DNA of 64,000 nt, from positions 138,032,365 to 138,096,364 of the forward strand of contig JAOWCC010001634.1 of NCBI GenBank assembly GCA_030867875.1, given 5' to 3'. The position numbers and the translations under genes are program-made. The notes beneath the pieces were generated by a model. That model did not search any database and had not been told where the DNA came from. It saw only the letters and a program-made list of their open reading frames with translations. Positions 1 through 64,000 of this stretch are shown piece after piece. The first letter of the stretch is position 1. The number at the start of each line of letters is the position of its first letter. Origin of the DNA: Actinernus sp. WN-2022. Its lineage: Eukaryota; Cnidaria; Anthozoa; Actiniaria; Actinernidae.

Positions 1-1335
1 CAGCGGACAGAGGAGTGTAGCAGGCTGTAGTTCTTCTTAATTATTTCAGAAATATGAGGGAGTGATGGGTTATAAGTAATAACAAAAGGTATACGGTTAG
101 AATTGTGTGTGTCTTTGGTTTGTAGAGCAAAAGCGCGAGGGATGTCGGCAGCGCGTTGTATTTGTCTAGCAAGAAAGGAACGATTATAGCCGCGTTTAAT
201 GAGGTATGTGGTAAGTTCAGCAGTGCGGTGCTTAAAAGCTTCGTCAGTAGAACAGATACGTCGTAAACGGAGGGCTAAGCTAAAAGGGATGGCTTTTTTG
301 GTATGTTGTGGATGGCAAGATGATTGAATAAAGTAGATGTTGGTGCTTATCTGTGGGTTTAGAATAGAGATCAGTCTCGATATTACCATTGTTTAAAGAT
401 ACATTAACATCAAGGAAAGGTACGTTAGTAGAAGAGTGTGAGCTGGTGAATTTGATGGTAGGGTGAATGTCATTGAGATAATCGATGAATATTTTTAGGT
501 TGTCTGGACCTTCGGTCCACATCATAAAAATATCATCGATATATCGAAGCCAAGTATGTGGTTGAGATGGAGCGTTTTCCAGGGCGTTGGCTTCGAAAAA
601 AACAAGAAACAGATTGGCAAAAGTAGGGGCCATTCTAGTACCCATGGCTGTGCCGTGAATCTGAAGGTAGTGGTTATCGTTAAAAGAAAAGTTATTCATG
701 GTTAGAATCATGCGAATAAGGTCACAGAGTGTGCCAGTAGGAATGGTTATATGTGGGCGAGTACGGTAAAAAGTGATCACATGCATTAATCCCTTCATTA
801 TGTGGAATGTTAGTGTAGAGTGATGAGACATCAAGGGTAACTAGTAGTGTATTAGCGGGTAAATTATCGATGGCAAGGAGTTTGTTGAGAAAGTCATTAG
901 TGTCTTTGACAAAAGAGGGTAGTTTAGTAACTAAAGGTTTAAGGTGGTAGTCAACAAAATGGGATATACGTTCAGTAGGGTGGCTGTTAGATGATACAAT
1001 GGGGCGTCCTGGATTGCCTGGTTTGTGTATTTTAGGTAAAATGTAAAAGCGTCCTGGGGTAACGTCAGTTTGTATAAGGTATTGTTTGGTTTTGTCGTTG
1101 ATTAAATTGTCACTGTGCATTCTGTTAACATATACAGTGATACGTTGTTGTATGTTAGCCGTTATGTCTTCGTTTAATTGTCGGTAAAATGTGGTGTCAT
1201 TAAGTTGTCTGTAACATTCGTTGATGTACCAAGTTTTGTCCATAATTACTGTACCGGAACCTTTGTCCGCGGGTTTAATAATTATGTCGTGGCGTTGCTT
1301 AAGTTGGTCTATAGCTTGTCGTTCAACTAATAAAA
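1..1335 (-). pseudogene. Penelope-like element reverse transcriptase, fragment
   Basis: Read on the minus strand, two frames (about 1243-722 and 834-280) with flanking sequence give a Penelope-like RT. Visible landmarks are an upstream KPADKGSG block near 1,290-1,250, a PKIHKPG block, motif A as LDVSSLYTNIP, motif B as GTAMGTRMAPTFANL and the catalytic YIDD near 530-545, followed by FLDV. In this family the RT copies RNA at nicked targets and is followed by a GIY-YIG endonuclease. That part would lie left of base 1 and is not in the window. The two halves are in different frames (shift around 780-830), so the copy is broken. Its N-terminal end stops near 1,335 where LINE-A sequence begins. 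The family call is firm; activity is unlikely. Confidence 0.85.
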
Positions 1336-1465
1336 CTTTCCTTAAATAAATATGCTTTTAACTTAGCTTTGAAGACTCCCACCGAGGGGCATAACTTAAT
1401 AGTAAGTGGCAACAAATTCCACAGTTTTGGCGCAATAACGGAAAAAGCCCTTTCTCCATAGCTCT

Positions 1466-3775
1466 TTAAATTGACTGTATAGGAACCTTCAGAAGGAACT
1501 TATTGGCAGACCTAAGATTACGAGGAGGAGTATAGTACTCTACCATATTACGAATGTAGGTAGGAGCCAGATTATTTAGATCTTTATATGTAAGAAGTAA
1601 TATCTTATAAGTTTTTCGTTTTTCTACGGGTAGCCAGTGGAGACGCTGAAGAACAGGTGAAATATGATCATACTTTCCACCACCAACAATAGGCGAGCGG
1701 CGCAATTTTGAACTGACTGCAGTTTCTTAATTAAATAACCCGGAAGTCCACTTAGGAGCGAGTTTCCAGTGTCTAGCTTACAAGTAACAAATGCATGGAC
1801 TAGGATTTTTATACTATCTTCCGATAGTACTTCTTAATTCTAGCAATATTTCTAATATGGAAAAAAGCACCCTTACCAATAGCAGCAACCTTACGTTCTA
1901 ATGACATAGCTTTATCAAATACAATGCCCAGATTTCGAGCATGAGCTGATGGTGTGACACGCTCATTTCCAACTAACAGGAAATCTAAGTCTGGGCGTGG
2001 ACGGTGTTTCGCATTAATAACTAGAACCTCTGTCTTATCATTATTAAGCTTTTAATTAGTTTGTTGATTAACATCCACCTGCTAATATCACTAATGCATG
2101 CCTGGATGTTACTTACAGCGGCGTCCTTCTGTATATCCGATGTTGACTCGAAGGACAAAGAAATTTGCATATCATCAGCATAAAAATGAAAAAGCATACC
2201 ATGATGCCTGACAATATCCCCAAGAGGAGAGGTATATAGGAAATAGAGCATTGGGCCTAATACCACATAAAAGATCGCGACTTGAAGACATCCCCTCGCG
2301 TACTTTAACGAGCTGCTTTCTATTGGTGAGATATGAATAAAACCAAGACAGTGCACGTGCCATGCCCTTTACACCAAACCGGCTAGATAACCTATGTAAT
2401 AATATAGTGTGGTCTACCGTATCAAACGCTGCAGACAGATCTAATAACACTAGGATAACTGAGCGATCTGCGTCTACAGCTCTTAACATATCATTTTGAA
2501 CACAAAGTAGAGCAGTCTCAGAGCTGCATGTGTAACTTCTTGTACGCTGACTGAAACTGCTCGCCTATAGGTTGTTAACAGCAACATGATTTTCAAACTG
2601 AACTGCGACAGCTTTTTCTGACACTTTAGAAGTAAACATAAGATTCGAAACAGGTCGAAAATTACTAAACTCCTCAAAGTCAGCGCCATCCTTCTTAAGA
2701 CGAGGGTCTAGCAGCGCCTCCTTATAAACATCAGGAACGATCGCGGTCTGGAAGGACAGGTTGATCATCTGGGTGATGACAGGCAGGAGATCTAGTAAAC
2801 AGCCTTTTAGTACACTTGCAGGTGCTGGGTCCAGAGGACAGGACTTAATAGTTGACATGCTTATGAGATGTTCTACATGCTCAACTGTTACTTGCTCAAA
2901 ACAAGAAAGCTCACGAGAACAAAGTGAAGCTGAGTCAGTAAAATCAACCTCACATGCACCTGCATCAGCCGAGAGATTATTACGAATATTCACAATCTGA
3001 AGCTTATTGATGAAATAATCAGCAAACCTCTCAGCCAGTTCGTGATCAGAGTGACATGACGGGTAACACGGCTCTACTTTCTTGTGCAGTAACTTGTCAA
3101 CAGTCTGGAAAAGGACTCGCTGGTCACCCTGATGGGCATCTATTATGCCGAAATAGTAGCTAACTTTAGCTGATGTGATCATATCGTTGACCACATTGCA
3201 TTGCTCTATATAACGATCTTTATCAGAAGCAAATTTAGACATGCGCCAGCGGCGTTCCAGTCACTCCTCCGTATTATTTTCTCCAGATTAATTTCCGTCA
3301 GAAAACCAGGGAGCTGCCGGGTGTATAGTTACCCATTTTGTTTTCTCAGGCGCATGAGCATCAAGTAATGATTTTAACACATCGTTGTAGCTTCTAACCA
3401 GACTGTCTACATTGCTTGGCGAATTGAATCAAGAAGTAACAATGATTTCCTAAAATCTTCAGCGGAGAACTGCTGGAAATCAATGGACCGTGTATTTCTG
3501 TATGAAATTTGTTTCCTTTCATAATGTGGTTTGTTGATGTGTAAATGAAATGCGACAGCACTATGGTCCGAAAACACATCGCACGAGTTGATTTTAACGC
3601 CTGAGACAATGTTCTCACTTGATCGAGTTATCACAAGATCCAAGGTGTGACCATGATTATGCGTCGGTCCATGGACGTACGTGCTGACTGGCAGATTAAA
3701 CGAGTCGATCGAGAAGTGAGGTAAATTTGCTAGCATAGGCGTCATTAGTAATATCCAAGTGAAAGTTGAAATCAC
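1466..3775 (-). pseudogene. LINE-A ORF2 remnants (endonuclease tail, RT, C-terminal block)
   Basis: Minus-strand fragments in order: 3775-3407 (endonuclease C-terminal part with SDHSAVAFHL, typical of APE endonucleases), 3242-2565 (linker between endonuclease and RT, then a CPLDPAPASVLK block), 2489-2175 (RT motif A as LDLSAAFDTVDH and the following palm region), 2356-2021 (motif C as FYADDMQ) and 1705-1466 (C-terminal HWLPV block). The reading frame changes at least four times, so no functional protein can be made. In life the protein nicks target DNA and reverse-transcribes its own RNA. I see no intact boundary duplication. Confidence 0.75.
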
Positions 3776-3968
3776 CGACTATCAAAATATTGCCGTCATA
3801 TATGGCCAACTGTTCAATGAGAGTAGAGAATTCATCAAAAAACATATGAGGGTGACTCCGTTCGACGCCGATGGAGGTGGCCGATACACAATAACAACCC
3901 TCACATTTTGAGATGAATTATTCAAAACAATATCCATGTATTCGAACGATTTGAAGTTCCCTTTTGGC

Positions 3969-4031
3969 TAACCTGAGTATCAGTCCCTCTCTCATGGAAA
4001 GGAAGGGGGAGAGGGACTGATACTCAGGTTA
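3969..4031. mobile_element. 63-bp hairpin MITE with 9-bp target duplication
   Basis: The segment begins TAACCTGAGTATCAGTCCC and ends with the reverse complement of that sequence, giving about 22-bp terminal inverted repeats around a short loop. CCTTTTGGC flanks it on both sides (3960-3968 and 4032-4040). A 9-bp duplication is MULE-like. The CAGTCCCTC core of the repeat also occurs in the larger element at 8190-9837. Confidence 0.8.
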
Positions 4032-4201
4032 CCTTTTGGCTGATTACTTATCTTGAAGGATTTCTTGAATAGCAGACCAGTTCCGGCCCACCACGAGTGT
4101 CAGTTCTGGGAGAGGAGTAGAGGAACCTGTAGCCGGTTGGGCAAATATCATGATCACGGCTAACAAAATATATATCAGTGTCAGGGCCCTTTATCCAAGT
4201 C

Positions 4202-4840
4202 TCAGTCAGCCCATGCAATTAAATCAAAATTGTTCTCTACCACAAAGTTCTTGATAGCCAGAGTCTTGTTTCTTATGGATCTAGCGTTCAGCAGACAGAA
4301 ATCCACAGGACAGAGTTTATCTTGAGGACGCCGTACGGCTCTCGGACCACAGAGATCAGATTGTCCAAACGGCGTGGATTTTTTGGGACAATTGAAGATT
4401 GTTGTTGTCGTTCCCAGCGAACAGTTATTCTTGTTGGAATAATATTCCACCGCTGTCTCCATGCAACCTGCTCTCTTTCCCCTGAATCTGAACAACCCAG
4501 CTTCTTTGAGAGCAGAGTAAAAGTGGCAATATCCAGTCGATCGAGAGCGCCGTAGAGTAATAAGCTCGTTCCTGGAGTAAACAATACGCGTCGTTGTTGA
4601 TTGCACATGTAGGTTAGGGTCAGTGCTAGATAACTCCTGAAAGCGATGTTCGGAAATTTCAGTAATCTCAGGTCCAGGATTTGAAGCTATATCTTGGTAT
4701 ATGGTTATGTCGACAGGAGGTTCATGACCAGGTATAGCCAAACTGGTAAATCCATGTTTTGTGAACTTTCCCACAGCCAAACGGGATCTGTGAAAACCCG
4801 TTGAAGTCAAATTCAATTTAAATCTCCCGCGAAAAGCCAA
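4202..4840 (-). pseudogene. LINE-A N-terminal ORF with 2A-like ribosome-skipping motif
   Basis: A 212-codon minus-strand frame starting at a Met. Residues 50-57 are DIASNPGP (bases 4693-4670), the core of 2A-like peptides (D-[VI]-x-x-N-P-G-P) that make ribosomes skip a bond and release the upstream chain. Such motifs are known near the N-termini of some CR1-clade LINEs of marine invertebrates. The C-terminal part reads CPVDFCLLNARSIRNK, the start of an APE endonuclease, so 2A would separate a short leader of about 56 residues from the ORF2 enzyme. The frame ends in a stop at 4202, where the endonuclease would otherwise continue, so this copy is truncated. Confidence 0.6.
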
Positions 4841-4960
4841 CAGTTTCTTGCTTTTCTTTGTAAATTTAGTCAGCCCGGCATTGAACTGCCTGAAGTTTGG
4901 CCGGTTACCTCAGACTTCAGGTCTAGCCCTAACGAGAGGATATCGTGAAATATTTGCTAA

Positions 4961-6125
4961 AATCCATTCTAGCTCGGCACAAAACTGAATACTCAGTCTT
5001 TAGCCTGTTACCGAGTTTTTGCCGCCCAATCCTTGGTTTTCACGTGACGTCGACAAAAATCTAAACTATAAGTCCTACAAAGCTGTTCTTTGTAGATATT
5101 CTAGACATCGATAATAAAAGTCTACACAGAAAATTTCACATCGATGGGGTGTATTGTTCCGGACAGAACGACCCAGCGTGTTTTCCGGAAGGCATAAAAA
5201 TCCATGTAATTGTGTCAATTTCTTTTTTTAACTCGATACATCTTTAAAAGTTGCATTCAAAGAGTTTTGAAGTGAAACCCAATGGTTTTGATGGGAAATT
5301 AAGCTTTTATATATTATATTTGTATTTTTGTTTTATGGCTGCCATGTCTTAGAGAGGGACACAAAGATGGCGGCCGCATACAAACTGACTGTAAAATTGT
5401 CCTATATTCATTGGCCCACAGATCCGTTATTAGGAAATAATATTTTGGTTATAAGTGTATTTTTGGTACATGTAGTTCTACAAGGAGCAATATGTTTTAT
5501 TTGCTTTAATTTTATCAATACAAACCAATTTTGCGATCGCGTTTCTCGACGATGTAAAACCACCAATACAATTTTTAAAATATCTCCTCTATTTAACAAT
5601 TAGACTATGAGCTCGAAGTTTCTATTATACAAATAGTGTATCCGTCGAGGAACTAGATAGTTGTCCGCGGAAATTTGATGTCCTTAAAACAAATATAAGC
5701 CCGAGAACGAAGTTCGAGTGCTTATATTCTAGTTTTAAGAACATCAAATAATATAATGTCCAAGAGAAAAAATTGTGGTGAACTATAGCGCCTGATAGTT
5801 TGCAACTATAAAACTATAACGCCTGATAGTTTACACTAACACGTCACGTGATCGCTTTTGGACAATGAGCGCGCGCCAAAATTTTGTGGTGAACTATAAC
5901 GGCTGTTAGTTGACGAGGAGTGTATCTCCGCGTCAATTATCAGCCATAGAAACTGAGAGCGAGTAGTCTAATCTTTTTAGTAGAAACCATCAAGTAGTTC
6001 AAAACTGAAACAAGAACTGAGATTTTCTGACATTTCGACGACTTGGCAACCATTGCTTTGCTTTGAAAAGCGGCTTTCTCGATACTCACTATCCATCAAA
6101 GAATAGATAGTTAGTAGCTCAATTG
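4961..6125. other. Intergenic stretch with small hairpin repeats
   Basis: No convincing gene. It holds a hairpin repeat at 5674-5748 (two stems of about 28 bp around an AACGAAGTTCGAG loop) and direct repeats of an ACTATAACG(C)CTGATAGTT motif at 5,780-5,910. A plus-strand frame at 5328-5603 crosses these and has no recognisable domain. Confidence 0.5.
5674..5748. repeat. Hairpin MITE-like repeat
   Basis: TTTGATGTCCTTAAAAC with following bases pairs with the complementary stretch ending in ATCAAA. The loop contains a smaller palindrome. Flanking bases such as TTGTCCGCGG suggest a slightly larger parent element. Confidence 0.5.
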
Positions 6126-6448
6126 CCTTATTACATGAAATTTTCGCGACACGTTTATTTCGCGATTTTGCGGTGCGCGTATTTCGCGACACTTAAATTT
6201 CGCGATGTTGCGAAATTTTTGTATTTTTAATCACTTTAATTTCGCGTTCTTGAGTAAGTCACTATTTATTTAACTTATCCTTGAATCAAATAGAACGACT
6301 TCATCTACAATAACGTCAAAATTAACAAAATATGCAGCGGTCTATATGACAACAGTAACAACAAAGAAGTTCTCACAATGTCCACAAGAAGTTCATGCTT
6401 GTACGTGAATTATTGAGTCAATTGACCACGATATCCATTAAACAAGTC

Positions 6449-7920
6449 TCACGAGTCATTTGTGTAAATGTCTTGATATGGATCAACAGGCGGTAGTACG
6501 TCTCTTCCAGTTACTACACTCTTTATTCCCGCTTTATCCCATCCTTTCAAGACATGAACCCTCCCCTGTGCGCTGGTGAAAAAGTTATACATTTCCACCA
6601 ACCAAGTTGCATGAATTGGTTTCAACACCGATAGCTTAAGGTCGACATTCACATCCTCAAAGCTAACTCCACTATCCACTTGCTTCTTGACTTCTGCCGA
6701 ATACCACGTTGCGAACTTGTTCTTGCAAAATTTATTGGCCTGTCCGTTCACCGTTAGATCCAAGGGTTGGAAAAAATGTGTCATGTTAGCTGGGACGCCT
6801 ACAACTTCTACATTCAGCGAAGACAGCTTCGAGCACACCTTTTGAGTTTTTTTACCTCTAAAGACATCCCAGATGAGTAGCGCTTTTTGAGATGGTGGAA
6901 GGCCAAGTTCTTTGCGTTTCTGAACCAAGTATGGGTTGATGACATTATCAATAAGACCTAATGTTTCTGTCTCGTTTGAATAGTGCTTTGGGTTCTGGGT
7001 GACACAAAAGCCCTTGGGAAAACTAAAGTTCCGGGGAAGGCTAGCCTTTTTTTTCCCCTGGTATATAATCTGCAGTGGCAGAAATTCACCAGACACAGAT
7101 ATCACGAATGTTAAAGTCGGTGATATTACGCTTGTCTGTCAAGCCCTTGATTGGGACAGACTGGGAGTTAGTTGTGGCCATAGTCATTCGGCCCACTGAT
7201 ACGTAAGAACTCGGTATTTGATCAGCTGCATTTAGAATTAGTTCCGGTGGAATCTTGTATTGCTTGATACAATTGTTTATATCTGGAGTGAGAGGTAAGT
7301 TAATTTACATTCTTTGTAAAATCCCCTCGGCACTGGTGGTTTGGTTGTTGTACCTGCTCGACGGGAAAAGTTACAACGCCTGTAAATAGACTGAATCCAT
7401 CCTCGTGTGGGCACAAATGAGTTATACTTGTCACGCATGGACGGATTGCTGCTAATCAGTGCTCTCGCAGCAGCTGAAACGACGTTGCATTCACTACGCC
7501 ACCTCTTGCTCTAAGTTTTGTAAAAATGCGGTCAGTTTACTGTCCAGCTCATAAAGCAACGCGCAACGGTGGCCGTCCACGTTTTCGTGTTCCAAGGGAC
7601 GTAACCGGCTGAACGTTTCCTCCTCTTGTTTGGGTAGAAAGTTGCTCTTGAAATGCCTTTTTGAAGGTACGCACTGTGCTTTCCTTTAAGCTTGGAAATT
7701 CTTCACTAAAACGTTCTAGGGTTTTCTAGTTGCCATTTTCACTTGCAAATTTCACAATTGTCACGCTATCCTTACCGGTGTATTGAGAATATTTGCCCCT
7801 TTTTCTCTTGGGATGTTGATTTGGTTGGGAAATCTCCGCCGGTCTTAAAAGGCTGACAACTGCGGCCGCAGCTTCTTTGTATTCAACCACTCCTAAATTC
7901 GTGTCTTCTTGCCTCGGCAA
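6449..7920 (-). pseudogene. Pogo/Tigger-type DDE transposase, broken
   Basis: Frames 7920-7726 and 7105-6449 with the sequence between them form one minus-strand transposase. The N-terminal part has a basic KRKRGKYSQYTGKD stretch typical of the DNA-binding region. Near 7,260-7,200 is IPPELILNAADQIPSSYVS, a damaged version of the block that holds the first catalytic Asp. LIWDVFRGKKT (second Asp) and THFFQPLDLTVN (third acidic residue) follow in the long frame. The enzyme would cut and paste the surrounding element. Several frameshifts and an in-frame stop before the second block show that it is dead. Confidence 0.75.
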
Positions 7921-8189
7921 ATGTGATTCAAGTATTTCTACCTCGTCCGAATCTTCACGCGAGGTTCTTCTCTTCTAAGAGAAAATCCGAACTGAAACAA
8001 AGACACGTCAAGGTACAAACGTTTCCGTTTCAAAAGAAGACGCGTGTAACTTGCGGTATTAATAAAACCATTTCACGTGGCGGAGATACATGGTATAAGC
8101 TACATAGATATACATGAGGTATATATGATTGTCAGCTGTCAAAATTCCGGAAATACCTGGGGTAACTCTTGATTATGGCGTGGGTTTCT

Positions 8190-9837
8190 TAGACTGCGAA
8201 CAGTCCCTCCTTTCCCCTCCATTGATAGTAATTTGCGAGCGGAGCGAGCGAAGAGAAAATATGGCAGGCGTTCGAGCGGAGCGAGAGGAAGAATGGGGAC
8301 GAGAAAGAGGAGAAGAAAAGGAGGGACTGCAGACATCACACAGAGGAAATAATTACGCGTTGCTGGAACAACGCAAAATTCCCATTGGCTAACGAGTTTG
8401 CAGCGTGTCAACACCTATCAATCACAAACTAGCAGGAGTGGAACTTGAGAGTATCAATCAACATGGCGAGCTCGGTGGCCGTCGAAGCGTGTTTGAAAAG
8501 TTCAAACTCATGGCGCCACAAGTTGAATACTTTGTAACTACTTACTGGAGGGCGAAAGCGAGCGACGAAGTAAAAAAAACAACGTATCTCATAAACGGCT
8601 TGGAGCTTTGAGTTTTGAAACATATGGTTGTTTACTACCTAACTTCAACTTCTGTTTAATTTCGGCCTTGTCAAATTCTTCGTCTTTCGGCCACTAAACA
8701 ACCATGATTAACTTCTATAACCCCTGTGTTCTCCAGTCGTTATTACAATTCCAAATGAGCTCATTTGATTATCCCACTTAGTCATACTATGCCTCTATTG
8801 CTTTTATGAAATCTCAAAATTAACAGAAGCACCTTTTACCGGTTGATTCTGAAGATAGATGTTTCATTCATAATTATTGGTAAATTCTAAGCGGCCTGTA
8901 TTCATGTTTGTTACACGCTGTTTCTTGTTCACGGCATGAAACACCAGTGTCTAGCTTTGGTGTAGGTCACAAGTACATGTAACTCTCAATCGCAATCTAA
9001 ACCAAAACACAATGTAATTTTAATTTCAAATTGTAACCGGGCTTAATTCATAATGTATCGACTTCGTAGATGGCCGTATATTTGTCATTTTTAGATACAT
9101 ATCATGTTATACGCCATTCTATACTCCAGGCGAGTAAATTCTCGCACTTTTCCTTGCGGCCGAAACTTGTGGTGACGAAAACATACGTTGAGTTGACTTA
9201 GATTTGTGGGGCACATTTGTTTTTGCCAAGCCAACATCTAGATACAATTTTAGATCTGCTGCTCTCCTAGTCTTTGTTGCGCACTTTGCACAAACACGGG
9301 AGGATGAAACAAATCGTTTTCTCGAGCTGAGAATAACCCAGGTTGTGTAAAATTTCTGCAAGTGAAAGCTTCAACACGCCAGCTTTCCCAGGAATTGAAA
9401 ATAGATTTTCCGTGGAGACCCGGTTTTCCCAAAAATTACCGTAATAGTTTTTTAAAGAGCAACTGCAAACACGGCGGAAGATTGGTTGGTTTTCTGCCTC
9501 TTTACCGGAGTCGTCGACAACATTGGGCTTTCGTGAGTTTGCATGTGGCGGTATATTTTGGGACTCAAGTGGAGCAATGTGATGTCACGGAAAGGGGCGG
9601 AGCTAAGAATGACGACTTGATGAAAAGGGGTGAGACAATGACAACTCGATGAAAGCACGTATCGTAAAAATAAAAGGGGGCGGTAGTCATTTCCTGTGTG
9701 TGATGTCTGCAGTCCCTCCTTTTCTTCTCCTCTTTCTCGTCCCCATTCTTCCTCTCGCTCCGCTCGAACGCCTTCCTTTTCTCTTCGCTTGCAAATTACT
9801 ATCAATGGCGGGAAAAGGAGGGACTGTTTGCAGTCTA
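8190..9837. mobile_element. MULE-like non-autonomous element, 9-bp target duplication
   Basis: Terminal inverted repeats of about 150 bp: the left end begins TAGACTGCGAACAGTCCCTC, and the right end (about 9,690-9,837) is its near-perfect inverse. TGGGTTTCT flanks the element at 8181-8189 and 9838-9846. The 1.35 kb between the arms has only short frames with no recognisable domain, so it is probably non-autonomous. It splits LINE-B ORF1 five codons after the start. Confidence 0.85.
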
Positions 9838-10384
9838 TGGGTTTCTGGTACTGTCCAATATTCCTTTCCCTGCGGCCTGAGAGGCTTTCACGTGTATAAA
9901 GAGATATGGAAACCTAAGGTCGGAGACGTTCTTTCCTGTATTCATGAAAGAAATAACCAACATGATCGATACGCAATAGCTGCAACAAAATTGCTTCCCG
10001 GACGACTATCAAATGTAACAGTTGGTCATTTACCACGTGAGATCAGCCGCTTTTCAAAATTCCTGCTTTCAAGAGGCGCTGATGTCTTCGTGACTGTAAA
10101 AGAAGCACACTTTCGACGGTCACCACTTATACAAGGAGGCTTGGAGATTCCAGTAGAGGCGACAGTAAGAATGGAAACATCCACAAAGAACGTAGAAGCC
10201 ATTGAGAGGTTCAAGCAGCTAGTGGAAGACAAGGAGCCAGTAAATGGACGGTTTGAGGACTGTTCAAAACAAGTTAGAAAGCTTGACTACAAGTTGCGAA
10301 TTATTGGATGAGAAACTCGCAATATTGGAAACTAGTCTAAAGCCTCAGGAATTGAGTGATAACCATGAGTCACAGCACGTATCT

Positions 10385-10647
10385 CCAAGGGAGCCTCCAA
10401 GGGAGCCTCCAAGGGAGCCTCCAAGGGAGCCTCCAAGGGAGCCTCCAAGGGAACCTCCAAGGGAGCCTCCAAGGGAGCCTCCAAGGGAGCCTCCAAGGGA
10501 GCCTCCAAGGGAGCCTCCAAGGGAGCCTCCAAGGGAGCCTCCAAGGGAACCTCCAAGGGAGCCTCCAAGGGAGCCTCCAAGGGAGCCTCCAAGGGAGCCT
10601 CCAAGGGAGCCTCCAAGGGAGCCTCCAAGGGAGCCTCCAAGGGAGCC
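10385..10647 (+). repeat. 12-bp minisatellite CCAAGGGAGCCT, about 22 copies
   Basis: Nearly identical 12-mers; two carry GGAA instead of GGAG. In the LINE-B ORF1 frame it encodes repeated PPRE. Because 12 is divisible by three, the other frames are also open and give LQGS and SLGG repeats, which are shadows. Confidence 0.95.
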
Positions 10648-11049
10648 AGAGGCCCAGGCGATCCCTGTCGTGGGATTTGAGGGGAGACAGCCTGTGTCAC
10701 CAGTTGTCAATACGGATGCTAAATTTGATACGGATATTGTTCTACTTATGGATTCTAACCGTAAATTCATTCATGGAAAGGGGTTATATCCTGGTCAGAC
10801 AGTATCAATTTTAAAGTGTGGGAATTTAGAAACTGCAAAAAACATTTTGAGTAACCCACGCTTCAATGCCCCTAAGAAGCTTGTAATACATGTTGGAGTG
10901 AATTATGTGGAATTCGCTTCAGTCCAGGACATTTGTGACCGTTTTCAGGAGATGGTTGCTTTAGCAACTGAATCTTTTCCGGATACAAAAATTCTCATTT
11001 CAGAGATTACACCAAGAGGAGACACCCTGCAGGCTGGGTACCTTTCTAC

Positions 11050-11669
11050 ACAGAAGCTTATATAAATCGATGTGCTCTAGCTTATAAGAGGATAAATGGT
11101 AATACACCAGATTATATTAATGCACTTTTAGTCAGAAACTCAGATATTCATGAAAGAAACACTCGGTTTTCTAACTTGAACCTATGTTGCCCTCTCTTTA
11201 AAAAGACCACCGAAGGTGGCCGCACATTTAGTGTAAGAACAATCAAGGACTGGAACAATCTATCTCCCACGTTAAAAAAGAGCGGAAACGTTAAATGCTT
11301 TAAAAGAAATCTCTTTAAGTCAGTTCTAGCAAGTCAGAAAAAAACACTAAGATTCCAATAGTCTTTATAGTTTTTAACACGGGGAAGAGGAGTGGGTCGG
11401 TACTTCTGTAGTTAATTAATAATTTTAAGTCTCCAGGAACGTCTGTTACTATTTTTAACAACATTTTAGTGTAATTTAAGAATTTTAGAAATTTATATTT
11501 TTTTATGTTCCATTTCTGCTAGTTATGTATGATTATTAGTATTAGTATGTTATCATAGTATTGTATAAAATTATATATTATCATAGTTTAATATTATACA
11601 TAGCTTAGAGAGGGCCACTAGTTTATCAGTTTAATTTTACTGTCATGTGTAACCCTCACTAAATAAAGT

Positions 11670-11704
<35 letters not shown>
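11050..11704 (+). mobile_element. 5'-truncated LINE 3' fragment inserted in LINE-B ORF1
   Basis: Starts in an RT C-terminal block (CALAYKRINGNTPDYI, then PLFKKTTEGGRTFSVR...WNNLSPTLK, 11,060-11,361), continues through an AT-rich 3' untranslated part and ends AATAAAGTC followed by GATT repeats at 11,671-11,704. The SGNH-like frame is broken at its left edge and resumes at its right edge, which marks it as an insertion. Clade CR1-like by the C-terminal block. Confidence 0.75.
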
Positions 11705-11705
<1 letters not shown>

Positions 11706-14700
11706 CATTAACCAAATTAATCGGTTTATTGGACACAATTTTGATGACGTTATAAAACATCCTGATATTGGCAGGGATTGTCTTTTTGATAATAAGCACC
11801 TAACGAGAGCAGTAGGTGTCAAGCGTCTTGTGGCAAACATCAGACATGCGCTAGGTGCTGGAACGCCGAATAACGGGTCGCCTGATAGGAGACAACCGCG
11901 GCAGCAGCGAGACCCTCGATATGCCGGCCAACAGCAGTGGTATGTTTCTTCGCCTCTCGTACCAGACAGAGAGAACAACAGACAGGAAGAGCTGATGAGG
12001 CAATTACTGGATCAACTCAAACAAGTATCGTCTGTCACGCTCAACCTTCAGACGACGGGGACCACAACCGCTCAGCCCCAGCAGTACAAACCTGTACCAG
12101 CTAATCCTGTTACTACCTCAGTGAACTCTTGTTATACTCCTGTGGCGTACCCCATGTACAATAACACGTGGCAAACTGTACAGGAGTATCCAACAGGAGG
12201 GTATATCCGCCCGTCATAGTTAGTAAAGTAAAAGATTAGGGTTTTGTTTTATCTACTATCCATTAGTTTAATATTTTTCCTCCGAGACAGAAATAGTTGC
12301 AGTCGTTTATCTATTTTTCTTCTTCAGCTCATTTCCCCCCTCTTTTAGTGTGTGATATGACCCTTAAGTCATCTCTAGCCTTTTGCTCGTTTAACGTTGG
12401 AAAGCTTGAGGATCCACATTTTCTTAAAGTCATTTCGAAGTATGATGTTGTTGTTCTCCTTGAAACCTGGCTCCCAAATAACTTTCAAGTGCAAGTACCA
12501 GGTTTCTATAGTTTTTCTAAAACAAGACCCAAACATCCTAAAGCCAGGCGATGTTCTGGGGGAATCACTATATTAGTTAAAGACGCGTTGAGGAAAGGGA
12601 TTAAGTTCATTTCCAAAGATAATGATTTTTTTGTGTGGTGTAAACTTGAGAGAGGTTTTTTTGGCTTGAACAGGGATGTGTACTGTTGCGCAGCATACAT
12701 CCCACCGCATAATTCTAGTATTTTCTCAAAGAACCTGGTTAACCCCTATGATATTTTGCAGAAACAGTTACTAGATTTCGAACCAAAGGGGGACATCATT
12801 CTCTGTGGCGATTTCAATTCTAGGACAGGGGCACTAAAGGATTTTACAGAGTCAGTGACCAACCTTGTCCTCCCGATGGCGGGTGACGACGATTGCCCAC
12901 CCCCTATTAGAAATAACCGGGACACTCATATATCCCGTTTTGGTAGGGCCTTGATTGAGACCTGTATAGCTTTCAATTTAAGTATTTTAAATGGGAGAAC
13001 ACGAGGTGACTTATCTGGTCATGCAGTTTACATGTTTCACTTCGAATGGTGCTAGTGCAATTGATTATACTATTGTGAGTCGACGCCTATTAGACGAAAT
13101 TGAGTTATTTACGGTTAATCCGCCGAGTTTTAATTCGTGTCACGCACCCATTTCATTTATTATGAAATCAAAGATGACTATACAAAAGTTACAAATGCTA
13201 ATTTAACTCCTTTTGCTGTAGCTTTTAAGTGGGATGATTCTTCTAAATGTATTTTTTCCTCTGCACTTCAGTCTCAGGACGTTTTGAATAAATTAGAGTT
13301 ATTCGAACAAAATGTTAAAGCTCAAGACGCTGATCTTGAGCAATGTGTTTCAAATTTTACGGAAATTCTTGTTTATGCTGCGAAAGATGCTCTGGCAGTA
13401 AAGAGACTCAATAATTCAAAACAAAAGGAAAATAGACCCAAGCTTCAGAAATGGTTTGATAAGTCGTGTTGGGAAGTGAAGAAAAAAGTAATCCAAGTTA
13501 GTAAGTTGCTTTTAAAGCACCCTACTTACCCTTTTTTAAGAGGGGAGTTTCATACTTTGAAAAAAGCTTATAAAAAGTTAACAAAATATAAGAAGAATAA
13601 ATTCAAGAATGATTTGTTGATTAAAATTCAAACGCTAGAATCAACCAACCCCAAAGAGTATTGGCAGCTAGTAAAGTCGTTACGATCCAATGAAAGTAAA
13701 CAAACAACGAAAGTATCAACTATTGAAGCGGAAGAGTGGTTCTCATATTTCAAAAAATTAAATACAAGCGCATCTGATGCGAGTGGGGATCCTTTCGTTG
13801 GTGGTATAGACGCCTTTGTTGCTAACATGGAGGTCTTTGCAACAACATTCAATGCGATTCTAGATAAGCCATTTACTATTGATGAGTTAACTAAACTTAG
13901 CCGCAAATTGAAAAATAATAAGGCATCTGGGCTAGACTCCATCAGTAATGAAATGATTAAGTGTTTTATAGAGGTGCATCGGAAGCATTTGGTTAATCTG
14001 TTTAATGTAGTTTTTCTGTACCGCCATCACCCTCGATATTGGAATAGTGGTTGTATTTCCCCCATATTTAAAGCAGGTGTTGTCGATGACCCCAACAACT
14101 ACCGGGGTATCACAGTTAATAGCTGTGTAGGGAAATTCTTCACTCTCGCTTTGAATGAGAGACTTTCTCAATTTCTAGAACAAAATGGGATAATTAAGCC
14201 AAACCAAATTGGTTTTCGTAAATCATATAGAACAGCAGATCACATTTTTGTTCTTAAAACTATATTAGATTCTTATTTTAATCGAGGTAAACAAGTTTAT
14301 GCATGTTTTGTCGATTTTAAGAAAGCATATGATTCTATTTGGAGACATGGTTTATTTTATAAGATGATACAAGTTGGAGTTAGTAATAATGTTTTTGCTA
14401 TTATTGTAGATATGTATAGGAATATCAAAGCATGCGTTAAAACTGAGGCAGGTTTAACTGATTTTTTCAGTCCTTTGTTGGTGTTAAACAAGGATGTAAC
14501 CTAAGTCCAAACCTCTTTAATATTTTTGTCAATGATATACCTGAGATTTTTACTAACGTGTGTCGACCAGTAACTTTAGGGAATTAAATGTTGAATTGTC
14601 TGTTATATGCTGATGACTTAATTATTACTTGTATCAGAGAGCGAGGAGGGCCTTCAATCTTGTCTAGATAAGCTTTACGGGTATACTCGGAAATGGCAAC

Positions 14701-15003
14701 TACAATTAAATTTAAAGAAAACACTGAAAGTAATGGTTTTTAACAAGACAGGCCGTAAAATTGGCATCAATTGTACTTTCGGTGGCCCGAAAGAGAGTTA
14801 AGAGGGGCCTGGGGAAGAAAGTAATTTGAACGAGCCTCTGGCCTCGCGAGGCACGAATCTCACTATCAATAGTATAGAATCTGTACTCTTAATTTGATTG
14901 GTCAATGACGCTAACAGGGTCGCGATTGGTTGGATTTAGCAAACGGGTTCTCTAGTTTGAAAACCGGTTTTCTCTATTTAAATAAGAGACAGACAAAATC
15001 AAA

Positions 15004-15169
15004 ATGGTGAGCGAAGTCAAAGAAGCAAACTTTATGCGAGAGTGCAGGAATGCAATTCCTTCTGCTTTAAAAGCATTTCCCAACGTCAAGGAATTAGCAG
15101 TGCAAGAAGAAGCTATCATAAGCTTCATAAAGCGAAGAAGAGATGTTCTGGCTGTGCTTCCCACGCGCC
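15004..15169 (+). pseudogene. RecQ-like helicase N-terminal fragment
   Basis: Starts MVSEVKEANF and runs through ALKAFPNVKELAVQEEAI to RRDVLAVLPT. The pattern resembles the segment before motif I in RecQ-like DEAD-box helicases found in many cnidarian repeats, where LPTGxGKS would follow. Here the frame stops exactly at the GKS position, first at a MITE and, without it, at unrelated sequence. It is therefore a remnant lacking the ATP-binding motif. Confidence 0.45.
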
Positions 15170-15767
15170 CCCCGAGGGGGGGGGGGGTACTCCTGTTTGT
15201 GACGTATTATGTATGTGCCGCCCGGGTGGGTCAGGGTTTTGAGCTCAGTTTGGGCAAGTACGGTCAGGGTTTTGACCTGATTTGGGCAGATCAGGGTCAG
15301 GATTGGAGTATAATTTGGGTGCAGTCAGGGTCGGGGTTCAGTATTTTTTAGGCAGTTAGGGTTCAGTTTTTTTAGCTACTATGTCGAAAAAAATACATTC
15401 TGTTGCCGCATTTTGATCGCCTGTCCACATGCAAGCACTGAGGTTCCCTTACATTGTGACGCCGCTAATTCGTACTTCAGTACTTATCTATGTGCTTCAT
15501 CTGCTGATTTGTTTACCCAATACCACGTCCCGACTTGAAATGTTCCGTATTTTGCATGCAATCCCGGTACGCGGTATACCGGCCGGGATATATATCCGAC
15601 CGTGTTTTTAAAACAATTTAAAGAAGGGGTAATAAGGTGTTTTTCCCTGAAAAGGGGGCAATCAGGGTTTTGGAGCTCGGATTGGGTCAAACAGGGTCAG
15701 GGTTTGAGTCTCTTGGCCTCACATACATACCCATTTTTCATGTAAGTACCCCCCCCCCCCCCCCCCC
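15170..15767. mobile_element. hAT-type MITE with G-rich termini
   Basis: CACGCGCC flanks it at 15162-15169 and 15768-15775, an 8-bp duplication. The ends are a G-run followed by TACTCCTG on the left and, inverted, a C-run preceded by GTAAGTA on the right. The interior has repeated GGGTCAGGGTTT words and no coding capacity. Confidence 0.8.
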
Positions 15768-15775
15768 CACGCGCC

Positions 15776-16031
15776 AGTCTTGAACAAACTTCTTTGTCGG
15801 TTGGCAGAGCTCAATGCCATTAAACCTCTGAAGATCACCCATTGACCTCTCCAGCTTCTCCAGCTCTCTATTACACTTTGAACGGATGATTTTCGAGAGC
15901 ACATCTTCCTGAACTACGGAAATATTCAAAACACCGGAAAGTCTCTCGCCAAGCTTTTCCTTAACTGACTTCGAGCCTTCGAATATGTTGTGTCTTCCCC
16001 TACCCGAAATTGGAATGTTGATTGAGACCAA
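15776..16031 (-). pseudogene. Unrecognised coding fragment inside composite transposon
   Basis: Minus-strand frame of about 85 codons starting MVSINIPISGRGRHNIFEG, rich in Glu and Lys (VKEKLGERL, RELEKLERSMGDLQRF), possibly a short coiled coil. It ends abruptly at the MITE boundary. No domain recognised. It may be the start of a second gene of the deleted parent transposon. Confidence 0.3.
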
Positions 16032-17003
16032 GTTAGCCTTTTCACCGGAGTTAGAGCATTTAACATATTCTCTCTGGGATCCATCTGTTTTGACATTTCA
16101 CCTTCTCGCTTCAGTGCTCCACGTCAGAAAGTTCGTAATCAAAACAAGGAAACCGGTTTGATGAGGTATTTTAATCCCTCATTAGCATACTCAACATGAA
16201 AGTGAGATTAGCAGCTCGCGAGCCCAGGGGTTCGTCGCTCCGCTCCTCGAACTCGAACCCCTGGCAACCAGGGTATCCACGACTAGGAACTCCCTTAAAT
16301 GTTTTTCTCAAGTTATATAACGCTTTAATTCGTCCTATAGTGTTGTATAATTGTGAAGTATGGCATGGGGTGCATATTCAAAACGTTTTAGTTCCTTCGC
16401 ATCTTACAAGAAGACGTTGTTTCACTCTGATTTATTATGTGAAAAGTTGAATATTAAGAATGATGTACAAAATGCTACTAGGTGTGAGCTCCAAGTCTAC
16501 TAATTCAGCAGTAAGGTCTGAGTTAGGTGCCTTTCCTCTACATGTAACTATTTACAGCGTGTTGTTGAAATTCTTTTTTCATCTGCTTGAACACATTAAC
16601 AATCCATTTTTAATGGGGGCCTTGAAGACTTCATGTGAGCTGTCAAAAAAAGGAGCATGGTCTTGGTTCAGCCATATGTCCCTTTTATTTAAGATACTTA
16701 ACATTACAGTTAATGATTTTACCATTGTATCTAATTTAGATTTTAAGTCAATTTTTAAATCATCTAAGGCAAAATTAAAACAAATTTACATAGATGGTTG
16801 GAATGAAGAGAGAGCAGAGATTGTAGTAGGAAATAAAGAATCGAAGTTAGAGTTATTTTATAGAATAAAGAACAATAATATTTTTGAAACCTATTTAACC
16901 AAAGTCCACGATTTTGAAACACGTAGAGCTGTAACCAAGTTACGAATCTCAGTCCACTGTTTCCCGATTGAACAAGGTCGTTATAAAGGTATCCCTAGAA
17001 GTA

Positions 17004-18280
17004 CAATACAATAGAATAGTTTATTAGCATTCCCATATACATACATGGTATTGCCTAATTAATATACAATCACACTGAGATTAGATAAGAGAAAACAAAA
17101 TTATACAGTTCTTTGTAACAATATATTTATCCTCTCAAAAGCTTCATATATAAAGTGACTCACTTGTTTGCAAACAAATGGATCGACATTACTAAAGAAA
17201 AAAGATATTCGATCTTTATCTCGTAATCTCGAAAAACTCTTACAATATTTACTAATTTCTTCAAACATAGACTTCCTTAGGTCGGAATGAGAAACACAGT
17301 CGAAAAAGAAATGAGACTCATCCTCTACATCTCTTGATAAACAGCACTCGCAACAACGCTGTTCACGAGGTATTTTCGGTTTTGCGTGTCTACCAGTTTC
17401 TATTCTTAATGAATGATTTCCTGTGCGGAACTTAGCGAGCATTCGTCTGTGTTTCGCATTCTTTACCAGGTCATAACATGAATTAATATTTTTTGTGTGA
17501 TTAGAAAATTTATAGTAAAAAATAAGTTTTGTGTTTAATTGTATAAGTTTTATCTGATGTATCCTAGATTTTTGTATTATTTTTATATTAAGTCTATCCA
17601 AAAAACGTTTCATTGATTGCGTATTATTATACGATTTTAAATCTGATAAATCTTTAAAAGACTCCACTATTTTATTTATGGAGGTCATAAAGCTCATCTT
17701 ATTAGATGATGCAAGGGCATTGGACATATAAAGACATTGTTTCGCAATACTTCCCTCGGGGAGGGCTTGGAGATGCATCCAGAAACGAAGCATGTTTCGA
17801 TAAATTAGTGGTTTCAATGATACTCTTCCAACTTCGTTTCTCGCAGCCACATTAGGTGCCCTTTTGTTAAGACCAAGAAAGTATTTGAAAAACTGTGAGT
17901 GAAGTCGCTCAACGGGATCTTTTTCCCATTTGTCAAAATTAATAACGTCATATGCACCCCATATTTCTGAGTTATACAATAGGATAGGCGAAAAGAGAAC
18001 GTCAAACAATTTATTACAAATTTTAATTGGTAATTTAGAAAAATCTAAATGACGTTTTGTCGCGAAAATAGAACGTCTTGTCTTTTCCACAGATTTCAAT
18101 TTAGATTTCAAAAAGCTACCATTACTAGATATAGTGGAACCCAAATATTTATAGTCTCTCACTATATCAATTTCAGAATCTCCTAAGAAAAAAGAATGCT
18201 TGTTTATAGTCGATTTCCTCAATTGCTTTTGAAAAAGTACAACTTTGTTTTTTTTTTATTAACCGTCATCATCCAATTCT
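17004..18280 (-). mobile_element. LINE-C, 5'-truncated LINE inserted in LINE-B
   Basis: Its 3' end lies on the left and reads, on the minus strand, CTATTCTATTGTATTGTA, the same kind of tail as LINE-B. The body is a long minus-strand frame (18222-17101) plus about 60 bp of RT sequence upstream. LINE-B coding stops just left of it, and what looks like LINE-B 3' untranslated sequence lies just right of it. The C-terminal end of LINE-B ORF2 is missing, so a deletion may have accompanied the insertion. Confidence 0.65.
17101..18222 (-). pseudogene. LINE-C RT C-terminal region, open for 373 codons
   Basis: A single open frame starts inside the RT thumb (RDYKYLGSTISSNGSF, typical after motif E) and runs to a CCECCLSRDVEDESHFFFDC zinc-binding block near the C-terminus (bases about 17,370-17,300). 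The homologous region of LINE-B at 16,290-17,005 shares the LYNALIRPIVLYN / FSPILLYNSEIW block and the C-terminal KLRIS / KFRTGNH block, so the two belong to related families. The 5' two thirds of the ORF are absent, so this cannot be a working enzyme, although the remaining frame is undamaged and the insertion is probably recent. Confidence 0.7.
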
Positions 18281-18885
18281 TACATCTATATATATCTTAA
18301 ACACACAGTTTTATTATTATTTTTATTTTATTTTATTGGGTTTATACCGATGTACACGTTGTTTGTATCAAGGTTCCAATAAATAAGTATCGTATTGTAT
18401 TGTATTGTTCAAAAGAAGTGCTGCCTGCAGTGGACACAGAAAGCAGTAGTGATGAGGAGGACCAAGACATTGCCCCAGAATAGTTAAAAATATGATTTTG
18501 TCAACGTTTCAATGGTAATAAACTCATCCGTTCTTGATTATTGACATATTGTGAGTCACTTAATTTTCGCGTCATGTTATGCTCGCGACACTTATTGTTC
18601 GCGTCACTTTAATCGCGAAATTCGCGAAATTAACGTGTCGCGAAATTTTCATGTAATAAGGTAGATTGCAGAATTCGTGATAGCTGAATCAAGAAATGGA
18701 CACAAGAAATTATCATTTTTTAAGCAGTCACCCTGGTCTACCTGTGTTATTTATAATGAGCAGGACTGGGATTAGATTGTTTACCTAGTAACCGCACAGT
18801 CCAGCGGGACAATTTACAAGATGGCGGGCTTTTGAAGGAATGATTTTTATCTCCGTATGTCAAGCAATATTTAGGTTTTCCTTAC

Positions 18886-18965
18886 CCTGGTTACCAGAGC
18901 TTCTAATCTCTCTCTCGGAAAGAGAGGAGCGAAGCGACGAGAGAGAGAGAGAAGCTCTGGCCGTA
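18886..18965. repeat. Hairpin MITE-like repeat
   Basis: CCAGAGCTTCTAATCTCTC at the left pairs imperfectly with GAGAGAGAGAAGCTCTGG at the right, with a GGAGCGAAGCGACGAG loop. Confidence 0.6.
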
Positions 18966-20858
18966 GGACCTATCAATCTCACTTCCATGTTAAATCTAGA
19001 TTTCAGTATCTTGAATGTAGCAGCTGATTCGTCAGTTATAATTAGCATGCTATCATGCAATGCGATTCGCTATATCGTCTCACGTGATGAAAACCGGTTT
19101 AGTCTTTGCCGCAAAACAATGGAAGACGAAGGACTCGCTGAGTTTATAGGAGACTGCTGCTCTTAGAATGTAACTACTCAAGCCTAAATATCCCATTGAA
19201 CTGAGAGAGGATGAAGCTATGAAAGTTATTATCCACTGTGTGAGAGCCGATAGACCGAACAGTTTACTAATGCGCTAGAAACAGCTACGGCTTTTGCATA
19301 AATACACTTTAACTGCTCTTGCACAAGTCGGTATCAGTTAGTTTTCGGAATTTTTCGAAATGAAATCCTTTACCAAATATCCTGATTTTCGCACACAACA
19401 GAACACATATCCAGCACATGCAAAAGAGAAAACATTGTGGCATTTGGACAAATAGTTTAGAAAAAGACAAACATTCACGGCATGGCTAAGTTGTTCGGTT
19501 AAACTCTGTAAAATAGTATTGTACCTTACAGAATATAAAATCTATTTTTGTTAATGCTACTTTGTTCTGTTGTTTAAATACATATAAACCATCAGCAAGA
19601 CCTGAGTTCACTCTAGGATCAATATAAATACAATAGAGCAAGTATTGCCTTTGCTAAAATTGTAAACACATTGACATTCTATGGTTTTAGTAGATTTTTG
19701 GGTCCAAATTGTATTAAAACTGAAATTCTAATGAGGATAACTTTGCTACAGGTTACTCAAATATTATGAATTTCATGTTACAATATCAGTGGCATGTATA
19801 GTTCATGCATGCAGGAACTGAAGATCATAGCTGAAAGATTTCTGCGAAAATTAGGCGACATTCTGAATGACATGACTGATTTCTTTAGTCGAACTTTGTA
19901 CAATCATGCCAAGGAGGATTGGAAGGCCTTCCCACAATCCTATGCGTAGCAACTATATTATCAATTTTCCCGGTCACGTGAGCAATTCATTCTGCGTTGA
20001 ATTTCGTGGATATCGGACCTCAGCCGCACAAATTTTCACAAAGCATCTCAAAACCAAAGTTTTTCCTGGGATTTTGACGTATGTTTAGGCTAGCTTTGAC
20101 TTCCCCGTATTTCTGGCCATTATTTTACAATGAAAGCCTACGAAAAGTGGGAAAATATGCAGACAATTACCTGTGATTTGAGTGAAAAGTTTTCAAATTT
20201 TAGAGATTGGCGCGCGCTGCTGACGCAATCTGATCACGCCATTTTCGAACAATGAGCGCGCGCTCAAACCTGCTTTTGTACGAGCGCGCGACTGAATAAA
20301 CCAAAGTATTTACTTATTTCTGCCCTTTATCTTTTCAGGTAATCATAAATGTTTTTAAGTAATATGATTAACAAAGAATCGTCTGTTTTTGGGGTATAAT
20401 TAACAATAAACACCACTCGTACTGTTCGCGAAATGATTCACGAAAGATCGGCGTGAGTACTGTATATCCAGTTAGGGAAGCGTCACATATCGATTTTTCC
20501 ACGAGAAATGTCCAGCTAGCGAAGTTTGGGGGTGGGGGGGTTTTGACTTGTGACGTTTCTCCGTTGAAAAATCGATAGCTTTCAGTAACATCACATATGC
20601 ATAATTCAGTAACCTCATGCCTTGCATATTTAATCAGGTCCTTATTAATTAATATAATTGCCTGCAGCTTTCCTCTCCCCCTAGGCCGCTACGTAGTTTT
20701 CTACGCCTTCAATAACTTTGATCAGCGATTTCAACCAACATAAATTGAGCCCGTGGTGTTGATGATTCCAATTACTGCAAAATCCAATATGGCGTCTGCT
20801 CCATGAAAAAATAGGTCCGCAGTGCGAACATCGGCGAGAATATAAATTTTGGTAACCT

Positions 20859-20953
20859 CGAGCAGAGCCTTATTTTCTTCGGTTTTCTAATTTCCTTCCA
20901 CTTCGCTCTCCGTGGAAGGAGATTAGAAAACCAAAGAAAATAAGGCTCTGCTC
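20859..20953. repeat. Long hairpin repeat, about 42-bp stem
   Basis: GAGCAGAGCCTTATTTTCTT begins the left stem. The right stem ends with its complement, AAGAAAATAAGGCTCTGCTC. The loop reads CTTCGCTCTCC. Confidence 0.75.
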
Positions 20954-21675
20954 GCAGGGTATTTCTCTGTTAACGATCAGCTACTATTAAAACTAAAGTT
21001 TTCAAAGGCTCGCTGGCATGTTTACTTCAAACTTTATTCACACTTCGATGGGTTTCCCGGACCGTTTGTCTGTTTAACGATCAACTTATTTACTAGAAAT
21101 AAACTACAAATATTCCGATTAAGCGGCTCTTGCCCGGACTTTCGCGGCAAAGGTTTATATGAGGTTGAGAGATTTCACATGTCGGTTTCACGGTGACAAA
21201 TCTAAGTTCATTTCGATTCGAGTTCCACTTTGAGAAGAGCTGCACTTATTCACCTTCAATCGTATGTAAAACCATAACAACATAGTACTCCAAAACTTGC
21301 ATCGACTGCATTCGAATGCGTAAACTATCTCGAAAATGTTATATCTTTCTAAAATAATGTCTTACTATTAAAGATATATACTTCACTGACCTTGTGTTGT
21401 TGTTTTTGACTCTGTTTGCGATGATTTGGGGCTGTTTTAAGTCTTTAAAAAACCGATTCCTCACCAAAGTTCACCATAGTACAGTAAAAATGACAAGGAG
21501 TGAGTCCCTCACTCGGCGACCTCAACCGGCCGTGGGTTTACCTAAAAAAATCACACTTCCCAGACGTCTTTCATCTTTTAAACGCCATTTTCCTAGGGAC
21601 ACATTATCAGGCAACAAGTGAACTATAAATTTGGAGTACCACTCTAAATAAAACTACTCTTTTGGGGCGATTTAA

Positions 21676-21826
21676 AACGACATTTCGGGTTTCTGTTTGA
21701 CGGCTGACACTACGGTGTGGCAGGCAAACCCTCCCGTCCCCTCCCCAGAAAAATCCGAATTACAACCGTTAGCTCAATGGTTAAGCTCCGGTCTGTTGCG
21801 CGGGAGGTCGCGGGTTCAAACCCCGG

Positions 21827-21865
<39 letters not shown>

Positions 21866-22207
21866 GGTGCTTCCTTTGTGAAACAAATACAAACGGTTAG
21901 ACCTTCGCGTCTTCTCGGATAAGGACGTAAAATCGTAGGTCTCCCGTCGGCCTCAAGTTTATCAGTCTCACTAGACTGTCACGAGTTACCGACGTTAAAT
22001 AAAGTAGCTTTACTTTACTTTCTTTTTTTTTAAGAGTTAACCAATCATATTTACACTTTAAAGCGATGTCAGGACAAATTAATATCGAGGGAGGGGAGAG
22101 TAAGTGGACTTTTTGCTGTATTTTCGTGTGTACCTGCCACACCGTACCCTGGTTGCCAGGGGTTCGAGTTTAGTGTCAGCCGTCAAACAGAAACCCGAAA
22201 TGTCGTT
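21676..22207. mobile_element. TTAA-flanked MITE
   Basis: TTAA at 21672-21675 and 22208-22211. The ends are perfect inverted repeats beginning AACGACATTTCGGGTTTC and extending about 37 bp. The inverted copy of the arm on the other side of the foldback element has no insertion here, which confirms the boundaries. TTAA targets fit piggyBac or Kolobok. It holds a SINE. Confidence 0.9.
21765..22032 (+). repeat. tRNA-derived SINE
   Basis: The head has an A box, TTAGCTCAATGG (21769-21780), and a B box, GGTTCAAACCC (21813-21823), with tRNA-like spacing. A tRNA-unrelated body and an A/T-rich 3' end (GTAGCTTTACTTTACTTTC and a T-run) follow. It is inserted in the TTAA MITE. No cloverleaf with a proper acceptor stem continues past the head, so this is not a tRNA gene. 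Confidence 0.8.
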
Positions 22208-22619
22208 TTAAGGTTATCGTATAGCTTCAGAGCCGAATTTAAAAAAAAAAAAAATTCACGTAAAAACAAAGTTTAGAGTGTTAAGTATCCAACAGAAAAA
22301 AAAAATGGTTGAATTTTCTTTTATCTAGACGGAGAAATATCAAAAAGAAACATTTTACCGAAGATTGCGTTACATATTTTGATTGACAGCTCATACACCC
22401 CATCAATGAGCATTCAACCGTAGCTAAGTCTGTGGCTTGTTGTCAGCGTTCTATCGAATCTTTTCTCACATAAATATGTCATCGTAAATTCGAAGCGTAT
22501 TCGCTAAAATTATCCGTAGATGTCTTCTTCAAAACAAGTATCTGGTCCTTGGAGTTCAAGAAAGAGGAACAAATCAAAGAAATGTTCGAAATTATATATT
22601 CTTATTACCAGTAGCTAAA

Positions 22620-22892
22620 CTATTTTGTTGTACATTTATAGGCCACTTGATTCCTCTTAAGTATTTCTACAACAACTTGCCCAATCTCTGACATTTTCCG
22701 GAGCATATATTCACGAGCTGATTCTTCGGGTAATTTATCTGTCCTCGTGCTTTTCTTTCGTCTTCCGCGTCCGTTTGGTCTGCTTTCATTGTGCTTTGGT
22801 TTTGCCTTCTTCTTGTCTTTAGCTGGTTTATCCTTTGCCGTTTCAATTGCCTTATTCTGGCGTTTGACCGGTTTATTCTTGGTTTTGCCCAT
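22620..22892 (-). CDS. Small Lys/Arg-rich protein, unknown function
   Basis: A 90-codon intronless minus-strand frame from a Met at 22892. The first two thirds are extremely basic (MGKTKNKPVKRQNK... and GRGRRKKSTRT). The end is a possible helix (SAREYMLRKMSEIGQVVVEILKRN). The composition suggests nucleic-acid binding or nuclear location, but no family is recognised. It lies in the core of the foldback element. Upstream on the same strand are a TATAAAAA word and CCAAT-type words, which supports transcription. It could be a host gene caught in the inverted repeat or a gene of the element. No homologous second copy is seen in the window. Confidence 0.45.
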   Translation of the reverse strand: MGKTKNKPVKRQNKAIETAKDKPAKDKKKAKPKHNESRPNGRGRRKKSTRTDKLPEESAREYMLRKMSEIGQVVVEILKRNQVAYKCTTK

Positions 22893-22950
22893 AATGAAGA
22901 GTGATTGAAAACGCGAAACTCAACTCAGAGCGCGAAGACCTTTGATTGTG

Positions 22951-23025
22951 TTGCATTGGTGGGAAGCCAGTTTTGACTGTGACATTTCCCTGTCACTGGT
23001 TGAACATCATTGGCTGCTTTTTATA
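22951..23025 (-). promoter_or_regulatory. Possible TATA/CCAAT promoter of the small basic ORF
   Basis: Minus-strand TATAAAAA at 23025-23018, with GCCAAT just upstream (23014-23009) and a CCACCAAT word downstream (about 22,960). The TATA word is about 126 bp before the ATG at 22892. Motif evidence only. Confidence 0.3.
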
Positions 23026-23985
23026 GAAGGTGTTTGATTGCTGTGAAAGAGATCAGTCTCGCCGGCCGGCTAAAACTTTTCAGAGCGTTTTCTTGACTTT
23101 CTATTTTCGTTCTAAACATAGTTTGAAAAAAGCTCCAACTCGACGCGAATTTGTGCGAATTTCTTCAAATTTTCACAGATTGTTCGCAATTATATCAGCT
23201 AAAAAATGTGTTGGCGATTGTTTTAATTTTCAAAAGAGAGGCGCTGAGAGCGATTCTCGCAACTATACTTGGATTGTGCGTTAGCAGTTTCACGAAGACC
23301 AAAATATCTTCAGAACGGCTTCGAATTTCCACAATCGCCGACAAGAATTCGTAAACAAGGACTGTGGGAGTCCAGAAAAGCAAACCGATCTTAAATTCAT
23401 TAAATTGCCGTGGAGTTGGAGCTTTTGGAAACCAACTCGCTTGTTCGGAAAAGAAGTTTATTTAAAAATCGCACTTTTATCAAAATTACAAACCTTAGGT
23501 ATATCGTTGTAGCCAATTTTATAAGCTTTAAAATGAGGTATAATTTATCTAAATACGACGAATATTCGAGACGCTGCTTAATTTTATCCGGAACAGTACC
23601 CTGAAGGTATACGATAACCTTAAATTGCCCCAAAAGAGTAGTTTTATTTAGAGTGGTACTCCAAATTTATAGTTCACTTGTTGCCTGATAATGTGTCCCT
23701 AGGAAAATGGCGTTTAAAAGATGAAAGACGTCTGGGAAGTGTGATTTTTTTTAGGTAAACCCACGGCCGGTTGAGGTCGCCGAGTGAGGGACTTTCACTC
23801 CTTGTCATTTTTACTGTACTATGGTGAACTTTGGTGAGGAATCGGTTTTTGAAAGGCTTAAAACAACCCTAAATCATCGCAAACAGAGTCAAAAACAACA
23901 ACACATGGTCAGTGAAGTAAATATCTTTAATAGTAAGACATTCTTTTAGAAAGATATGACATTGTCGAGATAGTTTACGCATAAA

Positions 23986-25634
23986 AGTCAGTTCGCTGTT
24001 ACAAAGTCCGATAATAATTACCACCCCCGCGGCATTGGGCTTCCTGTGGATAGTCCTGGAACTTGTCAACATTGTAGTTTTGACAGGATGAGTGACATTT
24101 CCGTATAAACCGGTTTATACAAGTTTACTTAATTAGATGGTGCAATTCGAGTACTAGGGGCCGGAAGTGAATAGTGTTTGACTGCAAAACGATCGAACCC
24201 TAGCCGTCACAAAACGAGTTCTCAAGTATTATTTAGAGCTACATTGTAGGGTTCACAAGTAAACGGTGAAATAGTACTGAATAATTGCAGTATTTGTGTT
24301 ATTACAACCCGACACGCGACTTAATTCCGGCCCCGAGTATTTGAATCAACCCAGGGTTTCGGACAAACTACAGCCACAGGAACTCCACAGCCACAGACAG
24401 GTACAACGATTTATAGGGCTAAATATATGCAGCCATGTGCACTCTGTGTTTAACTGTGTTCTCGTCCCTAAAGACAGGGACCAAGTGTAGTTTACGACTC
24501 CAATCGAAAATTTCCTAGTAAGAATCACTCTGAAATCAACCACACATATAAGAACGAAAATTAGAACGAAAAGTATACTACATAATGTTTATTGTTTAAT
24601 ACAATTTATTCTATAAACTACAGTGTTTTACAAGGATTTCCAGCACTGAGAAATATCTCATCTGAACACATGTAAAAATATGATAATTTTACATTCACTT
24701 GTGTGTATCGCCTTTCAGCCAGTCAGCAATTTCCACATCACGTACTTACACTGTACCCTAGTTAGGTCCAAGTATAGCGATACTTACTGTGACGTCACAC
24801 AGGCCAGTCACGCCACATTTGTTGCTTTCTGTGGTTGGCAGAAACGAAGCGTGAACCCAGTCAGATGCTTATAAAATATCACAGGTCGGTGCTTATTCAT
24901 CTCCAAATTACTTTCTTGTTCTTCCAAAATGCAAGCAAGCCCTTTCATCGAAGCTTATATGCTCTTAACTTATAAGTCTTATAAAGGAATTAAGATTTGG
25001 AATCAGAATTGAGACTTTAGATGTATTTTCTGAGGCCTAAATCGCTAGTTCCCATACAAATCATACAAACACATGGTTTTTTTTGCCAACCACATTATAT
25101 ATGCAAATATATAAATGACGTCAGTGTTTACAAACAGTAAGTATCGCTATTGTTTATAGAATAAATATAATACATGGACACAAGGAGATATTGAATTTAT
25201 CTTCTTGTGTTCAACTCAATATCTCACTCATTCACTGACTGCTCACTTGTGAGATATCGAGTTGAAGATAAATTCCATATCTCTGCATGCCCATGTATTA
25301 TTCTCGGATCAATTGCAGAACATAAGTGCCACTGCAGTGGCATTGTATTCTGCAGTTTAGCCTTATTCTCTATGTATGTACATTTTTAATACCTATCATT
25401 CAAAGCTACAAAATTAATGTAGACGTCCACAATCGATGACAATCTATGATCGGAAATCCAGTCGATACAATTAGTTAATTGATATTGATTCAGGTCGATC
25501 TTGACCAATCTATAATCATAAATACAATGTAGATGGACAAGCACCATGCATACATACATTCCATTTGGAATCCAGGAACAGATACTGTACAAATTAATGG
25601 TCCCCTTGCAACTAGCATAGAATTCCAGGCCCAG
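23986..25634. other. Non-coding stretch before the exon array
   Basis: No gene supported. ATAGCGATACTTACTGT at about 24,775 recurs inverted near 25,140, bounding a segment of about 370 bp. A hairpin of roughly 140 bp lies at 25,160-25,305 (AGATATTGAATTTATCTTC region against its complement). It may include upstream introns of the nucleoporin-like gene. Confidence 0.4.
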
Positions 25635-26003
25635 AACTCCCCACATCTGGAATTCCAAAATGCTGCCCGGCATGGAAGGGATACAGATATTTTCTGTATT
25701 AACTACCCAATGTCAGAAGCTAGGGTCAGGAAACTATTAGGTCAAATTTTCACTATTTCAAACAAGTGTTCATTTGTACAATGTGGAACATACAATGTAG
25801 GGTATTATTTGTGAACCAACACTTTCTTCACAGATCTGATGTACAAATTGTACTCCTGAAGTATGATTTGGACATGTATACATTGTACATGTAAGTATAA
25901 AAGTTGTAAGTCATAGTTAAGGGTTACATTATTTTGTACAATGTCTAGTACATGTACAATGTTACTACATGTATCTTTTTGTTTCTTTGAATATAATCTC
26001 CAG

Positions 26004-26326
26004 GAGCTGCATTTGGAGCAGCTAGCACCTGAGCAGGCTTACAACCTCAACTAATGTAGGATTAACATTAGGACCTACATGTACAGCTGTTCCAACAGCA
26101 GCTGCTAGTGCATTTAAGTTTGGAACCCCTGGTGCTACCACTACAGGGCTCCAGATGGGAATGACAGCTCCTGCTGCAACAACTGCAGCTAAAACAAGTT
26201 TTGCATTTATAATTGGTCCAACTGTCTCCACACCAGCAGCATCTGGGTTTGCATTTGGTGGGCAAACTGCTTCAAGAGGGACAGGTGCCACCCCTGGGGG
26301 TATTACTCTTGGTGGACCCTCTGCAG
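26004..26326 (+). pseudogene. FG exon copy 1, broken
   Basis: Same splice borders as the other copies (CTCCAG before, GTATAG after), but 323 bp long, not a multiple of three. A 2-bp gain turns ACCAGC into ACCTGAGC and gives TGA at 26040-26042 in the phase used elsewhere. It lies at the edge of the array and is probably a dead end copy; a sequencing error is possible. Confidence 0.7.
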
Positions 26327-26839
26327 GTATAGAACACAAACCACCTATGTACATGTACATTGTGCATGTTTGTAGACATATTCCCTTAGTACATGTGCAT
26401 TGAGTCAGGATACATATACTACATGTAGATTTAGGGTAAGGAATGACATGAAATAGCCTTTGAAATATTCCTGACCAAAGAAATATGAATCAACATGCAT
26501 TAGCTTATTGGCTTCTTCTAAAACAGTTATTATATAAATTCGCACTCAGTTTCTAAGATGGGAAAGACGAAGGGCTAACACTCTAAACGTCAGCTGCTAC
26601 TATTTACTTATATAATCCTACAGTGGTTAACAAAATGATACGTGTACATGTACAATGTACATGTACCTTAATATTGATCCACTTTTAGTTGATTAATTAT
26701 AAGTACTAGTGTTTATCTTGTCCCCTTTGATGCAAACTAACACTGATTTTTACATGAACTAGTACATGTATTACATCCATTCTATATCCAATAGTTGACT
26801 AGATAATTTATCTTGGAATAGGAACTGAGATATTTTACA

Positions 26840-27133
26840 AAACAAATTTAAATATATATTTTATTTGTTATATAGTATTACAGCTGGTGGGGGCCTGCTT
26901 TTACTCCCCACTACATTAATTGTTTTGGACACACTACACTCGACTCACAGTTGATTTTACAAAGGGAGGAAAAACCAGAGAACCTGGAGAAAAACCCTCA
27001 AATGCAGATTAGGAATCAGCAACAAGTCTTAACTCACATACATGTATGGTGCCCAAGCTGGAAAATAATCGAACCCGGGACTAGTACTGCAGCGGTGAGA
27101 GGCAAGTGTTTTACCACTGCACCAACCGTGCAC
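26840..27133 (-). repeat. tRNA-derived SINE in intron 1-2 of the array
   Basis: Minus-strand head with A box GGTTGGTGCAGTGG and B-box-like GGGTTCGATT, slightly altered here by a TAATC interruption. The body has GGTTTTTCTCCAGGTTCTC. AT-rich tail. Confidence 0.7.
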
Positions 27134-27493
27134 ATCTGGAATTCGAAAATGCTGCCCATGGAAGGGATACAGATATTTTCTGTATTAACTACCCAATGTC
27201 AGAAGCTAGGGTCAGGAAACTATTAGGTCAAATTTTCACTATTTCAAACAAGTGTACATTTGTATAATGTAGAACATACAATGTAGGGTATTCTTTGTGA
27301 AAATACCAACACTTTCTTCACAGATCTGATATACAAATTGTACTCCTGAAGTATGATTTGGACATGTATACATTGTACATGTAAGTATAAAAGTTGTAAG
27401 TCATAGTTAAGGGTTACATTATTTTGTACAATGTCTAGTACATGTACAATGTTACTACATGTATCTTTTTGTTTCTTTAAACATAATCTCCAG

Positions 27494-27805
27494 GAGCTGC
27501 ATTTGGAGCAGCACCAGCAGGCTCTACAACCTCAACTAATGTAGGATTAACATTAGGACCTACATGTACAGCTGTTCCAACAGCAGCTGCTAGTGCATTT
27601 AAGTTTGGAACCCCTGGTGCTACCACTACAGGGCTCCAGATGGGAATGACAGCTCCTGCTGCAACAACTGCAGCTAAAACAAGTTTTGCATTTGGTCCAA
27701 CTGTCTCCACACCCGCAGCATCTGGGTTTGCATTTGGTGGGCAAACTGCTTCAATAGGGAAAGGTGCCACCCCTGGGGGTATTACTCTTGGTGGACCCTC
27801 TGCAG
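27494..27805 (+). CDS. FxFG nucleoporin-like exon, copy 2 (312 bp)
   Basis: An internal exon of 104 codons. The acceptor is a T-rich tract ending TAATCTCCAG and the donor is CTGCAG|GTATAG. It starts with the last two bases of a Gly codon and ends with the first base, so copies can be joined in frame. The product is Gly/Ala/Thr/Ser/Pro-rich with FG motifs AAFG, AFKFG, SFAFG and GFAFGG and almost no charged residues, the hallmark of the disordered FG domain lining the nuclear pore channel. NUP62-type proteins have this FxFG style, but without the structured coiled-coil exons the exact nucleoporin cannot be named. Confidence 0.75.
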
Positions 27806-28299
27806 GTATAGAACACAAACCACCTATGTACATGTACATTGTGCATGTTTGTAGACATATTCCCTTAGTACAATTGTACATTGAGTCAGGATATATACTA
27901 CATGTAGATTTAGGGTAAGGAAGACATGAAATAGCCTTTGAAATATTCCTGACCAAAGAAATATGAATCAACATGCATTACCAGCTTATTGGCTTCTTCC
28001 TAAACAGTTATTATATAAATTCGCACTCAGTTTCTAAGATGGGAAAGACGAAGGGCTAACACTCTAAACGTCAGCTGCTATTTACTTAATCCTACAGTGG
28101 TTAACATACGTGTACATGTACAATGTTCATGTACCTTAATATTGATCCACTTTTAGTTGATTAATTATAAGTGCCAGTGTTTATCTTGTCCCCTTTGATG
28201 CAAACTAACACTGATTTTTACATGAACTAGTACATGTATTACATCCATTCTATATCCAATAGTTGACTAGATAATTTATCTTGGAATAGAAACCGAGAT

Positions 28300-28590
28300 G
28301 TTTTACAAAATAAATTTAAAAATATATTTTATTTGTAATATAGTATTACAGCTGGTGGGGGCCTGCTTTTACTCCCCACTACATTAATTGTTTTGGACAC
28401 ACTACACTCGACTCACAGTTGATTTTACAAAGGGAGGAAAAACCAGAGAACCTGGAGAAAAATCCTCAAATACAGATAAGGAATCAACAACAAGCCTAAC
28501 TCACATACATGTATGGTGCCCAAGCTGGAAATCGAACCCGGGACCGCAGCGGTGAGAGGCGAGTGTTTTACCACTGCACCAACCGTGCAC
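28300..28590 (-). repeat. tRNA-derived SINE in intron 2-3
   Basis: Clean A box TGGTGCAGTGG and B box GGTTCGATTTC on the minus strand; best preserved copy. Confidence 0.75.
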
Positions 28591-28930
28591 ATCTGGAATT
28601 CCAAAATGCTGCCCATGGAAGGGATACAGATATTTTCTGTATTAACTACCCAATGTCAGAAGCTAGGGTCAGGAAACTATTAGGTCAAATGTTCACTATT
28701 TCAAACAAGTGTACATTTGTACAATGTAGAACATACAATGTAGGGTATTCTTTGTGAACCAACACTTTCTTCACAGATTTGAAGTACAAATTGTACTCCT
28801 GAAGTATGATTTGGACATGTATACATTGTACATGTAAGGTATAAAAGTTGTTACATTATTTTGTACAATGTCTAGTACATGTACAATGTTACTACATGTA
28901 TCTTTTTGTTTCTTTAAACATAATCTCCAG

Positions 28931-29242
28931 GAGCTGCATTTGGAGCAGCACCAGCAGGCTCTACAACCTCAACTAATGCAGGATTATCATTAGGACCTAC
29001 ATGTACAGCTGTTCCAACAGCAGCTGCTAGTGCATTTAAGTTTGGAACCCCTGGTACCACCACTACAGGGCTCCAGATGGGAATGACATTTCCTGCTGCA
29101 ACAACTGCATCTAAAACAAGTTTTGCATTTGGTCCAACTGTCTCCACACCAGCAGCATCTGGGTTTGCATTTGGTGGGCAAACTGCTTCAATAGGGACAG
29201 GTGCCACCCCTGGGGGTATTACTCTTGGTGGACCCTCTGCAG
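28931..29242 (+). CDS. FxFG nucleoporin-like exon, copy 3 (312 bp)
   Basis: Open in the same phase as copy 2, with the same splice borders. Differences are substitutions only (for example Val to Ala in TNVG, Ala to Phe in MTAPA). All FG motifs are kept. The following intron is 9.2 kb because the BEL-Pao element sits in it. Confidence 0.75.
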
Positions 29243-29704
29243 GTATAGAACACAAACCACCTATGTACATGTACATTGTGCATGTTTGTAGACATATTCC
29301 CTTAGTACATGTACATTCAGTCAGGATATATACTACATGTAGATTTAGGGCAAGGGATGACATGAAATAGCCTTTGTAATATTCCTGACCAAAGAAATAT
29401 GAATCAACATGCATTAGCTTATTGGCTTCTTCTAAAACAGTTATTATATAAATTTGCACTAAGTTTCTAAGATGGGATAGATGAAGGGCTAACTCTCTAA
29501 ACGTCAGCTGCTATTTACTTAATCCTACAGTGGTTAACATATATACGTGTACATGTACAATGTACATGTACCTTAATATTGATCCACTTTTAGTTGATTA
29601 ATTATAAGTACCAGTGTTTATCTTGTCCCCTTTGATGCAAACTAACACTGATTTTTACATGAACTAGTACATGTATTACATCCATTCTATATCCAATAGT
29701 TGAC

Positions 29705-30101
29705 TGTACTCATCTAGATATAATTTATCTTGGAATAGGAACTGAGATATTTTACAAAATAAATTTACTCATCTAGATATAATTTATCTTGGAATAGGAA
29801 CTGAGATATTTTACAAAATAAATTTAAAAATATATTTTATTTGTTATTTATATAGTATTACAGCTGGTGGGGGCCTGCTTTTACTCCCTACTACATTAAT
29901 TGTTTTGGACACACTACACTCGACTCACATTTGATTTTACAAAGGGAGGAAAAACCAGAGAACCTGGAGAAAAACCCTCAAATGCAGATAAGGAATCAAC
30001 AACAAGCCTAACTCACATACATGTATGGTGCCCAAGCTGGAAATCGAACCGGGACCGCAGCGGTGAGAGGCGAGTGTTTTACCACTGCACCAACCGTGCA
30101 C
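29705..30101 (-). repeat. tRNA-derived SINE with duplicated tail region, intron 3-4
   Basis: Same SINE. Next to its tail, a stretch of about 62 bp beginning ACTCATCTAGATATAATT is present twice in tandem (29,706-29,828). Confidence 0.7.
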
Positions 30102-30427
30102 ATCTGGAATTCCAAAATGCTGCCCATGGAAGGGATACAGATATTTTCTGTATTAACTATATACCCAATGTCAGAAGCTAGGGTCAGGAAACTATTAGGT
30201 CAAATTTTCACTATTTCAAACAAGTGTACATTTGTACAATGTAGAACATACAATGTAGGGTATTCTTTGTGAACCAACACTTTCTTCACAGATCTGAAAT
30301 ACAAATTGTACTCCTGAAGTATGATTTGGACATGTATACATTGTACATGTAAGTATAAAAGTTGTAAGTCATAGTTAAGGGTTACATTATTTTGTACAAT
30401 GTCTAGTACATGTACAATGTTACTACA

Positions 30428-30838
30428 TGTGGCTCCTGCACATTAGGAATAATAACTCGGCTAACGCTCCAATAACTCAACTTTATTATTAGACTTAATA
30501 CGATCCACTTTGACTCCAGCTTGGTTTACAACTCCAAGTAAACTTTTATAATTCTCTCGTCGAACAGACAACAAACACGCACACAGTTCCAGTGTCCTTC
30601 CAGGATCTCTTGACGCGGTTTATCTAGGTAAAATACACTGAAATTAAACTACAAAGTTCTATACGACATTATTTTAAGAAGTTATGAAACTTACCGGACT
30701 GTTCGGTAACCTAAGGAAGCATTTATAGCGCTGACAAAACGCTATCCAAAATCCAACATGGACGACGACAAACATGTGCTCAACTACTGATCACGTGACG
30801 TGCGAAACTCCCCTAGGGGGTAGTACACGGTAGCCACA
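30428..30838 (-). repeat. BEL-Pao 3' LTR
   Basis: 411 bp with TG...CA ends; nearly identical to the LTR at 37961-38371. Confidence 0.95.
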
Positions 30839-30974
30839 CCGGCCCCTAAATGAAATAGTTTAACGATGACTTCATTTACATACATAAGCTACCGAGCTAT
30901 TACACAATAATGTTCTTAAAGTGTCATTGTATATATAAATCAGTTCACGTTCTCTAACGAAACTTGTAACTCCA

Positions 30975-33900
30975 TTACACTGCTTCATCTGCATCTGCGG
31001 AATCGTCCATCTCAAGCAGACACAACTTGGCCACTGGACGCGTGAGTATGGTGCTACTCACTTTAACTTCTCCCCGACGCTGTCGTCTTGCATGTGTCGC
31101 TACAGACGATGATGTCTTCACTCTTGCTGTGCGCACATATCCATCCTTGGATCCAATTACCTCTGTGACGTATCCGAGCGGCCATTCGCCTCTTGGAAAA
31201 TTCTCATCAGCAAGAAGGACAAGGTCACCGACTTTCACATTTCTCTTTGGTATGTTCCACTTCTTCCTTTCCAACAGCGTAGGAAGGTACTCTTTCGTCC
31301 ACCTTCGCCAAAACACATTGGCTAAGTATTGCGCTTGCTTCCACGCACGCTTGCAATATTGATCCTCTTTATTGAACACTCCCGGTGGTAGGCTTGGACA
31401 AGGTCTCAGGTGCAACAAGTGATTGGGAGTCAATGGCTCATCATCTGCGATGCTGTCACTATTGCGTGTCAAGGGCCTGCTGTTGATGATGTTAACAGCT
31501 TCTGCTATCACGGTGGAGAGGACCTCGTCTGTAACTAATTGCTCCTTCAATGTGGCTTTCAGGACCCGTTTCGACGTCTGCACCATCCTCTCCCATACAC
31601 CTCCCATATGGCTAGCAGCAGGGGGATTAAATTTCCACTTGATCTCCCTTTGTGCACAGAAATTACTAATCTTCTGGTAGTTCCACTGTCCCATGGCTTC
31701 CCTCAACTCCTTGTCTGCACCTTTGAAGTTTGTCCCTCGGTCACTGCGTATCTCTTCTGGACAGCCGCGAATGCTGATAAATCTTCTCAGAGCATTTATC
31801 ATGGAATCTACAGTCAATGAGTGTGCAACCTCAATATGCACTGCACGCACAGTCAAGCATGTGAAAAGGCATCCGTATCTCTTCACGTGGGATCTTCCTT
31901 GCTTTACTTCTACCGGCCCAAAGTAATCTACCCCGACGTATGTGAACGGTGGCTTGTTAGGAGTGAGCCTATCTTTTGGCAAATCCGCCATGTACTGCTC
32001 TTGGGGACGAACTCTTCTCTTCTGACAGTCCAGACACCTTCCTAGCACGCGCCGTACCGCAGACCGTCCCTTCACTATCCAAAACTTCCTTCTTACAGAC
32101 GAAAGTACTGCTTCCTGTCCCATATGACCGACGTTCACGTGATGTTCCTTGATTATCATATCGGTTACATGATGCTTGTAGGGTAATATTATTGGGTGCC
32201 TCAGTTGATAGGCGACGGGTGCACTGCCAATACGACCTCCAGCGGTCAGCAATCCTTCATTCATTTGTGGATTCAACTTGTACATGTATATGGACGCTCC
32301 TGCCCTTTTCACTGACTTCTTGACAGACCTTTCGTCAGCATCGGCACTTGTCGATGACTGTATCGCCAGTACTTCTGGAAATGCTTTGCCTTGAACGTAG
32401 CAAAGGATTTCGCATTCAGCAGACCTCAATTCATCAAGCGTCAAGCAACCGACTCGTACCCCTTCTGTTTTATTCACGTTTTCGCAGGAAGGAACGTTCT
32501 TCTGCTGCAGGGCTTTCTTTCTCAGGTATTGCTTGAAGCGTAGTAACCATGCAATGGTCATCTTCAATTTCCACCAGGAAGAGTGATACATGATCAGGTC
32601 ATCAACAACATCACTATTGGCCGTTGTGGCATAAATTGGACTCTCCTTCCTGACTTCCGGATCTTCATCCTTTAGCTCGGGAATCCCAATCTTTTCCGGC
32701 CAGTGGGCTTCGTCTTTCCACAGAAACTTAGGACCTGTCAACCATCGATTATCCTTTAACATGGCGTCTAACTTCATTCCCTTTGACCCATCATCTGCTG
32801 GGTTGTCATCTCTGTTTACGTATCTCCATTCCGAGGGCGTCGAACCATTATGTATGATGGTCAAACGGTTGGACTCAAACGTGTGGAATCTCTTAGAGCT
32901 GTTGTTGATACACTTCAATACCGAAGTGGAGTCTGTCCAGTACGTCACTTTCTGCACCATCATATCAAGCTCTTCACGGATCACTTTACTCAACTTTACG
33001 GATATGACAGCAGCCGTTAACTCAAGTCTTGGGATGGATATTTCTCGAATGGGTGCCAACCGGGCCTTCCCCATGACGAACGAACAGTGGATTCTTCCGG
33101 AGACATCTACCAAGCGGAGGTAGGCAACCGACGAGTATCCCAGTCGGGAAGCATCTGAGAATAGATGTAGGTGAACATCTTTAACTTCGCCAAACCCTCG
33201 AGGCTTGTAGCAGCGGTCTACTTGTATTTCTTCAAGCTTTACAAGATCATCTAACCATCGCCTCCACTGCGCCATTTCGTTCTCTCCCAGCTGTTCATCC
33301 CAGCCGACCTTTAGCCTACTCAGCATCTGTAACAGCAGCTTAGCTTTCATGACGTAAGGTGCCATAAACCCCAACGGATCAAACAGTGAATACACGACCG
33401 ACAATATTCCTCTTCTTGTCGTCGGCTTCTCGCTCACCAAACGCTCGATCTTGCTCAAGACCTCCCACACAAACTTGTCCTCTTCTATGTTCCACTTCAG
33501 GCCAAGAGCACTTTCTGTTGGAAGTCTCTCCAACTCGAGATTAACCACCGACTTGGCCCTCTCTGATTCTGGGATCGTTGCTAAGACCTCTCTATCGTTA
33601 CTGAACCATTTTGTCAATCTGAACCCTCCTTCAGCAAGTAATTCTCGCAGCTGGCTCACTAGGTTAACTGCCTTCATAGTTGTGTCCGTTGACTTCATGA
33701 GGTCATCCACGTACATATTCTTATGGATAGTCTCTGCAACCTCCTTATCCAGGCCTTCATGTAAATCTGCTGTTTTCTTCAAGCAGAAATTTGCCACACC
33801 AGGTGATGACGTCGCTCCAAAGAGATGTTTCACCATGCGATATTCCACTGCATCTCCTGACAAATCTGCATTCGGCCACCACAAAAACCTCAATGCATCA

Positions 33901-36900
33901 CAATCTTTAGGTTCTACCAGGACTTGGTGAAACATCGCTTCTATGTCAGCTACTAAGCCGATGGTTTCTTGTCTAAACCGACTTAACACTCCTACCAGAT
34001 GATTTGTTAAATCTGGGCCTTGTAAGAGCTGTTGATTCAGTGACGTTTGACCATACTTGGCGGCACAATCGAATACCACCCTCACCTTGTCTTGTTTCAA
34101 AGGGTGCGTCACTGGGTGGTGAGGAAGATACCAAACAGGTCGGTCCTTTGGATTTAATTCTTCATTAGGTACTCTTTGTGCGTGCCCCTTTGCCACGTAG
34201 TCGTTCATTGTCGTCTTATACTTGTCAAACAAGTTTCCATCCCTTAGCAACCGTTTCTTCAGAAGTGCACATCTTCGCTCTGCCATCAATCTATTATTTG
34301 GCAGATAGGGCGGATCTGTTCGCCAAGGCAATGCTACTTGATAATGTCCATTTACTCTCTTGAGTGTCCGCTCCATTACTTCCAAGGCTTGTTTGTCCTC
34401 GATCGATGGACAAACATTTGAACTGACAACAGAGTCTCCAAAGTCAGTCTTCCAAAGTCTCTCTAATTGCTCTTGCATAACCTCATCTCGAATCTCACGC
34501 TCAGTCACCGCTGTCTCCGACTTCTCCTTGTCCATAAGACCTTCGCCCAGGCCTTGACATTCTTTCTCTCCAGGCTTGTCACTGGCACTGGTTATCTCTG
34601 CATTCATGTCGAGTGATCTCACACAGCTCGATCTTCGTCTCTCAGATCTGTCCTTGTCGTATTCATTGTTTAGGTCAACGCATTGTTCTGCACCGCCCAT
34701 CAGACGAACATAATTGACTGAGCAGTGGTCCTTATCCTTTAGGCCACCAACAGGACCCATCACCGTCCATCCTAGGCTGTAGCGCACTGCTACTGGTTCA
34801 TTCTCTCCACCTGCCTTGCACTCCAGTGGAAGAAACAAACTTGGCTTTTCCTTAAGTCCTATTACTAACATGACTTCTTCAGCCTCCGACTCCTCGAAGT
34901 TGATATCGCTCAAATGAGGCCATTGGCTTAAGTCCTCCCTCTTTGGGATGCAATTATTTGAAATTGGGATTTGCTTTACAGTTCTAACCTTTGACAACTC
35001 CACTAATGTTGTTTCGTCCATAGACATAACCACAATATCTATCATTTGACCCTCGATGCTCTTTGATCCGGTCATACCAGTCAGCGTATAATTAAGCTTT
35101 GAACCTCTTGCACCAAGCTTCTCCTGCAACTGCTCTTTACACAAGGTCACTTCCGAACCACTGTCAAGTAATGCATAAGTCTCCACTGTTTTATCACCTC
35201 CCTTAGCTTGGACTTTAACAGGGATAACTCCTAAGCAGACACGCACCTCGCCGGCCCCAGTTGCAGCAGTCATAGAGTTGCCACGACCAGCATTCTCAAC
35301 TTGACCATTGTCCCTCGGCTCTGCAACTGAACCTGCCGTGCCATCAACTCGCTGCCGGTTCCATTCGCTACTAGGGTGTGCTCCATTTGAGGCACCAACA
35401 TTGTTTGCTCTGTTAATGTCCATTCTGTCTCTGGTTCTAGGAGGCGGATGTAACAATGTGTGGTGATCCCTGTCGCATCCTGTAGTCTGACACTTAAAGT
35501 GTGCCTTAGGGCACGTTCTTGCAAAATGCCCACCGTTAAGACATTTAAGGCACAGTTTGTGGTCCAGCACTAGTTTTTTCCTTTCTTGGTAAGGTACGCT
35601 CTTAAACTTGTCACATCTCCATATATTGTGTTGACCAGAGCAAGCTACACATCCTTGTGTAGAACTAGAGCTGTTCACCCTACGTGGACCCTGCCCTTGA
35701 TTGGGACTAACTTCAGCAGCCATCGTTGTCACTTTCTGATAATGCCTTCCAGGCCTCTCTTCATTTCTTTTCCTTTCTTTCTCCTTTGGAAGACTAGAAA
35801 TGAGATCTTCTCCAAATTCATTGTTCACAAGTTTAGCTCTTTCTTTCACAAACCGAAGGAAATCCACAAATTTTGGCCTTGAGTTGCGCTCAATTATCTT
35901 ACCAGCGCACTCAGTCCACTTGGCTCTCATGAAATAAGGTAGTTTCTTATTCAGTTCCCTTAAGGTGCTCATGTGATTTAGATCACTTACATACTCCGGT
36001 CCCATACCCATTAAGGTTCTATCGGCAACCTCAAGGTGTCTTGCAAACTCTAACAATGATGCTCCACCTGCATTCTTCAGATGAGGCAAATTCACCAGCT
36101 TCTCTACATGTGCTGTTGCTATTATGTGTGGCAAACCAAAGTTCTCTCGCAGGGTTTCCTTTGCGGTGCGATAACCCTCAGCTGGAGGCAAGTTAACACA
36201 GCTTTCGATTGCTTCTCGGGCCTTTCCTCTGCAATGTTGTATTAGAAATTGCAAATTTCTAGAATCATCAAGATTGTCCTTCTCTAGACAGTTCTCAAAA
36301 TTATGAATGAATGATACATACTTCACTGGGTCTCCATCGAAGTGCATATACTCAATCTTAGGGGAGGCAACAACTTGCCGCAAAACCTGCAATATCTGTT
36401 CTCCACTGCCATTCATCAGTGGTGCTTGTTCTTTTCTTACTAGTTGTTGTTGCCGTGTTGTATCTTGGGAATCCTGTGGAGTTAGTAGCTGCACATACGT
36501 AACTTGGGAACCCTGTGGAGTTAGTGGCTGCACATACGTAACTTGGGAACCCTGTGGTGGCTCTACATACTTAACTTGGGAACCCTGTGGTGGCTCTACA
36601 TACGTAACTTGGGTACCCTGTGGTGTCTTTATATATGTAGCTTGGGAACCCTGTGGTAGCTGTATTTCTCTAGCCTGGAAACCCTGTGGTGGCTTTATGT
36701 ATGTAGCTTGGGAACCCTGTGGTGGCTGTATTTCTCTAGCCTGGTAACCCTGTGGTGGCTGTATTTCTCTAGCCTGGAAACCCTTTATGTCTTTCTCTTG
36801 TACATAACCTGTATTTATTGGGCTTTGGCTAACTGGTGCTAAGTTCAATTCCCCATCCCTTGCAACTGCTGTGGTTTGTTGACCTGGTGAAACTATTGGC

Positions 36901-37919
36901 ATGTAAGAGCCACCAGTAACTGACTGTGATTCTCTGCTTGGCACAGTGTACATGTTTGACATAGGGAGTGTTTGCAAGGGAACTAACTCATGGGCCTTAT
37001 CTTCTTGTGACAGTTGTTCTGGTCCCAAACCCCTGTCTTCCTTATTCATCATTGCTGCCTCATCCTGAAGCAGCAACTGTCCTGAAACTATATCCTTAGC
37101 AGGATATAACTGTGTTGAAAGGGCTGACCCTCCATCACCTGACCCATGTAAATTAGGTTGTATATCCATATACTCCCCTTCCCACATATCATCCCCATTT
37201 TCATAAGCGGTAACACTGACCATGGCCTGCTCTGCCTCCATTTCAGCCTCCATTCTTTCCCTTTCATAATTTAGCTCACTTATCTTTCGAGCAAGTTCCT
37301 GTTTCCTTTGCACTTGCTCTAATTTCAACTTAGCAAGAGCCAATTTCTCCCTTCTTTTAGAGGCTGAACTAGAATTACTGCTGTGTGTGAATGTTTCACT
37401 GATGGTACTAATATCTTCTCCCCGTCCCTTTGCTAACTGTCTTGCCCGCTTACACCATGTTTTTGTGATTGCATCTAGTTCCATTTTCTTTACCATTTGC
37501 TCTTCGTAACTTAACTGAGCTTTCAATTTTCCTTCGTGAGAATCTAACATATCGATGTACAGTTCTTGGATTTCCACAAACTTACGCCAGATTCGTTCGT
37601 AAGATGTCATTTTAGACATAACATTACCCCAAACTGAAGGGAAAGTCTCACCTGAAACTGAGTCCATCGCCATTTGCATTTCTCCCCGAAGCCTTGTTAG
37701 AGCGCCAATATAACCCGCTCGTGACTTGAACAACTCCTTTGCTCTCTCAGCCCTATCTTCGGCTACATTTCTCCTCTGTGATGGAAACCTAACCCTAGTT
37801 CCCCTTCCAAGCTCAATGGGCCGTTTTTCACCAATCTCTGACGTAGCACTCCTTTCTGTTGTGATCTTTGCTTCTCCCAGCACATGATTCTCCGGATCCG
37901 GACACGAATGAGTAGACAT
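30975..37919 (-). CDS. BEL-Pao Gag-Pol polyprotein
   Basis: One uninterrupted frame of 2314 codons. In order: a charged, coiled-coil-like N-terminus (about residues 40-245); a run of 13-14-residue repeats built on PQGSQ..Y (about 376-493); the Pao-type gag block DUF1759 (about 525-660); Cys/His knuckles with CLKCLNGGHFARTC (about 756-816); an aspartic protease with LLDSGSE (about 920); RT with YVDD (about 1405); RNase H with SDASRLGYSS (about 1586); an integrase zinc-binding region GHMGQ...CLDCQ (about 1930-1963), the catalytic core with GVDYFG, SDRGTNF and GVWERM (about 1998, 2060 and 2109); and a C-terminal DUF5641-like domain (LVLLADENFPRGEWPLG). It makes particles, copies the RNA and integrates the DNA. 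All catalytic residues seen are present, so it may be active. No envelope gene. Confidence 0.95.
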   Translation of the reverse strand: MSTHSCPDPENHVLGEAKITTERSATSEIGEKRPIELGRGTRVRFPSQRRNVAEDRAERAKELFKSRAGYIGALTRLRGEMQMAMDSVSGETFPSVWGNVMSKMTSYERIWRKFVEIQELYIDMLDSHEGKLKAQLSYEEQMVKKMELDAITKTWCKRARQLAKGRGEDISTISETFTHSSNSSSASKRREKLALAKLKLEQVQRKQELARKISELNYERERMEAEMEAEQAMVSVTAYENGDDMWEGEYMDIQPNLHGSGDGGSALSTQLYPAKDIVSGQLLLQDEAAMMNKEDRGLGPEQLSQEDKAHELVPLQTLPMSNMYTVPSRESQSVTGGSYMPIVSPGQQTTAVARDGELNLAPVSQSPINTGYVQEKDIKGFQAREIQPPQGYQAREIQPPQGSQATYIKPPQGFQAREIQLPQGSQATYIKTPQGTQVTYVEPPQGSQVKYVEPPQGSQVTYVQPLTPQGSQVTYVQLLTPQDSQDTTRQQQLVRKEQAPLMNGSGEQILQVLRQVVASPKIEYMHFDGDPVKYVSFIHNFENCLEKDNLDDSRNLQFLIQHCRGKAREAIESCVNLPPAEGYRTAKETLRENFGLPHIIATAHVEKLVNLPHLKNAGGASLLEFARHLEVADRTLMGMGPEYVSDLNHMSTLRELNKKLPYFMRAKWTECAGKIIERNSRPKFVDFLRFVKERAKLVNNEFGEDLISSLPKEKERKRNEERPGRHYQKVTTMAAEVSPNQGQGPRRVNSSSSTQGCVACSGQHNIWRCDKFKSVPYQERKKLVLDHKLCLKCLNGGHFARTCPKAHFKCQTTGCDRDHHTLLHPPPRTRDRMDINRANNVGASNGAHPSSEWNRQRVDGTAGSVAEPRDNGQVENAGRGNSMTAATGAGEVRVCLGVIPVKVQAKGGDKTVETYALLDSGSEVTLCKEQLQEKLGARGSKLNYTLTGMTGSKSIEGQMIDIVVMSMDETTLVELSKVRTVKQIPISNNCIPKREDLSQWPHLSDINFEESEAEEVMLVIGLKEKPSLFLPLECKAGGENEPVAVRYSLGWTVMGPVGGLKDKDHCSVNYVRLMGGAEQCVDLNNEYDKDRSERRRSSCVRSLDMNAEITSASDKPGEKECQGLGEGLMDKEKSETAVTEREIRDEVMQEQLERLWKTDFGDSVVSSNVCPSIEDKQALEVMERTLKRVNGHYQVALPWRTDPPYLPNNRLMAERRCALLKKRLLRDGNLFDKYKTTMNDYVAKGHAQRVPNEELNPKDRPVWYLPHHPVTHPLKQDKVRVVFDCAAKYGQTSLNQQLLQGPDLTNHLVGVLSRFRQETIGLVADIEAMFHQVLVEPKDCDALRFLWWPNADLSGDAVEYRMVKHLFGATSSPGVANFCLKKTADLHEGLDKEVAETIHKNMYVDDLMKSTDTTMKAVNLVSQLRELLAEGGFRLTKWFSNDREVLATIPESERAKSVVNLELERLPTESALGLKWNIEEDKFVWEVLSKIERLVSEKPTTRRGILSVVYSLFDPLGFMAPYVMKAKLLLQMLSRLKVGWDEQLGENEMAQWRRWLDDLVKLEEIQVDRCYKPRGFGEVKDVHLHLFSDASRLGYSSVAYLRLVDVSGRIHCSFVMGKARLAPIREISIPRLELTAAVISVKLSKVIREELDMMVQKVTYWTDSTSVLKCINNSSKRFHTFESNRLTIIHNGSTPSEWRYVNRDDNPADDGSKGMKLDAMLKDNRWLTGPKFLWKDEAHWPEKIGIPELKDEDPEVRKESPIYATTANSDVVDDLIMYHSSWWKLKMTIAWLLRFKQYLRKKALQQKNVPSCENVNKTEGVRVGCLTLDELRSAECEILCYVQGKAFPEVLAIQSSTSADADERSVKKSVKRAGASIYMYKLNPQMNEGLLTAGGRIGSAPVAYQLRHPIILPYKHHVTDMIIKEHHVNVGHMGQEAVLSSVRRKFWIVKGRSAVRRVLGRCLDCQKRRVRPQEQYMADLPKDRLTPNKPPFTYVGVDYFGPVEVKQGRSHVKRYGCLFTCLTVRAVHIEVAHSLTVDSMINALRRFISIRGCPEEIRSDRGTNFKGADKELREAMGQWNYQKISNFCAQREIKWKFNPPAASHMGGVWERMVQTSKRVLKATLKEQLVTDEVLSTVIAEAVNIINSRPLTRNSDSIADDEPLTPNHLLHLRPCPSLPPGVFNKEDQYCKRAWKQAQYLANVFWRRWTKEYLPTLLERKKWNIPKRNVKVGDLVLLADENFPRGEWPLGYVTEVIGSKDGYVRTARVKTSSSVATHARRQRRGEVKVSSTILTRPVAKLCLLEMDDSADADEAV

Positions 37920-37960
37920 ATTATCGCCAAACGATCAACGAGTAGTCCGATAAACTTTAA

Positions 37961-38371
37961 TGTGGCTCCTGCACATTAGGAATAATAACTCGGCTAACGC
38001 TCCAATAACTCAACTTTATTATTAGACTTAATACGATCCACTTTGACTCCAGTTTGGTTTACAACTCCAAGTAAACTTTTATAATTCTCTCGTCGAACAG
38101 ACAACAAACACGCACACAGTTCCAGTGTCCTTCCAGGATCTCTTGACGCGGTTTATCTAGGTAAAATACACTGAAATTAAACTACAAAGTTCTATACGAC
38201 ATTATTTTAAGAAGTTATGAAACTTACCGGACTGTTCGGTAACCTAAGGAAGCATTTATAGCGCTGACAAAACGCTATCCAAAATCCAACATGGACGACG
38301 ACAAACATGTGCTCAACTACTGATCACGTGACGTGCGAAACTCCCCTAGGGGGTAGTACACGGTAGCCACA
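37961..38371 (-). repeat. BEL-Pao 5' LTR
   Basis: 411 bp. On the minus strand it is followed by about 40 bp and then the polyprotein start at 37919. Confidence 0.95.
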
Positions 38372-38410
38372 CTACATGTATCTTTTTGTTTCTTTGAATA
38401 TAATCTCCAG

Positions 38411-38731
38411 GAGCTGCATTTGGAGCAGCTAGCACCAGCAGGCTTACAACCTCAACTAATGTAGGATTAACATTAGGACCTACATGTACAGCTGTTCCAA
38501 CAGCAGCTGCTAGTGCATTTAAGTTTGGAACCCCTGGTGCTACCACTACAGGGCTCCAGATGGGAATGACATGTACAGCTCCTGCTGCAACAACTGCAGC
38601 TAAAACAAGTTTTGCATTTGGTCCAACTGTCTCCACACCAGCAGCATCTGGGTTTGCATTTGGTGGGCAAACTGCTTCAATAGGGACAGGTGCCACCCCT
38701 GGGGGTATTACTCTTGGTGGACCCTCTGCAG
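38411..38731 (+). CDS. FxFG nucleoporin-like exon, copy 4 (321 bp)
   Basis: Three codons longer than copy 2: a net 3-bp gain near the start (GCAGCTAGCACC) and a 6-bp gain after MGM (ACATGTACAGCT). Both keep the frame. It begins only 35 bp after the second target duplication of the BEL-Pao element, so its branch point and T-rich tract are just outside the insertion. Confidence 0.75.
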
Positions 38732-39224
38732 GTATAGAACACAAACCACCTATGTACAATCGTGTACATTGTGCATGTTTGTAGACATATTCCCTTAGTA
38801 CATGTACATTCAGTCAGGATATATACTACATGTAGATTTAGGGTAAGGGATGACATGAAATAGCCTTTGTAATATTCCTGACCAAAGAAATATGAATCAA
38901 CATGCATTAGCTTATTGGCTTCTTCTAAAACAGTTATTATATAAATTTGCACTAAGTTTCTAAGATGGGATAGATGAAGGGCTAACACTCTAAACGTCAG
39001 CTGCTATTTACTTAATCCTACAGTGGTTAACATACGTGTACATGTACCTTAATATTGATCCACTTTTAGTTGATTAATTATAAGTACTAGTGTTTATCTT
39101 GTCCCCTTTGATGCAAACTAACACTGATTTTTAATTGAACTAGTACATGTATTACATCCATTCTATATCCAATAGTTGACTAGATAATTTATCTTGGAAA
39201 AGGAACCGAGATATTTTACAATTT

Positions 39225-39513
39225 TATTGAAAACAAATTTAAAAATATATTTTATTTGTAATATAGTATTACAGCTGGTGGGGGCCTGCTTTTACTCCCC
39301 ACTACATTAATTGTTTTGGACACACTACACTCGACTCACAGTTGATTTTACAAAGGGAGGAAAAACCAGAGAACCTGGAGAAAAACCCTCAAATACAGAT
39401 AAGGAATCAACAACAAGCCTAACTCACATACATGTATGGTGCCCAAGCTGGAAATCGAACCCGGGACCGCAGCGGTGAGAGGCGAGTGTTTTACCACTGC
39501 ACCAACCGTGCAC
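39225..39513 (-). repeat. tRNA-derived SINE in intron 4-5
   Basis: Same head and body as at 28300-28590. Confidence 0.7.
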
Positions 39514-39869
39514 ATCTGGAATTCCAAAATGCTGCCCATGGAAGGGATACAGATATTTTCTGTATTAACTACCCAATGTCAGAAGCTAGGGTCAGGAAAC
39601 TATTAGGTCAAATTTTCACTATTTCAAACAAGTGTACATTTGTATAATGTAGAACATACAATGTAGGGTATTCTTTGTGAACCAACACTTTCTTCACAGA
39701 TCTGATGTACAAATTGTACTCCTGAAGTATGATTTGGACATGTATACATTGTACATGTAAGTATAAAAGTTGTAAGTCATAGTTAAGGGTTACATTATTT
39801 TGTACAATGTCTAGTACATGTACAATGTTACTACATGTATCTTTTTGTTTCTTTGAATATAATCTCCAG

Positions 39870-40190
39870 GAGCTGCATTTGGAGCAGCTAGCACCAGCAG
39901 GCTTACAACCTCAACTAATGTAGGATTAACATTAGGACCTACATGTACAGCTGTTCCAACAGCAGCTGCTAGTGCATTTAAGTTTGGAACCCCTGGTGCT
40001 ACCACTACAGGGCTCCAGATGGGAATGACAGCTCCTGCTGCAACAACTGCAGCTAAAACAAGTTTTGCATTTATAATTGGTCCAACTGTCTCCACACCAG
40101 CAGCATCTGGGTTTGCATTTGGTGGGCAAACTGCTTCAATAGGGACAGGTGCCACCCCTGGGGGTATTACTCTTGGTGGACCCTCTGCAG
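39870..40190 (+). CDS. FxFG nucleoporin-like exon, copy 5 (321 bp)
   Basis: Frame-keeping changes: the same 3-bp gain as copy 4 near the start, and a 6-bp gain (ATAATT) that converts SFAFGP to FAFIIGP and so removes one FG motif. Splice borders unchanged. Confidence 0.75.
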
Positions 40191-40684
40191 GTATAGAACA
40201 CAAACCACCTATGTACATGTACATTGTGCATGTTTGTAGACATATTCCCTTAGTACATGTGCATTGAGTCAGGATATATACTACATGTAGATTTAGGGTA
40301 AGGGATGACATGAAATAGCCTTTGAAATATTCCTGACCAAAGAAATATGAATCAACATGCATTAGCTTATTGGCTTCTTCTAAAACAGTTATTATATAAA
40401 TTTGCACTCAGTTTCTAAGATGGGAAAGACGAAGGGCTAACACTCTAAACGTCAGCTGCTATTTACTTAATCCTACAGTGGTTAACATACGTGTACATGT
40501 ACAATGTACATGTACCTTAATATTGATCCACTTTTAGTTGATTAATTATAAGTGCCAGTGTTTATCTTGTCCCCTTTGATTCAAACTAACACGGATTTTT
40601 ACATGAACTAGTACATGTATTACATCCATTCTATATCCAATAGTTGACTAGATAATTTATCTTGGAAAAGGAACCGAAATATTT

Positions 40685-40973
40685 TACAAAATAAATTTAA
40701 AAATATATTTTATTTGTAATATATAGTATTACAGCTGGTGGGGGCCTGCTTTTACTCCCCACTACATTAATTGTTTTGGACACACTACACTCGACTCACA
40801 GTTGATTTTACAAAGGGAGGAAAAACCAGAGAACCTGGAGAAAAACCCTCAAATACAGATAAGGAATCAACAACAAGCCTAACTCACATACATGTATGGT
40901 GCCCAAGCTGGAAATCGAACCCGGGACCGCAGCGGTGAGAGGCGAGTGTTTTACCACTGCACCAACCGTGCAC
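40685..40973 (-). repeat. tRNA-derived SINE in intron 5-6
   Basis: Same head and body as at 28300-28590. Confidence 0.7.
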
Positions 40974-41335
40974 ATCTGGAATTCCAAAATGCTGCCCATG
41001 GAAGGGATACAGATATTTTCTGTATTAACTACCCAATGTCAGAAGCTAGGGTCAGGAAACTATTAGGTCAAATTTTCACTATTTCAAACAAGTGTACATT
41101 TGTATAATGTAGAACATACAATGTAGGGTATTCTTTGTGAACCAACACTTTCTTCACAGATCTGATGTACAAATTGTACTCCTGAAGTATGATTTGGACA
41201 TGTATACATTGTACATGTAAGTATAAAAGTTGTAAGTCATAGTTAAGGGTTACATTATTTTGTACAATGTCTAGTACATGTACAATTGCAATGTTACTAC
41301 ATGTATCTTTTTGTTTCTTTGAATATAATCTCCAG

Positions 41336-41665
41336 GAGCTGCATTTGGAGCAGCTAGCACCAGCAGGCTTACAACCTCAACTAATGTAGGATTAACATTA
41401 GGACCTACATGTACAGCTGTTCCAACAGCAGCTGCTAGTGCATTTAAGTTTGGAACCCCTGGTGCTACCACTACAGGGCTCCAGATGGGAATGACAGCTC
41501 CTGCTGCAACAACTGCAGCTAAAACAAGTTTTGCATTTATAATTGGTCCAACTGTCTCCACACCAGCAGCATCTGGGTTTGCATTTGGTGGGCAAACTGC
41601 TTCAATAGGGACAGGTGCCACCCCTGGGGGTATTACTCTTGGTGGACCCAGACGGCTTTCTGCAG
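41336..41665 (+). CDS. FxFG nucleoporin-like exon, copy 6 (330 bp)
   Basis: Carries the gains of copy 5 plus a further 9 bp near the end (GGACCCAGACGGCTTTCT), still in frame. The next intron contains the 12.8-kb palindromic element, 283 bp downstream of the donor site. Confidence 0.75.
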
Positions 41666-41947
41666 GTATAGAACACAAACCACCTATGTACATGTACATT
41701 GTGCATGTTTGTAGACATATTCCCTTAGTACATGTGCATTGAGTCAGGATATATACTACATGTAGATTTAGGGTAAGGGATGACATGAAATAGCCTTTGA
41801 AATATTCCTGACCAAAGAAATATGAATCAACATGCATTAGCTTATTGGCTTCTTCTAAAACAGTTATTATATAAATTTGCACTCAGTTTCTAAGATGGGA
41901 AAGACGAAGGGCTAACACTCTAAACGTCAGCTGCTATTTACTTAATC

Positions 41948-42131
41948 AGTAGTATATGAATTGTTGCTTCTGGCCCGATTACAACAAAATACAACGAACA
42001 CACTGTTGCATTTGTTGCATTTTATAACATCTCACCCTTCGGGTTCGTTATCATAAAATGCAACAAATGCAACAGTGTGTTCGTTGTATTTTGTTGTAAT
42101 CGGGCCAGAGAGCAACAATTTATCTTCTACT
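41948..42131. repeat. Terminal hairpin, left end of copy 1
   Basis: Near-perfect inverted repeat: 41959-42025 pairs with 42053-42120 over about 67 bp, interrupted only by small bulges. Weaker pairing extends outward to AGTAG at 41948 and CTACT at 42127-42131. The 27-base loop contains ACCCTTCGGGT, a second small palindrome, so the single strand could fold into a T or cruciform tip. Confidence 0.9.
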
Positions 42132-42293
42132 ATAGTTCATTTATTGTATTTATAATTATATATTAAATAATCGGTTTCTACCGCTTTTTTCCGGATTAAA
42201 GCAGTTTTGTTGTACTATTTTTTTAATCATATTTTACATTTCAACGTCCTATTAGAGAAGTGATTACTATGTAGTATATCGATCTCTTCCACT

Positions 42294-42596
42294 ATGGATA
42301 GCATACCGCGCCTTCCCATAGAAATCTTAGTTATAGGACCCTCATTTTTTTTTCGGCTACCCCTCGTTTCGGCAACCATTTTGACGAACACTTGCCACCC
42401 CCCAACAAGAAAGATGCAATTTGTTGCCAAGAAACTTCGTGTTGAACACTGGTGGCCCAAGGGATATAGGCAACCATTCCGATTGCCCCAAACCCTACAG
42501 CAACATGGCAGCTATCCACGCAACATTCGAAAGCATGGGACTTCGTGTGGAGAAGAACACAGCCCTCCATCTCCTACAAGAGAATACCTACGATAG
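42294..42596 (+). CDS. Upstream ORF overlapping the start of the large gene, doubtful
   Basis: A 100-codon frame beginning MDSIPRLPIEIL, overlapping the first 92 bases of the 841-codon gene in another frame. It is kept in both left arms and in the right arm of copy 1, which says little because the arms are almost identical throughout. The LPIEIL opening resembles the start of an F-box but the rest does not follow. It may be a regulatory upstream ORF or chance. Confidence 0.2.
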   Translation: MDSIPRLPIEILVIGPSFFFRLPLVSATILTNTCHPPTRKMQFVAKKLRVEHWWPKGYRQPFRLPQTLQQHGSYPRNIRKHGTSCGEEHSPPSPTREYLR

Positions 42597-45030
42597 CAAC
42601 CTCGTTTCGGACATTGCCGATGTGGACTATCTGTCTGGAAACGAAGGCCAAACCAACCTGGTTCCACTCGAAGGTCTCCCAACGTTCGTGGACGACGTAT
42701 ACGTGTTCGGCTATCTATCTCGCGAGGAAGTAGTCTACAAAGGCCGAAAGGTTCTACTATCCACAGGAGAAGGTGGGAAAGCGAAACAGGTGGTTGCAGC
42801 AATCCAACTCGCAATCCAAAACTCTACCCTATCGAGCAAATCCCTACACGCAGCCATTGTCCACACAGTTCGATCTACCACCACCGGTATTGTCTCTACA
42901 ACGATAGCCCGAATAGGAAACGACACAGAAAGCCGAGCACTCCAAGCATGGCGCAAGCTATATCCAGACAAAGAACCCGAGACCTACTTCGTCGCCAAGG
43001 TAGATGTATCGGAAATTCCAATGGAGCAACTACAAGATGCACTTGCAGGATTCGAAAGGAACCTCGAAATCGGCGGATACGGAATCTATTGCATAGACTA
43101 TACCCAAGACTTCTCGGGAGTACTAGATCGCCCAACCCTTGTGGACCATCTGGTGGAAAACGAAGGCATGCGAGAACAAGGAGACCTGGGCAGTGCAATG
43201 CGAGCCGACAGAGCAACCATCTTGGACAACACAGGCTCTGTTGGAAAACACGTTTGCACGTATCTTCGCACCACACCAACAGGCAAGACGATTCGTGCAA
43301 AGATATACAACAAGATAGTTTCCAATTTCGAAGCAGGAGAGATTCGAGAACCTTTTGGTGGCCACCTTGCAGACTATGTCGACTGCCCCAACGAACATCT
43401 TCGCAAAACATTCCAGCATCCGGATGTCCAGGCTAGAGGATGCACTCGAGTCGAAGTTTCGCTATATGCATGCCGCCTTGGCGAAGAGTTGTCTACCAAT
43501 ATAGGCAAAGAGCTGGTAGAGGGGGTTCTACAGACCTTGGGCCAAGATCTCTTCGTAGTACAACCACCATCCAGGCAATGGAAGAATCTCGCCCAAGAGC
43601 TGGACCGTTGTTGTATTCTTGCAGATCGGCCGTCCCACACAATATATGCAGTGTGGTATGCCCATTCCAAGACGAAGAGGGTAGCAGGAGTGCGGGTAGC
43701 TCCTACAGCAGCCATATGCGACAACGACCAGTACTGGGAGAAAGCAGTACAATGGACGATTTCCGAGTTTGGTTTCCGATGCTGCCCAATATTTCGTGTG
43801 GATATTCTAGAGGCCACAGACGATGGCATCGACATAGGTCCACTTCGCTGCTACACAAAAGCAGCCAACACTTCTACTATTCTTGCTGCCAGCAAACACC
43901 CAGTGCAGAAACACACCAACTGCCTTCCACCAAGCCAACTGCTTCCAGAAACCACCCAAGTAGCATGGATATGGCGAGAAAAACACACAAACCATGCTAT
44001 AGGGAAAGAAAAGATTCGATGGCCACTAGAAGAAATACCCACAGATAGAGAAATATCGATGCTATCTACACACCATAGGATAGCTAGATTGTTGGCTATT
44101 GCAGATGCGAAGAAGGCCGAGTTGTGGCGTCGTAGAGTTGTCGAAGAACAAGTTGCACTTCGAGCGAAAAGGATAGAAGAGATCGCGAACATAGAACGCT
44201 TCCTATCTGGAAAGAGAGCTTTCGAAGCAAAAGCAGCCAAGGTCGTAGGCAGGATAGAGATAGCCGCGAAAAACCCAACCTACAAGCTAGACTACTTTCT
44301 TCCCCACACCAACTTTCGTGTCCTAGGATTCCGAAGATGCAAAAGCCAGTATGGCAATACAGCCAGAATCTTTGTAGATGTCGAGGTGCCAGGGTGCGAC
44401 GTACGAGAGGATATGGCCATATGGAGCACAAAAGGACTGTCGACTATACTCGACAAACTCGAGGGCAACTTCTCGCAGGCCAACCAACTATACTACCTAG
44501 TCCAACTATCCCCAAACAAACCAACCTTTCGTTTCCAAACCCAACCGGCGAAAAAGTTCTATGCCAACAACAAACAAATCGAATGGATTCCCATATCTAT
44601 GCAAGAGACCCCAAACCCAGCAGACAAGCCTTTGGTAGAAGCCCTATTGCAAAAAGCCAACGAGGCATACAACGAGCTTCGTAGACACCCACGCAACCTT
44701 GCTATTGTACCAGCACCCAAAAGAACAGAGTGCAACAAAGCAGTCGATCTAGCTACAGGCGAGTACATTTGCTTCCTATATTCGCAAGCAACCTTCCGAG
44801 GTAGTCCAAGAACTATTCTACATCTTCTTCCTGCAGATAGCGAAGGCGAGCCTACCACCGACGAAGATATGCCTACATATGGTTTCTTCCTAGAGCGAGA
44901 ACTAGAAGCAATTGGCACAACAAACTTGGAACGGGCTCTAGCTCCACTTCGCTGCTATCTTGGAGACATTCGAACCACACCAAACAAGAAGAAGGACAGA
45001 CTTGCCACCATATCTATCTGCCAAGACTAG
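42505..45030 (+). CDS. Orphan 841-aa protein of the palindromic element, possible replication initiator
   Basis: I chose the ATG at 42505 (AACATGG, a good initiation context); the frame is open further upstream without an ATG. Not recognised as any transposase, and no HUH or DDE pattern was found. Residues about 190-320 resemble the core of Rep_trans / phage gpII rolling-circle initiators: YGIYCIDYTQDF (two Asp, 198 and 202), then TGKTIRAKIYNK (R264, Y268, K270), then GCTRVEVSLYA (R315, E317). Those families use acidic residues rather than HUH to hold metal. Residues about 540-615 are a charged helical stretch (RRRVVEEQVALRAKRIEEI). Codon use, rich in TTCGAA and CGA, differs from the host exons. 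The same frame is open in copy 2 (3 amino-acid differences seen). It ends 17 bp inside the convergent small gene. Confidence 0.7.
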   Translation: MAAIHATFESMGLRVEKNTALHLLQENTYDSNLVSDIADVDYLSGNEGQTNLVPLEGLPTFVDDVYVFGYLSREEVVYKGRKVLLSTGEGGKAKQVVAAIQLAIQNSTLSSKSLHAAIVHTVRSTTTGIVSTTIARIGNDTESRALQAWRKLYPDKEPETYFVAKVDVSEIPMEQLQDALAGFERNLEIGGYGIYCIDYTQDFSGVLDRPTLVDHLVENEGMREQGDLGSAMRADRATILDNTGSVGKHVCTYLRTTPTGKTIRAKIYNKIVSNFEAGEIREPFGGHLADYVDCPNEHLRKTFQHPDVQARGCTRVEVSLYACRLGEELSTNIGKELVEGVLQTLGQDLFVVQPPSRQWKNLAQELDRCCILADRPSHTIYAVWYAHSKTKRVAGVRVAPTAAICDNDQYWEKAVQWTISEFGFRCCPIFRVDILEATDDGIDIGPLRCYTKAANTSTILAASKHPVQKHTNCLPPSQLLPETTQVAWIWREKHTNHAIGKEKIRWPLEEIPTDREISMLSTHHRIARLLAIADAKKAELWRRRVVEEQVALRAKRIEEIANIERFLSGKRAFEAKAAKVVGRIEIAAKNPTYKLDYFLPHTNFRVLGFRRCKSQYGNTARIFVDVEVPGCDVREDMAIWSTKGLSTILDKLEGNFSQANQLYYLVQLSPNKPTFRFQTQPAKKFYANNKQIEWIPISMQETPNPADKPLVEALLQKANEAYNELRRHPRNLAIVPAPKRTECNKAVDLATGEYICFLYSQATFRGSPRTILHLLPADSEGEPTTDEDMPTYGFFLERELEAIGTTNLERALAPLRCYLGDIRTTPNKKKDRLATISICQD

Positions 45031-45364
45031 CCAGACGTTCGAATGCCGGACTATCTGGCCATGGCAAAACAAGACCATCCTCGTTGCACAACGAAGGAGT
45101 CTCGAAGTCTACATCTCGCACAAGATACAATGGACCGAGAGCAAGAGAATCGCATAGCGATTTCCCCACACTTTCTATTCCAACATCTTCCACACCTACA
45201 TAGCACAAAATACCTTCTCCCTTTTTCGACGATGCAAGATATGCCTCCAAAGACATCCGGGTCGCACCCGAAGACACTGCCGTAGCCATGGCTTCCTTCC
45301 AGGCCCGTATTGGATAGAACATTGGCCACTTTCCCCAAGAACCGTACATTCGTAGAATATCCAT
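45014..45364 (-). CDS. Convergent 116-aa protein of the palindromic element
   Basis: Minus-strand frame from a Met at 45364, tail-to-tail with the 841-codon gene with a 17-bp overlap. Starts MDILRMYGSWGKWPMFYPIR. Balanced composition with several Trp, Cys and acidic residues (CYVGVEDVGIESVGKSLCD), unlike random sequence. It is open in all four arms seen in the window with at most one residue change (Glu here, Gln in the other three, near the C-terminus). No signal peptide, membrane segment or known domain. TATA-like words (TATATGTATATG) lie about 60-70 bp upstream at 45,400-45,421. Function unknown. Confidence 0.5.
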   Translation of the reverse strand: MDILRMYGSWGKWPMFYPIRAWKEAMATAVSSGATRMSLEAYLASSKKGEGILCYVGVEDVGIESVGKSLCDSLALGPLYLVRDVDFETPSLCNEDGLVLPWPDSPAFERLASLGR

Positions 45365-45431
45365 ATTGCCATATACCTACATATAGCCATTCTCCAAAAG
45401 GGAATACATATACATATACGCGCTGCGAGAT

Positions 45432-46870
45432 CTACGATCCTATTGCAAAGCTACGATTCTATTGCAAAGCTACGATTCTATTGCAAAGCTACGATTCTAT
45501 TGCAAAGCTACGATTCTACTGCAAAGCTACGATTCTACTGCAAAGCTACGATTCTACTGCAAAGCTACGATTCTATTGCAAAGCTACGATTCTATTGCAA
45601 AGCTACGATTCTATTGCAAAGCTACGATTCTACTGCAAAGCTACGATTCTATTGCAAAGCTACGATTCTATTGCAAAGCTACGATTCTATTGCAAAGCTA
45701 CGATTCTATTGCAAAGCTACGATTCTATTGCAAAGCTACGATTCTATTGCAAAGCTACGATTCTATTGCAAATCTACGATTCTATTGCATAGCTACGATT
45801 CTATTGCAAAGCTACGATTCTACTGCACAGCTACGATTCTATTGCAAAGCTACGATTCTATTGCAAAGCTATGATTCTATTGCAAAGCTACGATTCTATT
45901 GCAAAGCTACGATTCTATTGCACAGCTACGATTCTATTGCACAGCTACGATTCTATTGCAAAGCTACGATTCTATTGCAAAGCTACGATTCTAATGCAAA
46001 GCTACGATTCTATTGCAAAGCTACGATTCTATTGCAAAGCTACGATTCTACTGCAAAGCTACGATTCCACTGCAAAGCTACGATTCCACTGCAAAGCAAC
46101 GATTCTACTGCAAAGCTACGATTCTACTGCAAAGCTACGATTCTATTGCAAAGCTACGATTCTATTGCAAAGCTACGATTCTATTGCACAGCTACGATTC
46201 TATTGCAAAGCTACGATTCTATTGCAAAGCTACGATTCTATTGCAAAGCTACGATTCTATTGCACAGCTACGATTCTATTGCAAAGCTACGATTCTATTG
46301 CAAAGCTACGATTCTATTGCAAAGCTACGATTCTATTGCAAAGCTACGATTCTATTGCAAAGCTACGATTCTATTGCAAAGCTACGATTCTACTGCAAAG
46401 CTACGATTCTACTGCAAAGCTACGATTCTACTGCAAAGCTACGATTCTACTGCAAAGCTACGATTCTACTGCAAAGCTACGATTCTACTGCAAAGCTACG
46501 ATTCTATTGCACAGCTACGATTCTATTGCAAAGCTACGATTCTATTGCACAGCTACGATTCTATTGCAAAGCTACGATTCTATTGCAAAGCTACGATTCT
46601 ATTGCAAATCTACGATTCTATTGCAAAGCTACGATTCTAGTGCAAAGCTACGATTCTATTGCAAAGCTACGATTCTATTGCAAAGCTACGATTCTATTGC
46701 AAAGCTACGATTCTATTGCAAAGCTACGATTCTATTGCAAAGCTACGATTCTATTGCAAAGCTACGATTCTATTGCAAAGCTACGATTCTATTGCAAAGC
46801 TACGATTCTATTGCAAAGCTACGATTCTATTGCAAAGCTACGATTCTATTGCAAAGCTACAATTCTATCG
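45432..46870 (+). repeat. 19-bp minisatellite, about 75 copies
   Basis: Unit TTGCAAAGCTACGATTCTA with variants (TACTGC, TGCACAGC, AAATC). Since 19 is not a multiple of three and the unit has no plus-strand stop, all three plus frames stay open for long distances. These frames are shadows. Confidence 0.95.
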
Positions 46871-48300
46871 CAAAAATAGAAAACAGTAGCATCGCAAAAA
46901 AAGAAAACAGTAGCACCGCAAAAAAAAATAGAAAACAGTAGCATCGCAAAAATAGAAAACAGTAGCATCGCAAAAAATAGAAAACAGTAGCATCGCAAAA
47001 AATAGAAAGCAGTAGCATCGCAAAAGTAGAAAACAAGTAGCATCGCAAAAAATAGAAAACGGTAGCATCGCCAAAAAAATAATAGAAAACAGTAGCATCG
47101 CAAAAATAGAAAACAAGTAGCATCGCAAAAAAAATAGAAAACGGTAGCATCGCAAAAGTAGAAAACAAGTAGCATCGCAAAAAATAGAAAACGGTAGCAT
47201 CGCAAAAAATAGAAAACGGTAGCATCGCAAAAAATAGAAAGCAGTAGCATCGCAAAAATAGAAAACAGTAGCATCGCCAAAAAAAAATAGAAAACAGTAG
47301 CATCGCAAAAATAGAAAACAGTAGCATCGCAAAAAATAGAAAACAGTAGCATCGCAAAAATAGAAAACAGTAGCATCGCAAAAAAAAGAAAACAGTAGCA
47401 TCGCAAAAAATAGAAAGCAGTAGCATCGTAAAAGTAGAAAACAAGTAGCATCGCAAAAAATAGAAAACGGTAGCATCGCAAAAGTAGAAAACAAGTAGCA
47501 TCGCAAAAAATAGAAAACGGTAGCATCGCAAAAAATAGAAAACGGTAGCATCGCAAAAAATAGAAAGCAGTAGCATCGCAAAAAAAAAAAATAGAAAACA
47601 GTAGCATCGCAAAAAAAAAAAATAGAAAACAGTAGCATCGCAAAAATAGAAAACAGTAGCATCGCAAAAAATAGAAAGCAGTAGCATCGCAAAAATAGAA
47701 AACGGTAGCATCGCAAAAAAAAAAATTTGAAAACAGTAGCATCGCAAAAAATAGAAAACAGTAGCATCGCAAAAAAATAGAAAACAGTAGCATCGCAAAA
47801 ATAGAAAACAGTAGCATTGCAAAAAAATAGAAAGCAGTAGCATCGCAAAAATAGAAAACAGTAGCATCGCAAAAGTAGAAAACAAGTAGCATCGCAAAAA
47901 TAGAAAACAAGTAGCATCGCAAAAATAGAAAACAGTAGCATCGCAAAAGTAGAAAACAAGTAGCATCGCAAAAATAGAAAACAAGTAGCATCGCAAAAGT
48001 AGAAAACAAGTAGCATCGCAAAAAATAGAAAACAAGTAGCATCGCAAAAATAGAAAACAAGTAGCATCGCAAAAGTAGAAAACAAGTAGCATCGCAAAAA
48101 TAGAAAACAAGTAGCATCGCAAAAGTAGAAAACAAGTAGCATCGCAAAAAATAGAAAACAAGTAGCATCGCAAAAATAGAAAACAAGTAGCATCGCAAAA
48201 GTAGAAAACAAGTAGCATCGCAAAAGTAGAAAACAAGTAGCATCGCAAAAATAGAAAACAAGTAGCATCGCAAAAATAGAAAACAAATGGCACGAAAATG
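46871..48300 (+). repeat. Roughly 24-bp minisatellite with variable A-run
   Basis: Core GAAAACAGTAGCATCGC joined by A-runs of 4-12. A second type has AAGTAGAAAACAAGTAGC. It is open on the minus strand in all frames, giving long Phe/Cys/Leu-rich shadow ORFs up to 583 codons. Confidence 0.95.
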
Positions 48301-48619
48301 GATAGAAAACAAATAGCACCGCAAAAATAGAAAACAAATGGCACGAAAATGGATAGAAAACAAATACCACCGCAAATAGATAGATCGCGGGCGCAAATAG
48401 ATAGAAAACAATCGACACCACAAAAAAAAAAAAATAGAAAAACGAATGGTACCAAGGAAAATCGGGAGAAACCACAGGATTTCCAAGGTCGCAGGGCACC
48501 TACATATGTACAAGTTCCACCACAGGACACCAGCAAGGTCGCATCTATGCGTACCAAGCACAACAACACGTTTCCAACGAGGTTCCAACAAGGTCACAAC
48601 AAGGTCGCATCTACGCCCT
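48301..48619. other. Inner arm segment
   Basis: Degenerate continuation of the 24-bp repeat (GCACGAAAATGGATAG words), then about 190 bp of unique sequence with AACAAGGTCGCATCTA repeated twice. No gene supported. Confidence 0.5.
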
Positions 48620-48770
48620 GCTAGACATTCGCTAGATATTTGCTAGATGTTTGCTAGACATTCGCTAGACATTTGCTAGACATTCGCTAGATGTTTGCTA
48701 GACATTTTTCTAGACATTCGCTAGACATTCGCTAGATGTTTGCTAGACATTTGCTAGACATTTGCTAGAC
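48620..48770. repeat. Central spacer of 11-bp repeats
   Basis: About 13 copies of GCTAGACATTC and variants (GCTAGATGTTT). It is the only part of copy 1 that is not mirrored, so it separates the two arms of the palindrome. Confidence 0.9.
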
Positions 48771-49100
48771 GGGGCGTAGATGCGACCTTGTTGTGACCTT
48801 GTTGGAACCTCGTTGGAAACTTGTTGTTGTGCTTGGTACGCATAGATGCGACCTTGCTGGTGTCCTGTGGTGGAACTTGTACATATGTAGGTGCCCTGCG
48901 ACCTTGGAAATCCTGTGGTTTCTCCCGATTTTCCTTGGTACCATTCGTTTTTCTATCTTTTTTTTTTTTGTGGTGTCGATTGTTTTCTATCTATTTGCGC
49001 CCGCGATCTATCTATTTGCGGTGGTATTTGTTTTCTATCCATTTTCGTGCCATTTGTTTTCTATTTTTGCGGTGCTATTTGTTTTCTATCCATTTTCGTG
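48771..49100. other. Inner segment of the right arm
   Basis: Inverse of 48,301-48,619, same content. No gene supported. Confidence 0.5.
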
Positions 49101-50053
49101 CCATTTGTTTTCTATTTTTGCGATGCTACTTGTTTTCTATTTTTGCGATGCTACTTGTTTTCTACTTTTGCGATGCTACTTGTTTTCTACTTTTGAGATG
49201 CTACTGCTTTCTATTTTTTGCGATGCTACTTGTTTTCTATTTTTTGCGATGCTACTTGTTTTCTACTTTTGCGATGCTACTTGTTTTCTATTTTTGCGAT
49301 GCTACTTGTTTTCTACTTTTGCGATGCTACTGTTTTCTATTTTTGCGATGCTACTTGTTTTCTATTTTTGCGATGCTACTTGTTTTCTACTTTTGCGATG
49401 CTACTGTTTTCTATTTTTGCGATGCTACTGCTTTCTATTTTTTTGCGATGCTACTGTTTTCTATTTTTGCGATGCTACCGTTTTCTATTTTTTGCGATGC
49501 TACCGTTTTCTAATTTTTGCGATGCTACTTGTTTTCTACTTTTGCGATGCTACTGTTTTCTATTTTTTTTTGGCGATGCTACTGTTTTCTATTTTTGCGA
49601 TGCTACTGTTTTCTATTTTTGCGATGCTACTGTTTTCTATTTTTTTTTGGCGATGCTACTGTTTTCTATTTTTGCGATGCTACTGCTTTCTATTTTTGCG
49701 ATGCTACCGTTTTCTATTTTTGCGATGCTACTGCTTTCTATTTTTGCGATGCTACCGTTTTCTATTTTTTGCGATGCTACCGTTTTCTAATTTTTGCGAT
49801 GCTACTTGTTTTCTACTTTTGCGATGCTACCGTTTTCTATTTTTTTTGCGATGCTACTTGTTTTCTATTTTTGCGATGCTACTGTTTTCTATTATTTTTT
49901 TGGCGATGCTACCGTTTTCTATTTTTTGCGATGCTACCGTTTTCTAATTTTTGCGATGCTACTTGTTTTCTATTTTTGCGATGCTACTTGTTTTCTACTT
50001 TTGCGATGCTACTGCTTTCTATTTTTTGCGATGCTACTGTTTTCTATTTTTGC
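49101..50053 (-). repeat. Roughly 24-bp minisatellite, right arm
   Basis: Inverse of the array at 46,871-48,300 but about 480 bp shorter, so the two arms have changed copy number independently. Confidence 0.95.
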
Positions 50054-51530
50054 GATAGAATTGTAGCTTTGCAATAGAATCGTAGCTTTGCAATAGAATC
50101 GTAGCTTTGCAATAGAATCGTAGCTTTGCAATAGAATCGTAGCTTTGCAATAGAATCGTAGCTTTGCAATAGAATCGTAGCTTTGCAATAGAATCGTAGC
50201 TTTGCAATAGAATCGTAGCTTTGCAATAGAATCGTAGCTTTGCAATAGAATCGTAGCTTTGCACTAGAATCGTAGCTTTGCAATAGAATCGTAGCTTTGC
50301 ACTAGAATCGTAGCTTTGCAATAGAATCGTAGATTTGCAATAGAATCGTAGCTTTGCAATAGAATCGTAGCTTTGCAATAGAATCGTAGCTGTGCAATAG
50401 AATCGTAGCTTTGCAATAGAATCGTAGCTTTGCAGTAGAATCGTAGCTTTGCAGTAGAATCGTAGCTTTGCAGTAGAATCGTAGCTTTGCAGTAGAATCG
50501 TAGCTTTGCAGTAGAATCGTAGCTTTGCAGTAGAATCGTAGCTTTGCACTAGAATCGTAGCTTTGCACTAGAATCGTAGCTTTGCAATAGAATCGTAGCT
50601 TTGCAATAGAATCGTAGCTTTGCAATAGAATCGTAGCTTTGCAATAGAATCGTAGCTTTGCAATAGAATCGTAGCTTTGCAATAGAATCGTAGCTGTGCA
50701 ATAGAATCGTAGATTTGCAATAGAATCGTAGCTTTGCAATAGAATCGTAGCTTTGCAATAGAATCGTAGCTGTGCAATAGAATCGTAGCTTTGCAATAGA
50801 ATCGTAGCTTTGCAATAGAATCGTAGCTTTGCAGTAGAATCGTAGCTTTGCAGTAGAATCGTTGCTTTGCAGTGGAATCGTAGCTTTGCAGTAGAATCGT
50901 AGCTTTGCAGTAGAATCGTAGCTTTGCAATAGAATCGTAGCTTTGCAATAGAATCGTAGCTTTGCATTAGAATCGTAGCTTTGCAATAGAATCGTAGCTT
51001 TGCAATAGAATCGTAGCTGTGCAATAGAATCGTAGCTGTGCAATAGAATCGTAGCTTTGCAATAGAATCGTAGCTTTGCAATAGAATCGTAGCTTTGCAA
51101 TAGAATCGTAGCTTTGCAATAGAATCGTAGCTGTGCAGTAGAATCGTAGCTTTGCAGTAGAATCGTAGCTGTGCAATAGAATCGTAGATTTGCAATAGAA
51201 TCGTAGCTTTGCAATAGAATCGTAGCTTTGCAATAGAATCGTAGCTTTGCAATAGAATCGTAGCTTTGCAATAGAATCGTAGCTTTGCAATAGAATCGTA
51301 GCTTTGCAATAGAATCGTAGCTTTGCAATAGAATCGTAGCTTTGCAATAGAATCGTAGCTTTGCAATAGAATCGTAGCTTTGCAATAGAATCGTAGCTTT
51401 GCAATAGAATCGTAGCTTTGCAGTAGAATCGTAGCTTTGCAGTAGAATCGTAGCTTTGCAGTAGAATCGTAGCTTTGCAATAGAATCGTAGCTTTGCAAT
51501 AGAATCGTAGCTTTGCAATAGGATCGTAGA
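50054..51530 (-). repeat. 19-bp minisatellite, right arm
   Basis: Inverse of the array at 45,432-46,870, about 77 copies, with a partly different order of variants. Confidence 0.95.
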
Positions 51531-51596
51531 TCTCGCAGCGCGTATATGTATATGTATTCCCTTTTGGAGAATGGCTATATGTAGGTATATGGCAAT

Positions 51597-51947
51597 ATGG
51601 ATATTCTACGAATGTACGGTTCTTGGGGAAAGTGGCCAATGTTCTATCCAATACGGGCCTGGAAGGAAGCCATGGCTACGGCAGTGTCTTCGGGTGCGAC
51701 CCGGATGTCTTTGGAGGCATATCTTGCATCGTCGAAAAAGGGAGAAGGTATTTTGTGCTATGTAGGTGTGGAAGATGTTGGAATAGAAAGTGTGGGGAAA
51801 TCGCTATGCGATTCTCTTGCTCTCGGTCCATTGTATCTTGTGCGAGATGTAGACTTCGAGACTCCTTCGTTGTGCAACGAGGATGGTCTTGTTTTGCCAT
51901 GGCCAGATAGTCCGGCATTCCAACGTCTGGCTAGTCTTGGCAGATAG
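51597..51947 (+). CDS. 116-aa protein, right-arm copy
   Basis: Same protein as at 45014-45364, open throughout, with Gln at the one variable position. It remains intact although the neighbouring large gene in this arm is broken. Confidence 0.5.
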   Translation: MDILRMYGSWGKWPMFYPIRAWKEAMATAVSSGATRMSLEAYLASSKKGEGILCYVGVEDVGIESVGKSLCDSLALGPLYLVRDVDFETPSLCNEDGLVLPWPDSPAFQRLASLGR

Positions 51948-54217
51948 ATATGGTGGCAAGTCTGTCCTTCTTCTTGTTTGGTGTGGTTCGAATGTCTCCA
52001 AGATAGCAGCGAAGTGGAGCTAGAGCCCGTTCCAAGTTTGTTGTGCCAATTGCTTCTAGTTCTCGCTCTAGGAAGAAACCATATGTAGGCATCTCTTCGT
52101 CGGTGGTAGGCTCGCCATCGCTATCTGCAGGAAGAAGATGTAGAATAGTTCTTGGACTACCTCGGAAGGTTGCTTGCGAATACAGGAAGCAAATGTACTC
52201 GCCTGTAGCTAGATCGACTGCTTTGTTGCACTCTGTTCTTTTGGGTGCTTGTACAATAGCAAGGTTGCGTGGGTGTCTACGAAGCTCGTTGTATGCCTCG
52301 TTGGCTTTTTGCAATAGGGCTTCTACCAAAGGCTTGTCTGCTGGGTTTGGGGTCTCTTGCATAGATATGGGAATCCATTCGATTTGTTTGTTGTTGGCAT
52401 TTTCGCCGGTTGGGTTTGGAAACGAAAGGTTGGTTTGTTTGGGGATAGTTGGACTAGGTAGTATAGTTGGTTGGCCTGCGAGAAGTTGCCCTCGAGTTTG
52501 TCGAGTATAGTCGACAGTCCTTTTGTGCTCCATATGGCCATATCCTCTCGTACGTCGCACCCTGGCACCTCGACATCTACAAAGATTCTGGCTGTATTGC
52601 CATACTGGCTTTTGCATCTTCGGAATCCTAGGACACGAAAGTTGGTGTGGGGAAGAAAGTAGTCTAGCTTGTAGGTTGGGTTTTTCGCGGCTATCTCTAT
52701 CCTGCCTACGACCTTGGCTGCTTTTGCTTCGAAAGCTCTCTTTCCAGATAGGAAGCGTTCTATGTTCGCGATCTCTTCTATCCTTTTCGCTCGAAGTGCA
52801 ACTTGTTCTTCGACAACTCTACGACGCCACAACTCGGCCTTCTTCGCATCTGCAATAGCCAACAATCTAGCTATCCTATGGTGTGTAGATAGCATCGATA
52901 TTTCTCTATCTGTGGGTATTTCTTCTAGTGGCCATCGAATCTTTTCTTTCCCTATAGCATGGTTTGTGTGTTTTTCTCGCCATATCCATGCTACTTGGGT
53001 GGTTTCTGGAAGCAGTTGGCTTGGTGGAAGGCAGTTGGTGTGTTTCTGCACTGGGTGTTTGCTGGCAGCAAGAATAGTAGAAGTGTTGGCTGCTTTTGTG
53101 TAGCAGCGAAGTGGACCTATGTCGATGCCATCGTCTGTGGCCTCTAGAATATCCACACGAAATATTGGGCAGCATCGGAAACCAAACTCGGAAATCGTCC
53201 ATTGTACTGCTTTCTCCCAGTACTGGTAGACAACTCTTCGCCAAGGCGGCATGCATATAGCGAAACTTCGACTCGAGTGCATCCTCTAGCCTGGACATCC
53301 GGATGCTGGAATGTTTTGCGAAGATGTTCGTTGGGGCAGTCGACATAGTCTGCAAGGTGGCCACCAAAAGGTTCTCGAATCTCTCCTGCTTCGAAATTGG
53401 AATCTATCTTGTTGTATATCTTTGCACGAATCGTCTTGCCTGTTGGTGTGGTGCGAAGATACGTGCAAACGTGTTTTCCAACAGAGCCTGTGTTGTCCAA
53501 GATGGTTGCTCTGTCGGCTCGCATTGCACTGCCCAGGTCTCCTTGTTCTCGCATGCCTTCGTTTTCCACCAGATGGTCCACAAGGGTTGGGCGATCTAGT
53601 ACTCCCGAGAAGTCTTGGGTATAGTCTATGCAATAGATTCCGTATCCGCCGATTTCGAGGTTCCTTTCGAATCCTGCAAGTGCATCTTGTAGTTGCTCCA
53701 TTGGAATTTCCGATACATCTACCTTGGCGACGAAGTAGGTCTCGGGTTCTTTGTCTGGATATAGCTTGCGCCATGCTTGGAGTGCTCGGCTTTCTGTGTC
53801 GTTTTCTATTCGGGCTATCGTTGTAGAGACAATACCGGTGGTGGTAGATCGAACTGTGTGGACAATGGCTGCGTGTAGGGATTTGCTCGATAGGGTAGAG
53901 TTTTGGATTGCGAGTTGGATTGCTGCAACCACCTGTTTCGCTTTCCCACCTTCTCCTGTGGATAGTAGAACCTTTCGGCCTTTGTAGACTACTTCCTCGC
54001 GAGATAGATAGCCGAACACGTATACGTCGTCCACGAACGTTGGGAGACCTTCGAGTGGAACCAGGTTGGTTTGGCCTTCGTTTCCAGACAGATAGTCCAC
54101 ATCGGCAATGTCCGAAACGAGGTTGCTATCGTAGGTATTCTCTTGTAGGAGATGGAGGGCTGTGTTCTTCTCCACACGAAGTCCCATGCTTTCGAATGTT
54201 GCGTGGATAGCTGCCAT
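51931..54217 (-). pseudogene. Right-arm copy of the 841-codon gene, broken
   Basis: Starts at the same ATG (54217-54215). Relative to the left arm it lacks 232 bp (left-arm bases 43499-43730) between two ACCA words, a microhomology-type deletion that shifts the frame after LSTS. It also lacks 7 bp (AAGTTCT type) near 52,398, a second frameshift. It keeps the putative initiator-like core (residues 190-320) but loses the region after it. One private change is Val to Asp after YNKI. Confidence 0.9.
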
Positions 54218-54590
54218 GTTGCTGTAGGGTTTGGGGCAATCGGAATGGTTGCCTATATCCCTTGGGCCACCAGTGTTCAACACGAAGTTTCTTGGCAACA
54301 AATTGCATCTTTCTTGTTGGGGGGTGGCAAGTGTTCGTCAAAATGGTTGCCGAAACGAGGGGTAGCCGAAAAAAAAATGAGGGTCCTATAACTAAGATTT
54401 CTATGGGAAGGCGCGGTATGCTATCCATAGTGGAAGAGATCGATATACTACATAGTAATCACTTCTCTAATAGGACGTTGAAATGTAAAATATGATTAAA
54501 AAAATTGTACAACAAAACTGCTTTAATCCGGAAAAAAGCGGTAGAAACCGATTATTTAATATATAATTATAAATACAATAAATGAACTAT

Positions 54591-54774
54591 AGTAGAAGAT
54601 AAATTGTTGCTCTCTGGCCCGATTACAACAAAATACAACGAACACACTGTTGCATTTGTTGCATTTTATGATAACGAACCCGAAGGGTGAGATGTTATAA
54701 AATGCAACAAATGCAACAGTGTGTTCGTTGTATTTTGTTGTAATCGGGCCAGAAGCAACAATTCATATACTACT
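54591..54774. repeat. Terminal hairpin, right end of copy 1
   Basis: Exact inverse of the left hairpin as far as I can see, ending CATATACTACT before the duplicated ACTTAATC. Confidence 0.9.
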
Positions 54775-54994
54775 ACTTAATCCTACAGTGGTTAACATAC
54801 GTGTACATGTACAATGTACATGTACCTTAATATTGATCTACTTTTAGTTGATTAATTATAAGTACTAGTGTTTATCTTGTCCCCTTTGATGCAAACTAAC
54901 ACTGATTTTTAATTGAACTAGTACATGTATTACATCCATTCTATATCCAATAGTTGACTAGATAATTTATCTTGGAATAGGAACTGAGATATTT

Positions 54995-55287
54995 TACAAA
55001 ACAAATTAAAAAATATATTTTATTTGTTATATAGTATTACAGCTGGTGGGGGCCTGATTTTACTCCCCACTACATTAATTGTTTTGGACACACTACACTC
55101 GACTCACAGTTGATTTTACAAAGGTAGAAAAACCAGAGAACCTGGTGAAAAACCCTCAAATGCAGATTAGGAATCAGCAACAAGCCTTAACTCACATACA
55201 TGTATGGTGCCCAAGCTGGAAATCGAACCCGCGACTAGTACTGCAGCGGTGAGAGGCAAGTGTTTTACCACTGCACCAACCGTGCAC
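54995..55287 (-). repeat. tRNA-derived SINE in intron 6-7
   Basis: Shares the CGACTAGTACTGCAG variant of the head with the copy at 26840-27133. Confidence 0.7.
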
Positions 55288-55647
55288 ATCTGGAATTCCA
55301 AAATGCTGCCCATGGAAGGGATACAGATATTTTCTGTATTAACTATATACCCAATGTCAGAAGCTAGGGTCAGGAAACTATTAGGTCAAATTTTCACTAT
55401 TTCAAACAAGTGTACATTTGTACAATGTAGAACATACAATGTAGGGTATTCTTTGTGAACCAACACTTTCTTCACAGATTTGAAGTACAAATTGTACTCC
55501 TGAAGTATGATTTGGACATGTATACATTGTACATGTAAGTATAAAAGTTGTAAGTCATAGTTAAGGGTTACATTATTTTGTACAATGTCTAGTACATGTA
55601 CAATGTTACTACATGTATCTTTTTGTTTCTTTAAACATAATCTCCAG

Positions 55648-55959
55648 GAGCTGCATTTGGAGCAGCACCAGCAGGCTCTACAACCTCAACTAATGTAGGA
55701 TTAACATTAGGACCTACATGTACAGCTGTTCCAACAGCAGCTGCTAGTGCATTTAAGTTTGGAACCCCTGGTGCTACCACTACAGGGCTCCAGATGGGAA
55801 TGACCGCTCCTGCTGCAACAACTGCAGCTAAAACAAGTTTTGCATTTGGTCCAACTGTCTCCACACCAGCAGCATCTGGGTTTGCATTTGGTGGGCAAAC
55901 TGCTTCAATAGGGACAGGTGCCACCCCTGGGGGTATTACTCTTGGTGGACCCTCTGCAG
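55648..55959 (+). CDS. FxFG nucleoporin-like exon, copy 7 (312 bp)
   Basis: Of the shorter type, like copy 2, with no gains. It is the first exon after the palindromic element. The sequence after its donor (CTATGTACAATCATGTAC) resembles that after copy 4, suggesting that they are duplicates. Confidence 0.75.
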
Positions 55960-56275
55960 GTATAGAACACAAACCACCTATGTACAATCATGTACATTGT
56001 GCATGTTTGTAGACATATTCCCTTAGTACATGTACATTCAGGCAGGATATATACTACATGTAGATTTAGGGTAAGGGATGACCTGAAATAGCCTTTGTAA
56101 TATTCCTGACCAAAGAAATATGAATCAACATGCATTAGCTTATTGGCTTCTTCTAAAACAGTTATTATATAAATTTGCACTAAGTTTCTAAGATGGGATA
56201 GATGAAGGGCTAACACTCTAAACGTCAGCTGCTATTTACTTAATCCTACAGTGGTTAACATACGTGTTAACTACA

Positions 56276-56464
56276 CTACACTCGACTCACAGTTGATTTT
56301 ACAAAGGGAGGAAAAACCAGAGAACCTGGAGAAAAACCCTCAAATACAGATAAGGAATCAACAACAAGCCTAACTCACATACATGTATGGTGCCCAAGCT
56401 GGAAATCGAACCCGGGACCGCAGCGGTGAGAGGCGAGTGTTTTACCACTGCACCAACCGTGCAC
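56276..56464 (-). repeat. tRNA-derived SINE, tail deleted, intron 7-8
   Basis: The head is intact. The 3' part is lost in the same deletion that shortens this intron. Confidence 0.7.
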
Positions 56465-56820
56465 ATCTGGAATTCCAAAATGCTGCCCATGGAAGGGATA
56501 CAGATATTTTCTGTATTAACTACCCAATGTCAGAAGCTAGGGTCAGGAAACTATTAGGTCAAATTTTCACTATTTCAAACAAGTGTACATTTGTATAATG
56601 TAGAACATACAATGTAGGGTATTCTTTGTGAACCAACACTTTCTTCACAGATCTGATGTACAAATTGTACTCCTGAAGTATGATTTGGACATGTATACAT
56701 TGTACATGTAAGTATAAAAGTTGTAAGTCATAGTTAAGGGTTACATTATTTTGTACAATGTCTAGTACATGTACAATGTTTCTACATGTATCTTTTTGTT
56801 TCTTTGAATATAATCTCCAG

Positions 56821-57141
56821 GAGCTGCATTTGGAGCAGCTAGCACCAGCAGGCTTACAACCTCAACTAATGTAGGATTAACATTAGGACCTACATGTACA
56901 GCTGTTCCAACAGCAGCTGCTAGTGCATTTAAGTTTGGAACCCCTGGTGCTACCACTACAGGGCTCCAGATGGGAATGACAGCTCCTGCTGCAACAACTG
57001 CAGCTAAAACAAGTTTTGCATTTATAATTGGTCCAACTGTCTCCACACCAGCAGCATCTGGGTTTGCATTTGGTGGGCAAACTGCTTCAATAGGGACAGG
57101 TGCCACCCCTGGGGGTATTACTCTTGGTGGACCCTCTGCAG
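56821..57141 (+). CDS. FxFG nucleoporin-like exon, copy 8 (321 bp)
   Basis: Has the 3-bp and 6-bp gains of copy 5 and is almost identical to it. The intron before it is short (861 bp) because about 290 bp, including the tail of the SINE, is deleted near 56,270. Confidence 0.75.
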
Positions 57142-57634
57142 GTATAGAACACAAACCACCTATGTAAATGTACATTGTGCATGTTTGTAGACATATTCCC
57201 TTAGTACATGTGCATTGAGTCAGGATATATACTACATGTAGATTTAGGGTAAGGGATGACGTGAAATAGCCTTTGAAATATTCCTGACCAAAGAAATATG
57301 AATCAACATGCTTAGCTTATTGGCTTCTTCTAAAACAGTTATTATATAAATTTGCACTCAGTTTCTAAGATGGGAAAGACGAAGGGCTAACACTCTAAAC
57401 GTCAGCTGCTATTTACTTAATCCTACAGTGGTTAACATACGTGTACATGTACAATGTACATGTACCTTAATATTGATCCACTTTTAGTTGATTAATTATA
57501 AGTGCCAGTGTTTATCTTGTCCCCTTTGATGCAAACTAACACTGATTTTTACATGAACTAGTACATGTATTACATCCATTCTATATCCAATAGTTGACTA
57601 GATAATTTATCTTGGAAAAGGAACCGAGATATTT

Positions 57635-57920
57635 TACAAAATATATTTTAAAATATATTTTATTTGTAATATAGTATTACAGCTGGTGGGGGCCTGCTTT
57701 TACTCCCCACTACATTAATTGTTTTGGACACACTACACTCGACTCACAGTTGATTTTACAAAGGAGAAAAAACCAGAGAACCTGGAGAAAAACCCTCAAA
57801 TACAGATAAGGAATCAACAACAAGCCTAACTCACATACATGTATGGTGCCCAAGCTGGAAATCGAACCCGGGACCGCAGCGGTGAGAGGCGAGTGTTTTA
57901 CCACTGCACCAACCGTGCAC
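57635..57920 (-). repeat. tRNA-derived SINE in intron 8-9
   Basis: Same head and body as at 28300-28590, with small changes in the tail. Confidence 0.7.
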
Positions 57921-58260
57921 ATCTGGAATTCCAAAATGCTGCCCATGGAAGGGATACAGATATTTTCTGTATTAACTACCCAATGTCAGAAGCTAGGGTC
58001 AGGAAACTATTAGGTCAAATTTTCACTATTTCAAACAAGTGTACATTTGTATAATGTAGAACATACAATGTAGGGTATTCTTTGTGAACCAACACTTTCT
58101 TCACAGATCTGATGTACAAATTGTACTCCTGAAGTATGATTTGGACATGTATACATTGTACATGTAAGGTATTAAAGTTGTTACATTATTTTGTACAATG
58201 TCTAGTACATGTACAATGTTACTACATGTATCTTTTTGTTTCTTTAAACATAATCTCCAG

Positions 58261-58578
58261 GAGCTGCATTTGGAGCAGCACCAGCAGGCTCTACAACCTC
58301 AACTAATGTAGGATTAACATTAGGACCTACATGTACAGCTGTTCCAACAGCAGCTGCTAGTGCATTTAAGTTTGGAACCCCTGGTGCTACCACTAGAGGG
58401 CTCCAGATGGGAATGACAGCTCCTGCTGCAACAACTGCAGCTAAAACAAGTTTTGCATTTATAATTGGTCCAACTGTCTCCACACCAGCAGCATCTGGGT
58501 TTGCATTTGGTGGGCAAACTGCTTCAATAGGGACAGGTGCCACCCCTGGGGGTATTACTCTTGGTGGACCCTCTGCAG
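58261..58578 (+). CDS. FxFG nucleoporin-like exon, copy 9 (318 bp)
   Basis: Has the 6-bp ATAATT gain but not the 3-bp gain, giving 106 codons. One Thr is replaced by Arg (ACTAGAGGG). The second palindromic element begins 283 bp after its donor, the same distance as after copy 6. Confidence 0.75.
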
Positions 58579-58860
58579 GTATAGAACACAAACCACCTAT
58601 GTACATGTACATTGTGCATGTTTGTAGACATATTCCCTTAGTACATGTGCATTGAGTCAGGATATATACTACATGTAGATTTAGGGTAAGGGATGACATG
58701 AAATAGCCTTTGAAATATTCCTGACCAAAGAAATATGAATCAACATGCATTAGCTTATTGGCTTCTTCTAAAACAGTTATTATATAAATTTGCACTCAGT
58801 TTCTAAGATGGGAAAGACGAAGGGCTAACACTCTAAACGTCAGCTGCTATTTACTTAATC

Positions 58861-59044
58861 AGTAGTATATGAATTGTTGCTTCTGGCCCGATTACAACAA
58901 AATACAACGAACACACTGTTGCATTTGTTGCATTTTATAACATCTCACCCTTCGGGTTCGTTATCATAAAATGCAACAAATGCAACAGTGTGTTCGTTGT
59001 ATTTTGTTGTAATCGGGCCAGAGAGCAACAATTTATCTTCTACT
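58861..59044. repeat. Terminal hairpin, left end of copy 2
   Basis: Same sequence and length as the hairpin at 41948-42131, inner ACCCTTCGGGT included. Confidence 0.9.
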
Positions 59045-59417
59045 ATAGTTCATTTATTGTATTTATAATTATATATTAAATAATCGGTTTCTACCGCTTT
59101 TTTCCGGATTAAAGCAGTTTTGTTGTACTATTTTTTTAATCATATTTTACATTTCAACGTCCTATTAGAGAAGTGATTACTATGTAGTATATCGATCTCT
59201 TCCACTATGGATAGCATACCGCGCCTTCCCATAGAAATCTTAGTTATAGGACCCTCATTTTTTTTTCGGCTACCCCTCGTTTCGGCAACCATTTTGACGA
59301 ACACTTGCCACCCCCCAACAAGAAAGATGCAATTTGTTGCCAAGAAACTTCGTGTTGAACACTGGTGGCCCAAGGGATATAGGCAACCATTCCGATTGCC
59401 CCAAACCCTACAGCAAC

Positions 59418-61943
59418 ATGGCAGCTATCCACGCAACATTCGAAAGCATGGGACTTCGTGTGGAGAAGAACACAGCCCTCCATCTCCTACAAGAGAATAC
59501 CTACGATAGCAACCTCGTTTCGGACATTGCCGATGTGGACTATCTGTCTGGAAACGAAGGCCAAACCAACCTGGTTCCACTCGAAGGTCTCCCAACGTTC
59601 GTGGACGACGTATACGTGTTCGGCTATCTATCTCGCGAGGAAGTAGTCTACAAAGGCCGAAAGGTTCTACTATCCACAGGAGAAGGTGGGAAAGCGAAAC
59701 AGGTGGTTGCAGCAATCCAACTCGCAATCCAAAACTCTACCCTATCGAGCAAATCCCTACACGCAGCCATTGTCCACACAGTTCGATCTACCACCACCGG
59801 TATTGTCTCTACAACGATAGCCCGAATAGAAAACGACACAGAAAGCCGAGCACTCCAAGCATGGCGCAAGCTATATCCAGACAAAGAACCCGAGACCTAC
59901 TTCGTCGCCAAGGTAGATGTATCGGAAATTCCAATGGAGCAACTACAAGATGCACTTGCAGGATTCGAAAGGAACCTCGAAATCGGCGGATACGGAATCT
60001 ATTGCATAGACTATACCCAAGACTTCTCGGGAGTACTAGATCGCCCAACCCTTGTGGACCATCTGGTGGAAAACGAAGGCATGCGAGAACAAGGAGACCT
60101 GGGCAGTGCAATGCGAGCCGACAGAGCAACCATCTTGGACAACACAGGCTCTGTTGGAAAACACGTTTGCACGTATCTTCGCACCACACCAACAGGCAAG
60201 ACGATTCGTGCAAAGATATACAACAAGATAGTTTCCAATTTCGAAGCAGGAGAGATTCGAGAACCTTTTGGTGGCCACCTTGCAGACTATGTCGACTGCC
60301 CCAACGAACATCTTCGCAAAACATTCCAGCATCCGGATGTCCAGGCTAGAGGATGCACTCGAGTCGAAGTTTCGCTATATGCATGCCGCCTTGGCGAAGA
60401 GTTGTCTACCAATATAGGCAAAGAGCTGGTAGAGGGGGTTCTACAGACCTTGGGCCAAGATCTCTTCGTAGTACAACCACCATCCAGGCAATGGAAGAAT
60501 CTCGCCCAAGAGCTGGACCGTTGTTGTATTCTTGCAGATCGGCCGTCCCACACAATATATGCAGTGTGGTATGCCCATTCCAAGACGAAGAGGGTAGCAG
60601 GAGTGCGGGTAGCTCCTACAGCAGCCATATGCGACAACGACCAGTACTGGGAGAAAGCAGTACAATGGACGATTTCCGAGTTTGGTTTCCGATGCTGCCC
60701 AATATTTCGTGTGGATATTCTAGAGGCCACAGACGATGGCATCGACATAGGTCCACTTCGCTGCTACACAAAAGCAGCCAACACTTCTACTATTCTTGCT
60801 GCCAGCAAACACCCAGTGCAGAAACACACCAACTGCCTTCCACCAAGCCAACTGCTTCCAGAAACCACCCAAGTAGCATGGATATGGCGAGAAAAACACA
60901 CAAACCATGCTATAGGGAAAGAAAAGATTCGATGGCCACTAGAAGAAATACCCACAGATAGAGAAATATCGATGCTATCTACACACCATAGGATAGCTAG
61001 ATTGTTGGCTATTGCAGATGCGAAGAAGGCCGAGTTGTGGCGTCGTAGAGTTGTCGAAGAACAAGTTGCACTTCGAGCGAAAAGGATAGAAGAGATCGCG
61101 AACATAGAACGCTTCCTATCTGGAAAGAGAGCTTTCGAAGCAAAAGCAGCCAAGGTCGTAGGCAGGATAGAGATAGCCGCGAAAAACCCAACCTACAAGC
61201 TAGACTACTTTCTTCCCCACACCAACTTTCGTGTCCTAGGATTCCGAAGATGCAAAAGCCAGTATGGCAATACAGCCAGAATCTTTGTAGATGTCGAGGT
61301 GCCAGGGTGCGACGTACGAGAGGATATGGCCATATGGAGCACAAAAGGACTGTCGACTATACTCGACAAACTCGAGGGCAACTTCTCGCAGGCCAACCAA
61401 CTATACTACCTAGTCCAACTATCCCCAAACAAACCAACCTTTCGTTTCCAAACCCAACCGGCGAAAAAGTTCTATGCCAACAACAAACAAATCGAATGGA
61501 TTCCCATATCTATGCAAGAGACCCCAAACCCAGCAGACAAGCCTTTGGTAGAAGCCCTATTGCAAAAAGCCAACGAGGCATACAACGAGCTTCGTAGACA
61601 CCCACGCAACCTTGCTATTGTACCAGCACCCAAAAGAACAGAGTGCAACAAAGCAGTCGATCTAGCTACAGGCGAGTACATTTGCTTCCTATATTCGCAA
61701 GCAACCTTCCGAGGTAGTCCAAGAACTATTCTACATCTTCTTCCTGCAGATAGCGATGGCGAGCCTACCACCGACGAAGAGATGCCTACATATGGTTTCT
61801 TCCTAGAGCGAGAACTAGAAGCAATTGGCACAACAAACTTGGAACGGGCTCTAGCTCCACTTCGCTGCTATCTTGGAGACATTCGAACCACACCAAACAA
61901 GAAGAAGGACAGACTTGCCACCATATCTATCTGCCAAGACTAG
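59418..61943 (+). CDS. Orphan 841-aa protein, copy 2
   Basis: Open from the equivalent ATG. It differs from the copy-1 protein at three positions seen: Glu for Gly in ARIxND, and Asp and Glu in the C-terminal SDGEPTTDEE segment. In these it agrees with the broken right-arm copies, so the copy-1 left-arm version carries the private changes. For motifs see the entry at 42505. Confidence 0.7.
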   Translation: MAAIHATFESMGLRVEKNTALHLLQENTYDSNLVSDIADVDYLSGNEGQTNLVPLEGLPTFVDDVYVFGYLSREEVVYKGRKVLLSTGEGGKAKQVVAAIQLAIQNSTLSSKSLHAAIVHTVRSTTTGIVSTTIARIENDTESRALQAWRKLYPDKEPETYFVAKVDVSEIPMEQLQDALAGFERNLEIGGYGIYCIDYTQDFSGVLDRPTLVDHLVENEGMREQGDLGSAMRADRATILDNTGSVGKHVCTYLRTTPTGKTIRAKIYNKIVSNFEAGEIREPFGGHLADYVDCPNEHLRKTFQHPDVQARGCTRVEVSLYACRLGEELSTNIGKELVEGVLQTLGQDLFVVQPPSRQWKNLAQELDRCCILADRPSHTIYAVWYAHSKTKRVAGVRVAPTAAICDNDQYWEKAVQWTISEFGFRCCPIFRVDILEATDDGIDIGPLRCYTKAANTSTILAASKHPVQKHTNCLPPSQLLPETTQVAWIWREKHTNHAIGKEKIRWPLEEIPTDREISMLSTHHRIARLLAIADAKKAELWRRRVVEEQVALRAKRIEEIANIERFLSGKRAFEAKAAKVVGRIEIAAKNPTYKLDYFLPHTNFRVLGFRRCKSQYGNTARIFVDVEVPGCDVREDMAIWSTKGLSTILDKLEGNFSQANQLYYLVQLSPNKPTFRFQTQPAKKFYANNKQIEWIPISMQETPNPADKPLVEALLQKANEAYNELRRHPRNLAIVPAPKRTECNKAVDLATGEYICFLYSQATFRGSPRTILHLLPADSDGEPTTDEEMPTYGFFLERELEAIGTTNLERALAPLRCYLGDIRTTPNKKKDRLATISICQD

Positions 61944-62277
61944 CCAGACGTTGGAATGCCGGACTATCTGGCCATGGCAAAACAAGACCATCCTCGTTGC
62001 ACAACGAAGGAGTCTCGAAGTCTACATCTCGCACAAGATACAATGGACCGAGAGCAAGAGAATCGCATAGCGATTTCCCCACACTTTCTATTCCAACATC
62101 TTCCACACCTACATAGCACAAAATACCTTCTCCCTTTTTCGACGATGCAAGATATGCCTCCAAAGACATCCGGGTCGCACCCGAAGACACTGCCGTAGCC
62201 ATGGCTTCCTTCCAGGCCCGTATTGGATAGAACATTGGCCACTTTCCCCAAGAACCGTACATTCGTAGAATATCCAT
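61927..62277 (-). CDS. 116-aa protein, copy 2 left arm
   Basis: Intact; Gln at the variable position. Same 17-bp convergent overlap with the large gene. Confidence 0.5.
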   Translation of the reverse strand: MDILRMYGSWGKWPMFYPIRAWKEAMATAVSSGATRMSLEAYLASSKKGEGILCYVGVEDVGIESVGKSLCDSLALGPLYLVRDVDFETPSLCNEDGLVLPWPDSPAFQRLASLGR

Positions 62278-62340
62278 ATTGCCATATACCTACATATAGC
62301 CATTCTCCAAAAGGGAATACATATACATATACGCGCTGCG

Positions 62341-62532
62341 AGATCTACGATCCTATTGCAAAGCTACGATTCTATTGCAAAGCTACGATTCTATTGCAAA
62401 GCTACGATTCTACTGCAAAGCTACGATTCTACTGCAAAGCTACGATTCTACTGCAAAGCTACGATTCTATTGCAAAGCTACGATTCTATTGCAAAGCTAC
62501 GATTCTATTGCAAAGCTACGATTCTACTGCGA
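62341..62532 (+). repeat. 19-bp minisatellite, copy 2 left arm, shortened
   Basis: About 10 units, against 75 in copy 1. Ends CTACTGCGATTCATTTTTGC, where it joins the other arm. Confidence 0.9.
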
Positions 62533-62642
62533 TTCATTTTTGCGATGCTACTGCTTTCTATTTTTTGCGATGCTACTGTTTTCTATTTTTTGCGATGCTA
62601 CTGTTTTCTATTTTTGCGATGCTACTGTTTTCTATTTTTGCG
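62533..62642 (-). repeat. Remnant of the 24-bp minisatellite at the collapsed centre
   Basis: Four or five inverted units only. Confidence 0.85.
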
Positions 62643-63112
62643 ATAGAATTGTAGCTTTGCAATAGAATCGTAGCTTCGCAATAGAATCGTAGCTGTGCAG
62701 TAGAATCGTAGCTTTGCAATAGAATCGTAGCTGTGCAATAGAATCGTAGATTTGCAATAGAATCGTAGCTTTGCAATAGAATCGTAGCTTTGCAATAGAA
62801 TCGTAGCTTTGCAATAGAATCGTAGCTTTGCAATAGAATCGTAGCTTTGCAATAGAATCGTAGCTTTGCAATAGAATCGTAGCTTTGCAATAGAATCGTA
62901 GCTTTGCAGTAGAATCGTAGCTTTGCAATAGAATCGTAGCTTTGCAATAGAATCGTAGCTTTGCAATAGAATCGTAGCTTTGCAGTAGAATCGTAGCTTT
63001 GCAGTAGAATCGTAGCTTTGCAGTAGAATCGTAGCTTTGCAGTAGAATCGTAGCTTTGCAATAGAATCGTAGCTTTGCAATAGAATCGTAGCTTTGCAAT
63101 AGGATCGTAGAT
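62643..63112 (-). repeat. 19-bp minisatellite, copy 2 right arm
   Basis: About 25 units, inverted. Ends at GATCGTAGATCTCGCAG, as in copy 1. Confidence 0.9.
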
Positions 63113-63177
63113 CTCGCAGCGCGTATATGTATATGTATTCCCTTTTGGAGAATGGCTATATGTAGGTATATGGCAAT

Positions 63178-63528
63178 ATGGATATTCTACGAATGTACGG
63201 TTCTTGGGGAAAGTGGCCAATGTTCTATCCAATACGGGCCTGGAAGGAAGCCATGGCTACGGCAGTGTCTTCGGGTGCGACCCGGATGTCTTTGGAGGCA
63301 TATCTTGCATCGTCGAAAAAGGGAGAAGGTATTTTGTGCTATGTAGGTGTGGAAGATGTTGGAATAGAAAGTGTGGGGAAATCGCTATGCGATTCTCTTG
63401 CTCTCGGTCCATTGTATCTTGTGCGAGATGTAGACTTCGAGACTCCTTCGTTGTGCAACGAGGATGGTCTTGTTTTGCCATGGCCAGATAGTCCGGCATT
63501 CCAACGTCTGGCTAGTCTTGGCAGATAG
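63178..63528 (+). CDS. 116-aa protein, copy 2 right arm
   Basis: Intact; identical in the deduced protein to the copies at 51597 and 61927. Confidence 0.5.
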   Translation: MDILRMYGSWGKWPMFYPIRAWKEAMATAVSSGATRMSLEAYLASSKKGEGILCYVGVEDVGIESVGKSLCDSLALGPLYLVRDVDFETPSLCNEDGLVLPWPDSPAFQRLASLGR

Positions 63529-64000
63529 ATATGGTGGCAAGTCTGTCCTTCTTCTTGTTTGGTGTGGTTCGAATGTCTCCAAGATAGCAGCGAAGTGGAG
63601 CTAGAGCCCGTTCCAAGTTTGTTGTGCCAATTGCTTCTAGTTCTCGCTCTAGGAAGAAACCATATGTAGGCATCTCTTCGTCGGTGGTAGGCTCGCCATC
63701 GCTATCTGCAGGAAGAAGATGTAGAATAGTTATTGGACTACCTCGGAAGGTTGCTTGCGAATATAGGAAGCAAATGTACTCGCCTGTAGCTAGATCGACT
63801 GCTTTGTTGCACTCTGTTCTTTTGGGTGCTTGTACAATAGCAAGGTTGCGTGGGTGCCTACGAAGCTCGTTGTATGCCTCGTTGGCTTTTTGCAATAGGG
63901 CTTCTACCAAAGGCTTGTCTGCTGGGTTTGGGGTCTCTTGCATAGATATGGGAATCCATTCGATTTGTTTGTTGTTGGCATTTTCGCCGGTTGGGTTTGG
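63512..64000 (-). pseudogene. Right-arm copy of the 841-codon gene in copy 2, partial
   Basis: The last 143 codons or so are open; the gene continues past the window end. It shares with the copy-1 right arm both the 7-bp frameshift (near 63,978) and a Pro-to-Gln change (VQAPK), so the right-arm lineage was already broken before the block was duplicated. Confidence 0.85.

What the first reader, a model, noticed from the sequence alone, without database searches (positions are those of the whole stretch)
41948..54774. Undescribed giant palindromic transposon with genes inside its inverted arms
A 12.8-kb insertion with a clean 8-bp target duplication is an almost complete palindrome: two arms of 6.7 and 6.0 kb, each with its own hairpin end, two genes and two minisatellites, around a 151-bp spacer. 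Foldback elements have long arms but usually keep coding sequence in the middle. Here the coding sequence is in the arms and so is doubled. One reading is an inverted dimer of a roughly 6.5-kb linear element, like the head-to-head dimers made when hairpin-ended DNA replicates. I know of no described superfamily with this plan.
Basis: partly seen in the sequence, partly recalled or inferred. Interest (0 to 1): 0.95.

Follow-up and report, generated by a model that had tools for sequence, protein, structure and literature searches.

The report
Palindromic satellite capped by Polinton ends
The 12.8-kb palindrome is real and is one of dozens of copies of a two-gene selfish DNA module that lies as a mirror-image dimer between the ends of large virus-like transposons (Polintons), and seems to spread with their machinery.

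Summary
The palindrome is real and multi-copy. Its outer 384 bp on each side, hairpin included, is the F-box-gene end of a 14-17 kb Polinton/Maverick-like family in the same genome. Between them (42332-54390) lies a palindromic module of other origin: an 841-aa gene and a convergent 116-aa gene per arm (dN/dS 0.16-0.30), two minisatellites, an 11-bp-repeat centre.

An exact 17-mer at the module edge occurs 70 times; 60 places form 30 outward-facing inverted pairs. In these 30 palindromes the edge is joined to at least six types of Polinton terminus at 30 distinct places, each after a T. Both flanks are the same Polinton end in 9 of 9 informative elements. Target duplications are exactly 5 bp in 17 of 20, as in the full Polintons (10 of 10). 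The window's 8 bp may be 5 bp plus an extra ACT. Arms mostly resemble each other more than other copies, also in old lineages, so the dimer is remade or homogenised.

Best reading: a Polinton satellite, integrated by Polinton machinery in trans. The inverted-dimer idea is supported, the free-standing superfamily is not. How joins are made, and what the proteins are, remain unknown.

The parts
41948..42331 (+). Left cap: 384 bp of Polinton F-box-gene terminus with AGTAGT tip and ~190-nt hairpin; ends inside the 5' end of the F-box gene
   Evidence: 94.3-99.0% to the F-box end of 9 of 10 Polintons (the tenth lacks part of that end); hairpin
42332..54390 (.). Palindromic module between the Polinton caps, edges TATAGGACCC on both sides
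   Evidence: same edge in all arms read of 30 palindromes
42505..45030 (+). ORF1, 841 aa, no known family, under purifying selection
   Evidence: dN/dS 0.188, 0.189, 0.155
45014..45364 (-). ORF2, 116 aa, convergent to ORF1, no Pfam family
   Evidence: open in 9 of 9 sequences; dN/dS 0.21-0.30 against three diverged copies (the sequence labelled W1 there is the left arm of the second copy, one residue different)
45432..46874 (+). 19-bp minisatellite, left arm (about 76 copies)
46867..48336 (+). 25-bp minisatellite, left arm (about 58 copies)
48619..48770 (.). Centre of the palindrome: 11-bp tandem array (spacer)
49055..50056 (-). 25-bp minisatellite, right arm (about 40 copies; shorter than left)
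50049..51529 (-). 19-bp minisatellite, right arm (about 78 copies)
51597..51947 (+). ORF2 copy, right arm, open
51931..54217 (-). ORF1 copy, right arm, broken by a 232-bp and a 7-bp deletion
54391..54774 (-). Right cap: same Polinton terminus (384 bp) inverted
41940..41947 (.). Left target duplication ACTTAATC (or TAATC, 5 bp)
54775..54782 (.). Right target duplication ACTTAATC (alternatively an extra ACT of the tip, then TAATC)
58861..64000 (.). Second copy of the palindrome, same site in next tandem unit; runs off the window

Best explanation
The element is one copy of a palindromic satellite of Polintons. A two-gene module (arm = TATAGG edge, ORF1, ORF2, repeats, centre), present as an inverted dimer, has become joined at its edge, after a T, to terminal fragments of Polinton DNA, so that both ends are the same Polinton terminus and the Polinton genes are gone. 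The resulting mini-genome keeps the cis-acting parts (AGTAGT tip, hairpin terminal repeat) and is copied and integrated with a 5-bp duplication by the polymerase and integrase of full Polintons in trans. Shown: anatomy, copy number, Polinton identity of the caps, junction rule, duplications, selection on both genes, arm-to-arm concerted evolution. Inferred: that Polinton enzymes do the moving; that the symmetric same-end structure arises when protein-primed strand-displacement replication, starting at one Polinton end, snaps back or recombines at the palindrome (inverted repeats do this in adenovirus vectors, recalled); that ORF1 makes the T-specific joins.
For: Caps 94-99% identical to the F-box end of 9 of 10 elements of 14-17 kb, of which one was annotated and has rve integrase and A32-type ATPase genes. 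60 of 70 exact edge 17-mers form 30 outward-facing pairs; 41 and 37 such pairs for two ORF1 30-mers among 100 listed places each. 28 of 30 palindromes show a Polinton tip motif or a match to Polinton pieces outside the module; 30 distinct junctions, all after T; 17 of 20 exact 5-bp duplications. Same Polinton end on both sides in 9 of 9 informative elements. The 118-bp-cap composite sits at four sites with four different duplications. Purifying selection. Arms closer to each other than to any other arm compared in 8 of 11 and in six of the eight more diverged elements.
Against: Trans-mobilisation is inferred from termini and duplications, not observed. 12 of 30 palindromes have different breakpoints on the two sides, which a simple snap-back does not give without a second event. 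No full Polinton carrying the module was seen, but only 9 of 30 were informative. Two old pairs have arms about as different as, or more different than, separate copies (C1184, C398b). The window copies have 8 bp, not 5. Two of 30 palindromes showed neither Polinton tip nor match within the 627-700 bp read. Arms other than the ten pairs were picked by the edge 17-mer, so arms that lost the edge are under-sampled; two of three diverged copies lack it. Concerted arms could also come from gene conversion in the chromosome.
Confidence: 0.78

Rival explanations
1. The palindromic module is a conventional cut-and-paste transposon with very long terminal inverted repeats that happened to insert into Polintons; the Polinton remnants are just deletion derivatives.
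For: Sharp module edge and a T (possibly TA) target in 30 distinct junctions; genes under selection.
Against: A simple insertion would leave the two different sides of one insertion site next to it; instead both flanks run inwards from the same Polinton end in 9 of 9 informative elements, with the same breakpoint on both sides in 18 of 30. 28 of 30 lie in Polinton-like sequence.
Confidence: 0.12
2. Rolling-hairpin, parvovirus-like replication by a Rep-like ORF1 makes head-to-head dimers through the terminal hairpins.
For: Terminal hairpins, inverted dimers, a Rep-like look of two motifs in ORF1 (recalled, no call supports it).
Against: The hairpin belongs to the Polinton family, and the ten full elements read are not dimers; the hairpin loop has one orientation in all 22 tips aligned, no flip-flop; the dimers are joined at the centre, not at the hairpin; no profile match of ORF1 to any Rep family.
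Confidence: 0.06
3. Assembly artefact (palindromic read or false duplication).
For: Palindromes are classic artefacts of some long-read and amplification methods (general knowledge); sequencing reads were not available.
Against: Arms differ by two deletions and 8 substitutions; dozens of loci share the plan, with different target duplications where both tips were read, and the window copy has clean empty sites.
Confidence: 0.01

Closest known systems
Polintons/Mavericks
   Same: (AGT)2...(ACT)2 end motif, terminal repeats, short target duplication; caps are 94-99% identical to such elements in this genome (end motif and 6-bp duplication read as passages of PMC8097293)
   Different: No polymerase, integrase, ATPase or capsid gene; both ends are the same end; 5-bp instead of 6-bp duplication; interior is an unrelated palindromic module
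Adenovirus mini-genomes made by recombination between inverted repeats (Lieber group)
   Same: Inverted repeats in a linear protein-primed genome give short symmetric genomes without viral genes, flanked by the same end (content recalled; title seen in the reference list of PMC13027316, whose main-text passage says inter-genome crossover gives shorter favoured genomes)
   Different: Laboratory product; here a natural, old, gene-bearing lineage that recurs with several Polinton terminus types
Foldback and giant-palindrome elements
   Same: Arms make up nearly the whole element (recalled)
   Different: Conserved protein genes lie inside the arms and are doubled; termini are Polinton
Transpovirons and virophages (satellites of giant viruses)
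   Same: Dependent gene-bearing DNA that uses the machinery of a virus (recalled; only listing and abstract starts seen)
   Different: Palindromic, joined covalently to termini of its presumed helper, chromosomal copies in a genome with animal-type transposons
Replitrons / Helitrons (HUH transposons)
   Same: A single-nucleotide target preference would fit a nicking-joining enzyme (inference)
   Different: Replitrons are 0.9-4 kb, lack terminal inverted repeats, give 2-8 bp duplications, and are reported from green algae and some land plants (passage in PMC10741241; the original paper is not held); no sequence relation detected

Membership tests
Polinton/Maverick | AGTAGT...ACTACT tips within terminal inverted repeats shared with full elements | tested here: met
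Polinton/Maverick | Own protein-primed PolB, rve integrase, packaging ATPase, capsid genes | tested here: not met
   In the window element only ORF1 and ORF2 look like genes; rve and A32 ATPase are in the one full relative annotated; PolB there by recalled motifs only, no Pfam PolB or PDB match
Polinton/Maverick | 6-bp target duplication | tested here: not met
   5 bp in 10 of 10 full elements and 17 of 20 palindromes; 8 bp in the window copies
Polinton/Maverick | Two different ends (polymerase side and other side) | tested here: not met
   Same end twice in 9 of 9 informative palindromes
Foldback / long-TIR element of a DDE superfamily (hAT, P) | 8-bp target duplication | tested here: inconclusive
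   8 bp in W1 and W2 (one site); 5 bp exact in 17 and with one mismatch in 1 of the other 18 read
Foldback / long-TIR element of a DDE superfamily (hAT, P) | Superfamily transposase | tested here: not met
   No Pfam match of ORF1 or ORF2
HUH transposons (Helitron, Replitron) or Rep-type replicons | HUH/Rep endonuclease domain | tested here: inconclusive
   No profile match; AlphaFold model unusable, pLDDT 30.8
Parvovirus-like rolling-hairpin element | Terminal hairpin in both flip and flop orientations | tested here: not met
   All 22 tips aligned have one orientation

The most novel reading that the evidence does not exclude
A new class of selfish element: an obligately palindromic hyperparasite of virus-like transposons. 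Its own enzyme (ORF1) joins its TATAGG edge to T residues near the ends of replicating Polintons; the palindrome then makes Polinton replication fold back, yielding gutless mirror-image genomes capped by any of several Polinton families, which replicate, perhaps get packaged, and integrate at the helper's expense.
Probability: 0.4. Interest if true: 0.95.

Novelty: categorically new. Interest (0 to 1): 0.87.

Why it matters
If right, Polintons, thought to be ancestors of many DNA viruses, carry their own satellites in the genome that holds this window, and the satellites are natural palindromic mini-genomes. That gives a genomic record of Polinton replication products and makes testable whether Polintons still replicate as protein-primed linear DNA and integrate in trans. 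It also shows a 12-kb palindrome with genes in its arms kept as a plan over long times, against the usual view that such palindromes are quickly lost, apparently through renewal.

Tried and rejected
Rejected: (1) 'all copies are palindromic dimers of one element', my first reading of the terminal-hairpin hits: the ten pairs fetched were full Polintons with 245-333-bp terminal repeats. (2) The 8-bp duplication as family trait. (3) Rep-like ORF1: motifs recalled, no profile or structure support. (4) Flip-flop hairpins. (5) Monomers: of the 10 arms left over, C685:54471114, C685:120589530 and C685:45619132 gained a partner; of the 18 left over, C270, C235:18376355 and C685:99274784 gained one. 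The rest stay unpaired in my lists (26 of the 100 listed are unpaired there); 22 and 29 places were not listed, and none of the unpaired was read out. Led nowhere: viral contigs, GTDB contigs, plasmids, phages, ORF2 model (pLDDT 46), PDB for ORF1 and for the presumed Polinton polymerase. Literature: in the rows listed (20 of 77; 20 of 30; 12 of 37; 5 of 5; 15 of 110; 3 of 3; 10 of 47), titles and abstract starts showed no paper on palindromic Polinton satellites; passages were seen in PMC8097293, PMC10741241, PMC4028283 and PMC13027316, no whole paper was read.
Full report
CHECK. The palindrome 41948-54774 is exact. Arms are 99.8% identical over 1551 bp and 99.3% over 1714 bp outside the minisatellites. 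Relative to the left arm, the right arm lacks 232 bp and 7 bp and differs at 8 other bases, so the long gene is open only on the left. The empty site TTTACTTAATCCTAC is present in six paralogous tandem units of the window, a seventh being diverged there. A second copy at the same site of the next unit starts at 58861. Its left arm is 99.9% identical to the first over 3485 bp, the 200 bp just outside are identical, and the 2.6-kb left flank as a whole is 98% identical. It probably arose when the array was duplicated or homogenised; a second insertion is not excluded.

TERMINI. The genome of the window is held (1.39 Gb, unnamed). The first 253 bp of the element hit 40 scored full-length places of 1073 candidates; by hand, 28 of the 40 form 14 inverted pairs 12.8-20.9 kb apart (two of them the window palindromes) and 12 stay single. 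Ten of the other twelve pairs were fetched: they are not palindromes but 14.3-16.9 kb elements with terminal repeats of 245-333 bp, AGTAGT/ACTACT tips, the same hairpin, and a 5-bp duplication in 10 of 10. The one annotated has an rve integrase (E 2.9e-9, above cut-off), a poxvirus-A32-type ATPase (1.9e-11, above cut-off), at one end an ankyrin gene with an F-box match just under cut-off, and a TFIIB-like gene (0.0064, under cut-off). A 1202-aa protein looks like a Polinton PolB by motifs that I recall; Pfam showed only a sub-threshold endonuclease VII match and the PDB nothing. Vertebrate Mavericks have the (AGT)2/(ACT)2 end motif but 6-bp duplications (passages of PMC8097293). I therefore call these Polinton-like. 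The window's arms match the F-box end of 9 of the 10 at 94.3-99.0% for 384 bp, up to codon 13 of the F-box gene; the tenth lacks part of that end. Beyond the terminal region no match longer than short terminal-repeat-like stretches was seen.

THE MODULE. Inside the caps lies unrelated sequence. ORF1 (841 aa) matched 54 scored places of 758 candidates in the genome at 88-100% identity, 43 of them without a stop. The exact edge 17-mer TATAGGACMCTCATTTT occurs 70 times (reversed control 1): 60 places form 30 plus/minus pairs 5.6-32 kb apart and 10 are left over; the only minus/plus neighbours within that distance are W1 and W2, two palindromes side by side, and one extra minus arm lies 1.7 kb beyond a pair. 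A 30-mer in ORF1 (up to 3 mismatches) occurs 122 times (control 0); of 100 places listed, 82 form 41 plus/minus pairs. A second 30-mer (up to 2 mismatches) occurs 129 times (control 0); of 100 listed, 74 form 37 pairs. I counted pairs by hand, by order, strand and distance. ORF1 of the window against three diverged relatives gives dN/dS 0.188, 0.189 and 0.155 (the third over 697 codons). ORF2, 116 aa, convergent, is open in 9 of 9 sequences, with dN/dS 0.21-0.30 between the second copy's left arm and the diverged ones. Neither protein has a Pfam match, and ORF1 none in NCBIfam, PDB, plasmids, phages, IMG/VR or GTDB contigs, with only noise in PHROGs (E 0.15-0.22). No eukaryote protein collection could be searched.

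JUNCTIONS. I read the outer side of both arms in the 30 palindromes: ten (picked by ORF1 pairs, before the edge was known), eighteen, and the two of the window. With the one extra arm this makes 61 arms. In the first eleven palindromes all 22 arms show the edge at the same base; the others were picked by the edge 17-mer, so arms that lost it are under-sampled. Of three more diverged copies, one has a diverged edge after a T and two lack the edge. The base before the edge is T in 59 of 61, the two exceptions being the two arms of one element. The arms fall into 30 distinct junctions, all with T in the reference arm, where T makes up 31% of the flanks. In 9 of 9 distinct junctions where an alignment to an intact Polinton piece reached the junction, the T is present in the intact sequence; one of these alignments is weak (80% over 64 bp), several are to a related family at 73-87%, and a tenth ended 2-3 bases short. 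At least six types of Polinton tip occur, and 28 of 30 palindromes show a tip or a match to Polinton pieces. Breakpoints are the same on both sides in 18 of 30. Where both flanks reach past the terminal repeat (9 elements), both are the same Polinton end: F-box end in W1, W2, P635, P1706b, Q691, Q734c; polymerase end in P235a, Q235b, Q1706; none mixed. Of 20 palindromes with both tips read, 17 have an exact 5-bp duplication (two of them the same one, CCAAT), one has 5 bp with one mismatch, and the two window copies share 8 bp. The window's 8 bp can be read as TAATC (5 bp) plus a third ACT at the right tip, an error that jumping-back replication at AGT repeats could make (that role of the end repeats: PMC8097293); this needs the target to carry ACT there by coincidence, so it stays open. 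Four elements with the same 118-bp caps have four different duplications, so the composite itself moves.

ARMS. In 11 palindromes the arms differ by 1.6 of about 874 bp on average, against 9.5 between elements. Left and right are closer to each other than to any other arm in 8, with one tie and two exceptions, both of the asymmetric kind. In eight more diverged elements the pattern holds for six: 0 of 690 versus 4.9% to the nearest other arm, 0.4 versus 4.9, 0.15 versus 8.7, 1.6 versus 8.7, 2.8 versus 14.2, 0.9 versus 3.5%. Two old pairs do not follow (11.5 versus 10.8; 28 versus 10.8%); they were paired by position only. Arms are sisters in the tree in 14 of 19 elements. The palindrome is thus old as a plan but renewed or homogenised within each lineage. 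Since the window copy has unequal changes in its arms, renewal probably happens around transposition rather than by constant conversion in the chromosome (inference).

MECHANISM. Shown: composite anatomy, T-specific junctions, same-end caps, 5-bp duplications, selection, concerted arms. Inferred: Polinton enzymes act in trans, because the satellite keeps only Polinton terminal sequence and shares the 5-bp duplication. Protein-primed copying from one Polinton end that runs into a palindrome can fold back or recombine with a sister molecule and return to the same end, giving symmetric caps and loss of helper genes. Inverted repeats placed in adenovirus vectors are known to give such gene-free genomes (recalled; title seen, passage on inter-genome crossover giving shorter favoured genomes). 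Crossing between molecules with different breakpoints would give the asymmetric class. ORF1 is the best candidate for the joining enzyme, but no domain supports this.

LIMITS. Structure models failed.

Noticed in passing
L009-L028 (ten full Polintons): Compared with one of them, the others share the polymerase-integrase block (about 5 kb, mostly 98%) and, in most, the last ~1 kb (94-97%), while the middle block is either similar (90-98%) or alignable only in patches (75-82%), suggesting exchange of gene blocks.
   Followed up: no
L010:4150-5196 and L010:6003-6845: One Polinton carries a TFIIB-like protein and an F-box/ankyrin protein (TFIIB and F-box matches under cut-off, ankyrin above), unusual cargo.
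   Followed up: partly
window 58861-64000 and beyond: The second palindrome has about 1.6 kb between its ORF1 ends and roughly 9.6-9.9 kb of extra sequence within its right-arm ORF1 region, judged from pattern positions.
   Followed up: no
window 25642-30430, 38371-41947, 54774-58860: Tandem array of about 1.45-kb units, roughly 93-98% alike, with open frames on both strands.
   Followed up: no
window 30975-37934: Minus-strand open frame of 2319 aa that looks like a BEL/Pao-type retroelement polyprotein (recalled resemblance).
   Followed up: no
window 10244-11065: Open frame with roughly twenty tandem REPP/PREPP-type units (by eye).
   Followed up: no
L049 1800-2030: In one diverged palindrome the Polinton hairpin joins directly to the ORF1 start and the first ~175 bp of the module are missing.
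   Followed up: partly
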